DNA of 64,000 bases from Parasphingorhabdus sp. (GTDB taxonomy: Bacteria; Pseudomonadota; Alphaproteobacteria; Sphingomonadales; Sphingomonadaceae), in the NCBI GenBank assembly GCA_030373505.1, contig JAUCYS010000004.1, positions 1 to 64,000 of the forward strand, written 5' to 3'. Below, piece by piece: positions 1-64,000 of this stretch (its first letter is position 1; each line of letters begins with the position of its first letter). The position numbers were made by a program, and so were the translations under genes. The notes beneath the pieces were generated by a model. It did not search any database. It was given only the letters and a program-made list of their open reading frames with translations, and was not told the DNA's origin.

Positions 1-282
1 AACAATGCGGCTCGGCTCTAATCCCAGCTGGAGGAAAGCAGGGGGTCACGTCACCGCGCTCTATCCGCTTCGCGCACCGAGCCATAGTCTCGGCCCATTC
101 GGGTAACGATCACTAACCCACCTGCTCAGGGGCTTCGCCCCTCGCGCGCGCAAGGCATCCAAACGTATCCACTGCGCTTTGCTTGCGGACCCTCGTTCGG
201 AGCCTCCTTGCGCTTTCTACCCCCATCCTCGCCGGAAGCAGGGTTGCATGAGCAACCCATAACCTACGGAAAGGGATAAAAA
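1..282. other. non-coding leader upstream of ardA
   Basis: I see no convincing gene in this stretch. It is rich in short G/C runs and ends in a purine-rich stretch (AAAGGGATAAAA) directly before the ardA start, which can serve as its ribosome binding site. It probably continues the mobile element whose left end lies outside the window. Confidence 0.4.
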
Positions 283-795
283 ATGAGTGAAGGAGAAATC
301 AGAATCTATGTGGCCTGTTTGGCCTCATACAATAACGGAATACTGCATGGTGCTTGGATAGACGCCAACCAAGACCCCTACGACATTTGGGGCGAGGTGA
401 GCGCGATGCTGGCATTATCGCAGATCGAGAATGCCGAAGAGTGGGCTATCCATGATTATGAAGGTTTGGAAGGCGTATCGATATCCGAATATGAGGGCTT
501 TGAAAGCGTTTCAAACAAAGCCGCGTTCATCGAACAGCACGGCGCATTAGGCGGCAAGTTGATTGAATATTATGGCGATCTTGAAGATGCCCAGAAAGCT
601 ATCGATGAGCAATATGCAGGAGAATATGAAAGCCTGTCTGATTTTGCACAGGAGCTAACCGAGCAAGCCACAGTCATTCCTGATAATCTGGTTTATTATA
701 TTGATTACGAGCGCATGGCGCGTGATCTGGAAATCAATGATGTTCTCGCAATAGAAACGCGGCACGATCAGGTGCATGTGTTTTGGGCACATTGA
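283..795 (+). CDS. ardA: ArdA family antirestriction protein
   Basis: The 170-residue product matches ArdA in length and character. It is strongly acidic along its whole length, begins with the typical IRIYVACLASYNNGILHG segment, and has Asp/Glu clusters around residues 55-70 and 95-125. ArdA proteins mimic B-form DNA and inhibit type I restriction enzymes in the cytoplasm, which protects incoming conjugative DNA. The gene sits at the left end of a block with traG, traD, traC and traA, the usual setting for ardA. The start is supported by a purine-rich stretch just upstream. The next ORF can begin one base after the ArdA stop, which suggests a two-gene transcript. The family assignment is from recognition of the sequence pattern. 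Confidence 0.93.
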   Translation: MSEGEIRIYVACLASYNNGILHGAWIDANQDPYDIWGEVSAMLALSQIENAEEWAIHDYEGLEGVSISEYEGFESVSNKAAFIEQHGALGGKLIEYYGDLEDAQKAIDEQYAGEYESLSDFAQELTEQATVIPDNLVYYIDYERMARDLEINDVLAIETRHDQVHVFWAH

Positions 796-796
796 T

Positions 797-1222
797 ATGT
801 GCAGCGCATTAAAGAAGCCCACAGTCGAGGTTAGCTCGAGCCGATTGGCTCACGGCAAATGGTGTCACCGTACAAATAAGATGATTGGTGAAGGTGATGT
901 TAGCGCGAGTTATAGCGCTGATCGCATCGGAAGCGAGAAACCCGTTCGCAAACCGTTCTCACAAGGGGGCAAGCTATGGGTGTGTACGGGTTCAAATGGA
1001 AAAACCAGCCAAGCATATCGTCTTGTTCATCCGGCCTGTTTTGACGGGAATACGTTGACCTACGGCGAGCGTGTCAGAGACGGATACAATGGGCGTAGCG
1101 ATCCCAAGGGATTCTACCACGGCATGCTGGTTACACATCGCGGGGAAGCTATAGTGCTTTGCGGCCCTGAAATTCATTTCGTGGCAGGAGCGGAGCAGCA
1201 GGGGAATTTATTCGACTTTTGA
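797..1222 (+). CDS. hypothetical protein linked to ardA
   Basis: This ORF encodes about 141 residues if it starts at the ATG one base beyond the ardA stop; an in-frame start at 776 would overlap ardA. I do not recognise the family. The protein has four cysteines spread along the chain (about residues 3, 23, 47 and 65 onward), no signal peptide and no membrane segment, and its second half carries several short Gly-, His- and Tyr-containing stretches. The tight spacing implies translation coupled to ArdA and possibly a related role in establishing the element in a new host, but that is inference from position only. Its 3' end overlaps an antiparallel relaxase-like remnant. Confidence 0.55.
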   Translation: MCSALKKPTVEVSSSRLAHGKWCHRTNKMIGEGDVSASYSADRIGSEKPVRKPFSQGGKLWVCTGSNGKTSQAYRLVHPACFDGNTLTYGERVRDGYNGRSDPKGFYHGMLVTHRGEAIVLCGPEIHFVAGAEQQGNLFDF

Positions 1223-1487
1223 GGTTCGAAATCGCGGCTGATACTGCGAACTCGCGGACGCTGATCGGTTAGCTGTTGGCGCTTCCGCATAAACGCTTCG
1301 CGGCGCTTATCCTGATCGCTTTGGTCAAGTTCCGGCGGCTTGAACCTTTCGCTATCGCGCTTCAATTCCAGTCATTGTTCGTGCAGCTTGCCTCGCGTTT
1401 CCAGTCTATGTTGCCGAGCCGCCCTGCGTTCTGATAGCTGTTTGAATATCAGCGCATCACGCTCTGCGCTGTCACGAATATTCTAAT
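1174..1487 (-). pseudogene. decayed relaxase-like C-terminal fragment
   Basis: On the minus strand one frame encodes a charged, Arg/Gln/Glu-rich segment (about 35 residues ending in GKLHEQ), then an in-frame TGA, then about 65 more residues of the same character starting LELKRDSERFKPPELD. The composition (many R, K, E, Q, helical, no hydrophobic core) resembles the C-terminal tails of mobilisation relaxases. The upstream part runs into a TAG and then into an unrelated plus-strand gene end. I read it as the tail of an old mobilisation gene. The exact family cannot be fixed from such low-complexity sequence, and chance openness is the alternative. Confidence 0.35.
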
Positions 1488-1712
1488 AAACGTGGCATCG
1501 GAAAAAAAGCACCGAGTAAATACATTAGAAAATTTTCTAAAAGCAATTCATCGCTCCCAGAAACACTTCAAACTCATCTAATTCAAGAATTGGATGCTTT
1601 TGGAGTAAATACTGATGAATACGACCTGTTCATCGAGCGCCGCGCAAGGGCCATCGCACTCGCATTAAATGTTAAGCTTAAGCCCAAAATTGCTCGCGCC
1701 AAAAGCAATTGA
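1479..1712 (+). pseudogene. 5'-truncated AT-rich gene fragment
   Basis: A plus-strand frame of about 76 codons runs to a TGA at 1710-1712 without a credible start. It reads through KKAPSKYIRKFSKS and LIQELDAFGVNTDEYDLF to FIERRARAIALALNVKLKPK near the end. The protein-like run and its AT-rich composition, distinct from the GC-rich neighbours, suggest the 3' end of a gene whose beginning was lost where it abuts the relaxase-like remnant. I do not recognise the family. It could be the end of a restriction- or DUF262-type protein, but that is a guess. Confidence 0.35.
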
Positions 1713-1748
1713 TATAGATATTATTTAGAGAAAATTCTTTCCTTCTCC

Positions 1749-3272
1749 CTATTTACTCTCATCAAACATCCCCGCGAATTCCTTATCAGCATAATATCGT
1801 AATTTCTTCACGACCAGCGGGTTTTCGCCAACCCGCATCAGCAGCAGCGTATCAGGCGCAAGCTGCATGATTTCGTTCGCATCCATGAGATTGCGGGCGG
1901 CAAGATGTTGTGTTTGGCTTAATGATCGTTCTGGGTCTTTGACCATCACGTCCTTTTGGCTCTGCCCGCTGGTTTCATAGGTGATGGTTTCCCGCCCCAT
2001 CGTTTTGGACAGCATATCGGCGGTGTCATAATCATTGACCCCGAACGCTTGCAGCACACCGGCATTGGACATGAACGTGCCAGCATTCTTGCCATAGAGG
2101 CTGCGCAGTTGATGGATGTCCTGCAAGATCGGCCATAGTTGCAGGCCGTAACCGGCCATCAGCCCCATTGCGCGCTCAACAGGTTGCAACCGGCCAAGCG
2201 CGGCAAATTCATCGAGCAGGAAGAGCACGGGACGCGGCAGCTTTGCCAACGAGCGCGCCAATTCGGCGATTGCCTGCGCCACCAGCAGCCGCAGCCAGCG
2301 CGAATAGGTGTCGAGCCGGTCAGGCGGCAGGATCAAGAATATCGTTGCTACGCTTTCCTTAAGATCAGCAAAGGCAAAATCGGACCCGTCCACGACCTGC
2401 GCGATGCGCGGACTGTCAAGAAAATGCGTGTGCCGCTGCGCCGCTGACAACACGCCTGCCGCTTCGCGGTGCGATTTGCTCACATGGCGGTTGGCGGCAC
2501 GGGCGATCAACCCGTTCGCAGCAGTGCTCGCCTGCATCACTGTCAACAATGCGGTGAAATCATCGGGCGCAAGCGTGAGATAATCCCGAACGCTGGTCAG
2601 CGTTCGGTGTGCAAGTCCATCATGGCATACGACATAAAGGATGATGCCCGAGATGAGCGCTTTTGCTTCCTCGTTCCAATGCGCCTCGGCTGTCTGTTCG
2701 TCGAACACCAACGCGTCCGCCAGCGTCATCGCATCCTCGGCAATATCGAGACTGTCTCTATCTAGGAGATCGAGCGGATTATATCTTGCGGTCTGCTGAC
2801 CAGAGATACCGAACGGATCAAGGCAATGGACCGGCCCGAACGTCTTACGCTGGCGCATGGTCACTTGGGCATTCTCGCCCTTGGGATCAATACAGATGAC
2901 CGAGCGATTGGCGGTGAGCAGATTGGGAATGATCGTGCCAACCCCTTTGCCAGAGCGTGTCGGCGCGATGGTCAAAAGATGTGCGGGGCCATCATAGCGC
3001 AGCATCCGGCCCGACGTGTCACGACCAATCAGAAGATCGCCCTTGTTTTTTGCCAGCGCGTTGACATCACTGCGCGATCCAAACTTTGCCGACCCCAGCG
3101 TGTCATCGGGGCGGGCATATCTGACCTTGAGATAGATAACGCCAATCCACAGCGCGATCCCGCCAATCAGAATCAGCCAGAATGCGGTTTGCGTTTTTGG
3201 TAGCCACCACGCGATAAGCAGCACTCCAGCGAACAGCAGCAACGCGCATCCGTGGAGACGACTACTCACCAA
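1749..3272 (-). CDS. traG: type IV coupling protein TraG/VirD4
   Basis: The 507-residue product is a VirD4/TraG coupling ATPase, which links the relaxosome to the mating channel at the inner membrane. Two hydrophobic segments lie near the N terminus (about residues 8-24 and 30-48). The Walker A motif APTRSGKGVGT follows at about residue 104, and LFLLDEFAALGR near residue 350 gives Walker B and its following conserved region. The protein is about 130 residues shorter than Ti-plasmid TraG. The start is a TTG at 3272 or GTG at 3269, right behind the traD stop, so translation is probably coupled. It is the last gene of a traC-traD-traG unit read away from traA. Confidence 0.9.
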   Translation of the reverse strand: MVSSRLHGCALLLFAGVLLIAWWLPKTQTAFWLILIGGIALWIGVIYLKVRYARPDDTLGSAKFGSRSDVNALAKNKGDLLIGRDTSGRMLRYDGPAHLLTIAPTRSGKGVGTIIPNLLTANRSVICIDPKGENAQVTMRQRKTFGPVHCLDPFGISGQQTARYNPLDLLDRDSLDIAEDAMTLADALVFDEQTAEAHWNEEAKALISGIILYVVCHDGLAHRTLTSVRDYLTLAPDDFTALLTVMQASTAANGLIARAANRHVSKSHREAAGVLSAAQRHTHFLDSPRIAQVVDGSDFAFADLKESVATIFLILPPDRLDTYSRWLRLLVAQAIAELARSLAKLPRPVLFLLDEFAALGRLQPVERAMGLMAGYGLQLWPILQDIHQLRSLYGKNAGTFMSNAGVLQAFGVNDYDTADMLSKTMGRETITYETSGQSQKDVMVKDPERSLSQTQHLAARNLMDANEIMQLAPDTLLLMRVGENPLVVKKLRYYADKEFAGMFDESK

Positions 3273-3599
3273 TCAATCCTCACCGCCTGGTGTGTTAGCA
3301 AACGCCTTGTCTTGCGCCGCTTCACTTTCGGAATCGAACGCGCGCTTGCCGCGCCGCTTCCACAGCATCAGCTTATTCGCGCCATCTTCGTTTCCGGCCC
3401 TCGCAGCAAGTTCGAGCATCGCACCGTAAAGTGTAGCGCGATCATCATCGGTCAATTCGACAAGACCTGATTTTTGGACGAGTCCGCCCAGTTCGATCAG
3501 ATGCCGTGTTCTCTCTCTTCGCTGCACCACCCACTCCCGCTTGTCATATCTGCGCTGACCTGCCTCAGCCCGCCGCCTCGCCGCGAGGTTTCTCACCAT
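3273..3599 (-). CDS. traD: conjugal transfer protein TraD (Ti type)
   Basis: The product is about 108 residues from the ATG at 3599 (MVRNLAARRRAEAGQRRYDK), which I prefer over longer starts because this is where similarity to Ti-type TraD begins. The protein is highly basic at its N terminus with a conserved block of REWVVQRRERTRHLIELGGL character and a Leu/Ala-rich middle. These small proteins accompany TraC in DNA processing at oriT; their precise role is poorly defined. The gene overlaps the 3' end of traC by 35 bp and its stop touches the traG start, so traC-traD-traG behaves as one coupled transcript. Confidence 0.85.
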   Translation of the reverse strand: MVRNLAARRRAEAGQRRYDKREWVVQRRERTRHLIELGGLVQKSGLVELTDDDRATLYGAMLELAARAGNEDGANKLMLWKRRGKRAFDSESEAAQDKAFANTPGGED

Positions 3600-3873
3600 C
3601 GCCTTTTTGGTTGCTACCAGCTTTCGGACGACCCTTGCGCCCACGCTTTCCGAGAAACATCGCACCATCGGCGCGCCAGCTCTCCTTTACGGATTCTTGT
3701 TTGGCTTCCATCACACCCTGCCGGAGCATCCCGGCGATAACCTCAAGGTCAAGCGCATCCGCACCCGTGGCAACCACCAGTGCGCCAAGCTGCTCGACCT
3801 TGCGCGCTTTGAGTTCCCGCGCCTTTTCGGCGAGAGCTTTTAGTTCAGCATCATAATCCCGGACTCTACGCAT
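3565..3873 (-). CDS. traC: conjugal transfer protein TraC (Ti type)
   Basis: The 102-residue product begins MRRVRDYDAELKALAEKARE and contains the helical, Lys/Arg-rich pattern and the central GADALDLEVIAGML segment seen in TraC-like proteins of Ti-type DNA-processing systems. TraC is an accessory relaxosome protein thought to help TraA at oriT. The C terminus is basic and Gly-rich (GKRGRKGRPKAG), compatible with DNA binding. It is the first gene of the minus-strand unit and is divergent from traA, with the candidate oriT in the 176-bp space between them. Confidence 0.85.
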   Translation of the reverse strand: MRRVRDYDAELKALAEKARELKARKVEQLGALVVATGADALDLEVIAGMLRQGVMEAKQESVKESWRADGAMFLGKRGRKGRPKAGSNQKGDGEKPRGEAAG

Positions 3874-3984
3874 TGCGTTTCTCTCCGATTACTTGCACTA
3901 GAACCACAGCATAAGCGCAAATAGTGCTGCTGGCAATTGCGTCATCCAACCTTGAGAACTTGGTCACATCACAATTGCGCAAGT

Positions 3985-4025
3985 AATTTTGAGTGCGCGC
4001 TTATACGTTGTTGCCAACGTCGCTT
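3985..4025. other. oriT: candidate MOBQ-type oriT nic region
   Basis: Between traC and traA lies a perfect 6-bp inverted repeat (ACGTTG-TTGC-CAACGT, 4005-4020). Next to it, read on the minus strand, is ATAAGCGCGCACTC. This arrangement matches RSF1010/Ti-type oriT, where an inverted repeat is followed by a nic sequence like TAAxTGCGCCCT. The position beside traA is also the usual one. The assignment is by pattern; the exact nick site is not proven. Confidence 0.65.
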
Positions 4026-4049
4026 AAAAGTGAGAGATTACTTGGCGTA

Positions 4050-6599
4050 ATGGCGATCTACCATTTCTCTGCAAAAGTCGTGAGCCGCGCCAATGGATCA
4101 AGCGTGGTTGCATCGGCTGCCTACCGCGCCGCTGAACGCTTGTGCGACGACCGGCTTGGGCGCGATCATGACTTCACCAGCAAGACCGGCGTAGTCCATT
4201 CTGAAATCATGCTGCCAGACGACGCGCCGGAGCGACTCGGCGACCGCGAGACGCTGTGGAATGCGGTCGAAGCGGGCGAGGTTCGCAAGGACGCGCAGCT
4301 TGCCCGCGATGTAGAATTTGCGATTCCAAGAGAGATGAACGAAGCTGATGGTGTCCAGCTTGCGCGCGATTTTGTCGCACGGGAATTTGTCGCGCGCGGC
4401 ATGATCGCCGACCTTAATGTGCATTGGGACCAAGGCGAAGATGGCAGTCCCAAACCCCATGCCCATGTCATGCTTTCGATGCGCGAAGTCGGTCCAGACG
4501 GCTTTGGTCAAAAAGAGCGCGACTGGAACAGCACCGACCTCTTGAAAGAATGGCGCGGCGCATGGGCCGACCATGTAAATGTCCGCATGGCCGAGCTTGG
4601 TCTTGAGGCCCGCGTCGATCACCGCACGCTTGAGGCGCAGGGCATTCCGCTCGAACCGCAGCACAAGATCGGTGCAGCGGGATCACGGCGCGCGGGTGCC
4701 GGCGAGGACGCCGAACGCGCCGACGATCATATTCGGATCGCGCGGGAGAACGGCGAGAAGATTATAGCCGATCCGGCTATTGCCTTGAATGCCATTACCC
4801 ATTCCCAAGCCACGTTCACGGAGCGCGATCTTGCCCAGTTCGCGTTCCGGCACAGCGACGGCAAGGACCAGTTCGATGCGGTCATGGCATCGGTGCGCGG
4901 TTCCCCCGAACTTGTGGCATTGGGCAAGGACGGCAAGGATCAGGACCGGTTCACCAGCCGCGATATGATTGCGGTGGAGGAGCGGCTTGGCCTGTCCGCA
5001 TCGATGCTGGCTACCAGCGAGCGCCACGGCGTTGCGGGTCAGAACCGGAATGCCGCGCTTGATGGTGCAGCCGAGCGGGGGATGATTTTGTCTGGCGAGC
5101 AACTTGATGCTTTCGATCATGTCACCGGCAGCAAAGGCCTTGCGTCGGTCGTGGGTTATGCAGGGAGCGGCAAATCGGCCATGCTTGGCGTTGCGCGTGA
5201 TGCGTGGCAGCGTGAAGGCTATAATGTTCGCGGTGCATCGTTATCGGGCATTGCTGCGGAAAATCTTGAAGCCGGTTCCGGCATCAGTTCACGGACGATT
5301 GCGAGCCTTGAATATCAATGGAAGCATGGCCGCGAGCAATTGAGCGAAAATGACGTGCTGGTCATCGACGAGGCAGGTCTGACCGGAACCCGGCAGATGG
5401 ACCAGGTATTGTCCGCTGCCCGCGATGCAGGCGCGAAGGTTGTGCTGGTCGGCGATCCCGAACAGTTGCAGGCGATTGAGGCGGGTGCGGCGTTTCGCTC
5501 GCTTGCCGAAGCGCATGGCGCGGTTGAAATTACAGAAATCCGGCGTCAGCGCGACGACTGGCAGCGCGGTGCAACCCGCGCGCTTGCGACCGGACGGACG
5601 GGCGAGGCGATCCGTGCTTATGGCGAGAATGGCATGGTTCATGGGGCCGAGACGCGCGAGGATGCGCGCGCCGCATTGATTGAGGGCTGGAATGATGCCC
5701 GCACAAGCGATCCCGACAAGAGCCGGATCATATTGACCCATACCAATGCAGAAGTGCGTAACCTCAATATCGCTGCCCGCGACAAGCTGCGCGACCAAGG
5801 AGAGATTGGCGCAGATGTTCGCGTCGAAACCGAACGCGGCATGCGCGACTTTGCCAGCGGCGACCGGATGATGTTCCTGCGCAATGAACGCGGCATGGGA
5901 GTCAAAAACGGGACGCTCGGCACGGTTGAAGCCGTATCGCCCGGACATATGGCTGTCCGCACCGATGACGGGCGCAGCGTATTGTTTGATTTGAAAGATT
6001 ATGCCCATATCGATCATGGCTATGCGGCGACCTTCCACAAGTCTCAGGGCGTGACGGTCGATCAGGCGCATATCTTGGCAACGCCGGGGATGGACCGACA
6101 TTCCGCCTATGTTGGCATGACGCGCCACCGTGAGAATGCGCAGCTCCATTATGGACGCGATGATTTTGCTGACCAGAGCAAGCTCGTGCGTACCCTGTCG
6201 CGTGAACGGGCAAAGGATATGGCGAGCGATTATCCGTTGCGAGACGCCGCCGCGCGCGGCTTTGCCGAGCGGCGCGAGTTCCGGTTTGGGGAAGCGGCCC
6301 GTGATATGGCCGCCAAAGCGCGTAATTTGATCGCTGATCCCGACCGGATTGAAGCGTTGCGGGGCCGTCTCGACAAGGCGCTGGGGCGCGAGCGGTCAGC
6401 AGCCCCCAGCGTCCCGCTAGTTACTGACAAGGATCAAGGGCAAGATCACGATACCAATTCTGCTGCGTCCCGTCTTCATGCGCGCATGGCCGAACTGGGC
6501 AAGCAGGTGCGTGAGAGTGATGAGCGGGATCGTGATCGGACGAAAGCCAAAGAACAGGACCGCGATAATGATCGTGACCGTGGAGGGCCAGGACGATGA
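4050..6599 (+). CDS. traA: Ti-type conjugative relaxase-helicase TraA
   Basis: The 849-residue protein nicks oriT and unwinds the strand for transfer. The N terminus (MAIYHFSAKVVSRANGSS) is the MobA/MobL relaxase domain, with a probable catalytic Tyr25 in AAYR and a metal-binding His motif PKPHAHVML (H137, H139). The second half is a RecD/AAA_30-type helicase with Walker A GYAGSGKS near residue 370, DEAGLTG, VGDPEQLQAIEAG and a late HGYAATFHKSQG motif. I chose the ATG at 4050 because the longer frame from 3993 would read through the candidate oriT. The tail is very charged (Asp/Arg repeats). Its last four bases overlap the next gene. Confidence 0.95.
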   Translation: MAIYHFSAKVVSRANGSSVVASAAYRAAERLCDDRLGRDHDFTSKTGVVHSEIMLPDDAPERLGDRETLWNAVEAGEVRKDAQLARDVEFAIPREMNEADGVQLARDFVAREFVARGMIADLNVHWDQGEDGSPKPHAHVMLSMREVGPDGFGQKERDWNSTDLLKEWRGAWADHVNVRMAELGLEARVDHRTLEAQGIPLEPQHKIGAAGSRRAGAGEDAERADDHIRIARENGEKIIADPAIALNAITHSQATFTERDLAQFAFRHSDGKDQFDAVMASVRGSPELVALGKDGKDQDRFTSRDMIAVEERLGLSASMLATSERHGVAGQNRNAALDGAAERGMILSGEQLDAFDHVTGSKGLASVVGYAGSGKSAMLGVARDAWQREGYNVRGASLSGIAAENLEAGSGISSRTIASLEYQWKHGREQLSENDVLVIDEAGLTGTRQMDQVLSAARDAGAKVVLVGDPEQLQAIEAGAAFRSLAEAHGAVEITEIRRQRDDWQRGATRALATGRTGEAIRAYGENGMVHGAETREDARAALIEGWNDARTSDPDKSRIILTHTNAEVRNLNIAARDKLRDQGEIGADVRVETERGMRDFASGDRMMFLRNERGMGVKNGTLGTVEAVSPGHMAVRTDDGRSVLFDLKDYAHIDHGYAATFHKSQGVTVDQAHILATPGMDRHSAYVGMTRHRENAQLHYGRDDFADQSKLVRTLSRERAKDMASDYPLRDAAARGFAERREFRFGEAARDMAAKARNLIADPDRIEALRGRLDKALGRERSAAPSVPLVTDKDQGQDHDTNSAASRLHARMAELGKQVRESDERDRDRTKAKEQDRDNDRDRGGPGR

Positions 6600-7081
6600 G
6601 CGACGAACAGGACGACCCCCTTTTGGGGTTGCTAACGGATATTGCCGAAGGTGTGGCGAGGCTCGCCGCTCGCGTTGATGCGATAGAGGCAAGCAATGCG
6701 TCGCATCAAAAACAGGTCAACGAGGCGCTTGCCACCATCGCCGAAATTGCCACGCGCACATATTATGTCAGCAAGCCGGCCACCGCCTTGCCGGATGATA
6801 TTATCAACACAAGCGTGATGGACGCTATCATTGAGCGGTGGCCGAAGGATGCGGTTATCACCATGTCGAGCATAGACCGAAAAGTCTTGAACGAACTCGA
6901 CCGCCAACCCGGCGAGATAATCGATAAGTTGATCGAGCGCGCACAAAATAACCCCGATCAGAGCAACGCCAATCGCGTTCGGATGGCTGCGTTTCTTACC
7001 CTTCTCAATCAGGAGAGGGAGCGAAGACTCAAAGCTAAGGAGCAAGGCATTGAACGGAGTGGGCTCGGGCGTGATCGGTAA
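6596..7081 (+). CDS. hypothetical protein coupled to traA
   Basis: The 161-residue product overlaps traA through ATGA, so the two are translationally coupled. Its first 45 residues form an amphipathic helix (LLGLLTDIAEGVARLAARVDAI) likely to be a coiled coil, followed by a more globular part with a second helical, charged C terminus. It has no signal peptide or membrane segment. I do not recognise a family. Position alone suggests an accessory to the relaxase or to regulation of transfer; oligomerisation through the N-terminal helix is plausible. Confidence 0.7.
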   Translation: MSDEQDDPLLGLLTDIAEGVARLAARVDAIEASNASHQKQVNEALATIAEIATRTYYVSKPATALPDDIINTSVMDAIIERWPKDAVITMSSIDRKVLNELDRQPGEIIDKLIERAQNNPDQSNANRVRMAAFLTLLNQERERRLKAKEQGIERSGLGRDR

Positions 7082-7205
7082 ATGACGATGTTGCAAGATA
7101 ACCAGCATATTGGAGTTATCAGCAATAGCGTTTATCGAACCGATTGTGCTGGATTTGATAGTTTGCTGCTGTTGAAATCCCCGCAAACAATGTAAGCAAA
7201 AGCAC

Positions 7206-9152
7206 ATGACAACTCTGAATCTTCATGCGAAACAGGATTTCCTAGAACGCGAAGCCAAAACTAGCGACCCTATCAGAGCTATCTCGGAACTGGTTTGGAA
7301 TTCGTTGGATGCTGAGGCGACTAGTGTAAGCGTCGTTCTCGGAAAAAACGAATTAGGTGGACTTTCATCAATCACCGTCAGCGATAACGGCCATGGCATA
7401 AAATTCGAGCAAGCAAATCACGACTTTGGAAATTTGGGGGATTCATGGAAACGCAATGCACATCGAACTAAGGAGCTAAAGCGAGCAATCCATGGCAAGG
7501 AAGGGCGCGGGCGGCTTCGCTTTTATTCTCTGGCTCAGCGTTGTAAATGGCAAACGACATTTGAATCTGAGAATGGTTTAAAATCATTCGATATCGAAAT
7601 TTTTGCTAACGCACTGGAACGGTGCGAAGTTTCTAATGTTAAGTCACCCAGCGACGAACATACTGGAACGATTGTTCGGCTCCAAAACTTAAAAGATACT
7701 TTTGATTACCTCGGCAGTGTCGATGCCTTCCGAGAATTCAGTTCAATCTTTGCACCTTACATTTTGCAATACACTGACGCTGAAATTTGGTATAATGGAT
7801 ATAAAATTGACCCAAATATTATTGTCGAGCGATGGCACGAATTACCGCAAGAAGATATTCAGCTTCCGAACAGAACAGTCTCAGATTTAAAACTCAAGGT
7901 AATCGAATGGAAGAATTCCATCGACGCTAGGCAAATTCACTTCGGTGGAGAAGATGGCATCGTATTGGGTTCGCAAGCGGCACATGTCACGGCACCCGGA
8001 TTTGAATTCTCCGCATACGCATATAGCTCTTATTTCCAAGAGCTTGCAGATAAAAATCTGCTGGAACTTGATGATCTTAATGATCCAGAATTTCTAATTA
8101 TTATCAATCACATCCGAAACGAATTGGGTGACTATTTTCGACAGCGTCAAAGTGAAAAATCTCTAGGAGTAATACAGGAATTGAAGGATGCTGGTGCCTA
8201 TCCATATGAAGGCGACCCGAAGGATGAAATTGAACTAAGAGAGCGGCAGGTTTTTGACATAGCTACTTACGCTGTTTCGTCATATTCGAAAGATTTCACA
8301 AAGGCTGAACCTTCATTGCAAAAGATGACGCTGACGCTTTTGAAGGAAGCTATAAAGCATAATCCAGATGAATTATCGACCATTCTTCAAGCCGTCGTTA
8401 ATCTACCTAAAAAAAAGCAAACCGAGTTTTCCGCGCTTCTGAAAAAAACAGAACTTGGAAATATTATCAATGCATCGAGCCTAATATCAGAGCGTATTGT
8501 CGTTTTAGAAATTCTCAAAGGCATTGTTTTTAATCCCAAGTACAGAAACACTGTCAAGGAACGTGGAGAATTGGACGTTCTGATCAGGGACCACACTTGG
8601 CTTTTTGGGGAGCAGTTTCACATAACTTTGTCCGAAGTTGGACTTACCCGAGTTATGGACAGGGTCTCTCAAGAGGTGGCGTCAAAAAGAAAGCGGCGAA
8701 AAATCACGAAGACGGATGGAAAAACGGGTAGGGTGGATAACTTTCTTGGCCGCTTGGTACCTAATCCAGACCCAGCGAAACGGGAGTATTTATTGATTGA
8801 GCTGAAAAGACCGTCGTTGACGGTGGCTCGCAAAGAGTTGGATCAGGTGGAAGATTACATGAATGCCATTAAGAATGAAGATGAATTCGCCAGAACTGAT
8901 ACTACGTGGCATTTTTACTTAATCTCCGGCTCGCATGCCGATGAAATCGATAGTCGAGTAAATCAGAAAGATCGACCTCAAGGGCTGTTCTTGGAGGGCG
9001 ATAATTACAAAGTCTGGGTGAAAACATGGTCTGAAATTATTAGGGCAAATGAGGCCCGTCTCAAATTCGTTCAAGATCAACTAAAAATTGAGGTTTCTGA
9101 CAGTGAAATTGAAACTAGGATTCAAGAACTTCAGAAACTCGTGACGAAATAG
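7206..9152 (+). CDS. GHKL ATPase fused to Shedu-like (DUF4263) nuclease domain
   Basis: The 648-residue protein begins with a GHKL/Bergerat ATPase fold: N-box ELVWNSLDAEAT (E28, N32, D35), SDNGHGI (D60-G64), and a glycine-rich lid GKEGRGRLRF (97-106). The middle (about 200-450) is helical and unassigned. The C-terminal domain (about 455-620) has the Shedu/DUF4263 pattern: LIRDHTWLFGE, then RVDNFLGR (D511), LLIELKRP (E532, K534) and Q547 with Y551, the PD-(D/E)XK nuclease core. Shedu nucleases are anti-phage; here the ATPase probably senses or gates the nuclease. The gene is visibly AT-rich compared with the flanking chromosome, consistent with transfer. The role in defence is inference. Confidence 0.8.
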   Translation: MTTLNLHAKQDFLEREAKTSDPIRAISELVWNSLDAEATSVSVVLGKNELGGLSSITVSDNGHGIKFEQANHDFGNLGDSWKRNAHRTKELKRAIHGKEGRGRLRFYSLAQRCKWQTTFESENGLKSFDIEIFANALERCEVSNVKSPSDEHTGTIVRLQNLKDTFDYLGSVDAFREFSSIFAPYILQYTDAEIWYNGYKIDPNIIVERWHELPQEDIQLPNRTVSDLKLKVIEWKNSIDARQIHFGGEDGIVLGSQAAHVTAPGFEFSAYAYSSYFQELADKNLLELDDLNDPEFLIIINHIRNELGDYFRQRQSEKSLGVIQELKDAGAYPYEGDPKDEIELRERQVFDIATYAVSSYSKDFTKAEPSLQKMTLTLLKEAIKHNPDELSTILQAVVNLPKKKQTEFSALLKKTELGNIINASSLISERIVVLEILKGIVFNPKYRNTVKERGELDVLIRDHTWLFGEQFHITLSEVGLTRVMDRVSQEVASKRKRRKITKTDGKTGRVDNFLGRLVPNPDPAKREYLLIELKRPSLTVARKELDQVEDYMNAIKNEDEFARTDTTWHFYLISGSHADEIDSRVNQKDRPQGLFLEGDNYKVWVKTWSEIIRANEARLKFVQDQLKIEVSDSEIETRIQELQKLVTK

Positions 9153-9230
9153 GCGTAAGCGTCCAGGGAGGGCCAATTACGCCTATTGTCGGCGCTAAGC
9201 GCAGATCACGGCTGCCGCATGAAGTCCGAA

Positions 9231-10160
9231 CTATTCCGCTAACTGAACTTCATTTTCCAGTGCGGTGATCCGTTCCAAGCAGATTGTGTGAACCACGCGG
9301 CCAAGTTCCTCAATTTGCTGACCCAGCCATGTAAGTTCTTCTTCGCTGATGCGGTAGTGCTTGGAGTAGCGCGCCTTCACATAAGCTTCCTTGAGCTTTT
9401 CGAACCGCGCGCGATCCGAACGAAGTTCGCGGGGCCAGCAGTCAACCAAGCGCATATCTAGGCGCTCTGCCTGGGTTCTCAGGAAGCCGAGATTATGCAC
9501 ATGTGGTGTGTAGAAGGTGCAGACTAACAACACGCAATGGTATAACCGCTCTGCAGCTTGGTGCATGTCAAATGCAGCATCTTTGAAATGTCCCTGCGAC
9601 ACGTAGTATTTTGCGCCGCCAAACCGTTTCATCGCAGCTGGACACCAATCATCAAAATACTCTTTGGCCATGGCCAGCGCTTGCTCGGGCGTCTTGGGCT
9701 TGGGAACGTGAAGTTGACGCCCATCGGCTTCGTAGAGCGCAATCCCGTCCTTTGCGACGTCCATGAAGAAGTAACGGCCATGCGCCAGGCCGTCATTCAC
9801 TTCGCCAAGCGTATGGACGATGAAATTAACCGGCGTGCGCAGTGTCTTGTCGATGGCCAGCTCGCGCATCAATCTGTTGTCCAGCTTCAACCAGTAATCG
9901 ACCTTGTCGGTCAGGCGCTTGTCATTGACAATGATGAGGATATCGAAGTCCGAGCGATAACCTTTGGCGGTGTGCGGCTCGTCGACCCAGCCGCCCCGTG
10001 CGTAGCTGCCATAGAGGATGATCTTCTCGATCTTCCCTTTCTTCTTCCACTCGTGCTGCGCGAGCGCCAGCGCGTCTTCGAACTCTTCGAAGATGATTGC
10101 CTTCACGCGTTCAATCTCGCGTTGTTTGGCGGCAGGAAGGTGATCAAGGTCGGTGCGCAT
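9231..10160 (-). CDS. nucleotidyltransferase-HEPN fusion protein
   Basis: The 309-residue product joins a minimal nucleotidyltransferase (about 40-145) to a HEPN-like domain (about 165-295). The NTase part shows ILYGSYARGG (G51-S52) and SDFDILIIV (D71, D73), the metal-binding Asp pair. The HEPN part has the helical FDMHQAAERLYHCVLL block and ends near ARYSKHYR, which gives an Arg and His at HEPN-like spacing. In MNT-HEPN toxin-antitoxin pairs the NTase AMPylates and silences the HEPN RNase; here both are one chain. I chose the ATG at 10160 (MRTDLDHLP) because relatives start there; ATG at 10193 is possible. It may be defence or stress related. Confidence 0.8.
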   Translation of the reverse strand: MRTDLDHLPAAKQREIERVKAIIFEEFEDALALAQHEWKKKGKIEKIILYGSYARGGWVDEPHTAKGYRSDFDILIIVNDKRLTDKVDYWLKLDNRLMRELAIDKTLRTPVNFIVHTLGEVNDGLAHGRYFFMDVAKDGIALYEADGRQLHVPKPKTPEQALAMAKEYFDDWCPAAMKRFGGAKYYVSQGHFKDAAFDMHQAAERLYHCVLLVCTFYTPHVHNLGFLRTQAERLDMRLVDCWPRELRSDRARFEKLKEAYVKARYSKHYRISEEELTWLGQQIEELGRVVHTICLERITALENEVQLAE

Positions 10161-10302
10161 ATCTATGCCTATCGTGGAGTCTCGCGCCTGCATTTGCAAG
10201 TGGCATTGCTCGACGTGGCAAGTTTAGAGTCGAGTAAGGCTATCTGGTCGCCAGAGGCAGAAAAAGCCGGAACTTCTGAGTACGTCTTTACAGATTCCAG
10301 AC

Positions 10303-10443
10303 TCCCGATGGGCTGAGAGGCTACCAGATAACGGCCGGGCGCAGGAAGAACTTGCCTTGGTTGCAGACATAGATCGCTCATACATCGGCGGCGTGGAGCG
10401 TGGGGAGCTAAACATCACCTTCTTGGTGCTGTGTAAGCTTTAG
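10303..10443 (+). pseudogene. XRE-family HTH regulator fragment
   Basis: A plus-strand frame ending in TAG at 10441-10443 reads RAQEELALVADIDRSYIGG and then VERGELNITF, the diagnostic helix-turn-helix core of XRE/Cro regulators (consensus like SQEELA..A.I..SYIS.IERG). No canonical start, N-terminal helix or C-terminal part is present; upstream the frame is open but not recognisable. The remaining 10,200-10,608 gap shows nothing else I can support. Confidence 0.55.
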
Positions 10444-10608
10444 TCTGGCATTGAAGTGTGACGTGGCTGCTTTGACAGTTAATATTTCTGAAACTGAACG
10501 GACTTAGGGCGTGTTGTCAAAAGGATTCCCATACGGGTTGTTTTCCGGCATTGTTAAGCAATCACACCGCTCATTAAACAGCGCCTATTTTTAAGAAATT
10601 TATCTCAT

Positions 10609-11241
10609 TTATGAGTTTCGAGAGCTTCGAGATAGAGCTTCGGGATTCTTGCGCTCAGAATTGCCTCTTAAGTGCATGTCGCAAAACTCGATAGTCGGAG
10701 CGATCATACCACCAAGATAGTCCATGAACGGCTTGACCTTATCCAGAATTCGCCCTCCGCGATCAGCGTAGATTCGGAGGTCGTAGAATTCGGAGATATT
10801 GTCTCGATACATATCGACAGCTTGGCAATATTGGGCCAGCAGCTTCATCAGCTCGTCCAAACGTAGTGCTAGGAGTTTTTGATCGACCGTTGTGCGTTCA
10901 ATATCCCAATCCAACACGTCACGAAGCATGACGTGCTTATCGATACGAGCATCCAGAGCTTCCTTGATATCGTTGTAGAGCGCGTCAAGCCAACGAAGGT
11001 GTTGGTCGGCTAAATGTCGGTCACGTTCGTGTTCAAGCGCTGCCTGTTGAAGGGCAACGGCATGTGCCACAGCGACCAAAGCCAAAAAGCTTAGTAGTGA
11101 GCCAGCTATTCCACCAACGTAGGTTCCGAAAGCTGCCCATTCGTTCAGATCGTCAGGTATCTTTCCGCTGCTGCCGAGATAAAACACAACCGTTCCGAGC
11201 AACACCGCCACGCCTGCCGTGAGATAGAAAATAATACGCAC
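10609..11241 (-). CDS. membrane protein resembling putative phage abortive infection family
   Basis: The 210-residue protein has two N-terminal transmembrane helices (about 5-24 and 38-62) and then a long soluble helical domain. The second helix with its flanks (FGTYVGGIAGSLLSFLALVA, then a Gln-rich stretch) is like the N terminus of putAbiC-type proteins, small membrane proteins annotated as putative phage abortive infection factors. The cytoplasmic part carries many aromatic and charged residues but no recognised catalytic motif. It lies with the NTase-HEPN and GHKL-Shedu genes in the cargo. The assignment is by topology and local pattern, so moderate; a generic two-helix membrane protein is the alternative. 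Confidence 0.55.
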   Translation of the reverse strand: MRIIFYLTAGVAVLLGTVVFYLGSSGKIPDDLNEWAAFGTYVGGIAGSLLSFLALVAVAHAVALQQAALEHERDRHLADQHLRWLDALYNDIKEALDARIDKHVMLRDVLDWDIERTTVDQKLLALRLDELMKLLAQYCQAVDMYRDNISEFYDLRIYADRGGRILDKVKPFMDYLGGMIAPTIEFCDMHLRGNSERKNPEALSRSSRNS

Positions 11242-11499
11242 CGCTAGACTAATGGTTGCCAGCTACCGTAGGACATTGGCTCATTGGCATAAATTACCTC
11301 TCGATATTGTTAACTTGCTTGGGTCATGCCTAGCTATCGTAAACGAAACTAACATGGAGATAGCGGTGACAGCAATACTTACATTCATTGGTCATGAATT
11401 TACAGACAGTGAGGGCGATAAGAGAACGCTCTCGTTAACGGTAAGCGTTGAGAACGGGATTTTTCTGGAGGCATCGCGGCGGTAAGAGATGAAGGTGGC

Positions 11500-11905
11500 T
11501 CAATTATACCTGACCACGATGGGCTTGGTGGCGGTTGGTTTTTGCCTTGGCCTCCGGCTGCTATCCGAATTAACGGTTTCCCGGATGGACAATGTGCCAG
11601 ATGGCGGCGCACGGGGCTGTTTCCAGCGGGCGAAGAACTCGATCACGACCATCTTTCCGCCAGAGCATGGGCATGGTGCCCGTGTATCCGGCGGTTCCTT
11701 GACCGCCTCGTCCTCGGGCGGTGACGTGACCCTCAGAAGCTTCCGCGCGAGCGCGATGCAGTTGGTTGCGGTTCGATCCCGCAAGCAGCCCGTAGTGAAG
11801 AATACGATGGAACCCACACGGCAGCACGTGGAGCAAGAAGCGGCGGATGAACTCGTGCGTGGCAAGCGTCATCACCTGCCCAGCTTCGGTAATTCGACAA
11901 GGTGT
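11500..11905 (-). mobile_element. IS91-type transposase remnant, frameshifted
   Basis: The minus strand encodes the C-terminal end of an IS91-family (Y2) transposase in two frames. One frame has VMTLATHEFIRRFLLHVLP followed by CGFHRILHYGLLAG; the other continues with IALARKLLRVTSPPEDE, APCPCSGGKMVVIEFFARW and KQPRAPP. The normal protein would have these in one frame, so there is a frameshift between them, and the catalytic N-terminal half is missing. It is inactive. The flanking stretches 11,242-11,499 and 11,906-12,147 are AT-rich and contain no gene I can support. Confidence 0.8.
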
Positions 11906-12147
11906 GATGAGCTGCCATTGGTTTAAAGCAAGGGCCCTCTGTCGGCGCTACAAGTAACGAAATGATAGACAAAACAGGCTCACGGTGCCAAACGCGAATG
12001 CTCACTCAAACTTAAAGAAACCGCAAGGAACCCTAATTTATTCTACACAGTTCCTGCACAGCTAAATTATCTCGATTATTATTAAACAAAATCAACATAC
12101 TACAAGACTACCGTCCTTAGTTCAGGATGACGAAAGCTCTTTTCACA

Positions 12148-12920
12148 ATGACACTACCCCCTCCCCCCGCCACGACGGCTGGCTCCCCGAAATCCGCGTC
12201 AAGTTCCTCGAGGCCCTGTCGCGCACCGGCAATGTCGGGGCCGCCGCTTATTATGTGCAGCGCTCGCGCCAGTCGGCCTATGATCTGCGCCGCCGCGACC
12301 CGGGTTTTGCCCGCGGCTGGCAGGCAGCATTGGTGCTGGCGCGCGATGTCGCGGAGGATGCGCTGCAGGAGCGGGCGATCGACGGCATCGAGGAGCCGGT
12401 CTATTATCATGGCGAGGTGGTGGGCATGCGCCGCCGCTATGACAGCCGCCTGCTGCTCGCCCATCTCGCCCGGCTCGACAAGATCGCCGAGCAGGTTCCG
12501 GCCCGCCGCGCCGCCGCCCGCTTCGAGGAGCTGATGGAGGCGATCCGCACCGGCGCGGACAGCGCGCCGCTGATCGCCGTGCCGACCGACGACGAACTGG
12601 CCGCTGCCGCCGCAAAGGCCGAGGGGCGGCAGCCACCGGCGGAGGAGCAAGGCGAGGAATTTTACGCGGTCCGCTGGCCGGATACCGACGGGCCGCCGGA
12701 CTATTACCGGCTGACCCCGGAGGAAGCCGCCGAGATGGAAGGCGAAGTCCCCGGCCTAACCGCCACCCCCACCGGCACCCGCAGCGACGCGATCATCACC
12801 AGCCTGCATTTCGATGAACTGGCCCGCGCCGAGGCCGCGGCAAAGGCGACAGCGAACGCGGCAGAGCATGATGCTTGGCCGGACTGGGGCACCGAACCGG
12901 ACCCCCGGGAACTAAATTGA
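12148..12920 (+). pseudogene. terminase-small-subunit/HTH-like conserved protein, frameshifted at start
   Basis: The conserved body reads RHDGWLPEIRVKFLEAL, then SRTGNVGAAAYYVQRSRQSA and LRRRDPGFARGWQAAL, a helix-turn-helix pattern like small terminase or HTH-domain proteins common in sphingomonads, then the ERAIDGIEEPVYYHGEVVG block. It stays open to 12920 (about 250 codons). The natural ATG at 12148 (MTLPPPP) is out of frame by one base with RHDGW; the break lies in a C-rich homopolymer (12157-12168). Either one C was lost or it is a sequencing error. The C terminus is Ala/Glu-rich. Function is unknown; DNA binding is likely. It is the first chromosomal gene right of the island. Confidence 0.6.
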
Positions 12921-12963
12921 TAACCCTGTAAAGTTTGTCAAGTTCATGCCCCTCCCCGAAAGC

Positions 12964-13070
12964 CCCGTCATTGCGAGGAGCAAAGCGACGAAGCAATCCA
13001 GAGCGGCACCCACCGCCGGTGACCAGACGCCCTGGATGGCGTCGCTACGCTCGCCATGACGGATAAGGGG
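12964..13070. repeat. palindromic intergenic repeat, copy A
   Basis: About 107 bp starting CCGTCATTGCGAGGAGC. Its left arm continues through AAGCGACGAAGCAATCCAG, and an imperfect complement (CTGGATGGCGTCGCT...CGCCATGACGG) closes the right end. The arms would fold into a long hairpin around a variable spacer. Two more copies follow within 350 bp. This is a REP/MITE-like element of a kind common in alphaproteobacteria. Confidence 0.85.
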
Positions 13071-13099
13071 CAAGAAAGGATGGAGCACAGAACTCTAGC

Positions 13100-13200
13100 C
13101 CCGTCATTGCGAGGAGCGCAGCGACGCGGCAATCCAGTGCGGCACTCACCGCCAGTGACCAGACGCCCTGGATGGCGTCGCTACGCTAACCATGACGGAC
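13100..13200. repeat. palindromic intergenic repeat, copy B
   Basis: The second copy is about 101 bp and keeps both arms, with point changes (GCGCAGCGACGCGGCAATCC in the left arm and CTAACC in place of CTCGCC on the right). The spacer differs from copy A by a few bases. Confidence 0.85.
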
Positions 13201-13292
13201 AGGTACATGCCAGTAAAAACCACTCGTGCTCCGCGCCTGACGCGGAGCCCTGCACCCCGGACACCATGGCGAATGGACGCGCAATCTTCGTC

Positions 13293-13401
13293 CCCGTCAT
13301 TGCGAGGAGCAAAGCGACGAAGCAATCCAGAGCGGCAACCGCCGAGCGCAGCGACCAGACGCCCTGGATGGCGTCGCTACGCTCGCCATGACGGATAAGG
13401 G
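13293..13401. repeat. palindromic intergenic repeat, copy C
   Basis: The third copy is about 109 bp; the arms are nearly identical to copy A and the spacer (GCGGCAACCGCCGAGCGCAG) is different. The sequence between copies B and C (13,201-13,292) is unique, without a gene I can support. Confidence 0.85.
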
Positions 13402-13409
13402 AAAACCGT

Positions 13410-13432
13410 TAGTGGTGAGCCTGTCGAACCAC
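13410..13432. repeat. short REP-like palindrome
   Basis: The stretch GTGGTGAGCCTGTCGAACCAC has complementary ends (GTGGT/ACCAC) and belongs to a short repeat type widely scattered between sphingomonad genes. It lies directly beside repeat copy C in front of the convergent end of rimO. Confidence 0.55.
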
Positions 13433-13516
13433 GCCTCTCGGCCGAGAGCTGCCCTTCGGAGTCGCAGACGGCGCGAAGCGCCACAAGCTCAGTGCGAACG
13501 GCAACGCGCGGCGGTT

Positions 13517-14896
13517 TTAAACCCCAACCCCGAACAGATCATGCTCGTCCGCATCCTCGATCACCGCATCGACAATATCGCCAACCGCAAGGCTCGCCGG
13601 CACATTGCGCAAAAACACATTGCCATCAATCTCCGGCGCATCGGCCTCGGACCTTGCCGTCGCCCCGATATCGCCGTCCTCGTCCGGCTCGCCGATCTCG
13701 TCGATGATCACCGACAGCGTCCGGCCGATCTTGGCCTGCAGCTTGGCGGCGCTGATCCGGGCGGTCACTTCCATGATCCGCTGGTAGCGCTCTTCCTTGA
13801 CCTCCTCGGGCACGGGACCGTCGAGCAGATTGGCCGCAGCCCCCTCGACGGGTTCAAAGCGAAACGCCCCGACCCGGTCGAGCTGCGCTTCCTCGAGCCA
13901 GTCGAGCAGATATTGGAAATCCTCCTCGGTCTCGCCGGGAAAGCCGACGACAAAGGTCGAACGGATCGTCAGGTCCGGGCAGATATCGCGCCAGCTCTTG
14001 ACCCGCTGCAGCACCTTGGCCTCGTTGGCCGGGCGCTTCATCCGCTTGAGCACATTGGGCGCGGCATGCTGGAACGGGATATCGAGATAGGGGGTGATCT
14101 TGCCCTCGGCCATCAGCGGGATCACCTTGTCGACATGCGGATAGGGATAGACATAGTGCAGCCGTGTCCACACGCCCTTGCCGTCCGGCGTGCGCAGCTC
14201 ACCGAGCGCTGCAGCCAGATCGGTCATATGCGCCCGCACCTCGCGGCCCTGCCCGGTCGGACCATTCCAGACACGGGACTGGTGCCGGATATCGACGCCA
14301 TAAGCCGAGGTATCCTGGCTGATCACCAGCAATTCCCTGGTGCCCGCCTCGACCAGCTTCTCCGCCTCGCGCAGGATCGCGTCGGGCCGGCGCGAGACCA
14401 GGTCGCCGCGCAGGCTCGGGATGATGCAGAAGGCGCAGCGATGGTTGCAGCCCTCGGAAATCTTCAGGTAACTGTAATGGCGCGGGGTCAGCTTCAGGCC
14501 GGCCTCCGGTACCAGATCGACAAAGGCACCGCGCGCCGCCGGGGCCGCCGCATGCACCGCGGTCACCACATCCTCATATTGATGCGCGCCGGTGACGGCG
14601 AGCACATCGGGGAAGCGCTTCATGATCACATCGGCTTCATTGCCCATGCAGCCGGTAACGATCACCCGGCCATTGGCCGCCATCGCCTCGCCGATCGCCT
14701 CGAGGCTCTCTTCCTTGGCGCTGTCGAGAAAGCCGCAGGTATTGACCAGCACGACATCGGCGCCGGCATAGTCGGGCGACAGGTCATAGCCGTCCGAGCG
14801 CAGCTGCGTCAGAATCCGTTCGCTGTCGACCAGCGCCTTGGGACAGCCGAGCGAAACCATGCCGACTTTGGGCGGAGAGGGAATTTGGGTAGCCAT
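13517..14896 (-). CDS. rimO: ribosomal protein uS12 methylthiotransferase RimO
   Basis: The 459-residue radical SAM enzyme adds a methylthio group to the conserved aspartate of ribosomal protein uS12. The N-terminal UPF0004 domain holds the three cluster cysteines C18 (SLGCPK), C54 (NTCGFLDSA) and C83 (TGCMG). The radical SAM motif [11 protein letters not shown] gives C150, C154 and C157. RimO rather than MiaB is supported by the [14 protein letters not shown] segment and the C-terminal TRAM-like part ending near [19 protein letters not shown]. Length is normal. It is a single gene flanked by repeats and read toward them, with a divergent DUF1761 gene upstream. Confidence 0.96.
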
Positions 14897-14968
14897 AGGG
14901 CGCGGCCTTTAGGCCTGTTTGCCCGCCGAGTCACGATCAATGTTCGGCAGGCCCGTGCGCAACCCCGT

Positions 14969-14988
14969 GCCCCGGCGAAGGCCGGGGC
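14969..14988. repeat. GC-rich palindrome (sphingomonad type)
   Basis: GCCCCGGC-GAAG-GCCGGGGC is a perfect 8-bp stem with a 4-base loop. A second short hairpin, CCCCGG-CACACA-CCGGGG, sits at 15093-15110. Both lie in the divergent space between rimO and the DUF1761 gene. The first is a repeat commonly seen in alphaproteobacterial intergenic DNA; a regulatory role is not shown. Confidence 0.6.
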
Positions 14989-15130
14989 CCATCTCGGAAC
15001 CGTCACCCTTGCACCATGGCCGAAGGACGAACCACCGTACCGCCGGAGCACCCCCAATTGCCGAAATATCCGGATTTTGGTACAGCAAAGACCCCCGGCA
15101 CACACCGGGGCACATTCTGGGGAGGATGAT

Positions 15131-15547
15131 ATGAACATATTCGACGTGAACTGGATTGCGGTCGTGGTGGCCGCGCTGGCGGGCTTTGTTGTCGGCGGCA
15201 TCTGGTATGGCCCGATCATGGGCAAGAAGTGGATGGGCGCGGTCGGCCTGACCGAGGATCAGCTGAAACAGGGCAATATGGCGGCGATCTACGGCGGCGC
15301 CTTCGCCTTCAGCCTGGTCGCCTCGTGGACGCTGGCGCATACGTTCGCGACCTATGCGCTGGACCTGTCGTTCGGGGTCAAGATTCTGACCGCCTTTGGC
15401 GTCGCTCTCGGCTTCATCGTCCCGGCGATCGGCACCAATTATCTGTTCTCGCGCAAAAGCGCGACGCTGTTCTTCATCGACGCCGCCTACTGGCTGCTCT
15501 TCTATATCGCCATGGGCGCGGTGCACGCCTGGTTTGGCCAAGGATGA
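15131..15547 (+). CDS. DUF1761 family membrane protein
   Basis: The 138-residue protein starts at an ATG preceded by GGGGAGGATGAT, a strong ribosome binding site; longer in-frame starts would run antisense through rimO. It has four hydrophobic helices (about 8-26, 54-74, 83-103 and 113-133) and the family signature GGIWYGPIMGKKWM after helix 1. DUF1761 proteins are small inner-membrane proteins of unknown function. Nothing in the neighbourhood, a hairpin-rich leader and an unrelated small membrane protein downstream, suggests a specific role. Confidence 0.85.
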   Translation: MNIFDVNWIAVVVAALAGFVVGGIWYGPIMGKKWMGAVGLTEDQLKQGNMAAIYGGAFAFSLVASWTLAHTFATYALDLSFGVKILTAFGVALGFIVPAIGTNYLFSRKSATLFFIDAAYWLLFYIAMGAVHAWFGQG

Positions 15548-15754
15548 CAGGAGGTTAGACTGGATATAAGGGACAGGTAAGACACCGGGGCTGCCAAAAT
15601 CGGGAGGGAAAGACAGCGCCCGGCTGTCTTATCAATGCCCGGCCCAGAAAAGCGTTCCCGTCGGGCGCAGAAAAAAGGCGGTGCCGGTGAACCGATTCCG
15701 TCGCCAGTGCGTTGGTCTCGCATGAACGGGTCATGCAACAAAAGGGACAAATAG

Positions 15755-16021
15755 ATGGAACTGGTCGATATTTTGCGCTGGACCGCCAGCATCAGCGGCA
15801 TGATCGCCGCGCTGATGGTGGCGCTCAACGCCGGTGCCAAAATAACCGGGTGGGGCTTCATCCTGTTCTGCGGCTCCTCGATCGTCTGGGTGACCAGTTC
15901 GCTGCTCGACGGCAACAACCCGCTGGCGGTGCAGAATGTCGTCCTGCTCGGGATCAACATTTTCGGCGTCTACCGCTATCTCTGGCTGAAGCCCAAGGAG
16001 CGGACCGCCGCCGCCAACTGA
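15755..16021 (+). CDS. small conserved membrane protein
   Basis: The 88-residue product is almost entirely hydrophobic, with three probable membrane helices (about 5-27, 33-50 and 58-76) and a short basic C terminus (LKPKERTAAAN). I recognise it only as a small integral membrane protein of the type often annotated as hypothetical in sphingomonads. It ends 13 bp before the convergent alpha/beta hydrolase gene. The 207 bp upstream contain no other gene I can support. Confidence 0.75.
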   Translation: MELVDILRWTASISGMIAALMVALNAGAKITGWGFILFCGSSIVWVTSSLLDGNNPLAVQNVVLLGINIFGVYRYLWLKPKERTAAAN

Positions 16022-16034
16022 CCGGACCGGCGGC

Positions 16035-16760
16035 TCAGGCCCGCCCGGCGAGCGTGTCGGCGATGATCCGCCAGACCTTGGGGTTGAAGCCCAGCCCCAT
16101 ATGTCCGCCGTCGACGCGGATATTGCGGGCCTGCGGATTGTAGATGTCCTTGGCGATATCGGGTCCGACGATGCCGTCGCGGTTGGAGTAGAGGACGGTC
16201 AGCGGCTGGTCGAAGCCGATGCTGTTGCGCTCGTGCACCTCGCGCTCGAACTGGTCGAGCCGGATGTTGGAGGCTCTGGCAAAGCGCTGGCCGGGCGTGG
16301 TATATTTCGGGCCGCCGATGATCGGCGTGCCCATGGTGATCACCTCTCGCACCAGGTGCGGCGACAGCCGAGCCACCTCGCGGGCAACGAGGCCGCCCAG
16401 CGACCAGCCGATTAGCGTGAACGGCTGCTCACCATTGGCAGCGAAGCGCGCTTCGGCGACCTCGGTGAAGCGCGCGACATCGCGGTCGACCGAGCCCCGG
16501 TTGCGGCCCAGCGACCAGTCGGCGACATCATAGTTGATCCGCCGCAGAAAGGCTTCGAGCGGTCGCAACGACAGCTCGCTGCCGCCATAGCCGGGGATCA
16601 GATAGACCGGCCGCCCGTCGCCGCGCGGCGCGGTCACCAGCCGCGGCCACTGCAGGCCAAAGCGGACCAGGTCGAGAGGCAGCGACAGCTCGCCCAGCTG
16701 CGCCAGCTTGCGCGGCGGCCGCAGTCCGGTCGGCATGTCTATCGATTGGGCCATCAGCAT
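16035..16760 (-). CDS. alpha/beta hydrolase
   Basis: The 241-residue protein has an alpha/beta-hydrolase core: oxyanion region LIPGYGGSELS near residue 55, nucleophile elbow IGWSLGGLVA with Ser120, an Asp-containing LYSNRDGIVG strand near 190, and a late VDGGHMGLGFNP that supplies the catalytic His. There is no signal peptide, so it is cytoplasmic. The substrate is unknown; the sequence resembles triacylglycerol lipase/esterase-like or PGAP1-like hydrolases only in general. Starts at 16760 or two codons later are both possible. It is convergent with the small membrane protein gene. Confidence 0.85.
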   Translation of the reverse strand: MLMAQSIDMPTGLRPPRKLAQLGELSLPLDLVRFGLQWPRLVTAPRGDGRPVYLIPGYGGSELSLRPLEAFLRRINYDVADWSLGRNRGSVDRDVARFTEVAEARFAANGEQPFTLIGWSLGGLVAREVARLSPHLVREVITMGTPIIGGPKYTTPGQRFARASNIRLDQFEREVHERNSIGFDQPLTVLYSNRDGIVGPDIAKDIYNPQARNIRVDGGHMGLGFNPKVWRIIADTLAGRA

Positions 16761-16841
16761 ACTCCGTCATTGGAGACGCCAGAATAGCCTATGATCTCGC
16801 AGGTGCAACATGAACCATGGAACAGGCTGTTGCAGACCGGC

Positions 16842-17900
16842 TCAGGCTTTCCCGGAAGCCCGGTTCTCGGTGCCATTGCCAGGCATGATCTCGACGATGA
16901 TATCACCCGCCTCGAGAGTGCTGGCCTCCTCCTCCCAGAAGCCGAACACCGCATCCCCCCGGTAGATCCGCACGCCCAGTCCCGAGCCGACCACCTCGCT
17001 CATCGCCATGCCGACTTCCTGCTCGGTCACCGCCCGCTGGACCAGCTTCACCCGGCCGGTTGCGGAAGCCAGATCGCTGAGATAGTCCGAAATCTTGGCA
17101 CCCTCGCAGCTGCCGGCGAGCAGCAGCCCGGCGAAACTGACCGGATTGATCACGGTCGTCGCCCCTGCCTGCCGCGCCAGCAATTCATTGTCCGACGCCT
17201 TGATTGAGACGCTGATTGGCAGATGATAGGCAAGATGCCGCGCGGTGAGCACGATCAATATGCTGGTATCATCGCGGCCAGCCGACACGATCAGCGATCG
17301 GGCACGGGATATCTTGACGTTCATCAGCACATTGTCGCGCGTCGCATCGCCGTTGATCACCGCGCAGCCCAGCTTCTCGGCCTGGGACAGGGCGTCGTCG
17401 GACGAATCGATCACGACAATCTCTTCCGGATTGGTGCCGCGAGCGAGCAGTTCCTGCACCGCTTCGCTCCCGCTCGTCCCAAAGCCGGCAATGACGATAT
17501 GGTCGTGCAGGTTGCTTTGAATAAGTTTCATGCGCCAATTGTCCCAGGTTCGTTTGAAAACAAAATTATAGGCCGTGCCGACAAAGATTAGCACGACGAA
17601 GATACGAATAGGAGTCACGACCAGAGCATCGAACATCCGCGCCCGCTCGGTAACCGGTGCAATATCGCCATATCCGGTTGTTGTGATCGATATCATCGTA
17701 AAATAGACAACGTCCAGAAAACTGACATCGCCGTCATAGCTGTCCTGCAGGCCATTGCGGTCGAAATAATGCACCGAAACGGCCATACCGATTAGCGCCA
17801 GAACGAACGTCACCCGCCAGGCAATATCGGCCCAGATCGGCAGACTGGAACGCCGCCGGAGCGTAAAATAGTCGGAGACCTTGCGGTTGTTGTTTGCCAT
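16842..17900 (-). CDS. two-helix potassium channel with RCK domain
   Basis: The 352-residue protein starts at the ATG at 17900; a longer frame would overlap the upstream gene. A first helix (about 28-46), the pore with selectivity filter TTTGYGD (73-79), and a second helix (about 96-113) make a KcsA-like two-TM channel. From about residue 133 an RCK/TrkA-N domain follows with the nucleotide-binding loop VIAGFGTSGSEAV, and a TrkA-C-like domain closes the protein. It gates K+ flow across the inner membrane in response to a cytoplasmic ligand. It starts 7 bp after the NlpD-like gene and is probably cotranscribed with it. Confidence 0.92.
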   Translation of the reverse strand: MANNNRKVSDYFTLRRRSSLPIWADIAWRVTFVLALIGMAVSVHYFDRNGLQDSYDGDVSFLDVVYFTMISITTTGYGDIAPVTERARMFDALVVTPIRIFVVLIFVGTAYNFVFKRTWDNWRMKLIQSNLHDHIVIAGFGTSGSEAVQELLARGTNPEEIVVIDSSDDALSQAEKLGCAVINGDATRDNVLMNVKISRARSLIVSAGRDDTSILIVLTARHLAYHLPISVSIKASDNELLARQAGATTVINPVSFAGLLLAGSCEGAKISDYLSDLASATGRVKLVQRAVTEQEVGMAMSEVVGSGLGVRIYRGDAVFGFWEEEASTLEAGDIIVEIMPGNGTENRASGKA

Positions 17901-17907
17901 GTCCGGT

Positions 17908-18969
17908 TCAGCCGCGCTTCGGCAGATGGATGGTGGGATCGACCGGCTTGCGATCCTTGCGAATTTCGAAGTGCAGTTGCGGTTCCTGCACATAGCCGCT
18001 TTCACCGGCAAGGCCGATGATATCACCCGCTTTGACCTTTTGGCCACGCGTCACATTCAGTTTGTCCGCATGCCCATAAGCGGTGACCCAGCCAGTGCCA
18101 TGACTGATCAGGATCAGTCCGCCAAACACGCCAATTTCATCACCGCTATAGGCGACCACACCGTCAGCCGACGCGCGGATGGGAGTACCTTTCGGAACGG
18201 CGATATTGAGACCATCATTGACTTTGCCGCCACCCTTGCTGCCGAATGTGGAAAGGACAGTGCCATCCACCGGCCACTGAAACCGTCCGGAGAAACTGGC
18301 AGGCGTGGCAATCGTCGTATTTGGAGTGATCGCTTTCCGCCAATCCGAGGGCTCTTTGGCAGCCGCACCGTCGGCCAGTGCTGGCTGGCTACCGGTTACA
18401 ATATCGTCAATATCCAGATTGAAGGCGGCCGCCCGTTGTTCGATGCTCAGATTGGCCGGATCGCTGGGAGCGGTGGCCGGCAACAGCAATTTTTGACCGA
18501 CGCGCAGAATATACGGCTCTTCCAGAGTATTGAGCGCGACGATGTCGCTCCATGAGGCCCCATAGGCACGGGCGATTGCGATGCCTGTCTCACCGGAAGC
18601 GACGGTATGATAGCGCCCGCCTATAATTTTCAGCTGCTGGCCGGGGTGAATGACATAAGGGGCAACCAGTCCGTTCGCCGAGGCAATGATCTGCGATCCC
18701 GCTCCCGTCCTGTTGGCAATTCCACGCAATGTGTCGCCGGGGCGCACAATATATGTGCCCGATTCCACGGACCGCGCGCGTGGTGTGACAGGAGCGGCCT
18801 GCCATGTCGAAACCGGTGCTTGTGCTGGCGCAGTACCCAACGCCGCTGGATCCGTGGGCAACTGCGGCTGGACAGGCGGTGGAGCATAAGCGTCATGGCC
18901 CGGCGGGATGCAGGCAGTGGCTCCCAAGACCAGGGTCAGGATCGCAATATGACGCATATATGACCCCAT
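17908..18969 (-). CDS. NlpD-like LysM/LytM lipoprotein
   Basis: About 353 residues start at the ATG at 18969, which has GGGGAAGAG seven bases upstream. A signal peptide ends in LGATAC, a possible lipobox. Two LysM repeats (YIVRPGDTLRGIA and YHTVASGETGIAIA) bind peptidoglycan, and a C-terminal M23/LytM domain follows. The zinc residues are largely lost: NDGLNIAV replaces the usual HxGxD and PQLHFEIR lacks the first His of HxH. This is the degenerate pattern of NlpD/EnvC, which activate amidases instead of cutting. The serS-surE-nlpD order on the same strand is typical of proteobacteria. Confidence 0.9.
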   Translation of the reverse strand: MGSYMRHIAILTLVLGATACIPPGHDAYAPPPVQPQLPTDPAALGTAPAQAPVSTWQAAPVTPRARSVESGTYIVRPGDTLRGIANRTGAGSQIIASANGLVAPYVIHPGQQLKIIGGRYHTVASGETGIAIARAYGASWSDIVALNTLEEPYILRVGQKLLLPATAPSDPANLSIEQRAAAFNLDIDDIVTGSQPALADGAAAKEPSDWRKAITPNTTIATPASFSGRFQWPVDGTVLSTFGSKGGGKVNDGLNIAVPKGTPIRASADGVVAYSGDEIGVFGGLILISHGTGWVTAYGHADKLNVTRGQKVKAGDIIGLAGESGYVQEPQLHFEIRKDRKPVDPTIHLPKRG

Positions 18970-19068
18970 TAACCAACTCTTCCCCTTGGGAACGCTATTA
19001 GCAGCAAAAGCGGAGCTTGCCAGCCCCGCTGCCCAAAACATAGCAAATTCGCAGCTAGCTACTCGGAA

Positions 19069-19832
19069 TCAGGGGTATAGCTTCTTCAAGCCGTCCATCG
19101 AATTATAATGGGTAAGATCCAGATGGAGCGGTGTAATGGAAATAAAACCGTCGGCGATCGCTTCCAGATCCGTGCTGTGTGCGGGCGTTTCTACCATTGG
19201 TCCAAGACCAAACCAGTGATATTCAAAGCCGCGCGGATCCCTGTTGCTGACAATCTGCAAACGACCGTAATCACGGATACCTTGGGACACGACCCTTACA
19301 CCCTTGATATCGCTAGCCGGGAGCGCCGGAAAATTAATGTTCACCAGCGTCCGGTGGTCCATGCGTTGCTTGATCAGCGGACGCAGCACCCGTTCACCCC
19401 ATTGCAGTGCGGCGTCAAACGGAACATTCGCGCCAATATCCTCGCGCGCGTAGGCTTGGCTGAGAGCAATGGACGGAATGCCCGCCAGAGCGCCTTCCAT
19501 AGCGGCCGATACGGTTCCCGAATAGGTGACGTCCTCGCCCAGATTGGCACCCCGATTGACCCCCGACAATATGAGATCGGGCGGGCCGTCTTTCATGATC
19601 TTGGCAACCGCCATCATCACGCTGTCGGTCGGCGTTCCGTCCACCGAATATTGCTGATCGCCCCGCTTGCGGATGCGCAGCGGCCGGGTCAGGGTCAACG
19701 AATGTCCCGCTCCCGAATTCTCGTCGGACGGAGCGACAATCCAGATGTCGTTGGAAAAATGCGATGCGATATCGAGCAGGATTTTCATCCCCGGCGCGTC
19801 GAAACCATCATCATTAGTCAGCAAAATACGCA

Positions 19833-19833
<1 letters not shown>
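19069..19833 (-). CDS. surE: 5'/3'-nucleotidase SurE
   Basis: The 254-residue phosphatase removes phosphate from nucleoside monophosphates. It starts MRILLTNDDGFDAPG with the metal-binding D8-D9 pair, and shows ENSGAGHSLTL near 41 and SGVNRGANLGEDVTYSGTV near 90, both catalytic loops of SurE. Length is normal. The start ATG shares one base with the serS stop (TGATG), so translation is coupled to serS. In many proteobacteria surE lies next to nlpD and pcm; here pcm is absent and nlpD follows directly. Confidence 0.97.
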
Positions 19834-21122
<1,289 letters not shown>

Positions 21123-21160
21123 CTATGCCGAGCGTCTGTTTCACTTGCAAGACCACAAAG

Positions 21161-21195
21161 AAAAAAGCGACCGGATTACTCCGTCCGCTTTTTAA
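21161..21195 (-). terminator. intrinsic terminator of the Ser/Gly-rich gene
   Basis: On the minus strand AAAAAGCGGACGGAG faces CCGGTCGCTTTTTT, giving a 7-bp perfect outer stem (AAAAGCG/CGCTTTT), an imperfect inner stem and a T tract. It lies just after the stop of the PEP-CTERM-like gene and before serS, so it should separate their transcripts. Confidence 0.75.
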
Positions 21196-21215
21196 CGTCT
21201 TGTGATTGCAATTGC

Positions 21216-22169
21216 TTAAGCGGCAACCGCCGTCTTTGCCTTGCGGCGCCGGGCGAACAGAGCCGCCGCTGCTGCACCGAACAGCAGGACGACCGGTGGA
21301 GCAGGAACATCGGTCCCGCCTGTCGAGCTACTACTGCTACCACCCGATGACGAGCTGGAGCTGCTGCTGGAAGAACTTGAGCTGGATGAACTGCTGGAAG
21401 AGCCGGACGAGGTGCTTCCACCAAAGCTTGAAGATCCGCCGGTGGCACCCGATGAGGTGCTGCTGGAACTGCCGCCCGAGCTGGAAGAAGAGGAACTGGA
21501 ACTGCTGCCGGAAGAGCCCGAGCTACCGGACGAACCATGGCCACCAGAGGATCCGTGGCCCGGTTTACCGCCGGACGAGCCATGCCCGCCGCTCGAGCTC
21601 GAAGAACTCGAAGAACTGCTGGAGGAGCTGCTGGATGAACTGGAAGAAGACGAACTGCTTCCCCCTGTGGATGTGCTTGTAGAACCGCCGCTTGTGGAGC
21701 TGCCACCCGACGAGGTGCTTGTCGAACCACCGCTGCTGGTCGATGAAATGACAACACTGCCGCCACCAGAGCTGCCGCCGCCAAAAAAACCACCAAAAAA
21801 ACCGCCACCGCCGCCATATCCGCCGCTGCCGCCAATCACGACCGGGATCGAGCCGCCACCGCCATCGATAGGTGGAGCGGGTGGAATGTAGGGAGGCAAG
21901 GGAACTGGAATCGGCTGTGGCGTCTGTGCGACGGTCACGACCGTTGGCTGGCAAGCCGTAACCGTCTTGGTCACGGTGCGGCGCATCCGCTTGATTTTAC
22001 GTGCAGGCTCGCCCCGTTTCACCACCCGGGCACGCAACGGCTGCTTTTTCGACATTTTCTTTACATATGGGGCCGCTGGCGCCTCGGAAACATGCACAGC
22101 GCCGCCGCCAATCAGGGCGCCGCCGCAAGTGCAGGCACATAATTTTGCCAAAGCCATCCGTACCGACAT
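21216..22169 (-). CDS. Ser/Gly-rich PEP-CTERM-like surface protein
   Basis: About 317 residues start at the ATG at 22169, preceded by an AGAGATGAT ribosome site. A hydrophobic N terminus resembles a signal peptide. A basic stretch (30-70), a Pro-rich part (80-105), a Gly-rich part with GGFFGG (105-135) and a very long Ser/Gly low-complexity region (about 135-280) follow. The C terminus VPAPPVVLLFG-AAAALFARRRK has the Pro motif, membrane helix and Arg cluster of PEP-CTERM sorting signals. Such proteins are exported and processed by exosortase; I infer a surface or matrix protein. The repeated Ser codons are likely to slip in replication. Confidence 0.75.
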   Translation of the reverse strand: MSVRMALAKLCACTCGGALIGGGAVHVSEAPAAPYVKKMSKKQPLRARVVKRGEPARKIKRMRRTVTKTVTACQPTVVTVAQTPQPIPVPLPPYIPPAPPIDGGGGSIPVVIGGSGGYGGGGGFFGGFFGGGSSGGGSVVISSTSSGGSTSTSSGGSSTSGGSTSTSTGGSSSSSSSSSSSSSSSSSSSSSSSGGHGSSGGKPGHGSSGGHGSSGSSGSSGSSSSSSSSSSGGSSSSTSSGATGGSSSFGGSTSSGSSSSSSSSSSSSSSSSSSSGGSSSSSTGGTDVPAPPVVLLFGAAAAALFARRRKAKTAVAA

Positions 22170-22253
22170 AATATCATCTCTCTTCCGCTGTAGACCCGAG
22201 TGGGAGATCGGCTTTGCAATACCGACCTGCCTTTTCGAGGTCTCGACATGCAT

Positions 22254-22620
22254 CAGAAAGACAGAATAATTCGTAAATCACAAATACATTAACCCTGTTT
22301 CACCGCACAAAATCGAGAAATATGTTACCAGCTAGTATCCATCCACGGTTAATGTCCCGAATTGGAACCCTTTCCGATGGGTTCGTTGAAAAATCGCGAA
22401 AATTCAGATTACTTTATGGGCTTGAAACGATCAAACCAAATTGAAAGCGTTAAAAAAAATCAGGTCCCGTCCTATCTGGACTGCCGGTCGTTTTCCGATT
22501 TCGGGCTTATTGAATACACAGCGATTTTGCTTCTTGTTTCCAACGAGTCCGCTGGGTATAGGCCCGCCCTATATGTGGTCCAGCCCTCCGGATTCGGGTA
22601 GGGCATGATGTTTGGAGAGT
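22254..22620. other. intergenic region before dksA
   Basis: This divergent space holds the promoters of the Ser/Gly-rich gene (minus) and dksA (plus). The first 100 bp are AT-rich. A 79-codon open frame at 22362-22601 has no ribosome site or recognisable protein character, so I do not call it. No other feature is visible. Confidence 0.4.
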
Positions 22621-23088
22621 ATGTTGACATCCTCGGTAAAAAAAGCATCCGTAAAAAATGGCACAAACGGCGCAGATCTGGTTCTTCCTGACGACTATGA
22701 GCCTAGCGAAGACGAAGAGTTTATGAACGAGCGCCAGCTCGCTTATTTCAAGCGCGCGCTGAAAAAATGGAAGCAGGAAATCATTGAGGAATCCAAGGAA
22801 ACCTTGGCGCATTTGCAGGACGGACCGATACAGGAAGCGGATCTCAATGACCGGGCTTCGAGCGAAACGGACTGGGGTCTGGAACTCCGGACCCGCGATC
22901 GTCAGCGCAAGCTGACATCCAAAATCGACTCGGCACTGCGGCGGATCGAGGACGGCGAATATGGCTATTGCCAGGTGACCGGCGAACCGATTTCACTGGA
23001 CCGGCTGAAGGCCAGACCGATTGCCACGATGACCGTCGAAGCGCAGGAAGCGCATGAGCGGAACGAGAAAATCTCCCGCGATCAGTAA
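22621..23088 (+). CDS. dksA: RNA polymerase-binding transcription factor DksA
   Basis: The 155-residue protein starts at the ATG at 22621 (GGAGAGT upstream). DksA enters the RNA polymerase secondary channel and, with ppGpp, adjusts rRNA and amino-acid promoters. The coiled coil (about 33-110) carries the tip motif D74-x2-D77-x-A79. The zinc-finger region reads GYCQVTGEPISLDRLKARP and keeps one cysteine (C117), others being Thr, Pro and Ala, as in other alphaproteobacterial DksA proteins; it probably folds without zinc. Length is normal. Divergent from the Ser-rich gene. Confidence 0.93.
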   Translation: MLTSSVKKASVKNGTNGADLVLPDDYEPSEDEEFMNERQLAYFKRALKKWKQEIIEESKETLAHLQDGPIQEADLNDRASSETDWGLELRTRDRQRKLTSKIDSALRRIEDGEYGYCQVTGEPISLDRLKARPIATMTVEAQEAHERNEKISRDQ

Positions 23089-23289
23089 TAGCCTGCACTG
23101 CTGAACCAAAAAATTAGCATTTTTCCCTGTTTTCCGTCGATCATGGTCAACGGAGCGGAAAGGCATGCCTCATTTTTCGCGAGAAATTTCGGCAGAAACA
23201 TGGCCAGATATTAACCAAATTTGCACCTATTTCGCTCTAATATTTGGTTTGCGACACATGTCATTACAATTATCGACTACGGGAAACCC

Positions 23290-23700
23290 ATGAAAGAAAC
23301 ATTTGACGATAATCTGAAAATGAACAGCCAGGCAGTCGGACACCCGAAGCGGGAACTCGACCGGGACAGTCTGTTTCTGAAAGCGGAATTACGTATCGTT
23401 GATGGCGATGATTGCGGTGAAGTGCGCATCCGCAATCTGTCGGCCGGCGGCCTTATGGCCGAAGCACCGGTGCTCACCAAGCGGGGCGACAAGGTCGAAC
23501 TGGAACTGCGCAATATTGGTCGCGTTACCGGACATGTCGCCTGGGTCGCCCAAGGCAGATTCGGCGTTGCATTTGATCATCCGATAGATCCGAAACTGGC
23601 CAGAAAACCAGTCGGGAAAACCAAATCGGAGTTGCCCAGCTATCTACGCCCGTCGGTCCAGAAATCCGCGGCTTTGCGCCGACGCCCACCGACGCGCTGA
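23290..23700 (+). CDS. PilZ domain protein
   Basis: The 136-residue protein starts at the ATG at 23290; the longer frame from 23221 lacks support. A PilZ-type beta barrel occupies about 20-105: the N-terminal RELDRDSLFLKAELRI supplies arginines and RIRNLSAGGLMAE supplies the D/N-x-S-x-x-G motif that binds cyclic di-GMP; the strand GHVAWVAQGRFGVAFD is typical. The C terminus is basic and probably disordered. PilZ proteins are effectors of c-di-GMP. The classic RxxxR is not exact, so binding is likely but not certain. A GGDEF-EAL gene lies 10 kb away. Confidence 0.85.
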   Translation: MKETFDDNLKMNSQAVGHPKRELDRDSLFLKAELRIVDGDDCGEVRIRNLSAGGLMAEAPVLTKRGDKVELELRNIGRVTGHVAWVAQGRFGVAFDHPIDPKLARKPVGKTKSELPSYLRPSVQKSAALRRRPPTR

Positions 23701-23788
23701 GCATCTGGTCAAAGTTTAACAATAAGCTTGATTAGAATAACTTCCCTGCATAGGACCCGTTAATCAGTCGATTAAACGGGAGCAGGAT

Positions 23789-24829
23789 ATGGCAGGACCA
23801 TTAACCGGGATCAATATTGTCGAATTTGCCGGGATTGGTCCCGGACCCTTTTGCGGCATGATGCTGGCAGATCAGGGGGCAACGGTAACCGTTCTCCATC
23901 GCCCCGGCCAGGCGCCGGACCCCCGTCTCGCCCTCTCCCGCTCCCGCAAATTGGTCGAGATTGACCTCAAATCGGACGACGGAATTGCAACCGCCCGGAA
24001 TCTGGTAAAAAATGCAGACGGTCTGATCGAAGGTTTTCGCCCCGGTGTGATGGAACGCCTCGGACTGGGGCCAGACGTGTTGCTCTCCGACAATCCCAAA
24101 CTGGTCTATGGCCGGATGACGGGCTGGGGCCAATATGGTCCGCTGTCGGCGGCGGCCGGACATGATATCAACTATATTTCTCTTTCCGGTGCTTTGCACG
24201 CCTTCGGACGCGCGGGAGAGAAACCGACTCCCCCGATCAACATGGTGGGTGATTTTGGCGGCGGTGGCATGGTGCTTGCCCTGGGCATGGTGTCTGCGCT
24301 GCTCCACGCCAAGACCGGCGGTCCCGGTCAGGTTGTCGACTGTGCAATGACCGATGGCTCTGCCGCATTGATGGCGATGATATATGACCTCCACAACACC
24401 GGCAGATGGCGCGATGATCGCGGGGTCAATTTGCTCGACACCGGGGCGCATTTCTATGACACCTATGAGACCGCAGACGGTAAATTCATATCGATCGGGT
24501 CAATCGAGCCTCAATTTTATGCAAAATTGCGGCAGGTGGCAGGACTCGTGGAAGATTCGGATTTCGATGCCCAAATGGACCCGAAACAATGGCCGGTGTT
24601 GAAGGAAAAACTGACCGCCCTGTTCAAGACCAAGACGCGTGCCCAGTGGTGCGAGCTGATGGAAGGCACCGACATCTGTTTTGCTCCGGTCCTGTCGCTA
24701 ACGGAAGCGAAAAGCCATCCGCACAATGTGGAGCGGGAAACCTTTGTGGATGTCGGCGGATTGCCCCAGCCAGCACCGGTGCCACGCTATTCGGTTACCG
24801 TCTCCGATCCGCCTAAGCGGCCGACCTGA
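23789..24829 (+). CDS. CaiB/BaiF family CoA transferase or alpha-methylacyl-CoA racemase
   Basis: The 346-residue protein begins MAGPLTGINIVEFAGIGPGP, the fold signature of family III CoA transferases, and the GHDINYISLSGALHAFGR segment with GPGQVVDCAMTDGSAAL is most like alpha-methylacyl-CoA racemase-type members. These enzymes move CoA between acids or epimerise 2-methylacyl-CoA. The substrate is not determinable. It has its own leader with GGAGCAGGAT in front of the start. Its 3' end overlaps the convergent LytTR gene by 43 bp, so antisense effects at the ends are possible. Confidence 0.88.
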   Translation: MAGPLTGINIVEFAGIGPGPFCGMMLADQGATVTVLHRPGQAPDPRLALSRSRKLVEIDLKSDDGIATARNLVKNADGLIEGFRPGVMERLGLGPDVLLSDNPKLVYGRMTGWGQYGPLSAAAGHDINYISLSGALHAFGRAGEKPTPPINMVGDFGGGGMVLALGMVSALLHAKTGGPGQVVDCAMTDGSAALMAMIYDLHNTGRWRDDRGVNLLDTGAHFYDTYETADGKFISIGSIEPQFYAKLRQVAGLVEDSDFDAQMDPKQWPVLKEKLTALFKTKTRAQWCELMEGTDICFAPVLSLTEAKSHPHNVERETFVDVGGLPQPAPVPRYSVTVSDPPKRPT

Positions 24830-25548
24830 GCACCGGCTGTTATCCGGTCCGCATAACGGGGGCCAACGGGCAGTTGCGTGCCATCCCGCAAGAGGACAAA
24901 AAGCTTGCGCCCTTCACGGCGAACCTCCGCAATACAGTCCCGCCGGACGATGATGGACCGGTGGACCCGGACAAACAGGCTGGCGGGCAACTCCCCTTCC
25001 AGCGCACGCATGGATTGGTGCAACAGATAAGTGCGACCGTGCAGATATAGCCGCATATAGTCCCGCTCGGCTTCCACCCATTCTATGTCCGAAACGACCA
25101 GTTGCACGACTCCCTTGCCATCCTGCACCCAAAGGCGCTGGTCGATATCCGGTGTCCCGTCCGCTTCATCCCGCGCGCGATTTGCGATAGCCCGATGGAC
25201 AGCCTCACGCAGCAGGGATTCCTTTACCGGTTTCAGAAGATAGTCGGTGGCTTCCAGCCTGAATGCCTGCACCGCATAGTTGCTGTGGGCGGTGGTAAAG
25301 ATAATTTCCGGCACCCGCGCCAGATCCAGGCAAAATTCGGCCACCTTGAGTCCCGACAAATCGGGCATATCGACATCCAGCAGCAGAATATCGGGCGGCC
25401 GTTGCCTGATCTTCTCCAGGGCCTCGCGTCCGCCTCCGGCCAGTTCGGTGTCCCCGAAGAGTCCGGTCCGCTCGCACAGCGCCTTGAGCCGAGAGCGCGC
25501 AAGGGGCTCGTCATCCACAATCAGGACCGAAGGTGCGTTCTTAGCCAC
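24787..25548 (-). CDS. LytTR-family response regulator
   Basis: The 253-residue regulator has a receiver domain (1-125) with D12-D13, phosphoacceptor D58 in LLLDVDMPDLSG, T86 and K106 in LLKPVKE. A LytTR DNA-binding domain follows (about 150-250), shown by VSDIEWVEAERDYMRLYL, SMRALEGELP and FVRVHRSIIVRRDCI. It partners the LytS-type kinase encoded two bases upstream, which phosphorylates it. Target genes are not visible; the upstream DUF2891 lipoprotein is a candidate partner. It overlaps convergently with the CaiB-like gene. Confidence 0.95.
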   Translation of the reverse strand: MAKNAPSVLIVDDEPLARSRLKALCERTGLFGDTELAGGGREALEKIRQRPPDILLLDVDMPDLSGLKVAEFCLDLARVPEIIFTTAHSNYAVQAFRLEATDYLLKPVKESLLREAVHRAIANRARDEADGTPDIDQRLWVQDGKGVVQLVVSDIEWVEAERDYMRLYLHGRTYLLHQSMRALEGELPASLFVRVHRSIIVRRDCIAEVRREGRKLFVLLRDGTQLPVGPRYADRITAGAQVGRLGGSETVTE

Positions 25549-25550
25549 CT

Positions 25551-26714
25551 TTAGATATCCTCGAATATCAGTGACGGATCGGGCAGGACGATGGTGGCAA
25601 TCGCCATTCCGTCCTTGCTGTTCGCCAAAAGCAATGACGCATTTTGACCATATAATGCTCTCAGCCGGTTCTGGATATTGGAGAGACCGGTTCCGGTGCC
25701 ACCGTTGCCTTCATCGGGCATTTTAATCCGGCCATCATTGGCGACACTGATCCGCAGCCGATCTCCCTGAATCTGAGCGGAGATAATGACATTCATCGGA
25801 TTATCCGTGCCGGAAACGCCGAATTTTATCGCATTTTCGATCAGCGGCTGGATGATCAACGCTGGTATGCGCCAGTCGTTTGCAGCCGGATCAATGTCGA
25901 CGGAATAGAGCAATCGCTCCGGGAAACGCATACGTTCGATCTCGAGATAGCGAACCTGCTGCTCGATTTCCTGTTCGACCGTGATCATGTCTTCCGCGCC
26001 GCCCGTTAGGACCGCTCGCATATAATCGGCCAGATCATCGACAAGCTTTTCCGCCTGTTCGTTTCTCCGGTCAATGATCAGACTGCTCACGGAATTGAGC
26101 GCGTTGAACACGAAATGCGGATTCAGTTGGTAACGCAGCGCCCGCAATTCGCTCTCCCGGTTCACCCGCTCCAGCTGTCGACTATGCGCCGTCATTCGTT
26201 GTACATCCTGACTGTGCGACAAGGCGAGATACAAAGCCCCCCAGCCCGCGAGAATGAAATAGCGGGTGAACGCCTCATCCAGAATATAGGGCCAGTCGAA
26301 ACTCATAAAATCAATCGGCTCGAACAGATAGGTGAAGTCGAACAGCTCCGCCTCATGGTTGAACACGATATGGTCAAGAATAGCGATATAGTTGGCCAGG
26401 ATTATCGTCGGCAAGCTGAGCATGAAGATCGCGGCACCTATGCCACTGCTGCGCACTGCGATCAGCAAGCGGTAGAGCATCCAGGTGAAGGCGATGCAGA
26501 TGCTCGTCATCAGGATTCGCTGGACGAACAGAGCCTCCACATTGCCCTGGGTCATATATAGAAAACGGCTCGTCACGAACAGGAAATAGGCACCCCAGAT
26601 CCCGAATATCGATTTGATCGCAATATCCCGATTGACGGGGAACAAGCGGTTAAAAAGTGAAACCTTCCCGGCGGGTGCCTTTTGGGCCGGGCGAATGGTG
26701 GTCTCGGGCTTCAC
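25551..26714 (-). CDS. LytS-type sensor histidine kinase
   Basis: The 387-residue kinase has four hydrophobic helices (about 36-53, 66-86, 94-113 and 150-167), then a His_kinase domain. H200 in LRYQLNPHFVFNALNSVSSLI is the phosphorylated residue. The ATP-binding part shows LIQPLIENAIKFGV, the DGR and GTGLSNIQNRL G-box. This is the PF06580 class that pairs with LytTR regulators. Its ATG overlaps the DUF2891 gene's stop by four bases and its stop sits two bases before the regulator, so all three genes are coupled. Confidence 0.95.
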   Translation of the reverse strand: MKPETTIRPAQKAPAGKVSLFNRLFPVNRDIAIKSIFGIWGAYFLFVTSRFLYMTQGNVEALFVQRILMTSICIAFTWMLYRLLIAVRSSGIGAAIFMLSLPTIILANYIAILDHIVFNHEAELFDFTYLFEPIDFMSFDWPYILDEAFTRYFILAGWGALYLALSHSQDVQRMTAHSRQLERVNRESELRALRYQLNPHFVFNALNSVSSLIIDRRNEQAEKLVDDLADYMRAVLTGGAEDMITVEQEIEQQVRYLEIERMRFPERLLYSVDIDPAANDWRIPALIIQPLIENAIKFGVSGTDNPMNVIISAQIQGDRLRISVANDGRIKMPDEGNGGTGTGLSNIQNRLRALYGQNASLLLANSKDGMAIATIVLPDPSLIFEDI

Positions 26715-27916
26715 GAAGCCAGGTTGCCGCCAGTTCTGTCAATACCCCTGCGGGTGCGCCAATAGGTCGCAAAGCTGGCGAGCCAGTGGCCGCCGGAATA
26801 ATAGGGCGTGCGGACGGACTTCTCTCCTGTCTCGCCATGCAGTTTTGACGATGCCAGCAGCGATGCGCGGCGCGGATCATCGACTGGCAGACCGGAAGCC
26901 ATGCCCTCCAGTGCCCAGGCACGCGACAGGTTGAGGCCGTCAAGATGCACCAGCTTGCCGTCGGTGGGATCGTTCACGATACCAACCGCGAGCCAGTCAT
27001 CGCTGCCGTCGGTGGGAATTTCTGGCAAAAATTCCGATAACCAGCCGGCATAGTCGCTCTCGTTCATCACCCGCCGCATCAGGTCAGCCACCATGAGGCA
27101 GGAAGAGAGGAAATCCTCTCCCGATGGCTCATAGGCCATCGGACAATTGATGTCCTTGCGATGAAACGACAGAGCCTTGTCACGCACCAGACTGGCCATT
27201 TCCGTGTCGCCACTGCGCTGGGCCCAATCGAGAAACAGGCCAAAGGCAAAGGCGGACTGATTATGGGTCCCCAGCCGGATCGGATAGGCCAACTTTGGCA
27301 GCCAGTCCTTGATATTGCCCACGATCACGGCCTCCAGCGGCGCCAACCGCGTCAGCCATGCCTTTGCCTGCTCCGCCTTGCCGCCCTCGCCCTCGGCAAT
27401 ATCGCGCAGTTCGGCAGTCAATTGCAGAAACCAGGCAAGGCCATAAGGCCGTTCAAATGTATTGCGGTCTTCCCCGTTAAAATAGGCCAGTTCGCCGGCA
27501 ATTTTTTCTTCGGTAAAATTCGCGGACAACGCAGCGGCAATCTCTTCATCCATCTCGGGAACGAGATCCTCGCCCCACAGGCGGGTCAGCAACCAATGAC
27601 CGTGGACGGCGCTGTGCCAGTCGAAACATCCATAGAATACCGGAGTCAGCTTCGCCGGTTCCGCGACATCGGCGGCGCTGCTCATCAGATGGCTGATCTT
27701 GTTGGGATATTGTTTGTTGATGCAGTTGAGGGCAATCCGCGCATAAGCCTGTTCCGCGCGTCGCGGCTCCAGACTCTGGTCCGCTGGATCGGGCGCTATA
27801 TTTTTGCGCTCAAAAACGCCCTGTTCAGGCGATGAGGCCGCTTCGTCTTCTTCCGCAACCGAGCAGCCCGCCAATATCGTAATCATAAACGCGATCAGTC
27901 CTTTTCGATAGATCAT
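26711..27916 (-). CDS. DUF2891 family lipoprotein
   Basis: About 401 residues start at the ATG at 27916 (GGAGCTTGGG upstream). The N terminus is a lipoprotein signal (MITILAGC). Residues 50-390 match DUF2891: conserved VFYGCFDWHSAVHGHW, ERPYGLAWFLQL, RLGTHNQSAFAFGL and a late YYSGGHWLASFATYW. The repeated His/Trp/Glu motifs and alpha-helical toroid character suggest a periplasmic (alpha/alpha)6 enzyme, possibly a glycan lyase, but no activity is established. It overlaps the kinase by four bases, so it may act as an accessory sensor or target of that pair. Confidence 0.88.
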   Translation of the reverse strand: MIYRKGLIAFMITILAGCSVAEEDEAASSPEQGVFERKNIAPDPADQSLEPRRAEQAYARIALNCINKQYPNKISHLMSSAADVAEPAKLTPVFYGCFDWHSAVHGHWLLTRLWGEDLVPEMDEEIAAALSANFTEEKIAGELAYFNGEDRNTFERPYGLAWFLQLTAELRDIAEGEGGKAEQAKAWLTRLAPLEAVIVGNIKDWLPKLAYPIRLGTHNQSAFAFGLFLDWAQRSGDTEMASLVRDKALSFHRKDINCPMAYEPSGEDFLSSCLMVADLMRRVMNESDYAGWLSEFLPEIPTDGSDDWLAVGIVNDPTDGKLVHLDGLNLSRAWALEGMASGLPVDDPRRASLLASSKLHGETGEKSVRTPYYSGGHWLASFATYWRTRRGIDRTGGNLAS

Positions 27917-28099
27917 CCCAAGCTCCCCAAACATCATTTTCCACTAGAGATGATTTGACCCCTTGGCAAAAGCCTATAAGGCAAAAATATCTCTCCCGCC
28001 ATTGCCAGTTCCGGCCAGGCGATTTGCAGTGGAACAGATAATATCGCGACGCAACCCGCCATATTCCTGACCGGCAGCCCGCTGCGGCATATAACAACC

Positions 28100-29389
28100 A
28101 TGTCCCTGACCGCCAGCATTGGTCTGCTGACCATGTTCATCGTCGACTTCGCCGATCTGTTTTATATCGCCCAACTGGCGGACAGTTCACTGACCGCCGC
28201 CATGGGTTTTGCCGCGACCATCCTGTTTTTCGCAACCGCCTTTCACATCGGCCTGATGATCGCCACCAGCGCGCTAGCATCCCGGCACATCGGCCAGGGC
28301 GATCCCGACCGGGCGCGGCGCTATCTGACCAATATTCTGATACTGAGCATGATGTTTGTGGTACCGCTCGCCGCCCTGTTTTTCCTTTTTGCCCCGAACA
28401 TTCTCCATCTGGCCGGGGCCGACGGCGCTGCCAATCAGGCCGCTACCGGCTATATCCGAATATTTGCGCCTTTCCTGCCGTTCAGCGTTGCGGCGATGGT
28501 TTGCTCCGGCTTTCTGCGGGCCCATGGGGCAGCCCGGCGAGCAATGAACGTGACGCTCAGCATGGGCATTACCAACGCGATTCTGGATCCGATTTTCATT
28601 TTCGGCTTTGACTGGGGAATCAACGGTGCTGCGGTCGCCAGCGCCTGCGCCGCTATTATATCAGCGCTATTCGCGATCTCTCCGATCGTCAGAGACTATG
28701 GCGGGTTCGACCGCTTTTCCGTGCCCGGTTTTCGCAGAGATATTCCGTCCATCATGGCAATACTGGTACCCGCCATATTGACCAATATTGCGACGCCGGT
28801 GGGCGGTTTCATATCCTATCGCTTCATCGCCGATTATTCCGACAATGTGATTGCCGGATTCGCGGTTGTCGGCCGCGTCGTGCCGGTCGCCTTTTGCCTG
28901 ATGTTCTCGCTTTCCGGCGCCATCGGCCCGATCATCGGCCAGAATTTCGGGGCATTGCAATTCGACCGGGTGCGCACCACGATCAAGCAAGCAACCCTTT
29001 TCGCTCTCGCTTACACGATGATAATCTGGCCGGTCCTCTATCTGCTCAGCGGACCGATCAGCGATGCCTTCCATCTCGTCGGCGAAGGACGGCATGTATT
29101 CTGGCTGTTCGCGCTGCTGTTAACCCCGCTCTTCTTTTTCAACGGAATGCTGTTTATCGGCAATGCCGCCTGCAACAATCTCGGGCGCCCGACATGGTCG
29201 ACAGCAATGAACTGGCTCCGCAACACGCTCGGTATCATCCCGTTTCTCTGGCTAGGTCGCGAATTTTACGGACTGGACGGCATCGTCGTGGGCCCCGCTG
29301 TCGGCGGGATAATATTCGGCATTGCCGGCTATATGGTGGCGCAATATCTGGTGAATCAGCGCGAAAGGCGAGCCCCGTTAACCGGTTAA
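28100..29389 (+). CDS. MATE family efflux transporter
   Basis: The 429-residue transporter from the first ATG has about 12 membrane helices in two similar halves. MATE exporters push cationic drugs out using H+ or Na+. The in-frame sequence upstream is MATE-like too: FLTGSPLRHITTMSLT fits the conserved N terminus and stays open to 27980, yet that stretch has no ATG, GTG or TTG. Either a rare start (ATT at about 28001) is used or the true start was lost or changed, so the annotated ATG may be inside the first helix. Two internal halves contain GFLRAHGAARRAM and NPIF-like NAILDPIFIFG motifs. Confidence 0.88.
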   Translation: MSLTASIGLLTMFIVDFADLFYIAQLADSSLTAAMGFAATILFFATAFHIGLMIATSALASRHIGQGDPDRARRYLTNILILSMMFVVPLAALFFLFAPNILHLAGADGAANQAATGYIRIFAPFLPFSVAAMVCSGFLRAHGAARRAMNVTLSMGITNAILDPIFIFGFDWGINGAAVASACAAIISALFAISPIVRDYGGFDRFSVPGFRRDIPSIMAILVPAILTNIATPVGGFISYRFIADYSDNVIAGFAVVGRVVPVAFCLMFSLSGAIGPIIGQNFGALQFDRVRTTIKQATLFALAYTMIIWPVLYLLSGPISDAFHLVGEGRHVFWLFALLLTPLFFFNGMLFIGNAACNNLGRPTWSTAMNWLRNTLGIIPFLWLGREFYGLDGIVVGPAVGGIIFGIAGYMVAQYLVNQRERRAPLTG

Positions 29390-29511
29390 CCTGTCGCGAA
29401 CCCGCGTCCCATCATGGAACAGCGCTGTTTTGCCTCGCGCAGTGCCTTGGCAAACCGGCTATATCGCGCCTGTTTCGCCCATTTGGGCCCAATCAGGTAT
29501 TTTGAAAACCA

Positions 29512-30831
29512 ATGCGCGTCCCGCCACCCTATGTCCCTCCTCTGAGCCGTCATCTGCCTGACTTTGGTCTTGGCAGCATGCCGGAGCCTGTGGCGAGTGC
29601 AGAACCCGTGGGCCGGGATGCGGCAGATGAGCAGCCAAAACCGGAAAATGCGCCCTCCCCGGCGTGGCATCAGCGCCTCTCCTTCGCGAAGATGACAGGC
29701 CGCGAAAAGATTGTGATGGCATTTTTCCTGATCAGCCTGATCCTGATACCGACGGCCATGCCGCCATCGAGCGTTGATGCCCAGCAGATCAATCCGAGCG
29801 ACCCGCGCCTGCAACCGGTCGAGCGGGCCGAAGAAAATTTCGCCGGGTCTGCCTTTTATTTCATCGATCCGGATTATGCAGTACCGAAAAATTATAGCGG
29901 CCTTGGCATCAACCCTCTCGCTGATCCGGGAGCGGGATCGACCGGCGCCTTGTCGGACATGGATGCCGGTGATCTGGCGGCACCGGCCCATAGCATCCAG
30001 CCGACCGCCTTTCGCGGCACGGCAACCGACAATAGCCGGGCTCTCTATTGCCTGGCCCAGGCGATCTATTATGAGGCGGGGCTGGAACCCGATGCCGGTC
30101 AGCGCGCCGTCGCTCAGGTGATCCTCAACCGGGTCCGCCATCCCAGCTATCCGAGCACGGTGTGCGGCGTGATCTATCAGGGAAGCGAACGTGCCACCGG
30201 CTGTCAGTTCACCTATACCTGCGATGGTTCGCTGCGCCGCAAACCGGCAAAATTTTTCTGGGATCGGGCCCGCAAGGTCGCTGCCGAAGCGCTTGCCGGC
30301 AAAAGCTATACGACGGTCGGTACCGCGACTCATTATCATGCCAGCTATGTCTATCCCTACTGGGCCCCAAGCCTGCGGTTCCTCGGAACGGTCGGTGCCC
30401 ATCGCTTTTACAGCTGGAAGGGCAACGCCGGCAAGGCAACGGCCTTCAGTCAGCAGTATCACGGAGGAGAGCCGTTGCCCGCTCCAAAGCCGCGCCGCTA
30501 TGATGTCGCCAGCGGCGCGCCCTCAGCCGCGTCGCTCGACCCGATCGCGCTCGAGAAAGCCTATGAAGCAGCCCGGCGCAAGGCCGAAGCCGAAGCCATG
30601 CAATCCGAGAGAGCGACAGCGTTGGCAGCAGACAATGCCCGCCGGCATGATCGACCTGCTCCGGGACTGGATATCAACAGGCCGCAATCATACCAGGCTC
30701 CTGACTATAGCAGCGAGGCCAAAGCCAGAGGCGGAGACGAGGCCTTTGCCGGACAGAATCTGCCAGACGTCAGCCAGATCAAACCCGAATTCCGCAACAG
30801 CGGCAGCTGGAAGAAAAAACCGGCAGGCTAG
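29512..30831 (+). CDS. SleB-type cell wall hydrolase
   Basis: The 439-residue protein has a cytoplasmic Pro-rich head, one membrane helix (66-82) and a periplasmic part. The Hydrolase_2 (SleB/CwlJ) domain (about 175-300) contains ALYCLAQAIYYEAG with the catalytic E188, VAQVILNRVRHPSYP and CQFTYTCDG, then THYHASYVYPYWAP. Such enzymes cleave peptidoglycan glycan strands. The C-terminal 130 residues are Ala/Arg/Pro-rich and probably disordered. There is a type-II anchored topology. It stands alone between the MATE gene and aroG; no operon partner is clear. Confidence 0.93.
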   Translation: MRVPPPYVPPLSRHLPDFGLGSMPEPVASAEPVGRDAADEQPKPENAPSPAWHQRLSFAKMTGREKIVMAFFLISLILIPTAMPPSSVDAQQINPSDPRLQPVERAEENFAGSAFYFIDPDYAVPKNYSGLGINPLADPGAGSTGALSDMDAGDLAAPAHSIQPTAFRGTATDNSRALYCLAQAIYYEAGLEPDAGQRAVAQVILNRVRHPSYPSTVCGVIYQGSERATGCQFTYTCDGSLRRKPAKFFWDRARKVAAEALAGKSYTTVGTATHYHASYVYPYWAPSLRFLGTVGAHRFYSWKGNAGKATAFSQQYHGGEPLPAPKPRRYDVASGAPSAASLDPIALEKAYEAARRKAEAEAMQSERATALAADNARRHDRPAPGLDINRPQSYQAPDYSSEAKARGGDEAFAGQNLPDVSQIKPEFRNSGSWKKKPAG

Positions 30832-30950
30832 GCTTCAACGGCGGTTTCCCGATAGTTTCGCTGGCAACCAACGTTGGGTTTCCCTTGCCATTGCCCTTGA
30901 CTCCCGCCTAAAGGCTCTCGATTTTACTGGAAACGAAGCGGAGCGCTCTG

Positions 30951-32324
30951 ATGGCGACAAATTGGACGGCAAACAGCTGGCGGGATTTTGAAGGGCGGCA
31001 CATGCCCGAATATTCCGACGCTGCCAAACTGGCAGAAGCCGAGGGACTGCTTGGCAGTTACCCGCCGCTGGTGTTTGCCGGTGAAGCCCGCAGCCTGAAA
31101 CAGGACCTGGCCGAAGTGGCGGCGGGCAAGGCATTTCTGCTGCAGGGCGGCGACTGCGCCGAAAGCTTTGCGGAATTTCATCCCAACAATATCCGCGACA
31201 CGTTCCGCGTCATCCTGCAGATGGCGGTCGTCCTGACCTATGCCTCGAAACTGCCGGTGGTGAAACTCGGCCGTATGGCAGGCCAGTTCGCCAAGCCGCG
31301 CTCTTCCGATATCGAAGTGCAGGATGGTGTCGAGCTGCCAAGCTACCGCGGCGATATCATCAACGGAATCGAGTTCGACAGCAGCCGTCGCGACCCGGAT
31401 CCGGAGCGGATGGTGCGCGCCTATAACCAGTCGGCCGCGACGCTCAATCTGCTCCGCGCTTTCTCGACCGGCGGCTATGCCAATCTGAAGCAGGTCCATG
31501 GCTGGACCCATGATTTCATGGCGCGCAGCCCCTGGGCCAAGAAATTCGAGGAAATGGCCGACCGCATCAGCGAGGCACTGGCATTCATGGAAGCCTGCGG
31601 GATCAATCCCGACACCGTGCCGCAGCTGAAGGCGACATCCTTCTACACCAGCCACGAAGCGCTGCTGCTGCCCTATGAGCAGTGCCTGACCCGGCAGGAC
31701 AGCCTGACCGGAGACTGGTTCGATACCAGCGCCCATTTCCTGTGGATCGGCGACCGCACCCGGTTCGAGGGATCGGCCCATGTCGAATTTCTGCGCGGTA
31801 TCGGCAACCCGATCGGCATGAAATGCGGCCCGTCGCTGACCCCCGACGCGCTCTTGAAAATGCTCGACACGCTCAATCCGGCGCGCGAACCCGGGCGCAT
31901 GACCCTGATCTCGCGCTTTGGCCACGACAAGGTGGAAAGCGGTCTCGCACCGCTCGTTCGCGCGGTGAAACGCGAGGGCCATCCGGTCATCTGGTCCTGC
32001 GATCCGATGCATGGCAATGTGATCAAGGCGGACAGCGGCTACAAGACCCGGCCGTTCGACCGCATTCTTGCCGAAGTGCGCGGCTTTTTCGCCGTCCATC
32101 GGGCAGAAGGCACGTTTGCCGGCGGTATCCATTGCGAGATGACCGGCCAGAATGTCACCGAATGCACCGGTGGCGGCGTGGCAATCACCGATGCGTCGCT
32201 TGGCGATCGCTATCACACCCATTGCGACCCGCGTCTCAACGCAGCACAGTCGCTGGAGTTGGCCTTCCTGCTGGCAGAAATGCTCAATCAGGAGCTATCC
32301 GACCGCACCCGGGAAGCCGCCTGA
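30951..32324 (+). CDS. aroG: class II 3-deoxy-7-phosphoheptulonate synthase
   Basis: The 457-residue protein makes DAHP from PEP and erythrose 4-phosphate, the first step of the shikimate pathway. It is of the large plant/Mycobacterium-like class II (PF01474), not the E. coli type: [32 protein letters not shown], the later IGDRTR and [14 protein letters not shown], and [19 protein letters not shown] are conserved. Length fits. It starts with [19 protein letters not shown] and is followed after two bases by a small membrane protein. No attenuator or leader peptide was seen. Confidence 0.95.
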
Positions 32325-32326
32325 CC

Positions 32327-32560
32327 GTGGCCGAGAAGATCAAACCGGAACGGATGCGGCCGGAAGATTACGCACCGGGAGAATCGTCTATGAGACGGGG
32401 CGCGACCTATGTCCGCAAGGAGATCGTCAGCAAGGGAGTCGGTTTTGGCAGCGCTCTCGCCATTGCCATCAGCTTCACCACCCACAAGTCGATATTATGG
32501 GCGATTATCCACGGATTTTTCTCCTGGCTCTATGTGATCTACTACGCTCTGACGCGATAG
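32327..32560 (+). CDS. small membrane protein downstream of aroG
   Basis: A GTG two bases after the aroG stop opens a 77-codon frame to TAG. The product has a charged N terminus (about 1-34, with MRRGATYVRKEIVSKGV) and one or two hydrophobic segments (about 37-55 and 57-75: ALAIAISFT, WAIIHGFFSWLYVIYYAL). It has the pattern of a small integral membrane protein kept next to aroG in sphingomonads. The start depends on coupling to aroG, since no separate ribosome site is present. I do not know its function. Confidence 0.65.
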   Translation: MAEKIKPERMRPEDYAPGESSMRRGATYVRKEIVSKGVGFGSALAIAISFTTHKSILWAIIHGFFSWLYVIYYALTR

Positions 32561-32585
32561 GCGGCCGGTTCTCGCACGAACCTGG

Positions 32586-33281
32586 TCAGCGTCCGTTGCC
32601 GAGCGTCTCCAGTCGGTAGCCATAGCCGAAAACCGTAAAAATCCGGAATCCGTTCTCGGGCTTCAGCACCAGCTTCGACCGGATGCGTGAAACATGCATG
32701 TCGAGGGTGCGGGTCGCGAGATGGGCATTGGTGCGCCAGACCGTTTCCATGATATAGCGCCGTGACAGGGTTCGGTCGCGATTGCGGAACATCAGATCGG
32801 CAAGCTCGAACTCCTTCGCTGTCAGCGCAATTTCCTTGTCGCAAAAGCGGACAGTCTGCTCGATGCGATCGAGCAAATAATTCCCGAATTGGGCTGTCTT
32901 TTCCATGGCGGACACACCGGTATTTCTGCGCAACAGGGCATTGATCCGGGCGGCGATTACATTCCTGTCCTCGGGCTTGGTGATATAGTCATCGGCACCG
33001 GCATTCAGCGCATCACTGATATCCTGTTTGGCTGTGCGGCTCGCCATCATGATGACTGGAGGACGGTCTTCGACTGCGCTTTCCATCCATTTCAGAACTT
33101 GCATACCGTTCTTCCCAGGCATGTTCCAGTCGAGGATCACCAGATCGAATGTGTCGCGTAACAATGCATTGGAAAGGGATGTACCGTCAGCATAGCCGGA
33201 ATAAATATTCCCTTGTCCCTCCACTATGTTTCCCAAATATTCGATAATTTCCGGATCCCCATCCGCTATCGCTACCCGCAT
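32586..33281 (-). CDS. OmpR-family response regulator, orphan
   Basis: The 231-residue protein has a receiver domain (1-118) with D7/D9, phosphoacceptor D51 in LVILDWNMPGKNG, S81 where Thr is common, and K102 in ITKPED. The winged-helix DNA-binding domain (about 130-228) shows LTAKEFELADLMFRN, SRRYIMETVWR, TRTLDMHVSRIRSKL and FGYGYRLE. No kinase is adjacent, so its partner is encoded elsewhere. It lies next to a broken GGDEF-EAL gene on the same strand, and 3' overlaps none. Length is normal. Confidence 0.93.
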   Translation of the reverse strand: MRVAIADGDPEIIEYLGNIVEGQGNIYSGYADGTSLSNALLRDTFDLVILDWNMPGKNGMQVLKWMESAVEDRPPVIMMASRTAKQDISDALNAGADDYITKPEDRNVIAARINALLRRNTGVSAMEKTAQFGNYLLDRIEQTVRFCDKEIALTAKEFELADLMFRNRDRTLSRRYIMETVWRTNAHLATRTLDMHVSRIRSKLVLKPENGFRIFTVFGYGYRLETLGNGR

Positions 33282-33624
33282 TTCAACCCTCCGAGCAATC
33301 CACTAACCTTAACGCGGCGAACGCTTCTATTAACCTATTTCGTTTACTATTATTTCCAGAAACTTTGCCAGAAATACGATTCCCTATTTACAATCATTTA
33401 CATATCAGCCGTTTATCGAGAATTTGGATTTGATCCGGGCAGCGGCATCAAGGTCGCCTTTCATAGCGGCAAAGAGGGAACGGATTGGGAATAATAGCCG
33501 ACGGATCAGCCGAACCAATCCTCGTCAAAAAAACAGGGCTGGACGGTGCCTCTGCACATTCCAGGCGGTTTCAGAACGCGATTGGGGAACCGCTGCCGCC
33601 CACAGACGGCCTTACTCAGACAGA
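33282..33624. other. intergenic region before the GGDEF-EAL gene end
   Basis: About 343 bp. The first 140 bp next to the regulator start are AT-rich and probably hold its promoter. A plus-strand frame at 33485-33739 has no ribosome site and runs antisense into the EAL tail, so it is not called. Nothing else is visible. Confidence 0.35.
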
Positions 33625-35231
33625 TTATGCGGCCTGGTCGTTGCGCGCGTTTTGCGCAGGGTCGTCCGACACAGAGTCGGTCGTGCCAGCGCGGCTGTCG
33701 GCCAGGGCCAGCTGCCCGCTATCGTTCGGCCGCCCATAGAGAAAGCCTTGCCCGATGTCGCATCCGGAATCGATAACGCTTCTCGCATTATCATAGGTTT
33801 CAACACCCTCGGCGGTCACTTCCAGTCCCAGATTGTGAGCCAGGGCAGTAACCGCCCGGACAATCGATTGTGACGCCGAATTTGTTTCAATACCACGCAC
33901 GAATGACCGGTCGATTTTCAGCTTGTCAAACGGCAACTCGGACAGATGGCGGAGCGAAGAATATCCGGTACCAAAATCATCAAGAGATATGCTGATACCC
34001 TGATTTTTAAGGGACAGGATAAGGTTACGGGCAGCGTCAAGATCGCTTACCAGGCGCTTTCCGTAATCTCTATCTCAAGCCGGCCCGGTGCCACGCCGGC
34101 GTCGAGCAAAGTTTGCAATATGCGCTCTACCAGCCAGTCGTCACCAAATTGAACGGGAGACAGGTTTACCGCCAGATGCAGCTCGTCCGGCCAGTTCTTT
34201 GCCTCAAGTGCGGCAGCCTTCAAGACCGCAAAAAAGAGATCGGAGATCAGACCAGATTCCTCGGCAATGGCGATAAAATCATCCGGCATCCGCATTGTTC
34301 CGTCTGCCATATGCCAGCGGGCCAAGGCCTCGAAACCAAGTATTCTGCCGTCCCGGAGATCCACCAGCGGCTGGTAGAAGGGCTTGATTTTCCCGTCCGC
34401 AATTGCCTTGCACAAATCGCTTTCAATCTGGGCACGCTGGATCGCCGCGAGTTCCATACCGGCCTCGAAAAATGAAACGGCGTTGCCGCCTGTTCCCTTG
34501 CCGCGATACATGGCCGCATCGGCCTGCGCGAGCAGCGCATCTACCGAAGTGCCCGGTATGTTGGTCGTTACAACACCGATGCTGGCGCTGACCGAGACCG
34601 ATCGGTCACCCAGATCAAACGGTTGTTCGAAGATTAAAGACAGCTTTTCCACCCTGCTTATCAGCTGATCGCGAGATGCGATTCCGCTGAGCATCGCGCA
34701 GAATTCATCGCCGCCGATCCGGCTGACCAACCCCTCATTGCCGACAGCAGTTTTCAACCGCTCACCAACCGCAAGCAGCAACTGGTCGCCAGCCAGATGG
34801 CCGTACAGATCGTTGACCGGTTTGAACCGGTTGAGGTCAATGGCAAGCAAGGTGACCGGCGCGCGCGCTGCATTCTCCAGCGCGGATTCTATCTCCATAT
34901 TTGCCTTGCGGCGGTTGGCCAGCCCGGTCAGCGGATCGTGCAGGGCCATTTCATTGGCCTTTTTCTCGGCCAACAGCCGGAGCTTCAATTCCTGCTTCGC
35001 TTCAATAAGTCGGCGCACTGCGAAAACGCCCAGCGCAATCGGGAGCAGCAGCAATCCGGTCAGAAATTCATCGAACTGCCAGTGTTCATGCTGCTCTGTA
35101 AATATAACAATTTGCTCAAATCCATTGAGAGCGTGGGATCCGCCCAATGTGATCAGATAGAATATTACGATAATCGCAAAGTCTCTATGTGGCGCATATT
35201 TCTTTTCGGCGGTAAATTTTCTGAGTTCCAA
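33625..35231 (-). pseudogene. GGDEF-EAL protein, broken by a one-base deletion
   Basis: This gene would make a c-di-GMP synthase/phosphodiesterase of about 535 residues. The intact 394-residue first part has two membrane helices (about 18-33 and 57-74), a GGDEF domain (G173-F177, IGGDEF) and the start of an EAL domain (EALARW, E301-L303). It stops at ESAW (TAA, 34047-34049). In the next frame the EAL domain continues with SDLDAARNLILSLKNQGISI, DDFGTGYSSLR and KLKIDRSFVRG to 33625. One missing base at about 34052 (CCAGGCGC where CCAGGGCGC is expected) explains it. GGDEF may survive; EAL is lost unless the base is a sequencing error. Confidence 0.88.
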
Positions 35232-35386
35232 AGACTGCTCCCAATGGTGCGATAAATATCCCCCACCGTTCAGCCACCAGAATAGCAGATATATATTAAG
35301 CCTTTACTAAGCACTGAACGCAGCCATCAGCACCCCGCAATGGATCGCGGCCAGAGGAAAATCGCTTTCTTCATTGTGGAGTTGGT

Positions 35387-35457
35387 TGGGGTGGCAGGAT
35401 TCGAACCTGCGCATGGCGGCATCAAAAGCCGCTGCCTTACCACTTGGCGACACCCCA
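35387..35457 (-). tRNA. tRNA-Gln (anticodon TTG), copy 1
   Basis: On the minus strand TGGGGTGTCGCC starts a 71-nt cloverleaf without encoded CCA: acceptor TGGGGTG/CACCCCA, D arm, anticodon loop CTTTTGATG with anticodon TTG, T arm with GGTTCGAATCC. It reads CAA codons (and CAG by wobble). It sits alone between the GGDEF-EAL gene and ilvE, in the 312-bp gap between them. Confidence 0.95.
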
Positions 35458-35543
35458 ATATTTGCGGGCCTCATTCTGGCGGGCCACGCTGGTGAACGGG
35501 CCTATTATCCAGTTTGCCCGCAGGGGGCAAGAGGCAGTTATAT

Positions 35544-36647
35544 CTAAGCTTCGAACAGTCTTTTGACCCAGCCGTGATTATCCGGTGCAATGCCGCGCTG
35601 TATATCAACCAGCCGCCGCTTCAATTTTTCGGTCAACTGGCCGGGACCACCGCCGCCGATGGTGAATTCACCCTTGCGGGACCGTACGGTACCGACTGCA
35701 GTCACAACCGCTGCCGTCCCGCAAGCAAAGGTTTCAACCAGCTTGCCACTGGCGGCATCGGCCTCCCATCGGTCGATGGAATAGGGTTCCTCGACCACGG
35801 TCAGTCCCTCTTCCCGAGCGAGGGTCATGATCGAATCGCGAGTGATGCCGGGCAGGATGGTTCCACCGAGAGGCGGGGTGATAAGCCTGCCGTCATCCAT
35901 TGCGAAAAACAGATTCATACCGCCCAGTTCTTCCACCCATTTATGTTCGGCGGCATCCAGGAAAACGACCTGATCGCATTCCTTTTCGATGGCTTCCGCC
36001 TGTGCAATGAGGCTGCCGGCATAATTGCCGCCGCATTTGGCCGCACCGGTACCGCCCGGCGCTGCCCGGCTGTAATCCTCAGACACCCAGATCGTGATCG
36101 CCGAGGCGCCGCTCTTGAAATAGCCGCCCGCGGGGGAAGCAATCACCAGATACAGATATTCCTTGGCCGGGCGAACGCCCAGAAACACTTCGCTCGCGAA
36201 CATGAAGGGACGGAGATAGAGGGAGCCGCCCTCGACCGAAGGGAACCAGTCGCGGTCGATATCGACCAGCGCCTCGACAGAATCGAGAAAGGCCTGTTGC
36301 GGCAATTCCGGCATCGCCATACGCCGTGCCGACGCCTGGAACCGTTTTGCATTTGCTTCGGGGCGAAAGAGGGCCGTGCTGCCATCGGCGAGACGGTAAG
36401 CCTTCATCCCCTCGAATATTTCCTGGGCATAATGGAGCACCGAGGAAGCGGGATCCATCAGGATCGGCTCCCGTTTGGTGATCCTGGCATCGTGCCAGCC
36501 TTGCGCTTCGCTATAGCGGATCATGGCCATATGGTCGGTGAACAGGGTCCCGAAGCCCGGATTTTCCAACAGCCGAGACCGCTCGCTTGCCATCACCGGC
36601 GTCGCGCTCGGCTCCAGCTTGAATTCCAGGTTTTGATTGTCTGCCAT
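35544..36647 (-). CDS. ilvE: branched-chain amino acid aminotransferase, copy 1
   Basis: The 367-residue PLP enzyme transaminates the 2-oxo acids of leucine, isoleucine and valine, the last step of their synthesis. It is of the longer class IV type: QEIFEGMKAYR near 75, R146 region LYLRPFMFASEVFLG, the Schiff-base lysine K204 in AKCGGNYAGS, and the late FACGTAAVVTAVG phosphate-binding loop. Its length fits class II-like bacterial BCATs. It is divergent from the MarR-type regulator, sharing a 100-bp promoter region with a palindrome near the regulator start. The neighbour pair ilvE/MarR(PetP)-type is common in alphaproteobacteria. Confidence 0.96.
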   Translation of the reverse strand: MADNQNLEFKLEPSATPVMASERSRLLENPGFGTLFTDHMAMIRYSEAQGWHDARITKREPILMDPASSVLHYAQEIFEGMKAYRLADGSTALFRPEANAKRFQASARRMAMPELPQQAFLDSVEALVDIDRDWFPSVEGGSLYLRPFMFASEVFLGVRPAKEYLYLVIASPAGGYFKSGASAITIWVSEDYSRAAPGGTGAAKCGGNYAGSLIAQAEAIEKECDQVVFLDAAEHKWVEELGGMNLFFAMDDGRLITPPLGGTILPGITRDSIMTLAREEGLTVVEEPYSIDRWEADAASGKLVETFACGTAAVVTAVGTVRSRKGEFTIGGGGPGQLTEKLKRRLVDIQRGIAPDNHGWVKRLFEA

Positions 36648-36735
36648 ATATGCCGCTTTCGCTGTAATTCATGCCCACCAATGGAAGAATTGGAAGCATA
36701 TCCAATTGTCTTGCAATCCCCTAATCAGCCTGTCA

Positions 36736-36762
36736 AGATACGTCAACATGACTGACGTATCT
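36736..36762. promoter_or_regulatory. perfect palindrome over the MarR start codon, copy 1
   Basis: AGATACGTCA-ACATGAC-TGACGTATCT is a perfect 10-bp inverted repeat with a 7-bp centre, and the regulator's ATG (36748) lies in the centre. It is a good operator for a dimeric MarR protein, suggesting autoregulation, or alternatively an mRNA hairpin hiding the start codon. It also lies about 90 bp upstream of ilvE. Confidence 0.65.
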
Positions 36763-37260
36763 CGCACCGCAATTTCCCCCGGAGCCTCGCCGCTTTTTCT
36801 GCGTGAAGACGAAGTGCGCCGTGGCATCGAACTGCTGTATTTCGGCTATACCAGACTGACCAATGCGATCGACCGGGAACTGGCAACGCAGGGCCTGGGC
36901 CGGGCGCATCACCGCGCTCTATATTTCATAGCCCGCCAGCCTGGTCTGACCGTCGGCGAATTGCTTAAATTGCTGGCGATCACCAAACAGTCGCTCGGCC
37001 GCGTGCTGAAGGAATTGCAGGACCGGCAGTTCATCCTGACGTCCCCCGGCGTTCTCGACCGGCGGCAGAAATTGCTGCGCCTGACAGAAAAGGGTGCTGA
37101 TCTGGAGGCCGAACTGTTTCGGCAATTGCGGCAAAGACTTTCGTCCGCCTATGTTTCTGCAGGACAGGAATCCGTGAGCGGCTTCTGGCATGTTCTGGAA
37201 GGCCTGATTCCGGAAAGCGATCGCAAGATGGTGTTCGACCTGCGCGGAGACAATCTCTGA
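36748..37260 (+). CDS. MarR-family transcriptional regulator (PetP-like), copy 1
   Basis: The 170-residue regulator starts at the ATG at 36748 (MTDVSRTAIS); longer frames overlap ilvE's promoter. The winged helix occupies about 45-115: GRAHHRALYFIARQPGLTVG, LLKLLAITKQSLGRVLKEL and SPGVLDRRQKLLRLTEKG. MarR proteins act as dimers on palindromes and often respond to small ligands or redox. In alphaproteobacteria PetP-type members often sit beside ilvE and an OmpR-type PetR; no PetR follows here. No clear ribosome site is seen, and a palindrome covers the start. Confidence 0.9.
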   Translation: MTDVSRTAISPGASPLFLREDEVRRGIELLYFGYTRLTNAIDRELATQGLGRAHHRALYFIARQPGLTVGELLKLLAITKQSLGRVLKELQDRQFILTSPGVLDRRQKLLRLTEKGADLEAELFRQLRQRLSSAYVSAGQESVSGFWHVLEGLIPESDRKMVFDLRGDNL

Positions 37261-37342
37261 GGCGAGAGCCGACGAGGCGTTTTCTGCGGTCACCAAATAA
37301 TATCAAAATACATGAGCATCGAGACAGGCGGCGGGCACAGGA

Positions 37343-37849
37343 TCAGGCTTCGCCGGCGGTATCGACCATCGCATGGGCAATCGCATCCTGGGGGCTCTTG
37401 TCGCTCCACAGGACAAACTGGAAGACGGGATAAAATCTCTCCCATTCCTCGATCGCCAAATCGACAATCGTCTGCGCCTGATCCAGACCCAGCAATCCGC
37501 TCCCGCCGAGCAGGGTGGCATGGCGGAACAACAATATATTATTGTTCGACCACAGATCAAAATGACCTAGCCAGAGCTGCTCGTTGATCAGCCCCAATGT
37601 TTCGTAAATGGCCGTTTTCTTCTCATCCGGAACGCGGATCTCCGGCAACAGCAGAATCTGGAGGACATGATCCTCGTCCCGCCAGATCGCGCGCATCTGA
37701 TAGCTCGTCCAGTTGCCCTTTATCTCGACCGAAAGCTCGTCGTCGCCGACATGATTGACCGACCAGCCGCGCGCCTCGAAAAAGGCCGCCAGCATATCCA
37801 CGGGCGGCGCTTCGTCCTGATCAAGCTCTTCCCATTGGTCGTCAAGCAT
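37343..37849 (-). CDS. YbjN domain protein, copy 1
   Basis: The 168-residue acidic protein begins MLDDQWEELDQDEAPPVDML and shows the YbjN pattern: a first alpha/beta part (FFEARGWSVNHVGDDELSVEIKG), a beta-strand-rich middle, and a C-terminal helix pair (AIEEWERFYPVFQFVLW). YbjN proteins resemble type III secretion chaperones in fold and are thought to be regulatory or chaperone-like; no specific activity is known. It is soluble. It converges with the MarR gene and is followed downstream on its strand by nothing close. Confidence 0.85.
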   Translation of the reverse strand: MLDDQWEELDQDEAPPVDMLAAFFEARGWSVNHVGDDELSVEIKGNWTSYQMRAIWRDEDHVLQILLLPEIRVPDEKKTAIYETLGLINEQLWLGHFDLWSNNNILLFRHATLLGGSGLLGLDQAQTIVDLAIEEWERFYPVFQFVLWSDKSPQDAIAHAMVDTAGEA

Positions 37850-37980
37850 TACGGTTTCCAGATCCTTTGTAACTAGACGCTTAGTGGCGCAAGCACCGGA
37901 TCAGGGCAAGGCAAGGCGCTGCCAGCCGTCACATTGATTGTGGGAACGCTGTGGATAATGAACGCCCGACCGGGCGGGAT

Positions 37981-38358
37981 TCAGTCGCCGGTTTTGGGGG
38001 GAGCGGACTTGCGCGCGGCCGGTTTCGGAGCAGCAGCTTTTTGCCCGCTCGCCTTGCCCGCAGTCGCGCGTTTCGTTGCAGGCTTGCTTGCCGGAGCGGA
38101 CGCGGCCTTTTCCAGGGCATCGACCCGTTTCTTCAGCGCGTCTGCTTCGGCCCGCGCCTTGGCAGCCATTTCCTTTACCGCGTCGAATTCGTCGCGCGAG
38201 ACAAAGTCCATCCCGCCAAACCATTCCTTGGCCCGTTCGCGGGCACTGGATTCGGCTTCGCGTCCGACGCCAGCCACGGTCCCTGCAAGACCGTTCAACA
38301 CTTTCGAAAGATCGTCAAAAAAACGGTTCTGGCTCTGCATTTCATTAAACTCCGTCAC
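37981..38358 (-). CDS. UbiK/BMFP family accessory factor, copy 1
   Basis: The 125-residue protein has an N-terminal amphipathic part (RFFDDLSKVLNGLAGTVAG), a short coiled coil (about 52-86: SRDEFDAVKEMAAKARAEAD and beyond) and a Lys/Ala/Pro-rich disordered tail (88-125). The pattern fits BMFP/UbiK (PF04380) proteins, which bind membranes as trimers; UbiK assists aerobic ubiquinone biosynthesis in E. coli. The assignment to ubiquinone is by family only. Start at M1 or M7. It is followed by tspO on the minus strand's upstream side, 27 bp away. Confidence 0.82.
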   Translation of the reverse strand: MTEFNEMQSQNRFFDDLSKVLNGLAGTVAGVGREAESSARERAKEWFGGMDFVSRDEFDAVKEMAAKARAEADALKKRVDALEKAASAPASKPATKRATAGKASGQKAAAPKPAARKSAPPKTGD

Positions 38359-38385
38359 TGGCCCGTCGGACCTGAAAAATATAAT

Positions 38386-38934
38386 CTATATCTGGGTTCT
38401 CGCAGCCGGAACCACAAGGGTCTCTGCACCCGGATTGAGCCAGTCGATCTCTTTATTGAGCGCCGCGGCGAAACAGAGCCATGCGAGATAGGGCACCATC
38501 AGCCAGGCGGCGGCCTTGCGAACCCGGCCAAAAACCAGCGTCGTGGCCAGCGCCAGCAGGAAGATGATGACAAGAAACCAGAAAGCGGCTGTCACCTGGT
38601 GCATGCCGAAAAACAGAATCGGCCAGAACAGGTTGAGGGCATATTGCACCAGATACAGGATGATCGCAGGAGCGCGCAAAGGCGCTCCCCGCGCGTGCAG
38701 CACCATCGCAAAGGCCGTGCCCATCATCGCGTAGAGCAGTGCCCAGGCGGCCCCAAAGGCCCATCCCGGCGGCTGAGCGGCGGGTTTGGCCAGGGCCTGG
38801 AACCAGCGGTTTTCGTCACCGCTATTGGCAAACTGGCTGAACGCAAATCCGAGCAATACGGTGATCGGGACGATGAACAATATCCACCGCAACAGGGACA
38901 TGCGCAGCTGACCTTTTGAAGCAATCTGATTCAC
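38386..38934 (-). CDS. tspO: TspO/MBR family protein, copy 1
   Basis: The 182-residue protein has five membrane helices and the Trp/aromatic pattern of TspO: NRWFQALAKPAAQPPGWAFGAAWALLYAMMG, with conserved Pro and Trp residues in the ligand-binding loop and first helices. TspO binds porphyrins such as protoporphyrin IX and affects stress and tetrapyrrole regulation. It is about 20 residues longer than Rhodobacter TspO because of N-terminal extension. It is in the same direction as the UbiK-like gene downstream and divergent from the ABC exporter across 253 bp with no other visible feature. Confidence 0.88.
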   Translation of the reverse strand: MNQIASKGQLRMSLLRWILFIVPITVLLGFAFSQFANSGDENRWFQALAKPAAQPPGWAFGAAWALLYAMMGTAFAMVLHARGAPLRAPAIILYLVQYALNLFWPILFFGMHQVTAAFWFLVIIFLLALATTLVFGRVRKAAAWLMVPYLAWLCFAAALNKEIDWLNPGAETLVVPAARTQI

Positions 38935-39187
38935 AGGGCGGCATCCTTGATCGAGAAATTACGCGAATCGTCAGGGCCGCTTGTGCCCGAAACCCTTGTA
39001 CTTTTAACAATTTTTGGGCGCTTGGCCAGCCTTATGGCGCTGATTATATCCGAGGCGCGTCAGAATAAGATTACTTCGTGCCTTGGCATTTTTTTCATCA
39101 TCGCCATCTTGGAGAAACGGGGCGCGCCGGGGGTATCGGTACAAACCTTTGATTGTGACAAATAGGACGGGCTGCTAGGCGCTTTTT

Positions 39188-41008
39188 ATGAACGACAAAA
39201 CGATTTCTCCCGAACCGGACGCCCCTCCCGCATCGCTCAAAAAGATCGGCAACCTGCGGATGGTTTTTGAACGGGCGGTCAACTATCCCAAGCAGATTTC
39301 CCTGGCGCTGCTTGCCCTGCTGGTCTCGGCCACGGCGACGCTGGCGATCCCGGCGGGCTTCAAAACCATTATCGACAAGGGCTTCATAGCAGGGAACGGC
39401 AATGTCGCGCCTTATTTTCAGGGTCTGCTGGGGATTGTCGCGGTTCTGGCTGTCGCCACCGCTTTCCGCTTCTATTTTGTCAGCTGGCTGGGAGAACGGG
39501 TGGTCGCGGATATCCGGCTCGCCGTTCAGAACAATCTGCTGCGGCTGGCGCCTGGCTTTTTCGAGGAAAACCGACCCTCGGAAATCGCTTCGCGGATGAC
39601 GTCGGATACGGCGGTGATCGAACAGGTGGTCGGGACAACCGTATCGGTCGCGCTTCGCAATATCGTGATCGGCCTCGGCGGGATCATCTATCTGTTCACT
39701 CTCGCTCCGGCCCTGACGGCTGGCCTGCTTTTGGCGATTCCCGTCATCGTGCTGCCGATCGTCTTTATCGGCCGGAAGCTCACCAATGTCTCCCGCTCCA
39801 GCCAGGACCGGGTAGCGGATGTGGGTGCAATGATCGCGGAAACCCTGGGCGCCATGAAAATCGTCCAGGCCTTTGGCCAGCAGGACCGGGAACATGAACG
39901 GTTCCGCGGCGCTGTCGAAAGTACATTTGATACCGCCAAAAGGCGGATCCGCCTGCGCGCGGCGATGACCGCGATCGTCATCGGCCTGATTTTCACCGGC
40001 ATCACCATGCTGATGTGGCGCGGCGCAATCGGTGTTGCCGAAGGGACCATATCGGGCGGGACGATTGCTGCCTTCGTGCTTACCGGCGGCCTCGTTGCCG
40101 GCGCTTTTGGTGCCCTCACCGAAGTCTATGGCGACCTGCTGCGCGGAGCGGGTGCTGCCGGCCGTCTGGCGGAACTGCTGTCCGAAAAGCCGGGTATCGC
40201 CGCACCAGCGAATCCGATTGCCCTGCCCGAGCCTTCGCGCGGTCAGATCGCGTTCGACAATGTCAGCTTCGCCTATCCGACGCGGCCCGACGCGCAGGCG
40301 CTCCGCAATTTCTCGCTGACCGTATCGCCTGGCGAGACGGTTGCGGTGGTCGGGCCGTCCGGGGCCGGAAAATCCACCCTGTTCCAGCTCGCCCAGCGCT
40401 TCTATGATCCGCAGGCCGGTTCGGTGCGTATCGACGGCGTCGCCCTGCCCTCGGCTGACCCGGCCGAGATCAGGCAGCGCATGGCACTGGTCCCTCAGGA
40501 AACCGTATTATTTGCCGCCTCCGCCCGCGACAATCTGCGCTATGGCAAATGGGAAGCGACCGATGAGGAAATCTGGGAAGCGGCGCGCGTCGCCAATGCC
40601 GAGAAATTTCTCCGCGCCCTGCCCGACGGGCTCGACAGTTTCATGGGCGAAGCAGGCACGCGCCTGTCCGGGGGACAGCGTCAGCGGATTTCGATCGCCC
40701 GGGCGCTGCTGCGCAACACACCGATCCTTCTGCTGGACGAAGCAACCTCGGCGCTGGATGCGGAAAGTGAAAAGCTTGTGCAGGATGCGCTCGATCATCT
40801 GATGCAGGACCGGACGACCATCGTCATCGCTCATCGGCTGGCAACGGTACGGTCAGCGGACCGGATCATCGTGATGGACGAGGGCAGGATTGTCGAACAG
40901 GGCGACCATGACAGCCTGATCGCCAAAAACGGTCTCTATGCCCGGCTGGCGGAGCTGCAGTTTAGCAGCGCGGAGACCAGTCGGCCGAAGGCCCCCGTTC
41001 AGATCTAG
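39188..41008 (+). CDS. MsbA-like ABC exporter, copy 1
   Basis: The 606-residue half-transporter has a six-helix membrane domain (about 25-325) and a nucleotide-binding domain (about 350-590) with Walker A GPSGAGKST, Q-loop VPQETVLF, signature LSGGQRQRISIARALL, Walker B ILLLDEATSALD and the switch IVIAHRLATV. It probably works as a homodimer exporting lipid or drug substrates; it is like MsbA/LmrA-type exporters and the substrate is not determined. It has its own promoter region. The 270 bp behind it hold no gene but the terminator of the tonB operon. Confidence 0.93.
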   Translation: MNDKTISPEPDAPPASLKKIGNLRMVFERAVNYPKQISLALLALLVSATATLAIPAGFKTIIDKGFIAGNGNVAPYFQGLLGIVAVLAVATAFRFYFVSWLGERVVADIRLAVQNNLLRLAPGFFEENRPSEIASRMTSDTAVIEQVVGTTVSVALRNIVIGLGGIIYLFTLAPALTAGLLLAIPVIVLPIVFIGRKLTNVSRSSQDRVADVGAMIAETLGAMKIVQAFGQQDREHERFRGAVESTFDTAKRRIRLRAAMTAIVIGLIFTGITMLMWRGAIGVAEGTISGGTIAAFVLTGGLVAGAFGALTEVYGDLLRGAGAAGRLAELLSEKPGIAAPANPIALPEPSRGQIAFDNVSFAYPTRPDAQALRNFSLTVSPGETVAVVGPSGAGKSTLFQLAQRFYDPQAGSVRIDGVALPSADPAEIRQRMALVPQETVLFAASARDNLRYGKWEATDEEIWEAARVANAEKFLRALPDGLDSFMGEAGTRLSGGQRQRISIARALLRNTPILLLDEATSALDAESEKLVQDALDHLMQDRTTIVIAHRLATVRSADRIIVMDEGRIVEQGDHDSLIAKNGLYARLAELQFSSAETSRPKAPVQI

Positions 41009-41225
41009 GCCCGGCAGCGCGCACTACCCGCAGCCCGCCTCCCCTGTGTGATGCCTCTACCTTTGAGGCTCAGCCCCGCTTCGGCATAACCGGGCAGGCC
41101 ATGAACCTGCACAGCATAGACTGGACTGCAGGCTGTCAGGCTCGGCTGGCGCGCTCAATGCGACGGCGGCTGGAGGGTGACATCAAAACCGTGGGATAAT
41201 CCCCCTCCATGGGAAGATTGGACAC

Positions 41226-41258
41226 AAAAAAAGGGCCGCGATACCAGATCGCAGCCCC
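41226..41258 (-). terminator. intrinsic terminator of the tonB-exbBDD operon, copy 1
   Basis: On the minus strand GGGCTGCGA faces TCGCGGCCC (one mismatch) and is followed by seven T. It sits about 22 bp after the last exbD stop, so it ends that operon. Confidence 0.85.
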
Positions 41259-41279
41259 GTTCTATTTCTGTGTAGCAAC

Positions 41280-41732
41280 CTAGTTCGGCGCGCGGCTGGC
41301 CTTGTTGAAGCTGCCATATTGTTCGTTACCAACGAAGCCGAATTTGGTTACGCCGCTGTCCTTGATCACCGCCAGGGTCCGGTCGGTGGTCAGATAGGCG
41401 CTCAGCGGATCAGGCTGGAACTGAAGTTCCGGCTCGGGAACCATCGATTTGGTCTGCGCCAGATATTGTTTTACCTGATTCAGCGATACCGGGGTATCGT
41501 TCCAGATCACCTGGTTTGTTGCCGTAATCCCCAGACGATTTTTGACCGGATCAATGATCGGTTCGTCCTGCGGAGAATCGTCCGAAACCGGAAGATCAAT
41601 TTTCACCGCGTGCGTCTGCACAGGGATTGTGATGATGAACATGATGAGAAGAACCAACAGGACGTCGATGAGCGGCGTCGTGTTCATCTCCATCATTGGC
41701 TCGCCATCATCTTTTCCGCCACTCATAGCCAT
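41280..41732 (-). CDS. exbD: ExbD/TolR biopolymer transport protein, second paralogue, copy 1
   Basis: The 150-residue protein has one N-terminal helix with the proton-carrying Asp in TTPLIDVLLVLLIMFIITIPV and a periplasmic domain with a Pro-rich start (TLDLPVS-like VKIDLPVSDD). Together with ExbB it uses proton flow to energise TonB. It is the second of two exbD genes; a dual ExbD is typical of sphingomonad TonB operons. It ends with a terminator 22 bp beyond. The start lies 44 bp after the preceding exbD. Confidence 0.93.
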   Translation of the reverse strand: MAMSGGKDDGEPMMEMNTTPLIDVLLVLLIMFIITIPVQTHAVKIDLPVSDDSPQDEPIIDPVKNRLGITATNQVIWNDTPVSLNQVKQYLAQTKSMVPEPELQFQPDPLSAYLTTDRTLAVIKDSGVTKFGFVGNEQYGSFNKASRAPN

Positions 41733-41776
41733 TCGTGCGTCTCCTTAACTCTATAATCTTCAGCTGCCGGTCGGAA

Positions 41777-42298
41777 CTATTCGACGACAATCGGGGTGGA
41801 AATAAAGCCCACTTTGGCAAAGCCTGCGCGCTGCATGGTATAAATCGCACCACCGATGCACTTGTAGGGGGTGTTGATGTCACCGCGAATATGCACTTCG
41901 GGCATATCTTCCGGCGTCATATTCTCGACTCCGCCAAAGGCTTCAATCTGATCCTCGAGCTGCTTCACCGCCTTGGTAACCAGTTCAGTGGAATCCACCG
42001 GGGTCGTGTTCCAGTAAACGCGACAGTTACCACCAGGAGTGGCACCTGAATATTCGGGATCACCCGGGTCACGTCCTGCGGCATCGGTTGTCGTTATCGA
42101 CAGCAGCACATTTTCACGCTTGGTTGTGGTCACTTCAAAGGGAAGCACCGGCAGTTCAAGCTTTACGGTCTGGATAACCACAGGGACCGCGATCAAGAAA
42201 ATGATCAGCAGGACCAGCATAACGTCCACGAGTGGGGTAGTATTAATGTCGGATAGAGGAGTTTCCTCTCCGCCACCGCCCCCAACATTCATCGCCAT
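41777..42298 (-). CDS. exbD: ExbD/TolR biopolymer transport protein, first paralogue, copy 1
   Basis: The 173-residue protein has a Gly-rich N terminus (AMNVGGGGGEETPL), then the single helix with the conserved Asp (TTPLVDVMLVLLIIFLIAVPVV) and a periplasmic domain. Two cysteines (about C98 and C148) in the periplasmic part may form a disulfide. It is about 30 residues longer than E. coli ExbD because of the middle. A strong hairpin precedes it, between exbB and this gene. It works with the next exbD in the ExbB complex. Confidence 0.93.
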   Translation of the reverse strand: MAMNVGGGGGEETPLSDINTTPLVDVMLVLLIIFLIAVPVVIQTVKLELPVLPFEVTTTKRENVLLSITTTDAAGRDPGDPEYSGATPGGNCRVYWNTTPVDSTELVTKAVKQLEDQIEAFGGVENMTPEDMPEVHIRGDINTPYKCIGGAIYTMQRAGFAKVGFISTPIVVE

Positions 42299-42360
42299 AG
42301 GATTTTATCCTCTCAAAACTAAACCATCTAAAGAGAGCGAAAGCCCTCTCGTCGTGCGTT

Positions 42361-42401
42361 GGCCGGGCTGCCCGCCGCAATGGCGGCTGGCGAACCCGGC
42401 C
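42361..42401. promoter_or_regulatory. hairpin between exbB and exbD, copy 1
   Basis: GGCCGGG (42361-42367) pairs with CCCGGCC (42395-42401). An inner stem GCCGC/GCGGC with loop AATG adds to it, with a further three base pairs and small internal loops. There is no U tract. It could protect or attenuate the mRNA so that ExbB is made in excess of ExbD. Confidence 0.5.
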
Positions 42402-42407
42402 CTCGAC

Positions 42408-43178
42408 TTATTTCTTTACAGCAGGTGCAGCAGGCTTCGCAGGAGCTGGAGCGGTCTTTACGCCACCAGCAGTCGTTGCGATCGGCTTAACACCACCGTC
42501 CGAAGCCATATAGCCCAGAACGTCATTGGAGAATGCAGCAAGCTGTTCGGCGATCCGCTTGTTGCGGCCCTGCAGCCAGTTATAGGCCAGAACAGCAGGA
42601 ACAGCCACACCAAGACCAAGAGCGGTCATGATCAGTGCTTCACCAACCGGGCCAGCAACCGCGTCGATCGATGCCTGGCCGGCGATGCCGATTTTGATCA
42701 GAGCGCGATAGATGCCGATAACCGTACCGAACAGTCCGATGAATGGCGATGTTGCGCCAACGGTTGCCAACCATGGCAGGCCCGTTGCCAGTTTCGACTT
42801 GATCAGATCTTGCGACCGTTCGATCGATCCGTGCAGCCAGTCATGCGCTTCAACCGGATCGGTCAACTTGGCATGGTCGGCGTCGGCCTTGATCGCGTCA
42901 TCGACGATCTGACGGTAAGCGGAGTTCTTGTCGAGCTTCGCAGCGCCTTCCTTGAGCGTTCCTGCGCGCCAGAAATTGGAGCGCATGGCTTGGCCCTGCT
43001 TCATGATCTTGTTCTGTTCGAACAATTTCGAAAACAGGATGTAGAAAGAAGAAACGGACATGATCGTCAGAATTGCCAGAACGGACCAGGCGATAACGCC
43101 GCCCTGTTCCATTGCTTCGATAAAACCGAACGCATTTTTTGGTGGAGTGGCTGCAGCGGCCAAAATTTCAGTCAACAT
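42408..43178 (-). CDS. exbB: ExbB/TolQ proton channel protein, copy 1
   Basis: The 256-residue protein starts at the ATG at 43178 behind GAGGGGAATGTTAAA; a longer frame would be unsupported. It has three membrane helices (about 25-48, 137-160 and 178-200) and the MotA/TolQ/ExbB signature TSPFIGLFGTVIGIY, and GEALIMTALGLGVAVPAVLAYN. ExbB forms the pentameric channel around ExbD that energises TonB. It ends in a Lys/Pro/Ala-rich tail (KTAPAPAKPAAPAVKK), unusual for E. coli ExbB but found in sphingomonads. Confidence 0.95.
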   Translation of the reverse strand: MLTEILAAAATPPKNAFGFIEAMEQGGVIAWSVLAILTIMSVSSFYILFSKLFEQNKIMKQGQAMRSNFWRAGTLKEGAAKLDKNSAYRQIVDDAIKADADHAKLTDPVEAHDWLHGSIERSQDLIKSKLATGLPWLATVGATSPFIGLFGTVIGIYRALIKIGIAGQASIDAVAGPVGEALIMTALGLGVAVPAVLAYNWLQGRNKRIAEQLAAFSNDVLGYMASDGGVKPIATTAGGVKTAPAPAKPAAPAVKK

Positions 43179-43259
43179 TTTAACATTCCCCTCAGGATAA
43201 ACTAATTGCAAAAAAACTGTTGCGGGAAGGGCATCTCGAAGCGCCCCTCCCAATATACA

Positions 43260-43919
43260 TTATTTAGGTATCTGCCAACGAACGGCGTTGGAATAGGATC
43301 CGGTTGTCGGATTGCCGTTCGCGTCCAGAGCAGGCCTGAAGCGCGCACGCCGCGTCAGGTTTTTACAGGCAGCCTCATCCAGATCAGCATGGCCGCTAGA
43401 ACCTGTGATCTGACAATCGGATACCCGGCCATCAGCATTTACGGTCAGCCGGAAACGCGTCGTGCCTTCCCGTTCTTCACGCAGGGCCCGCGAAGGATAG
43501 TCGTTCGCATTGGCCCAGCTTCCAGGATTGCCCCGCGGCTCCGGGGTCGCCCGTTGGGGCGGAGGAGGCGGTGGCGGCGGAGGCGGTGCCGGCGTCGCAA
43601 CGACCGGTGCCGGCCGCGGCGGTGCCGTGGGAACCGACTGAATCACCGGACGCGGAGCAACCACAGGAGCAACGATCGGTGGAGGTGAGACCACAGGAGG
43701 TGGCTCAATCGGCTGCTCGGGTGGAGGTGGTGGTGGCTCTTCCGGTTCTGGCGGCTCTTCTTCATCAATGTCGATCATGTCCAGCTGCGAGGCAACCTTC
43801 TTGACGGCAGTATAGGCTAGGCCGGTGACCAGCGCATAGCCAAGTAACAGATGGATGATGACGACAAGGACAATCGATATGACCTTGTTCGAACTCATCT
43901 CTTGGTCAGCATAAGCCAT
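43260..43919 (-). CDS. tonB: TonB energy transducer, copy 1
   Basis: The 219-residue protein has an N-terminal helix (about 13-38), an acidic and Pro-rich spanning region (EEPPEPEEPPPPPPEQP, then PP-VV repeats and a Pro run) and a C-terminal TonB domain (about 140-219) with RFRLTVNADGRVSDCQITGS and ARFRPALDANGNPTTG. It carries energy from ExbBD to outer-membrane receptors. It leads the tonB-exbB-exbD-exbD operon, 81 bp before exbB. No Fur-like box was recognised in the 263-bp upstream space. Confidence 0.94.
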   Translation of the reverse strand: MAYADQEMSSNKVISIVLVVIIHLLLGYALVTGLAYTAVKKVASQLDMIDIDEEEPPEPEEPPPPPPEQPIEPPPVVSPPPIVAPVVAPRPVIQSVPTAPPRPAPVVATPAPPPPPPPPPPQRATPEPRGNPGSWANANDYPSRALREEREGTTRFRLTVNADGRVSDCQITGSSGHADLDEAACKNLTRRARFRPALDANGNPTTGSYSNAVRWQIPK

Positions 43920-44182
43920 TCAGAAATGTAACTCCTTTTTCCCCATCACAAGGCATGTTACTCCATTGCTGAAGTTCCAAACAAAAAGCGCGAGGTTCGG
44001 AAACCGTCGCGACCCTTTATCCCCATGACCACTTTTCGTTCGCTTGAAAGCTGTCTTAAATTTGTTTTAACGCGCTACTCCCAGACAGGCAATCGCTTTG
44101 TTGGTTCAGCATCGATTAAGCTGTTAAAGAACCAAAATAAGGGCTAAAATCCGCCATCCCAATTCCTGTTTCAGAGAAAATC

Positions 44183-45022
44183 ATGCGCTCCTTTTTGCTT
44201 TTTACCCTCGGTCTTATTGCCCCCCAGATTGCTGTATTTCCAGCCTTCTCGCAGGTCATGGAGGCGAGCGATCCGCTCCAATATGCGGACATAGCGGACC
44301 TCAGCACAGATGCGCCTATCATTATTCATATTACCGTCAAAGAGGCGATAAAAGTCGATCCGGAACGAGCTCCGAATGCCCCTCCGGGAACCCAGCGCTT
44401 TTATATTGTGGCTGCCACCAATGCCCTGATTCGGGGTCAGGGAGGGGTTGGAGAGACGATTCGCTATGTCGTCGACCTGCCTCTGGACGCACGCGGACGG
44501 GCTCCAAAAATCAAGAAACAGCCGTTCATTATTTTTGCCCGCCGCACGCCCGGCGGCGGCAGTGACGATGTCCAGCTGATCGCGAAGGATGCCCAGATCG
44601 CCTGGACGCCGGATCGCGAACAGCGCGTCAGATCGGTGGTCCGCGAGCTGCTGGACCGCAACGCACCCCCGGCCATTTCCCGGGTCGCCAGCGCTTTTCA
44701 TGTTCCCGGCACGGTGATCGGCGAAGGTGAAACGCAGATATTCATCGAAACGGAAAGCGGAACGCCGATTTCGATCACCGTGCTGAAACGGCAGGGCCAG
44801 CGGAAATTCTGGGCCGTATCGCTTGGCGAAATTGTCGATGAAGCCGCCCGGGCACCGGTCAGAAACAGCCTGCTGTGGTACCGGCTCGCCTGTTTCCTGC
44901 CCCGTCAATTGCCGGCCGGCACGGTGGCCAGCGATACGCCCGCCAATGCCCAGCAGGCGCGCGCAGACTATCAGATGGTGCTCAATGACCTCGGCGCCTG
45001 TCCGAGATCGCGTCAGCCCTGA
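44183..45022 (+). CDS. secreted hypothetical protein, copy 1
   Basis: The 279-residue protein has a clear signal peptide (MRSFLLFTLGLIAPQIAVFPAFSQ) and is then soluble and presumably periplasmic. I do not recognise a family; it reads DLSTDAPIIIHITVKEAIKV, IRYVVDLPLDARGRAPKIKK and has two cysteines near the C terminus (about C244 and C274). Such sequences are kept next to hom in sphingomonads, but no function is known to me. The leader has no strong ribosome site. Confidence 0.7.
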   Translation: MRSFLLFTLGLIAPQIAVFPAFSQVMEASDPLQYADIADLSTDAPIIIHITVKEAIKVDPERAPNAPPGTQRFYIVAATNALIRGQGGVGETIRYVVDLPLDARGRAPKIKKQPFIIFARRTPGGGSDDVQLIAKDAQIAWTPDREQRVRSVVRELLDRNAPPAISRVASAFHVPGTVIGEGETQIFIETESGTPISITVLKRQGQRKFWAVSLGEIVDEAARAPVRNSLLWYRLACFLPRQLPAGTVASDTPANAQQARADYQMVLNDLGACPRSRQP

Positions 45023-45060
45023 TCCGTCTGATCCAGCCCAACTAGTACTGGCTTTCGTCA

Positions 45061-45084
45061 AAGGCGGCGCTAATAAGGCGCCTT
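45061..45084. promoter_or_regulatory. hairpin before hom, copy 1
   Basis: AAGGCG-CGCCTT (or GGCGC-GCGCC) can form a short stem between the secreted hypothetical gene and hom, followed by a weak T-rich run. It could terminate the upstream gene or shape the hom leader. Low confidence. Confidence 0.3.
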
Positions 45085-45117
45085 CAATCTTACCCTGAAT
45101 CAAAGAGGCAATTGACC

Positions 45118-46416
45118 ATGACCGCTCCGCTTCGCATCGCGCTCGCTGGACTGGGCACCGTCGGAACCGGAGTGATCCGGCTTATCGAAGAAAATGGTGC
45201 CATGATCGAACAACGGGCCGGTCGGCCTATTGTCGTATCTGCCGTTTCCGCTCGTGACCGCACTCGTGACCGCGGCATTGATCTTTCCGCCTATCCATGG
45301 TTCGATACGCCTGCGGCACTGACCGAACAGGCGGATGTCGATTGCGTGGTGGAAATGATCGGCGGAGCCGACGGCACCGCGCTCGAACTCGCGCGCAAGA
45401 GTCTGGCAGCCGGTAAATCCTTTGTCACCGCCAACAAGGCGATGATCGCCCACCACGGGATGGAACTGGCGAAGACCGCCGAAGCGGGCAATCTCTCCCT
45501 GCGCTATGAAGCGGCGGTTGCCGGGGGCATCCCGGTGATCAAGGGACTGCGGGACGGTGCATCGGCCAATCGGATCGAACGGGTTTACGGCATTCTCAAC
45601 GGCACCTCCAATTATATCCTGACCGAAATGGAAAAGCACGGGCACGCGTTTGACGACGTGCTGAAGGAAGCCCAGGCCATAGGCTATGCCGAGGCTGATC
45701 CGGGATTTGACATTGATGGTGTCGACGCAGCGCACAAGCTGGCGATTCTCTCCGCCCTGTCTTTCGGCAAGGCGCTCGACTTCGAAGGCGTGGAAATCGA
45801 CGGCATTCGCAACATCATGGCGGCGGATATCGGCCAGGCCAAGGCTCTGGGCTATCGTATTCGTCTGCTGGGCATGGCGCGCATTGATGACGGTAAGCTA
45901 TTCCAGCGGGTCAATCCCTATCTGGTGCCGGAAAGCCATCCGCTGGCGCATATCGACGGCGCAACCAACGCCGTGGTGGCGGAAGGCAATTTCTCCGGCC
46001 GCCTGATGTTCCAGGGTGCCGGAGCCGGCGAAGGCCCGACGGCATCGGCGGTGGTCGCCGATCTGATCGACATTGCCAGAGGCGATGCCGGCACCGTATT
46101 TGCCACGCCAGCCAGCCAGATGGAACCTTGCGAGCGCGCAGAAAGTGGCAACCGGGTCGGCAAAAGCTATGTCCGCTTCATCGTCGCCGACAGGCCGGGC
46201 GTGCTGGCCGAGATTACCGCGGCGATGCGTGATGCCGATGTTTCCATCGAGAGTCTGATCCAGACCGAGAAAACCTCGGAAGGCTCGGTGCTGCTGTCGA
46301 TGGTCACCCATGACAGCCGCGAATGCAACGTCCTCAAAAGTCTGGCAGCCCTGTCCAGTTCGGCAAGCCTGCAGGCCGCACCCGTGGTGATGCACCTGCT
46401 CAGCGATCAGGACTGA
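45118..46416 (+). CDS. hom: homoserine dehydrogenase, copy 1
   Basis: The 432-residue enzyme makes homoserine for threonine and methionine synthesis. It starts at the ATG at 45118 (AGAGGCAATTG upstream), with a Rossmann motif ALAGLGTVGTG, ANKAMIAHHG, AAVAGGIPVIKGL, GILNGTSNYILTEM and the catalytic-region EADPGFDIDGVDAAHKL. A C-terminal ACT domain (about 350-432, FIVADRPGVLAEITAAM) suggests allosteric threonine control. Length is normal for the ACT type. Its stop abuts the stop of the convergent hypothetical gene. In copy 1 that neighbour is truncated; in copy 2 it is whole. Confidence 0.97.
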   Translation: MTAPLRIALAGLGTVGTGVIRLIEENGAMIEQRAGRPIVVSAVSARDRTRDRGIDLSAYPWFDTPAALTEQADVDCVVEMIGGADGTALELARKSLAAGKSFVTANKAMIAHHGMELAKTAEAGNLSLRYEAAVAGGIPVIKGLRDGASANRIERVYGILNGTSNYILTEMEKHGHAFDDVLKEAQAIGYAEADPGFDIDGVDAAHKLAILSALSFGKALDFEGVEIDGIRNIMAADIGQAKALGYRIRLLGMARIDDGKLFQRVNPYLVPESHPLAHIDGATNAVVAEGNFSGRLMFQGAGAGEGPTASAVVADLIDIARGDAGTVFATPASQMEPCERAESGNRVGKSYVRFIVADRPGVLAEITAAMRDADVSIESLIQTEKTSEGSVLLSMVTHDSRECNVLKSLAALSSSASLQAAPVVMHLLSDQD

Positions 46417-46718
46417 TCATTCGGCGGGAGCGAGCGGCCTGATCATCGCCTGTTTCACATAGTCGCGGTCGGGGACTTCCGGGGTAACGGCCTGCAAAAC
46501 CCGGCCCACCCCGCCGCCGACATTGCCGCCGTTGCCGCCAATCCCGACGCTGACCACCGACAGGCCCTTGAAACAGTTGCGTTCGTCCATCGTCACATAG
46601 CAGCGACCCTGCTGGACGATTCCGGGATTGGCCCGGGGCAAGGGCTCCCGGATTCTGTCGCCCGCGTCTGCGGCCAGTTCGGGAAAGGGCAGTCTCTGCT
46701 GCCGGTCGATTTCCGGCA
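46417..46718 (-). pseudogene. secreted hypothetical gene, 3' fragment at the duplication junction
   Basis: This is the last 100 codons of the 158-residue gene found intact at 58411-58887. Its first 58 codons, with the signal peptide, are lost because the duplication boundary runs through it, so it is now joined to the 5' part of the GGDEF-EAL gene, read in a different frame. No start or signal peptide remains for this frame, so a stable product is unlikely. Confidence 0.9.
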
Positions 46719-47225
46719 GACCAACCCCTCATTGCCGACAGCAGTTTTCAACCGCTCACCAACCGCAAGCAGCAACTGGTCGCCAGCCAGATGGCCGTAC
46801 AGATCGTTGACCGGTTTGAACCGGTTGAGGTCAATGGCAAGCAAGGTGACCGGCGCGCGCGCTGCATTCTCCAGCGCGGATTCTATCTCCATATTTGCCT
46901 TGCGGCGGTTGGCCAGCCCGGTCAGCGGATCGTGCAGGGCCATTTCATTGGCCTTTTTCTCGGCCAACAGCCGGAGCTTCAATTCCTGCTTCGCTTCAAT
47001 AAGTCGGCGCACTGCGAAAACGCCCAGCGCAATCGGGAGCAGCAGCAATCCGGTCAGAAATTCATCGAACTGCCAGTGTTCATGCTGCTCTGTAAATATA
47101 ACAATTTGCTCAAATCCATTGAGAGCGTGGGATCCGCCCAATGTGATCAGATAGAATATTACGATAATCGCAAAGTCTCTATGTGGCGCATATTTCTTTT
47201 CGGCGGTAAATTTTCTGAGTTCCAA
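46593..47225 (-). pseudogene. GGDEF-EAL 5' fragment, chimeric with the hypothetical gene
   Basis: The first 168-169 residues of the GGDEF-EAL protein (two helices and the start of the GGDEF domain) are present with the native start; the boundary falls four residues before the GGDEF signature (residue 173). The frame then continues out of register through the hypothetical gene for 42 residues (starting CRKSTGSRDC) to a stop at 46593. A chimeric 210-residue membrane protein could be translated, but it lacks the active site. It is the diagnostic novel joint of the duplication. Confidence 0.9.
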
Positions 47226-47380
47226 AGACTGCTCCCAATGGTGCGATAAATATCCCCCACCGTTCAGCCACCAGAATAGCAGATATATATTAAGCCTTTA
47301 CTAAGCACTGAACGCAGCCATCAGCACCCCGCAATGGATCGCGGCCAGAGGAAAATCGCTTTCTTCATTGTGGAGTTGGT

Positions 47381-47451
47381 TGGGGTGGCAGGATTCGAAC
47401 CTGCGCATGGCGGCATCAAAAGCCGCTGCCTTACCACTTGGCGACACCCCA
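47381..47451 (-). tRNA. tRNA-Gln (anticodon TTG), copy 2
   Basis: Same 71-nt cloverleaf as at 35387-35457, including anticodon TTG and the T-loop GGTTCGAATCC. The two copies are identical. Confidence 0.95.
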
Positions 47452-47537
47452 ATATTTGCGGGCCTCATTCTGGCGGGCCACGCTGGTGAACGGGCCTATT
47501 ATCCAGTTTGCCCGCAGGGGGCAAGAGGCAGTTATAT

Positions 47538-48641
47538 CTAAGCTTCGAACAGTCTTTTGACCCAGCCGTGATTATCCGGTGCAATGCCGCGCTGTATATC
47601 AACCAGCCGCCGCTTCAATTTTTCGGTCAACTGGCCGGGACCACCGCCGCCGATGGTGAATTCACCCTTGCGGGACCGTACGGTACCGACTGCAGTCACA
47701 ACCGCTGCCGTCCCGCAAGCAAAGGTTTCAACCAGCTTGCCACTGGCGGCATCGGCCTCCCATCGGTCGATGGAATAGGGTTCCTCGACCACGGTCAGTC
47801 CCTCTTCCCGAGCGAGGGTCATGATCGAATCGCGAGTGATGCCGGGCAGGATGGTTCCACCGAGAGGCGGGGTGATAAGCCTGCCGTCATCCATTGCGAA
47901 AAACAGATTCATACCGCCCAGTTCTTCCACCCATTTATGTTCGGCGGCATCCAGGAAAACGACCTGATCGCATTCCTTTTCGATGGCTTCCGCCTGTGCA
48001 ATGAGGCTGCCGGCATAATTGCCGCCGCATTTGGCCGCACCGGTACCGCCCGGCGCTGCCCGGCTGTAATCCTCAGACACCCAGATCGTGATCGCCGAGG
48101 CGCCGCTCTTGAAATAGCCGCCCGCGGGGGAAGCAATCACCAGATACAGATATTCCTTGGCCGGGCGAACGCCCAGAAACACTTCGCTCGCGAACATGAA
48201 GGGACGGAGATAGAGGGAGCCGCCCTCGACCGAAGGGAACCAGTCGCGGTCGATATCGACCAGCGCCTCGACAGAATCGAGAAAGGCCTGTTGCGGCAAT
48301 TCCGGCATCGCCATACGCCGTGCCGACGCCTGGAACCGTTTTGCATTTGCTTCGGGGCGAAAGAGGGCCGTGCTGCCATCGGCGAGACGGTAAGCCTTCA
48401 TCCCCTCGAATATTTCCTGGGCATAATGGAGCACCGAGGAAGCGGGATCCATCAGGATCGGCTCCCGTTTGGTGATCCTGGCATCGTGCCAGCCTTGCGC
48501 TTCGCTATAGCGGATCATGGCCATATGGTCGGTGAACAGGGTCCCGAAGCCCGGATTTTCCAACAGCCGAGACCGCTCGCTTGCCATCACCGGCGTCGCG
48601 CTCGGCTCCAGCTTGAATTCCAGGTTTTGATTGTCTGCCAT
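47538..48641 (-). CDS. ilvE: branched-chain amino acid aminotransferase, copy 2
   Basis: Identical 367-residue product to the gene at 35544-36647, with the Schiff-base lysine at K204. The whole upstream region is preserved, so both copies should be expressed and BCAT dosage is doubled. It is divergent from the second MarR-type gene. Confidence 0.95.
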   Translation of the reverse strand: MADNQNLEFKLEPSATPVMASERSRLLENPGFGTLFTDHMAMIRYSEAQGWHDARITKREPILMDPASSVLHYAQEIFEGMKAYRLADGSTALFRPEANAKRFQASARRMAMPELPQQAFLDSVEALVDIDRDWFPSVEGGSLYLRPFMFASEVFLGVRPAKEYLYLVIASPAGGYFKSGASAITIWVSEDYSRAAPGGTGAAKCGGNYAGSLIAQAEAIEKECDQVVFLDAAEHKWVEELGGMNLFFAMDDGRLITPPLGGTILPGITRDSIMTLAREEGLTVVEEPYSIDRWEADAASGKLVETFACGTAAVVTAVGTVRSRKGEFTIGGGGPGQLTEKLKRRLVDIQRGIAPDNHGWVKRLFEA

Positions 48642-48729
48642 ATATGCCGCTTTCGCTGTAATTCATGCCCACCAATGGAAGAATTGGAAGCATATCCAAT
48701 TGTCTTGCAATCCCCTAATCAGCCTGTCA

Positions 48730-48756
48730 AGATACGTCAACATGACTGACGTATCT
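48730..48756. promoter_or_regulatory. perfect palindrome over the MarR start codon, copy 2
   Basis: The same 10-7-10 inverted repeat as at 36736-36762, again with the regulator ATG in the centre. Confidence 0.65.
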
Positions 48757-49254
48757 CGCACCGCAATTTCCCCCGGAGCCTCGCCGCTTTTTCTGCGTGA
48801 AGACGAAGTGCGCCGTGGCATCGAACTGCTGTATTTCGGCTATACCAGACTGACCAATGCGATCGACCGGGAACTGGCAACGCAGGGCCTGGGCCGGGCG
48901 CATCACCGCGCTCTATATTTCATAGCCCGCCAGCCTGGTCTGACCGTCGGCGAATTGCTTAAATTGCTGGCGATCACCAAACAGTCGCTCGGCCGCGTGC
49001 TGAAGGAATTGCAGGACCGGCAGTTCATCCTGACGTCCCCCGGCGTTCTCGACCGGCGGCAGAAATTGCTGCGCCTGACAGAAAAGGGTGCTGATCTGGA
49101 GGCCGAACTGTTTCGGCAATTGCGGCAAAGACTTTCGTCCGCCTATGTTTCTGCAGGACAGGAATCCGTGAGCGGCTTCTGGCATGTTCTGGAAGGCCTG
49201 ATTCCGGAAAGCGATCGCAAGATGGTGTTCGACCTGCGCGGAGACAATCTCTGA
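48742..49254 (+). CDS. MarR-family transcriptional regulator (PetP-like), copy 2
   Basis: Identical 170-residue regulator to that at 36748-37260. If it represses itself through the palindrome at its start codon, total regulator level may be buffered even though the gene is doubled, while the other genes of the unit would rise with dosage. Confidence 0.9.
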   Translation: MTDVSRTAISPGASPLFLREDEVRRGIELLYFGYTRLTNAIDRELATQGLGRAHHRALYFIARQPGLTVGELLKLLAITKQSLGRVLKELQDRQFILTSPGVLDRRQKLLRLTEKGADLEAELFRQLRQRLSSAYVSAGQESVSGFWHVLEGLIPESDRKMVFDLRGDNL

Positions 49255-49336
49255 GGCGAGAGCCGACGAGGCGTTTTCTGCGGTCACCAAATAATATCAA
49301 AATACATGAGCATCGAGACAGGCGGCGGGCACAGGA

Positions 49337-49843
49337 TCAGGCTTCGCCGGCGGTATCGACCATCGCATGGGCAATCGCATCCTGGGGGCTCTTGTCGCTC
49401 CACAGGACAAACTGGAAGACGGGATAAAATCTCTCCCATTCCTCGATCGCCAAATCGACAATCGTCTGCGCCTGATCCAGACCCAGCAATCCGCTCCCGC
49501 CGAGCAGGGTGGCATGGCGGAACAACAATATATTATTGTTCGACCACAGATCAAAATGACCTAGCCAGAGCTGCTCGTTGATCAGCCCCAATGTTTCGTA
49601 AATGGCCGTTTTCTTCTCATCCGGAACGCGGATCTCCGGCAACAGCAGAATCTGGAGGACATGATCCTCGTCCCGCCAGATCGCGCGCATCTGATAGCTC
49701 GTCCAGTTGCCCTTTATCTCGACCGAAAGCTCGTCGTCGCCGACATGATTGACCGACCAGCCGCGCGCCTCGAAAAAGGCCGCCAGCATATCCACGGGCG
49801 GCGCTTCGTCCTGATCAAGCTCTTCCCATTGGTCGTCAAGCAT
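49337..49843 (-). CDS. YbjN domain protein, copy 2
   Basis: Identical 168-residue acidic protein to that at 37343-37849, with the same convergent position relative to the MarR gene. Confidence 0.85.
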   Translation of the reverse strand: MLDDQWEELDQDEAPPVDMLAAFFEARGWSVNHVGDDELSVEIKGNWTSYQMRAIWRDEDHVLQILLLPEIRVPDEKKTAIYETLGLINEQLWLGHFDLWSNNNILLFRHATLLGGSGLLGLDQAQTIVDLAIEEWERFYPVFQFVLWSDKSPQDAIAHAMVDTAGEA

Positions 49844-49974
49844 TACGGTTTCCAGATCCTTTGTAACTAGACGCTTAGTGGCGCAAGCACCGGATCAGGG
49901 CAAGGCAAGGCGCTGCCAGCCGTCACATTGATTGTGGGAACGCTGTGGATAATGAACGCCCGACCGGGCGGGAT

Positions 49975-50352
49975 TCAGTCGCCGGTTTTGGGGGGAGCGG
50001 ACTTGCGCGCGGCCGGTTTCGGAGCAGCAGCTTTTTGCCCGCTCGCCTTGCCCGCAGTCGCGCGTTTCGTTGCAGGCTTGCTTGCCGGAGCGGACGCGGC
50101 CTTTTCCAGGGCATCGACCCGTTTCTTCAGCGCGTCTGCTTCGGCCCGCGCCTTGGCAGCCATTTCCTTTACCGCGTCGAATTCGTCGCGCGAGACAAAG
50201 TCCATCCCGCCAAACCATTCCTTGGCCCGTTCGCGGGCACTGGATTCGGCTTCGCGTCCGACGCCAGCCACGGTCCCTGCAAGACCGTTCAACACTTTCG
50301 AAAGATCGTCAAAAAAACGGTTCTGGCTCTGCATTTCATTAAACTCCGTCAC
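49975..50352 (-). CDS. UbiK/BMFP family accessory factor, copy 2
   Basis: Identical 125-residue protein to that at 37981-38358: amphipathic N terminus, short coiled coil and Lys/Ala/Pro-rich tail. Confidence 0.82.
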   Translation of the reverse strand: MTEFNEMQSQNRFFDDLSKVLNGLAGTVAGVGREAESSARERAKEWFGGMDFVSRDEFDAVKEMAAKARAEADALKKRVDALEKAASAPASKPATKRATAGKASGQKAAAPKPAARKSAPPKTGD

Positions 50353-50379
50353 TGGCCCGTCGGACCTGAAAAATATAAT

Positions 50380-50928
50380 CTATATCTGGGTTCTCGCAGC
50401 CGGAACCACAAGGGTCTCTGCACCCGGATTGAGCCAGTCGATCTCTTTATTGAGCGCCGCGGCGAAACAGAGCCATGCGAGATAGGGCACCATCAGCCAG
50501 GCGGCGGCCTTGCGAACCCGGCCAAAAACCAGCGTCGTGGCCAGCGCCAGCAGGAAGATGATGACAAGAAACCAGAAAGCGGCTGTCACCTGGTGCATGC
50601 CGAAAAACAGAATCGGCCAGAACAGGTTGAGGGCATATTGCACCAGATACAGGATGATCGCAGGAGCGCGCAAAGGCGCTCCCCGCGCGTGCAGCACCAT
50701 CGCAAAGGCCGTGCCCATCATCGCGTAGAGCAGTGCCCAGGCGGCCCCAAAGGCCCATCCCGGCGGCTGAGCGGCGGGTTTGGCCAGGGCCTGGAACCAG
50801 CGGTTTTCGTCACCGCTATTGGCAAACTGGCTGAACGCAAATCCGAGCAATACGGTGATCGGGACGATGAACAATATCCACCGCAACAGGGACATGCGCA
50901 GCTGACCTTTTGAAGCAATCTGATTCAC
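50380..50928 (-). CDS. tspO: TspO/MBR family protein, copy 2
   Basis: Identical 182-residue five-helix protein to that at 38386-38934. The 253-bp space to the ABC exporter gene is also the same. Confidence 0.88.
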   Translation of the reverse strand: MNQIASKGQLRMSLLRWILFIVPITVLLGFAFSQFANSGDENRWFQALAKPAAQPPGWAFGAAWALLYAMMGTAFAMVLHARGAPLRAPAIILYLVQYALNLFWPILFFGMHQVTAAFWFLVIIFLLALATTLVFGRVRKAAAWLMVPYLAWLCFAAALNKEIDWLNPGAETLVVPAARTQI

Positions 50929-51181
50929 AGGGCGGCATCCTTGATCGAGAAATTACGCGAATCGTCAGGGCCGCTTGTGCCCGAAACCCTTGTACTTTTA
51001 ACAATTTTTGGGCGCTTGGCCAGCCTTATGGCGCTGATTATATCCGAGGCGCGTCAGAATAAGATTACTTCGTGCCTTGGCATTTTTTTCATCATCGCCA
51101 TCTTGGAGAAACGGGGCGCGCCGGGGGTATCGGTACAAACCTTTGATTGTGACAAATAGGACGGGCTGCTAGGCGCTTTTT

Positions 51182-53002
51182 ATGAACGACAAAACGATTT
51201 CTCCCGAACCGGACGCCCCTCCCGCATCGCTCAAAAAGATCGGCAACCTGCGGATGGTTTTTGAACGGGCGGTCAACTATCCCAAGCAGATTTCCCTGGC
51301 GCTGCTTGCCCTGCTGGTCTCGGCCACGGCGACGCTGGCGATCCCGGCGGGCTTCAAAACCATTATCGACAAGGGCTTCATAGCAGGGAACGGCAATGTC
51401 GCGCCTTATTTTCAGGGTCTGCTGGGGATTGTCGCGGTTCTGGCTGTCGCCACCGCTTTCCGCTTCTATTTTGTCAGCTGGCTGGGAGAACGGGTGGTCG
51501 CGGATATCCGGCTCGCCGTTCAGAACAATCTGCTGCGGCTGGCGCCTGGCTTTTTCGAGGAAAACCGACCCTCGGAAATCGCTTCGCGGATGACGTCGGA
51601 TACGGCGGTGATCGAACAGGTGGTCGGGACAACCGTATCGGTCGCGCTTCGCAATATCGTGATCGGCCTCGGCGGGATCATCTATCTGTTCACTCTCGCT
51701 CCGGCCCTGACGGCTGGCCTGCTTTTGGCGATTCCCGTCATCGTGCTGCCGATCGTCTTTATCGGCCGGAAGCTCACCAATGTCTCCCGCTCCAGCCAGG
51801 ACCGGGTAGCGGATGTGGGTGCAATGATCGCGGAAACCCTGGGCGCCATGAAAATCGTCCAGGCCTTTGGCCAGCAGGACCGGGAACATGAACGGTTCCG
51901 CGGCGCTGTCGAAAGTACATTTGATACCGCCAAAAGGCGGATCCGCCTGCGCGCGGCGATGACCGCGATCGTCATCGGCCTGATTTTCACCGGCATCACC
52001 ATGCTGATGTGGCGCGGCGCAATCGGTGTTGCCGAAGGGACCATATCGGGCGGGACGATTGCTGCCTTCGTGCTTACCGGCGGCCTCGTTGCCGGCGCTT
52101 TTGGTGCCCTCACCGAAGTCTATGGCGACCTGCTGCGCGGAGCGGGTGCTGCCGGCCGTCTGGCGGAACTGCTGTCCGAAAAGCCGGGTATCGCCGCACC
52201 AGCGAATCCGATTGCCCTGCCCGAGCCTTCGCGCGGTCAGATCGCGTTCGACAATGTCAGCTTCGCCTATCCGACGCGGCCCGACGCGCAGGCGCTCCGC
52301 AATTTCTCGCTGACCGTATCGCCTGGCGAGACGGTTGCGGTGGTCGGGCCGTCCGGGGCCGGAAAATCCACCCTGTTCCAGCTCGCCCAGCGCTTCTATG
52401 ATCCGCAGGCCGGTTCGGTGCGTATCGACGGCGTCGCCCTGCCCTCGGCTGACCCGGCCGAGATCAGGCAGCGCATGGCACTGGTCCCTCAGGAAACCGT
52501 ATTATTTGCCGCCTCCGCCCGCGACAATCTGCGCTATGGCAAATGGGAAGCGACCGATGAGGAAATCTGGGAAGCGGCGCGCGTCGCCAATGCCGAGAAA
52601 TTTCTCCGCGCCCTGCCCGACGGGCTCGACAGTTTCATGGGCGAAGCAGGCACGCGCCTGTCCGGGGGACAGCGTCAGCGGATTTCGATCGCCCGGGCGC
52701 TGCTGCGCAACACACCGATCCTTCTGCTGGACGAAGCAACCTCGGCGCTGGATGCGGAAAGTGAAAAGCTTGTGCAGGATGCGCTCGATCATCTGATGCA
52801 GGACCGGACGACCATCGTCATCGCTCATCGGCTGGCAACGGTACGGTCAGCGGACCGGATCATCGTGATGGACGAGGGCAGGATTGTCGAACAGGGCGAC
52901 CATGACAGCCTGATCGCCAAAAACGGTCTCTATGCCCGGCTGGCGGAGCTGCAGTTTAGCAGCGCGGAGACCAGTCGGCCGAAGGCCCCCGTTCAGATCT
53001 AG
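51182..53002 (+). CDS. MsbA-like ABC exporter, copy 2
   Basis: Identical 606-residue half-transporter to that at 39188-41008, all ATPase motifs intact. The doubled dosage of an exporter is one plausible selective benefit of the duplication. Confidence 0.93.
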   Translation: MNDKTISPEPDAPPASLKKIGNLRMVFERAVNYPKQISLALLALLVSATATLAIPAGFKTIIDKGFIAGNGNVAPYFQGLLGIVAVLAVATAFRFYFVSWLGERVVADIRLAVQNNLLRLAPGFFEENRPSEIASRMTSDTAVIEQVVGTTVSVALRNIVIGLGGIIYLFTLAPALTAGLLLAIPVIVLPIVFIGRKLTNVSRSSQDRVADVGAMIAETLGAMKIVQAFGQQDREHERFRGAVESTFDTAKRRIRLRAAMTAIVIGLIFTGITMLMWRGAIGVAEGTISGGTIAAFVLTGGLVAGAFGALTEVYGDLLRGAGAAGRLAELLSEKPGIAAPANPIALPEPSRGQIAFDNVSFAYPTRPDAQALRNFSLTVSPGETVAVVGPSGAGKSTLFQLAQRFYDPQAGSVRIDGVALPSADPAEIRQRMALVPQETVLFAASARDNLRYGKWEATDEEIWEAARVANAEKFLRALPDGLDSFMGEAGTRLSGGQRQRISIARALLRNTPILLLDEATSALDAESEKLVQDALDHLMQDRTTIVIAHRLATVRSADRIIVMDEGRIVEQGDHDSLIAKNGLYARLAELQFSSAETSRPKAPVQI

Positions 53003-53219
53003 GCCCGGCAGCGCGCACTACCCGCAGCCCGCCTCCCCTGTGTGATGCCTCTACCTTTGAGGCTCAGCCCCGCTTCGGCATAACCGGGCAGGCCATGAAC
53101 CTGCACAGCATAGACTGGACTGCAGGCTGTCAGGCTCGGCTGGCGCGCTCAATGCGACGGCGGCTGGAGGGTGACATCAAAACCGTGGGATAATCCCCCT
53201 CCATGGGAAGATTGGACAC

Positions 53220-53252
53220 AAAAAAAGGGCCGCGATACCAGATCGCAGCCCC
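53220..53252 (-). terminator. intrinsic terminator of the tonB-exbBDD operon, copy 2
   Basis: Same GC-rich stem with one mismatch and a T tract on the minus strand as at 41226-41258, placed just after the last exbD. Confidence 0.85.
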
Positions 53253-53273
53253 GTTCTATTTCTGTGTAGCAAC

Positions 53274-53726
53274 CTAGTTCGGCGCGCGGCTGGCCTTGTT
53301 GAAGCTGCCATATTGTTCGTTACCAACGAAGCCGAATTTGGTTACGCCGCTGTCCTTGATCACCGCCAGGGTCCGGTCGGTGGTCAGATAGGCGCTCAGC
53401 GGATCAGGCTGGAACTGAAGTTCCGGCTCGGGAACCATCGATTTGGTCTGCGCCAGATATTGTTTTACCTGATTCAGCGATACCGGGGTATCGTTCCAGA
53501 TCACCTGGTTTGTTGCCGTAATCCCCAGACGATTTTTGACCGGATCAATGATCGGTTCGTCCTGCGGAGAATCGTCCGAAACCGGAAGATCAATTTTCAC
53601 CGCGTGCGTCTGCACAGGGATTGTGATGATGAACATGATGAGAAGAACCAACAGGACGTCGATGAGCGGCGTCGTGTTCATCTCCATCATTGGCTCGCCA
53701 TCATCTTTTCCGCCACTCATAGCCAT
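53274..53726 (-). CDS. exbD: ExbD/TolR protein, second paralogue, copy 2
   Basis: Identical 150-residue product to that at 41280-41732, with the conserved membrane Asp. Confidence 0.93.
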   Translation of the reverse strand: MAMSGGKDDGEPMMEMNTTPLIDVLLVLLIMFIITIPVQTHAVKIDLPVSDDSPQDEPIIDPVKNRLGITATNQVIWNDTPVSLNQVKQYLAQTKSMVPEPELQFQPDPLSAYLTTDRTLAVIKDSGVTKFGFVGNEQYGSFNKASRAPN

Positions 53727-53770
53727 TCGTGCGTCTCCTTAACTCTATAATCTTCAGCTGCCGGTCGGAA

Positions 53771-54292
53771 CTATTCGACGACAATCGGGGTGGAAATAAA
53801 GCCCACTTTGGCAAAGCCTGCGCGCTGCATGGTATAAATCGCACCACCGATGCACTTGTAGGGGGTGTTGATGTCACCGCGAATATGCACTTCGGGCATA
53901 TCTTCCGGCGTCATATTCTCGACTCCGCCAAAGGCTTCAATCTGATCCTCGAGCTGCTTCACCGCCTTGGTAACCAGTTCAGTGGAATCCACCGGGGTCG
54001 TGTTCCAGTAAACGCGACAGTTACCACCAGGAGTGGCACCTGAATATTCGGGATCACCCGGGTCACGTCCTGCGGCATCGGTTGTCGTTATCGACAGCAG
54101 CACATTTTCACGCTTGGTTGTGGTCACTTCAAAGGGAAGCACCGGCAGTTCAAGCTTTACGGTCTGGATAACCACAGGGACCGCGATCAAGAAAATGATC
54201 AGCAGGACCAGCATAACGTCCACGAGTGGGGTAGTATTAATGTCGGATAGAGGAGTTTCCTCTCCGCCACCGCCCCCAACATTCATCGCCAT
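53771..54292 (-). CDS. exbD: ExbD/TolR protein, first paralogue, copy 2
   Basis: Identical 173-residue product to that at 41777-42298, including its two periplasmic cysteines. Confidence 0.93.
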   Translation of the reverse strand: MAMNVGGGGGEETPLSDINTTPLVDVMLVLLIIFLIAVPVVIQTVKLELPVLPFEVTTTKRENVLLSITTTDAAGRDPGDPEYSGATPGGNCRVYWNTTPVDSTELVTKAVKQLEDQIEAFGGVENMTPEDMPEVHIRGDINTPYKCIGGAIYTMQRAGFAKVGFISTPIVVE

Positions 54293-54354
54293 AGGATTTT
54301 ATCCTCTCAAAACTAAACCATCTAAAGAGAGCGAAAGCCCTCTCGTCGTGCGTT

Positions 54355-54395
54355 GGCCGGGCTGCCCGCCGCAATGGCGGCTGGCGAACCCGGCC
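54355..54395. promoter_or_regulatory. hairpin between exbB and exbD, copy 2
   Basis: Same GGCCGGG/CCCGGCC outer stem and GCCGC/GCGGC inner stem as at 42361-42401. Confidence 0.5.
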
Positions 54396-54401
54396 CTCGA
54401 C

Positions 54402-55172
54402 TTATTTCTTTACAGCAGGTGCAGCAGGCTTCGCAGGAGCTGGAGCGGTCTTTACGCCACCAGCAGTCGTTGCGATCGGCTTAACACCACCGTCCGAAGC
54501 CATATAGCCCAGAACGTCATTGGAGAATGCAGCAAGCTGTTCGGCGATCCGCTTGTTGCGGCCCTGCAGCCAGTTATAGGCCAGAACAGCAGGAACAGCC
54601 ACACCAAGACCAAGAGCGGTCATGATCAGTGCTTCACCAACCGGGCCAGCAACCGCGTCGATCGATGCCTGGCCGGCGATGCCGATTTTGATCAGAGCGC
54701 GATAGATGCCGATAACCGTACCGAACAGTCCGATGAATGGCGATGTTGCGCCAACGGTTGCCAACCATGGCAGGCCCGTTGCCAGTTTCGACTTGATCAG
54801 ATCTTGCGACCGTTCGATCGATCCGTGCAGCCAGTCATGCGCTTCAACCGGATCGGTCAACTTGGCATGGTCGGCGTCGGCCTTGATCGCGTCATCGACG
54901 ATCTGACGGTAAGCGGAGTTCTTGTCGAGCTTCGCAGCGCCTTCCTTGAGCGTTCCTGCGCGCCAGAAATTGGAGCGCATGGCTTGGCCCTGCTTCATGA
55001 TCTTGTTCTGTTCGAACAATTTCGAAAACAGGATGTAGAAAGAAGAAACGGACATGATCGTCAGAATTGCCAGAACGGACCAGGCGATAACGCCGCCCTG
55101 TTCCATTGCTTCGATAAAACCGAACGCATTTTTTGGTGGAGTGGCTGCAGCGGCCAAAATTTCAGTCAACAT
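54402..55172 (-). CDS. exbB: ExbB/TolQ proton channel protein, copy 2
   Basis: Identical 256-residue protein to that at 42408-43178, starting at the ATG behind GAGGGG. Confidence 0.95.
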   Translation of the reverse strand: MLTEILAAAATPPKNAFGFIEAMEQGGVIAWSVLAILTIMSVSSFYILFSKLFEQNKIMKQGQAMRSNFWRAGTLKEGAAKLDKNSAYRQIVDDAIKADADHAKLTDPVEAHDWLHGSIERSQDLIKSKLATGLPWLATVGATSPFIGLFGTVIGIYRALIKIGIAGQASIDAVAGPVGEALIMTALGLGVAVPAVLAYNWLQGRNKRIAEQLAAFSNDVLGYMASDGGVKPIATTAGGVKTAPAPAKPAAPAVKK

Positions 55173-55253
55173 TTTAACATTCCCCTCAGGATAAACTAAT
55201 TGCAAAAAAACTGTTGCGGGAAGGGCATCTCGAAGCGCCCCTCCCAATATACA

Positions 55254-55913
55254 TTATTTAGGTATCTGCCAACGAACGGCGTTGGAATAGGATCCGGTTG
55301 TCGGATTGCCGTTCGCGTCCAGAGCAGGCCTGAAGCGCGCACGCCGCGTCAGGTTTTTACAGGCAGCCTCATCCAGATCAGCATGGCCGCTAGAACCTGT
55401 GATCTGACAATCGGATACCCGGCCATCAGCATTTACGGTCAGCCGGAAACGCGTCGTGCCTTCCCGTTCTTCACGCAGGGCCCGCGAAGGATAGTCGTTC
55501 GCATTGGCCCAGCTTCCAGGATTGCCCCGCGGCTCCGGGGTCGCCCGTTGGGGCGGAGGAGGCGGTGGCGGCGGAGGCGGTGCCGGCGTCGCAACGACCG
55601 GTGCCGGCCGCGGCGGTGCCGTGGGAACCGACTGAATCACCGGACGCGGAGCAACCACAGGAGCAACGATCGGTGGAGGTGAGACCACAGGAGGTGGCTC
55701 AATCGGCTGCTCGGGTGGAGGTGGTGGTGGCTCTTCCGGTTCTGGCGGCTCTTCTTCATCAATGTCGATCATGTCCAGCTGCGAGGCAACCTTCTTGACG
55801 GCAGTATAGGCTAGGCCGGTGACCAGCGCATAGCCAAGTAACAGATGGATGATGACGACAAGGACAATCGATATGACCTTGTTCGAACTCATCTCTTGGT
55901 CAGCATAAGCCAT
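55254..55913 (-). CDS. tonB: TonB energy transducer, copy 2
   Basis: Identical 219-residue TonB to that at 43260-43919. The full upstream region is inside the unit, so this second operon should have its own promoter. Confidence 0.94.
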   Translation of the reverse strand: MAYADQEMSSNKVISIVLVVIIHLLLGYALVTGLAYTAVKKVASQLDMIDIDEEEPPEPEEPPPPPPEQPIEPPPVVSPPPIVAPVVAPRPVIQSVPTAPPRPAPVVATPAPPPPPPPPPPQRATPEPRGNPGSWANANDYPSRALREEREGTTRFRLTVNADGRVSDCQITGSSGHADLDEAACKNLTRRARFRPALDANGNPTTGSYSNAVRWQIPK

Positions 55914-56176
55914 TCAGAAATGTAACTCCTTTTTCCCCATCACAAGGCATGTTACTCCATTGCTGAAGTTCCAAACAAAAAGCGCGAGGTTCGGAAACCG
56001 TCGCGACCCTTTATCCCCATGACCACTTTTCGTTCGCTTGAAAGCTGTCTTAAATTTGTTTTAACGCGCTACTCCCAGACAGGCAATCGCTTTGTTGGTT
56101 CAGCATCGATTAAGCTGTTAAAGAACCAAAATAAGGGCTAAAATCCGCCATCCCAATTCCTGTTTCAGAGAAAATC

Positions 56177-57016
56177 ATGCGCTCCTTTTTGCTTTTTACC
56201 CTCGGTCTTATTGCCCCCCAGATTGCTGTATTTCCAGCCTTCTCGCAGGTCATGGAGGCGAGCGATCCGCTCCAATATGCGGACATAGCGGACCTCAGCA
56301 CAGATGCGCCTATCATTATTCATATTACCGTCAAAGAGGCGATAAAAGTCGATCCGGAACGAGCTCCGAATGCCCCTCCGGGAACCCAGCGCTTTTATAT
56401 TGTGGCTGCCACCAATGCCCTGATTCGGGGTCAGGGAGGGGTTGGAGAGACGATTCGCTATGTCGTCGACCTGCCTCTGGACGCACGCGGACGGGCTCCA
56501 AAAATCAAGAAACAGCCGTTCATTATTTTTGCCCGCCGCACGCCCGGCGGCGGCAGTGACGATGTCCAGCTGATCGCGAAGGATGCCCAGATCGCCTGGA
56601 CGCCGGATCGCGAACAGCGCGTCAGATCGGTGGTCCGCGAGCTGCTGGACCGCAACGCACCCCCGGCCATTTCCCGGGTCGCCAGCGCTTTTCATGTTCC
56701 CGGCACGGTGATCGGCGAAGGTGAAACGCAGATATTCATCGAAACGGAAAGCGGAACGCCGATTTCGATCACCGTGCTGAAACGGCAGGGCCAGCGGAAA
56801 TTCTGGGCCGTATCGCTTGGCGAAATTGTCGATGAAGCCGCCCGGGCACCGGTCAGAAACAGCCTGCTGTGGTACCGGCTCGCCTGTTTCCTGCCCCGTC
56901 AATTGCCGGCCGGCACGGTGGCCAGCGATACGCCCGCCAATGCCCAGCAGGCGCGCGCAGACTATCAGATGGTGCTCAATGACCTCGGCGCCTGTCCGAG
57001 ATCGCGTCAGCCCTGA
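56177..57016 (+). CDS. secreted hypothetical protein, copy 2
   Basis: Identical 279-residue signal-peptide-bearing protein to that at 44183-45022. Confidence 0.7.
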   Translation: MRSFLLFTLGLIAPQIAVFPAFSQVMEASDPLQYADIADLSTDAPIIIHITVKEAIKVDPERAPNAPPGTQRFYIVAATNALIRGQGGVGETIRYVVDLPLDARGRAPKIKKQPFIIFARRTPGGGSDDVQLIAKDAQIAWTPDREQRVRSVVRELLDRNAPPAISRVASAFHVPGTVIGEGETQIFIETESGTPISITVLKRQGQRKFWAVSLGEIVDEAARAPVRNSLLWYRLACFLPRQLPAGTVASDTPANAQQARADYQMVLNDLGACPRSRQP

Positions 57017-57054
57017 TCCGTCTGATCCAGCCCAACTAGTACTGGCTTTCGTCA

Positions 57055-57078
57055 AAGGCGGCGCTAATAAGGCGCCTT
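57055..57078. promoter_or_regulatory. hairpin before hom, copy 2
   Basis: Same short stem as at 45061-45084 in the leader of hom. Confidence 0.3.
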
Positions 57079-57111
57079 CAATCTTACCCTGAATCAAAGA
57101 GGCAATTGACC

Positions 57112-58410
57112 ATGACCGCTCCGCTTCGCATCGCGCTCGCTGGACTGGGCACCGTCGGAACCGGAGTGATCCGGCTTATCGAAGAAAATGGTGCCATGAT
57201 CGAACAACGGGCCGGTCGGCCTATTGTCGTATCTGCCGTTTCCGCTCGTGACCGCACTCGTGACCGCGGCATTGATCTTTCCGCCTATCCATGGTTCGAT
57301 ACGCCTGCGGCACTGACCGAACAGGCGGATGTCGATTGCGTGGTGGAAATGATCGGCGGAGCCGACGGCACCGCGCTCGAACTCGCGCGCAAGAGTCTGG
57401 CAGCCGGTAAATCCTTTGTCACCGCCAACAAGGCGATGATCGCCCACCACGGGATGGAACTGGCGAAGACCGCCGAAGCGGGCAATCTCTCCCTGCGCTA
57501 TGAAGCGGCGGTTGCCGGGGGCATCCCGGTGATCAAGGGACTGCGGGACGGTGCATCGGCCAATCGGATCGAACGGGTTTACGGCATTCTCAACGGCACC
57601 TCCAATTATATCCTGACCGAAATGGAAAAGCACGGGCACGCGTTTGACGACGTGCTGAAGGAAGCCCAGGCCATAGGCTATGCCGAGGCTGATCCGGGAT
57701 TTGACATTGATGGTGTCGACGCAGCGCACAAGCTGGCGATTCTCTCCGCCCTGTCTTTCGGCAAGGCGCTCGACTTCGAAGGCGTGGAAATCGACGGCAT
57801 TCGCAACATCATGGCGGCGGATATCGGCCAGGCCAAGGCTCTGGGCTATCGTATTCGTCTGCTGGGCATGGCGCGCATTGATGACGGTAAGCTATTCCAG
57901 CGGGTCAATCCCTATCTGGTGCCGGAAAGCCATCCGCTGGCGCATATCGACGGCGCAACCAACGCCGTGGTGGCGGAAGGCAATTTCTCCGGCCGCCTGA
58001 TGTTCCAGGGTGCCGGAGCCGGCGAAGGCCCGACGGCATCGGCGGTGGTCGCCGATCTGATCGACATTGCCAGAGGCGATGCCGGCACCGTATTTGCCAC
58101 GCCAGCCAGCCAGATGGAACCTTGCGAGCGCGCAGAAAGTGGCAACCGGGTCGGCAAAAGCTATGTCCGCTTCATCGTCGCCGACAGGCCGGGCGTGCTG
58201 GCCGAGATTACCGCGGCGATGCGTGATGCCGATGTTTCCATCGAGAGTCTGATCCAGACCGAGAAAACCTCGGAAGGCTCGGTGCTGCTGTCGATGGTCA
58301 CCCATGACAGCCGCGAATGCAACGTCCTCAAAAGTCTGGCAGCCCTGTCCAGTTCGGCAAGCCTGCAGGCCGCACCCGTGGTGATGCACCTGCTCAGCGA
58401 TCAGGACTGA
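57112..58410 (+). CDS. hom: homoserine dehydrogenase, copy 2
   Basis: Identical 432-residue ACT-type enzyme to that at 45118-46416. This is the copy in its native right-hand setting, since the intact convergent hypothetical gene and glpX follow it. Confidence 0.97.
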   Translation: MTAPLRIALAGLGTVGTGVIRLIEENGAMIEQRAGRPIVVSAVSARDRTRDRGIDLSAYPWFDTPAALTEQADVDCVVEMIGGADGTALELARKSLAAGKSFVTANKAMIAHHGMELAKTAEAGNLSLRYEAAVAGGIPVIKGLRDGASANRIERVYGILNGTSNYILTEMEKHGHAFDDVLKEAQAIGYAEADPGFDIDGVDAAHKLAILSALSFGKALDFEGVEIDGIRNIMAADIGQAKALGYRIRLLGMARIDDGKLFQRVNPYLVPESHPLAHIDGATNAVVAEGNFSGRLMFQGAGAGEGPTASAVVADLIDIARGDAGTVFATPASQMEPCERAESGNRVGKSYVRFIVADRPGVLAEITAAMRDADVSIESLIQTEKTSEGSVLLSMVTHDSRECNVLKSLAALSSSASLQAAPVVMHLLSDQD

Positions 58411-58887
58411 TCATTCGGCGGGAGCGAGCGGCCTGATCATCGCCTGTTTCACATAGTCGCGGTCGGGGACTTCCGGGGTAACGGCCTGCAAAACCCGGCC
58501 CACCCCGCCGCCGACATTGCCGCCGTTGCCGCCAATCCCGACGCTGACCACCGACAGGCCCTTGAAACAGTTGCGTTCGTCCATCGTCACATAGCAGCGA
58601 CCCTGCTGGACGATTCCGGGATTGGCCCGGGGCAAGGGCTCCCGGATTCTGTCGCCCGCGTCTGCGGCCAGTTCGGGAAAGGGCAGTCTCTGCTGCCGGT
58701 CGATTTCCGGCAGACCGCACACCACAATCTCCTCGGTCGGCCGGTACAGCAGACAGCCATCAGCATCGACGGCAGCCAGTTTCCTGGCATTTTCGACAAG
58801 CTCGCTGGTCCGGTCGTCCGGCTGCAGCGACTGGCCCGGCGCAGCGGCCGGTATCAGTAGAAGGAACAGAAAAACCTGTCTCGACAT
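58411..58887 (-). CDS. secreted hypothetical protein, intact
   Basis: The 158-residue protein has a signal peptide (MSRQVFLFLLLIPAAAPGQS). After it come a charged helix (about 27-40), a short IVVCGLPEIDRQQRLPFPEL segment with an isolated cysteine, CYVTMDERNCF (two more cysteines) and a Gly/Val-rich stretch near GGNGGNVGGGVGRVL. The pattern is common next to hom in sphingomonads; the function is unknown. The right boundary of the duplication lies at its codon 58, and the 3' part also exists as a fragment at 46417-46718. Confidence 0.75.
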   Translation of the reverse strand: MSRQVFLFLLLIPAAAPGQSLQPDDRTSELVENARKLAAVDADGCLLYRPTEEIVVCGLPEIDRQQRLPFPELAADAGDRIREPLPRANPGIVQQGRCYVTMDERNCFKGLSVVSVGIGGNGGNVGGGVGRVLQAVTPEVPDRDYVKQAMIRPLAPAE

Positions 58888-58949
58888 TGCAATATTGCTC
58901 CCCTATCGGGTGTGAAAATCTTATATCTTGAAAAGGACTAGTCAATAAC

Positions 58950-59924
58950 ATGCCCAAAGCAAGCGACATATTAGACCGCGTATTGGTCATGGAAATGGTC
59001 CGCGTCACCGAAGCAGCGGCGATATCGGCAGCGAATCTGATTGGACGGGGTGATGAAAAGGCAGCGGACGCCGCCGCCGTCGAAGCGATGCGCGCTGCGC
59101 TGAACGAACTCGACATTTGTGGCACCGTGGTCATCGGCGAAGGCGAGCGCGATGAGGCACCGATGCTGTTCATCGGCGAAAAAGTCGGACGCGGCTGTGA
59201 AGGTGAGGCCCCGGCGATCGATATTGCGCTCGATCCGCTGGAAGGCACGACCATCACCGCAAAAGCCGGTGCCAACGCGCTGGCCGTGCTGGCCATCGCC
59301 GAAAAGGGCAACCTGCTGAACGCGCCCGACGTCTATATGGAGAAACTGGCTGTTGGCCCCGGCTATTCCCCAGGCATCATCGATCTCGACAAATCGGTGA
59401 CCGAAAATGTCAAAGCCGTTGCCAAAGAAAAAGGCGTGGAGCCGGCCGAGATCATCGTCTGCGTGCTCGACCGCCCGCGGCATGACAAGATTATCGCCGA
59501 GTTGCGCGATATCGGTTGCGGCATCATGCTGATCCCGGACGGCGATGTCGCCGGTGTGATAGCAACGTCGGACGAAGACACGACGGTCGACATGTATATG
59601 GGCAGCGGCGGCGCACCCGAAGGCGTCCTGGCAGCGGCAGCCCTGCGCTGCGTCGGAGGCCAGTTCAAGGGCCGCCTGCTGTTCCGCAACGATGACGAGC
59701 GCCAGCGCGCCTATAAATGGGGCATCGACGATCTCGACAAGATCTATGACCTGAAAGAGCTGGCCAAGGGCGACGTGATCTTTGCCGCAACCGGGGTCAC
59801 CCACGGTTCGCTGCTGGAAGGCGTCAAGAAATTGCGCGGCGGCAAGATGACGACAGAGAGCGTCGTCATGCGCGCATCATCGGGCACCGTACGCTGGGTG
59901 AAAAGCGAACATCGCAAGAACTGA
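58950..59924 (+). CDS. glpX: class II fructose-1,6-bisphosphatase GlpX
   Basis: The 324-residue enzyme hydrolyses fructose 1,6-bisphosphate to fructose 6-phosphate in gluconeogenesis. It is of the GlpX type: GEGERDEAPML (E64, E66, D68, E69) and ALDPLEGTT (D95, E98, T100) bind metals and substrate, and GSGGAPEGVLAAAALRC is the late conserved loop. Length is normal. It starts with MPKASDILDRVLVMEMVRVTEAAA, 62 bp after the divergent secreted hypothetical gene. Its TGA shares a base with the start of the next lipoprotein gene (TGATG). hom-glpX-recJ is a common sphingomonad order. Confidence 0.97.
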   Translation: MPKASDILDRVLVMEMVRVTEAAAISAANLIGRGDEKAADAAAVEAMRAALNELDICGTVVIGEGERDEAPMLFIGEKVGRGCEGEAPAIDIALDPLEGTTITAKAGANALAVLAIAEKGNLLNAPDVYMEKLAVGPGYSPGIIDLDKSVTENVKAVAKEKGVEPAEIIVCVLDRPRHDKIIAELRDIGCGIMLIPDGDVAGVIATSDEDTTVDMYMGSGGAPEGVLAAAALRCVGGQFKGRLLFRNDDERQRAYKWGIDDLDKIYDLKELAKGDVIFAATGVTHGSLLEGVKKLRGGKMTTESVVMRASSGTVRWVKSEHRKN

Positions 59925-61177
59925 TGGACAAGAGCTTGGCAGAGTGGCTGACAGGTCAGGCGAGACAGCTGCGCTTCTGCCTGTTCCTGTTGCCCCTGCT
60001 GGTATCAGCCTGTATTTCTCCGGTTGCATATGGTCCGATACCGCATAGCGACTATGTCGCGAACGACCGTTGCCGTCCCGGCGCACGGCCGGAGGAACAG
60101 TTTGCGGACAAACCCTATTTTGCGGTAATCAGCCGCCTGCCCGATTGCCGGACGGAACCGGTCGTCTTGCTCAGCCAGCGCAGCGACACCGTTCGCTACG
60201 CCCGTTTTGGCACCCCTGCCGACATGGAAATCACCGATGCCAAGGGCAAGGTGAAGACCGAGGAGCGCGTTCCCCTTGCCCTCACCAACAATCAGCAATG
60301 GTGGGATGATCTGGCCGCCGAAACCGAAAAGCACGATGGCCGTATTCTGCTATATGTTCATGGCTACAAGGAAACATTCTTTACCAGCGCGCGCGACAGT
60401 GCGCAGATCGCCCGGCTTTCGGGACTCGAGATACCGATTGTGCACTACAGTTGGCCCTCGCAGGGCGAGTTTCTGAAATATGCCGCCGATGAAACCAACA
60501 TGTATTATAACGAACGGCAGTTCCGCAGCTTTCTGACCAGGTTGGCGCAACAGCCATGGACCAAGGAAATCATCCTCGTCGCCCATTCGCTGGGCGTGCG
60601 GCTGGCGATTCCCGCGATCGAATTTGTCGATCGCAACAGCAGCAATGCCGATTCGAGCAATATCTCCAATATCATTCTGGCGTCACCGGACATCGATCGC
60701 CAGGATTTCGAGCGCGATATCGCGGAAACCGTGCTCACCATGCGCCGGGTCAACAATAACCGCCGGATCACCGTCTATGTGTCGGCAAAAGACCGGGCGC
60801 TGGGCCTGTCCTATAATTTCCACGGCTATCCAAGGCTCGGCCGGCCGGATTGCTTCAACCCGTTCGAGGCGGCCTCGCTGCGCGAGCAAGGCTATCCCGA
60901 ACGCTGCTATGCCGCCAAGACGACCTATGACACGGAGCCGGAAAAGAGCGGGTTGACGATCATCGATACCACCGCCGTCAGCCGTGGCCAGTCCGGCCAC
61001 AGCGACTATCTGCGCAGCGCGCTGGCCTGCAGCGATTTCGTTGCGGTGGTGAACGGCACCGAAAGCAAGAGCAGCAAACGCAAGGCCACGCGGCTGCTGC
61101 ATGTGTTCGAGCTTGTCCCCGATCCCGACGGCGCAGAACCGGACGACCTGGCGGTGTGTCGCCGCAAGCCCGACTGA
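59924..61177 (+). CDS. DUF900-type alpha/beta hydrolase lipoprotein
   Basis: The 417-residue protein starts in a one-base overlap with glpX. The N terminus is a lipoprotein signal (LLPLLVSAC). The alpha/beta-hydrolase domain (about 115-340) shows RILLYVHGYKETFF as the oxyanion strand, HYSWPSQGEFLKYAADE as in DUF900 proteins, and nucleophile LVAHSLGVRL. A second region with DNIIL-like SNIILASPDIDRQ carries the acidic residue. DUF900 proteins are poorly characterised esterase-like enzymes. It is presumably periplasmic and membrane-anchored. The substrate is unknown. Confidence 0.88.
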   Translation: MDKSLAEWLTGQARQLRFCLFLLPLLVSACISPVAYGPIPHSDYVANDRCRPGARPEEQFADKPYFAVISRLPDCRTEPVVLLSQRSDTVRYARFGTPADMEITDAKGKVKTEERVPLALTNNQQWWDDLAAETEKHDGRILLYVHGYKETFFTSARDSAQIARLSGLEIPIVHYSWPSQGEFLKYAADETNMYYNERQFRSFLTRLAQQPWTKEIILVAHSLGVRLAIPAIEFVDRNSSNADSSNISNIILASPDIDRQDFERDIAETVLTMRRVNNNRRITVYVSAKDRALGLSYNFHGYPRLGRPDCFNPFEAASLREQGYPERCYAAKTTYDTEPEKSGLTIIDTTAVSRGQSGHSDYLRSALACSDFVAVVNGTESKSSKRKATRLLHVFELVPDPDGAEPDDLAVCRRKPD

Positions 61178-61199
61178 TATGCCTGTCGGGCCGGTATAG

Positions 61200-61787
61200 A
61201 TGCAGAGAAATTCGCGGCCACTGAATGCACTGCTGGCCAGAGCCCGCGCCTGCTCGCTTTGCGAAGGCCTGCCGCTCGGGCCAGCGCCCTTGCTGCAAGC
61301 GGGCGCCAATGCACGAATCCTGATCGCCAGCCAGGCACCCGGCAGCAAGACCCATGTAAAGGGCCGTCCGTTCGACGATGCCAGCGGCAAACGGCTGCGC
61401 CAATGGCTCGGGGTGAGCGAGGAGCAATTTTATAATCCCGAGCTATTCGCGATCCTGCCGATGGGCTTCTGCTATCCCGGCACCGGTGCGGGCGGCGACC
61501 TGCCGCCGCGCCCGGAATGCGCTCCGGCCTGGCGCGAGCCACTGCTGCAGGCGATGCCGCGGATCGAGCTTACGCTTGTCCTCGGCCAATATGCTCTGGA
61601 CTGGCATCTGGGCACACGGAAATCCCGCACCCTGACCGACACGGTGAAAAGATGGCAGGAATTCTGGCCGGACCTTCTGCCCCTGCCCCACCCCAGCCCG
61701 CGCAATATCCGCTGGTTCATGGCCAATCCGTGGTTCGAGGCGGAGGTGATCCCGGTCCTGCTGGACCGCGTCCGAGGCCTGCTCTAG
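61200..61787 (+). CDS. uracil-DNA glycosylase family protein
   Basis: The 195-residue protein has the UDG-superfamily fold signs: ILIASQAPGSKTHVKGRPFDDASG (motif A-like loop), then TLVLGQYALDWHLG, and a late LPLPHPSPRN (motif with His). A Cys pair (C18, C21 in ARACSLCEG) at the N terminus recalls family 4/5 UDG Fe-S ligands, but the second pair is not seen. The activity is therefore less certain than for canonical UDGs; it may be a nucleic-acid-linked relative. It lies 22 bp after the lipoprotein gene, in a likely operon, and its end overlaps the convergent flavodoxin by four bases. Confidence 0.78.
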   Translation: MQRNSRPLNALLARARACSLCEGLPLGPAPLLQAGANARILIASQAPGSKTHVKGRPFDDASGKRLRQWLGVSEEQFYNPELFAILPMGFCYPGTGAGGDLPPRPECAPAWREPLLQAMPRIELTLVLGQYALDWHLGTRKSRTLTDTVKRWQEFWPDLLPLPHPSPRNIRWFMANPWFEAEVIPVLLDRVRGLL

Positions 61788-62275
61788 AAAATACCCATCG
61801 CCAGCCCGGCCGCCAGCGTCGCGCCGATCTCCGCGCAACGCTCCTGATCCGCTTCGGTGATCGTTTTCGCCGCCAGGATTTCCTTCTCGGTCTGCGCACG
61901 GGTGCAGATGATCGGCGTGTCGGTCACCTTTTTCAGCCGCCAGCCGGTCGCAATCCGTTCCAGCTGGGCCCGGGCATTCTCGCCGTCCGATCCCGCGCAG
62001 ATCATCGCCGCATAGGGCCGGCCCTCTATCTTGCCGAGCACGGGATAATAGCAGCGGTCGAAAAAGGCCTTCATCACCCCGGCGATCGCGGCCAGATTTT
62101 CCGGCGTCGCGAAAATATAGCCATCGGCGGCCATCATGTCCTCCGCCTGGCAATCCTCCGCTCGCATCAGGCACACATCCGTGCCCTCCTCGCCGCGGCC
62201 TGCCTCGGCTGCGGCCTTGGCCATCTGTTCCGTGCCACCGGTATAGCTGTAATAGACGATCAGGAGCCTTTTCAT
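61784..62275 (-). CDS. flavodoxin family protein
   Basis: The 163-residue protein starts at the ATG at 62275 (MKRLLIVYYSYTGGTEQMA); the longer frame adds an unsupported leader. The IVYYSYTGGTEQMAKA loop binds the FMN phosphate, and the middle DGYIFATPENLAAIAGVMKA fits the flavin-ring loop of flavodoxin or NAD(P)H:quinone reductase-like proteins. It is soluble. The partner and role are unknown. It is divergent from recJ with only 65 bp between them. Confidence 0.85.
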   Translation of the reverse strand: MKRLLIVYYSYTGGTEQMAKAAAEAGRGEEGTDVCLMRAEDCQAEDMMAADGYIFATPENLAAIAGVMKAFFDRCYYPVLGKIEGRPYAAMICAGSDGENARAQLERIATGWRLKKVTDTPIICTRAQTEKEILAAKTITEADQERCAEIGATLAAGLAMGIF

Positions 62276-62340
62276 GTCTCGCTGTCTAGCAGGGAACAGG
62301 CGCATTGTCAGCGCCGCCGCTTTGACGCATAGCGCAAGCC

Positions 62341-64000
62341 ATGAACGCAGTATTGAATGTCGAGAAATCCCTGTCCGGCCAGAGCTGGCGCTGGCGCAGC
62401 ACCAGCGCCGATGCGCGCGACCCGGGATTTCAGCCCGATGATCTGGTCACCCAGCTGCTGCTCGCCCGCGGCGCCAGCCGGGACACGCTGGCGGTCAACC
62501 GCGAGCCGACGATTCGCGGCTTCATGCCTGATCCGTCTGTCTTCCGCGACATGGATGCGGCAGCGGACCGGCTGAGCCATGCGATCCGGAAACAGGAAAA
62601 GGTGACGATCTTCGGCGACTATGATGTCGACGGCGCGACCAGCGCGGCTTTGCTGATCCGCCTGCTCCGGGATCTGGGTCTGGAGGCCGGCTATTATATC
62701 CCCGACCGGCTGATGGAGGGCTATGGCCCGTCAGGCGAGGCCTTGGTCGAGCTGGGCAGGCAGGGCTGCGATCTGGTGGTCACCGTAGACTGCGGCGCGA
62801 TGGCCTTCGAGGCGCTCGACATGGCCCACAAGGCCGGGGTCGAGGTGATCGTGGTCGACCATCACAAATGCGCCGCCGAGCTGCCGAAAGCGATCGCGCT
62901 GGTCAATCCCAACCGGCTCGACGAAAGCGATGCGGGGGCCGAACATGGCCATCTCGCCGCCGTCGGCATGGCCTTTCTGCTCGGCGCGGCGCTGGTCCGG
63001 ACACTGCGCAACCAGGGCTATTTCAAAAATCGCTCCGAACCGAAACTGCTCGAGCTGCTCGATATTGTGGCGCTCGGCACGGTCGCCGATGTCGCCCAGC
63101 TGCGCGGCCTCAACCGCGCCTTTGTCGCGCAGGGCCTCAAGGTCCTCGCCGGCCGCCAGAATATCGGCCTGGCGGCGCTGATCGATGCCAGCCGGCTGAA
63201 GCGCGCGCCTATCTGCTCGGATCTCGGCTTTGCCCTTGGCCCCCGCATCAACGCGGGGGGCCGGGTCGGCAAGTCCGATCTGGGCGTGCGCCTGCTGACC
63301 ACGCAGGACCCGGAGGAAGCCGCCGCGATCGCTGCCGAACTCGACCATCTCAATCAGGAACGACGCGCGATCGAGGCGCATGTGCTGGAAGAGGCCGATG
63401 CGATGTGTTCGGCGCAGCAGAACCAGGCGGTCGCAGTGCTCTCGTCCAAGGGCTGGCATCCCGGCGTGATCGGCATTGTCGCCGGACGGATCAAGGAAAA
63501 GCTCAATCGCCCCGCAATCATCATCGCGCTCGACGAGGAAGGCATCGGCAAGGGCTCCGGCCGCTCGATTGCCGGCATCGATCTCGGCGCCGCGATCATC
63601 GCCGCCAAGGACAGCGGCCTGCTGATCGCTGGCGGTGGCCATGCGATGGCAGCGGGGATCACCATTGCGGCAGACAAGGTCGACCGTTTTTCGGAATTCC
63701 TCAACGACCGGCTCGCCGACGGTGTCGGCAAGGCGCAGGACGGCAAGGCGCTGCTGCTCGACGCGGTGCTGTCGCCCAAGGGCGTCAATCCGCTGATGGT
63801 CGAGGCGATGGACGGTGCCGGTCCCTATGGCATGGGCTGGCCCGCACCGCGGATCGCGACCGGACCGGTGCGAATCATCAAATGCGATATTGTCGGCACC
63901 GATCATGTGCGAATGATCGTCGGCGGTGATGACGGGGCTTCGATCAAGACCATTGCCTTTCGCGCCGCCGAAAGCGATCTTGGCCAGGCGTTGCTCAGCG
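62341..64000 (+). CDS. recJ: single-stranded-DNA exonuclease RecJ (partial, runs off window)
   Basis: From the ATG at 62341, 553 codons run open to the edge, with the stop beyond it; RecJ is usually near 570-600 residues, so little is missing. It degrades 5' single-stranded DNA in recombination and mismatch repair. Motifs: TIFGDYDVDGATSAAL (DHH motif I), VTVDCGA, VVDHHKCAAELPKA (DHH), ALGTVADVAQL, then the DHHA1 GGGHAMAAGITI. Metal ligands are all present. It starts 65 bp from the divergent flavodoxin gene. Confidence 0.96.
   Translation, partial: MNAVLNVEKSLSGQSWRWRSTSADARDPGFQPDDLVTQLLLARGASRDTLAVNREPTIRGFMPDPSVFRDMDAAADRLSHAIRKQEKVTIFGDYDVDGATSAALLIRLLRDLGLEAGYYIPDRLMEGYGPSGEALVELGRQGCDLVVTVDCGAMAFEALDMAHKAGVEVIVVDHHKCAAELPKAIALVNPNRLDESDAGAEHGHLAAVGMAFLLGAALVRTLRNQGYFKNRSEPKLLELLDIVALGTVADVAQLRGLNRAFVAQGLKVLAGRQNIGLAALIDASRLKRAPICSDLGFALGPRINAGGRVGKSDLGVRLLTTQDPEEAAAIAAELDHLNQERRAIEAHVLEEADAMCSAQQNQAVAVLSSKGWHPGVIGIVAGRIKEKLNRPAIIIALDEEGIGKGSGRSIAGIDLGAAIIAAKDSGLLIAGGGHAMAAGITIAADKVDRFSEFLNDRLADGVGKAQDGKALLLDAVLSPKGVNPLMVEAMDGAGPYGMGWPAPRIATGPVRIIKCDIVGTDHVRMIVGGDDGASIKTIAFRAAESDLGQALLS

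Follow-up and report, generated by a model that had tools for sequence, protein, structure and literature searches.

paraMORC3 proteins were defined as a GHKL ATPase followed by an S5 domain and a carboxy-terminal RE-fold nuclease with an E-D-ExK motif (Iyer, Abhiman and Aravind 2008, PMC2292703). The accessible portions of that survey describe them as sporadic, prevalent in proteobacteria and Bacteroidetes, and including a standalone subset. VcSduA of Vibrio cholerae joins a GHKL ATPase to a DUF4263 nuclease and is classified as Shedu type I-D (Nature Microbiology 2025, PMC12137116). The accessible portions of that report state that VcSduA protects against Drexlerviridae and vibriophage X29, that the E27A and K557A substitutions each abolish protection, and that protection was similar at all MOIs tested, which its authors read as direct restriction. 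In the AlphaFold model of VcSduA the dimer is entwined and its middle domain resembles a clamp; VcSduA homologues occur in ~1.2% of genomes, and such proteins were earlier annotated as paraMORC3 (PMC12137116). Within Shedu proper, EcSduA is described in the accessible text as a tetramer with a DNA-end clamp; it attaches to the ends of DNA, and its cuts fall at a constant distance (PMC12904381).

The gene analysed here lies in a 64,000-nucleotide stretch of Parasphingorhabdus sp. DNA (contig JAUCYS010000004.1, hereafter the window; Table 1). It encodes a well-conserved, mobile-element-borne member of the paraMORC3 / GHKL-Shedu group, and the architecture is already known. A preliminary description of the window had stated that no mechanism was characterised for this architecture; the statement is superseded by the 2008 definition of paraMORC3 (PMC2292703) and the 2025 ATPase and nuclease mutants of VcSduA (PMC12137116), as given in the accessible portions of both papers. 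No study of the alphaproteobacterial branch was found among openly licensed PMC papers. The protein is probably an anti-phage restriction enzyme encoded by one gene and belonging to the paraMORC3 / GHKL-Shedu (type I-D) kind, and the gene is cargo of a conjugative-type element.

The window protein has the same architecture and distribution as paraMORC3, and no difference was found in this comparison, which was made with the published description only. It shares with VcSduA a GHKL domain with a catalytic glutamate (residue 27 there, 28 here), a middle domain, and a PD-(D/E)xK catalytic lysine (557 there, 534 here). VcSduA lies on a genomic island, and the match is one of architecture. The enzymatic N-terminal domain that goes with type I-D, where it regulates a nuclease active against phages, is present in the window protein. 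The host and the carrier differ, and the E27-K557 spacing of 530 compares with 506 here and 477-528 in the 48-protein set defined below. Shedu proper (E. coli SduA, 8ps4 and 8ps5; B. cereus Shedu, 8ti8 and 8ti9) is alike in nuclease fold and motif but differs in its N-terminal parts: residues 1-430 of the window protein are unmatched to nine Shedu proteins, and the Shedu family PF14082 misses the window protein. MORC3, MORC2, and MutL share the ATPase plus transducer cassette (residues 7-318), whereas the nuclease part has no similarity to them. BbrUII/HgiDII (NCBIfam NF050001) likewise contains a GHKL ATPase in a restriction enzyme.

Table 1. Coordinates of the gene, its domains and its carrier element in the window.
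Feature	Position	Strand	Basis or remark
ArdA antirestriction gene	283..795	+	Pfam ArdA 4e-42; same element by position
TraG/VirD4-type coupling protein	1749..3272	-	Pfam T4SS-DNA_transf 5.2e-79
TraD-family protein	3273..3668	-	Pfam
Second TraD-family protein	3565..3873	-	Pfam
TraA-type relaxase-helicase	3993..6599	+	MobA_MobL + AAA_30
161-aa protein between traA and nuclease gene	6596..7081	+	84% identical, same place in the P. flavimaris copy (L001)
GHKL ATPase - PD-(D/E)XK nuclease, paraMORC3 / Shedu type I-D-like	7206..9152	+	648 aa, stop codon included
GHKL (Bergerat) ATPase domain, ~residues 1-160	7206..7685	+	Pfam HATPase_c_3, MORC3 match, invariant residues
ATPase residues	E28 7287-7289; N32 7299-7301; D60 7383-7385; glycine lid 97-102 7494-7511	+	
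Putative S5-like transducer region, ~residues 161-290	7686..8075	+	Limits approximate; MORC3 structural match reaching residue 318
Helical middle region, ~residues 291-450	8076..8555	+	Proposed clamp / DNA-contact part
Shedu-type PD-(D/E)XK nuclease domain (predicted), ~residues 451-630	8556..9095	+	Invariant residues, profile-profile, fold match
Nuclease residues	D511 8736-8738; E532 8799-8801; K534 8805-8807; Q547 8844-8846	+	
Nucleotidyltransferase-HEPN fusion	9231..10199	-	Pfam; variable slot downstream, outside defence protein
Element right end	11933..12134	.	90% identity with L001 10995-11195; occurs once in the window's genome

Domain organization and the ATPase half

The gene runs from ATG to TAG with zero internal stops, so ATPase and nuclease belong to a single protein, as had been proposed. 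Three parts were distinguished: a GHKL ATPase with its transducer, a helical middle, and a carboxy-terminal PD-(D/E)XK nuclease. The AlphaFold2 model of the full-length protein had a pLDDT of 78.1 and a pTM of 0.53, and because of this pTM the relative placement of the domains was left unused. In this model residues ~291-450 are mainly helices, with ten-residue mean pLDDT values of 52-89.

Pfam HATPase_c_3 matched residues 24-136 (E 1.1e-16) and HATPase_c matched with E 7.7e-6. Residues 7-318 of the model superposed on MORC3 (5ix2_B; VIA Z 18.9, rmsd 3.9, 287 aligned) and on TRAP1 (7exp_B; Z 19.0), and residues 7-325 on MORC2 (9cdh_B; Z 17.9). The second half of the MORC ATPase cassette is an S5 fold. 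The N-terminal GHKL domain with intact ATP-binding motifs and, through the superposition of residues 7-318 on the MORC3 cassette, the S5-type domain after it are thus both found as in paraMORC3. The reading of the ATPase as the probable switch is supported; beyond the identity of the domain, we infer the links.

Sequence similarity to BbrUII/HgiDII and MutL is confined to this half. NF050001 matched residues 26-166 only (3.5e-17, 62.2 of the 550 bits needed), and a BbrUII/HgiDII-type restriction enzyme was rejected because the match covers only the ATPase part. TIGR00585 (MutL) matched residues 22-71 only, with 37.1 bits against a cut-off of 180, and a MutL-type repair enzyme was rejected because the similarity stops at the ATPase.

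Related loci (n = 39) were collected from a scan of GTDB genome contigs. The closest is a Parasphingorhabdus flavimaris copy (L001), 96% identical; alphaproteobacterial relatives have 53-68% identity, and those from Bacteroidota, Armatimonadetes, Gracilibacteria, and Chloroflexi 25-34% in the best segment. Alignment A1 (n = 32) holds the window protein and 31 of the 39 loci, excluding L014, L015, L016, L017, L036, L037, L038, and L039, which are broken, cut at a contig end, partial or chimeric. HATPase_c_3 is present in all 32 members. A PDB search with the A1 sequence profile returned MutL/PMS, topoisomerase VI B, and MORC2; at E <= 10 it gave GHKL chains only, with no nuclease-domain match and no Shedu chain.

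The ATPase and nuclease residues named in the preliminary description are kept. E28, N32, D60, G62, G64, G97, G100, G102, D511, E532, K534, and Q547 are invariant in A1 (32/32), and D35 is kept in 31 of the 32 sequences. Also invariant in the nuclease part are E452, R453, W465, F467, G468, E469, F471, H472, P536, and Y551. A 48-protein set was made from A1 plus 16 proteins from other genomes, plasmids, and distant relatives, some rows being near-duplicates, and without L054, L056, L057, and L101, which are broken or partial. All 48 keep E28, N32, D60, G62, G64, the three lid glycines, W465, F467, D511, E532, K534, and Q547. The exceptions are D35, replaced by glutamate in L028 (kept in 47/48), E452, replaced by threonine in L052, and G468, which differs in L093 and L091.

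The nuclease half and its link to Shedu

A nuclease fold had been expected for residues 455-620. Residues 428-632 folded alone with a pLDDT of 85.9 and a pTM of 0.83, and the top VIA-align 2 match of this lone nuclease model was B. cereus Shedu (8ti9_B; Z 9.2, rmsd 4.3, 145 aligned), with E. coli SduA at Z 8.4 (8ps4_A) and 8.2 (8ps5_A). The B. cereus chain 8ti8_B (Z 7.5) was level with the nicking enzyme Nt.BspD6I (Z 7.8), and FokI had Z 6.7. Four of the first six rows are Shedu chains, with modest values of Z 9.2 to 7.5, and they ranked at the top only after VIA re-alignment. Foldseek alone found nothing at E <= 0.001; its best match was MspJI (9.5e-3).

Profile comparison was made with nine PF14082 proteins from Pseudomonadota genomes. 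hhalign aligned residues 430-648 to this profile (Prob 91.5, P 8.5e-7), with W-FG, D511, E532-x-K534, and Q547 opposite their Shedu counterparts; residues 1-180 and 180-430 gave Prob 0.1 each. Homology of the nuclease to Shedu is therefore indicated in both profile and fold, and the C-terminal RE-fold nuclease with E-D-ExK of paraMORC3 is present as invariant E452, D511, and E532-x-K534 together with the fold match.

Direct family searches miss the domain. Of the two HMM families suggested earlier for this protein, HATPase_c_3 matched, but PF14082 (SduA_C) had no match at E <= 10 across the window's genome. PF14082 was also absent from the best 25 of the 27 Pfam families listed for the 32 A1 members, and PADLOC SduA matched four of these members (best E 0.0052). 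The best Pfam nuclease match was HSDR_N_2 at residues 524-557 (E 0.015), below the cut-off. The earlier assignment as Shedu-like thus stands by fold and by profile-profile comparison but not by PF14082. Taken together, the comparisons support a predicted Shedu-type PD-(D/E)XK nuclease domain whose link to Shedu is visible only at these two levels.

Two further GHKL-nuclease proteins were compared. L052 matched PF14082 with E 1.8e-4 and 22.3 bits, below the cut-off of 27, and aligned with A1 over 528 columns (Prob 98.8). L062, from a family-wide genome search, aligned with A1 over 544 columns (Prob 99.0). The Shedu profile gave Prob 76.3 with L052 and 12.7 with L062, which makes L052 the better bridge.

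A basic loop (residues 493-507, window 8682-8726) lies directly before D511, mostly at low model confidence. It is present in the 14 alphaproteobacterial rows of alignment A2 and by eye looks less basic in the Bacteroidota rows. The loop is a possible DNA contact.

The carrier element, selection, and spread

The nuclease gene is cargo of a conjugative-type mobile element. The order traG, both TraD-family ORFs (of which we take the second, 3565..3873, to be TraC by position), traA, the 161-aa ORF, and the nuclease gene is the same in L001. The 161-aa ORF had no Pfam family over the cut-off. DNA similarity between the window and L001 ends at 9157, five bases past the stop codon, and resumes at 11933-12134. 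The L001 flank just past the element end resembles contig C19 of the window's genome (76-80%) and not the window locus, which places the same element at a different chromosomal site. Four genomes of the same genus (L122-L125) match the window rightwards from 12156-12167 and have nothing up to 12155, one of these stretches extending only ~1 kb leftwards. This junction and the L001 end place the end of the insertion between 12134 and 12156. The nuclease gene is absent from these four whole genomes, as is the relaxase save weak helicase-part matches in two. The contig starts at window base 1, and the element left end was not found in the window. The proposal of mobile-element cargo is thus supported by recurrence of the tra genes, the gene, and the right end at another chromosomal site in P. 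flavimaris and by four same-genus genomes that lack the gene and the insertion. None of the 16 loci that have 8 kb of upstream sequence (L002-L017) carries the tra block of the window, nor does any of six loci whose flanks are shorter.

The gene has 42.6% GC compared with 54.7-60.3% for traG, traA, and ORF 6596; ardA, at 46.8%, is AT-rich too. The earlier account of the context holds for AT-richness but not for position, as ardA lies 6.4 kb away and ORF 6596-7081 separates traA from the gene. The GC content in L001 is 41.5%, against 49.3 to 63.8% in 12 other alphaproteobacterial relatives, and AT-richness in both hosts fits a foreign origin. The gene is under strong purifying selection. Compared with L001 it has dN 0.020 and dS 0.527 (ratio 0.038), which argues against a chance ORF; the corresponding values are 0.068/0.648 = 0.105 for traA and 0.101/0.498 = 0.20 for ORF 6596.

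Besides the window's own genome, 297 genomes of its family were covered; five of them have relatives, three of which are broken or fragmentary. Thirty genomes of this family matched; the window's own and these five were judged true by length and match range, and the other 24, of which L062 was examined individually, match mostly over the ATPase stretch. In a sample of 397 other Pseudomonadota genomes, nine had a relative (E <= 1e-20). Relatives were also found on 49 of 72,556 plasmid records (15 of the 49 predicted conjugative) and, at 29% identity, in two Pasteurella phages among 50,697 phage records. A separate viral contig set had zero relatives. The gene of a Salmonella relative has 95-99% identical copies in 11 of 5,426 E. 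coli genomes.

The scan of neighbours in other hosts covered 71 ORFs, picked by hand for nearness from 219 candidates lying up to 4.5 kb away, with no background control; L001, L016, L031, and L036 were left out, and L002 is absent because an overlapping ORF displaced its gene. Among the families listed (the first 25 of 292 for PADLOC and the first 25 of 87 for Pfam) are R-M, Abi, Gabija/OLD-like, and TIR genes, and one locus has DRT2 plus LlaMI R-M. On Phaeobacter plasmid pGal_E78 the start of the relative (L088 5983-7971) has 4 bases in common with the end of a type ISP R-M gene, which suggests that the two form one operon. Genome G031 (L126) carries a classical Shedu gene (6232-7485) and a GHKL-Shedu relative (8175-10265) ~0.7 kb apart and convergent. 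One neighbour family is common to six loci (L006, L008, L009, L011, L013, and L016) and none to more than six of the 39; a conserved operon partner was rejected on this count.

Several irregular loci were seen. The Pasteurella phage relatives (L127, L128, 4001-5959) lie among tail genes, an odd spot for a defence gene, in the order tail assembly chaperone, tail protein, relative, then baseplate or tape-measure genes. In the window's family the gene is split in two frames in L056 (at residue 438/439) and L054 (~546/548), and these are either broken genes, assembly errors or two-subunit forms. L014 and L054 gave identical matches and may be the same genome. In Nitrobacter vulgaris (L017 6297-9065) family residues 327-648 stand in frame behind an N-terminal half with helicase-like motifs, seen by eye, as if made by recombination into a chimera.

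Other features of the window were recorded. No counterpart of the nucleotidyltransferase-HEPN fusion turned up at the P. flavimaris locus; in L004 and L011 a homologue lies 5.5 kb and 1.6 kb, respectively, from the nuclease relative. These are 2 of 23 loci, several of them short-flanked, and the co-occurrence is either chance or shared cargo. A direct tandem repeat of 12,005 bp (34718-46722 and 46712-58716, 99.99% identical) could reflect recent duplication or an error of assembly. Each copy holds a tRNA-Gln(ttg), and of ten ORFs scanned several are ordinary (aminotransferase, ABC transporter, ExbB, TonB). A GGDEF-EAL ORF lies at 34047-35231, and its shorter copy at 46593-47225 retains only part of GGDEF. 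Clustered ~100-bp imperfect repeats at 12961-13501, 86-94% identical in the window with many copies in the same genome and genus, are a dispersed intergenic repeat family.

Function and rival explanations

By analogy with VcSduA, which has the same architecture and is known to protect and to need both sites, the window protein may protect its host. ATP binding dimerises the heads of GHKL proteins (MutL, Hsp90, topoisomerases). The window protein would likewise be a dimer whose two GHKL heads close on each other when ATP binds. A clamp round invading DNA would then form from the S5-like region and the helical middle, the closed state would place or release the two carboxy-terminal PD-(D/E)XK domains to cut it, and ATP hydrolysis would reset the clamp. 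The role of the middle region as a clamp is suggested by MORC and by the published VcSduA dimer model. We infer the dimer clamp, the order of the steps, and the DNA feature sensed, which could be topology or, on the precedent of EcSduA, DNA ends. A more specific version is tentative: a MORC-like ATP-gated topological clamp whose closure on linear or abnormal DNA would license the Shedu nucleases, so that the element polices both phages and rivals.

The nuclease could instead serve competition between elements, mainly destroying incoming plasmids, rival conjugative elements, or replication intermediates to shield its carrier rather than to stop phages. Its place behind tra genes, the ArdA of the same element, and the relatives on plasmids, some of them predicted conjugative, and in two Pasteurella phages all fit this idea. 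We consider it unlikely, as VcSduA, which has the same architecture and has been assayed, acts against phages (PMC12137116, accessible portions) and, among the loci compared, the tra block is shared by the P. flavimaris copy only. Killing of the infected cell by an activated nuclease that degrades host DNA is very unlikely: the similar protection by VcSduA at all MOIs tested, as given in the same portions, was read as direct restriction (PMC12137116), although Pfam found no sequence-specificity domain, and the broken-looking relatives L014, L016, L039, L056, and L054 are what a costly gene would leave, with assembly errors as the alternative.

BbrUII/HgiDII restriction enzymes are paired with a methylase. 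A component of such a system, cutting unmethylated or specifically modified DNA, was the first proposal for MORC/paraMORC genes, and it draws on the NF050001 match and on the pGal_E78 overlap with a type ISP R-M gene. It is quite unlikely here, since zero methylases were found among the ten window neighbours scanned, no neighbour family recurs widely among the 39 loci, the BbrUII match goes no further than the ATPase, and standalone paraMORC3 genes are noted in the accessible part of Iyer 2008 (PMC2292703). A role as a MutL-like enzyme, serving the host or the element in DNA repair or mismatch correction, is barely credible: the GHKL part resembles MutL/PMS by sequence, but the similarity ends with the ATPase, and the sporadic occurrence in the window's family is unlike a housekeeping repair gene.

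The preferred reading remains an anti-phage restriction enzyme. With this protein the GHKL-Shedu (paraMORC3) group gains a member on a conjugative-type element in a sphingomonad. PF14082 and PADLOC SduA miss the window protein and, with few exceptions, the relatives aligned with it, and tools that depend on these two models may undercount this branch. If true, the topological-clamp reading would unite DNA entrapment of the MORC type with the end-cutting of Shedu, and such sensing would be new for Shedu in the literature covered. The protein is compact and conserved, and it offers a means of studying the control of a Shedu nuclease by a MORC/MutL-type ATPase.
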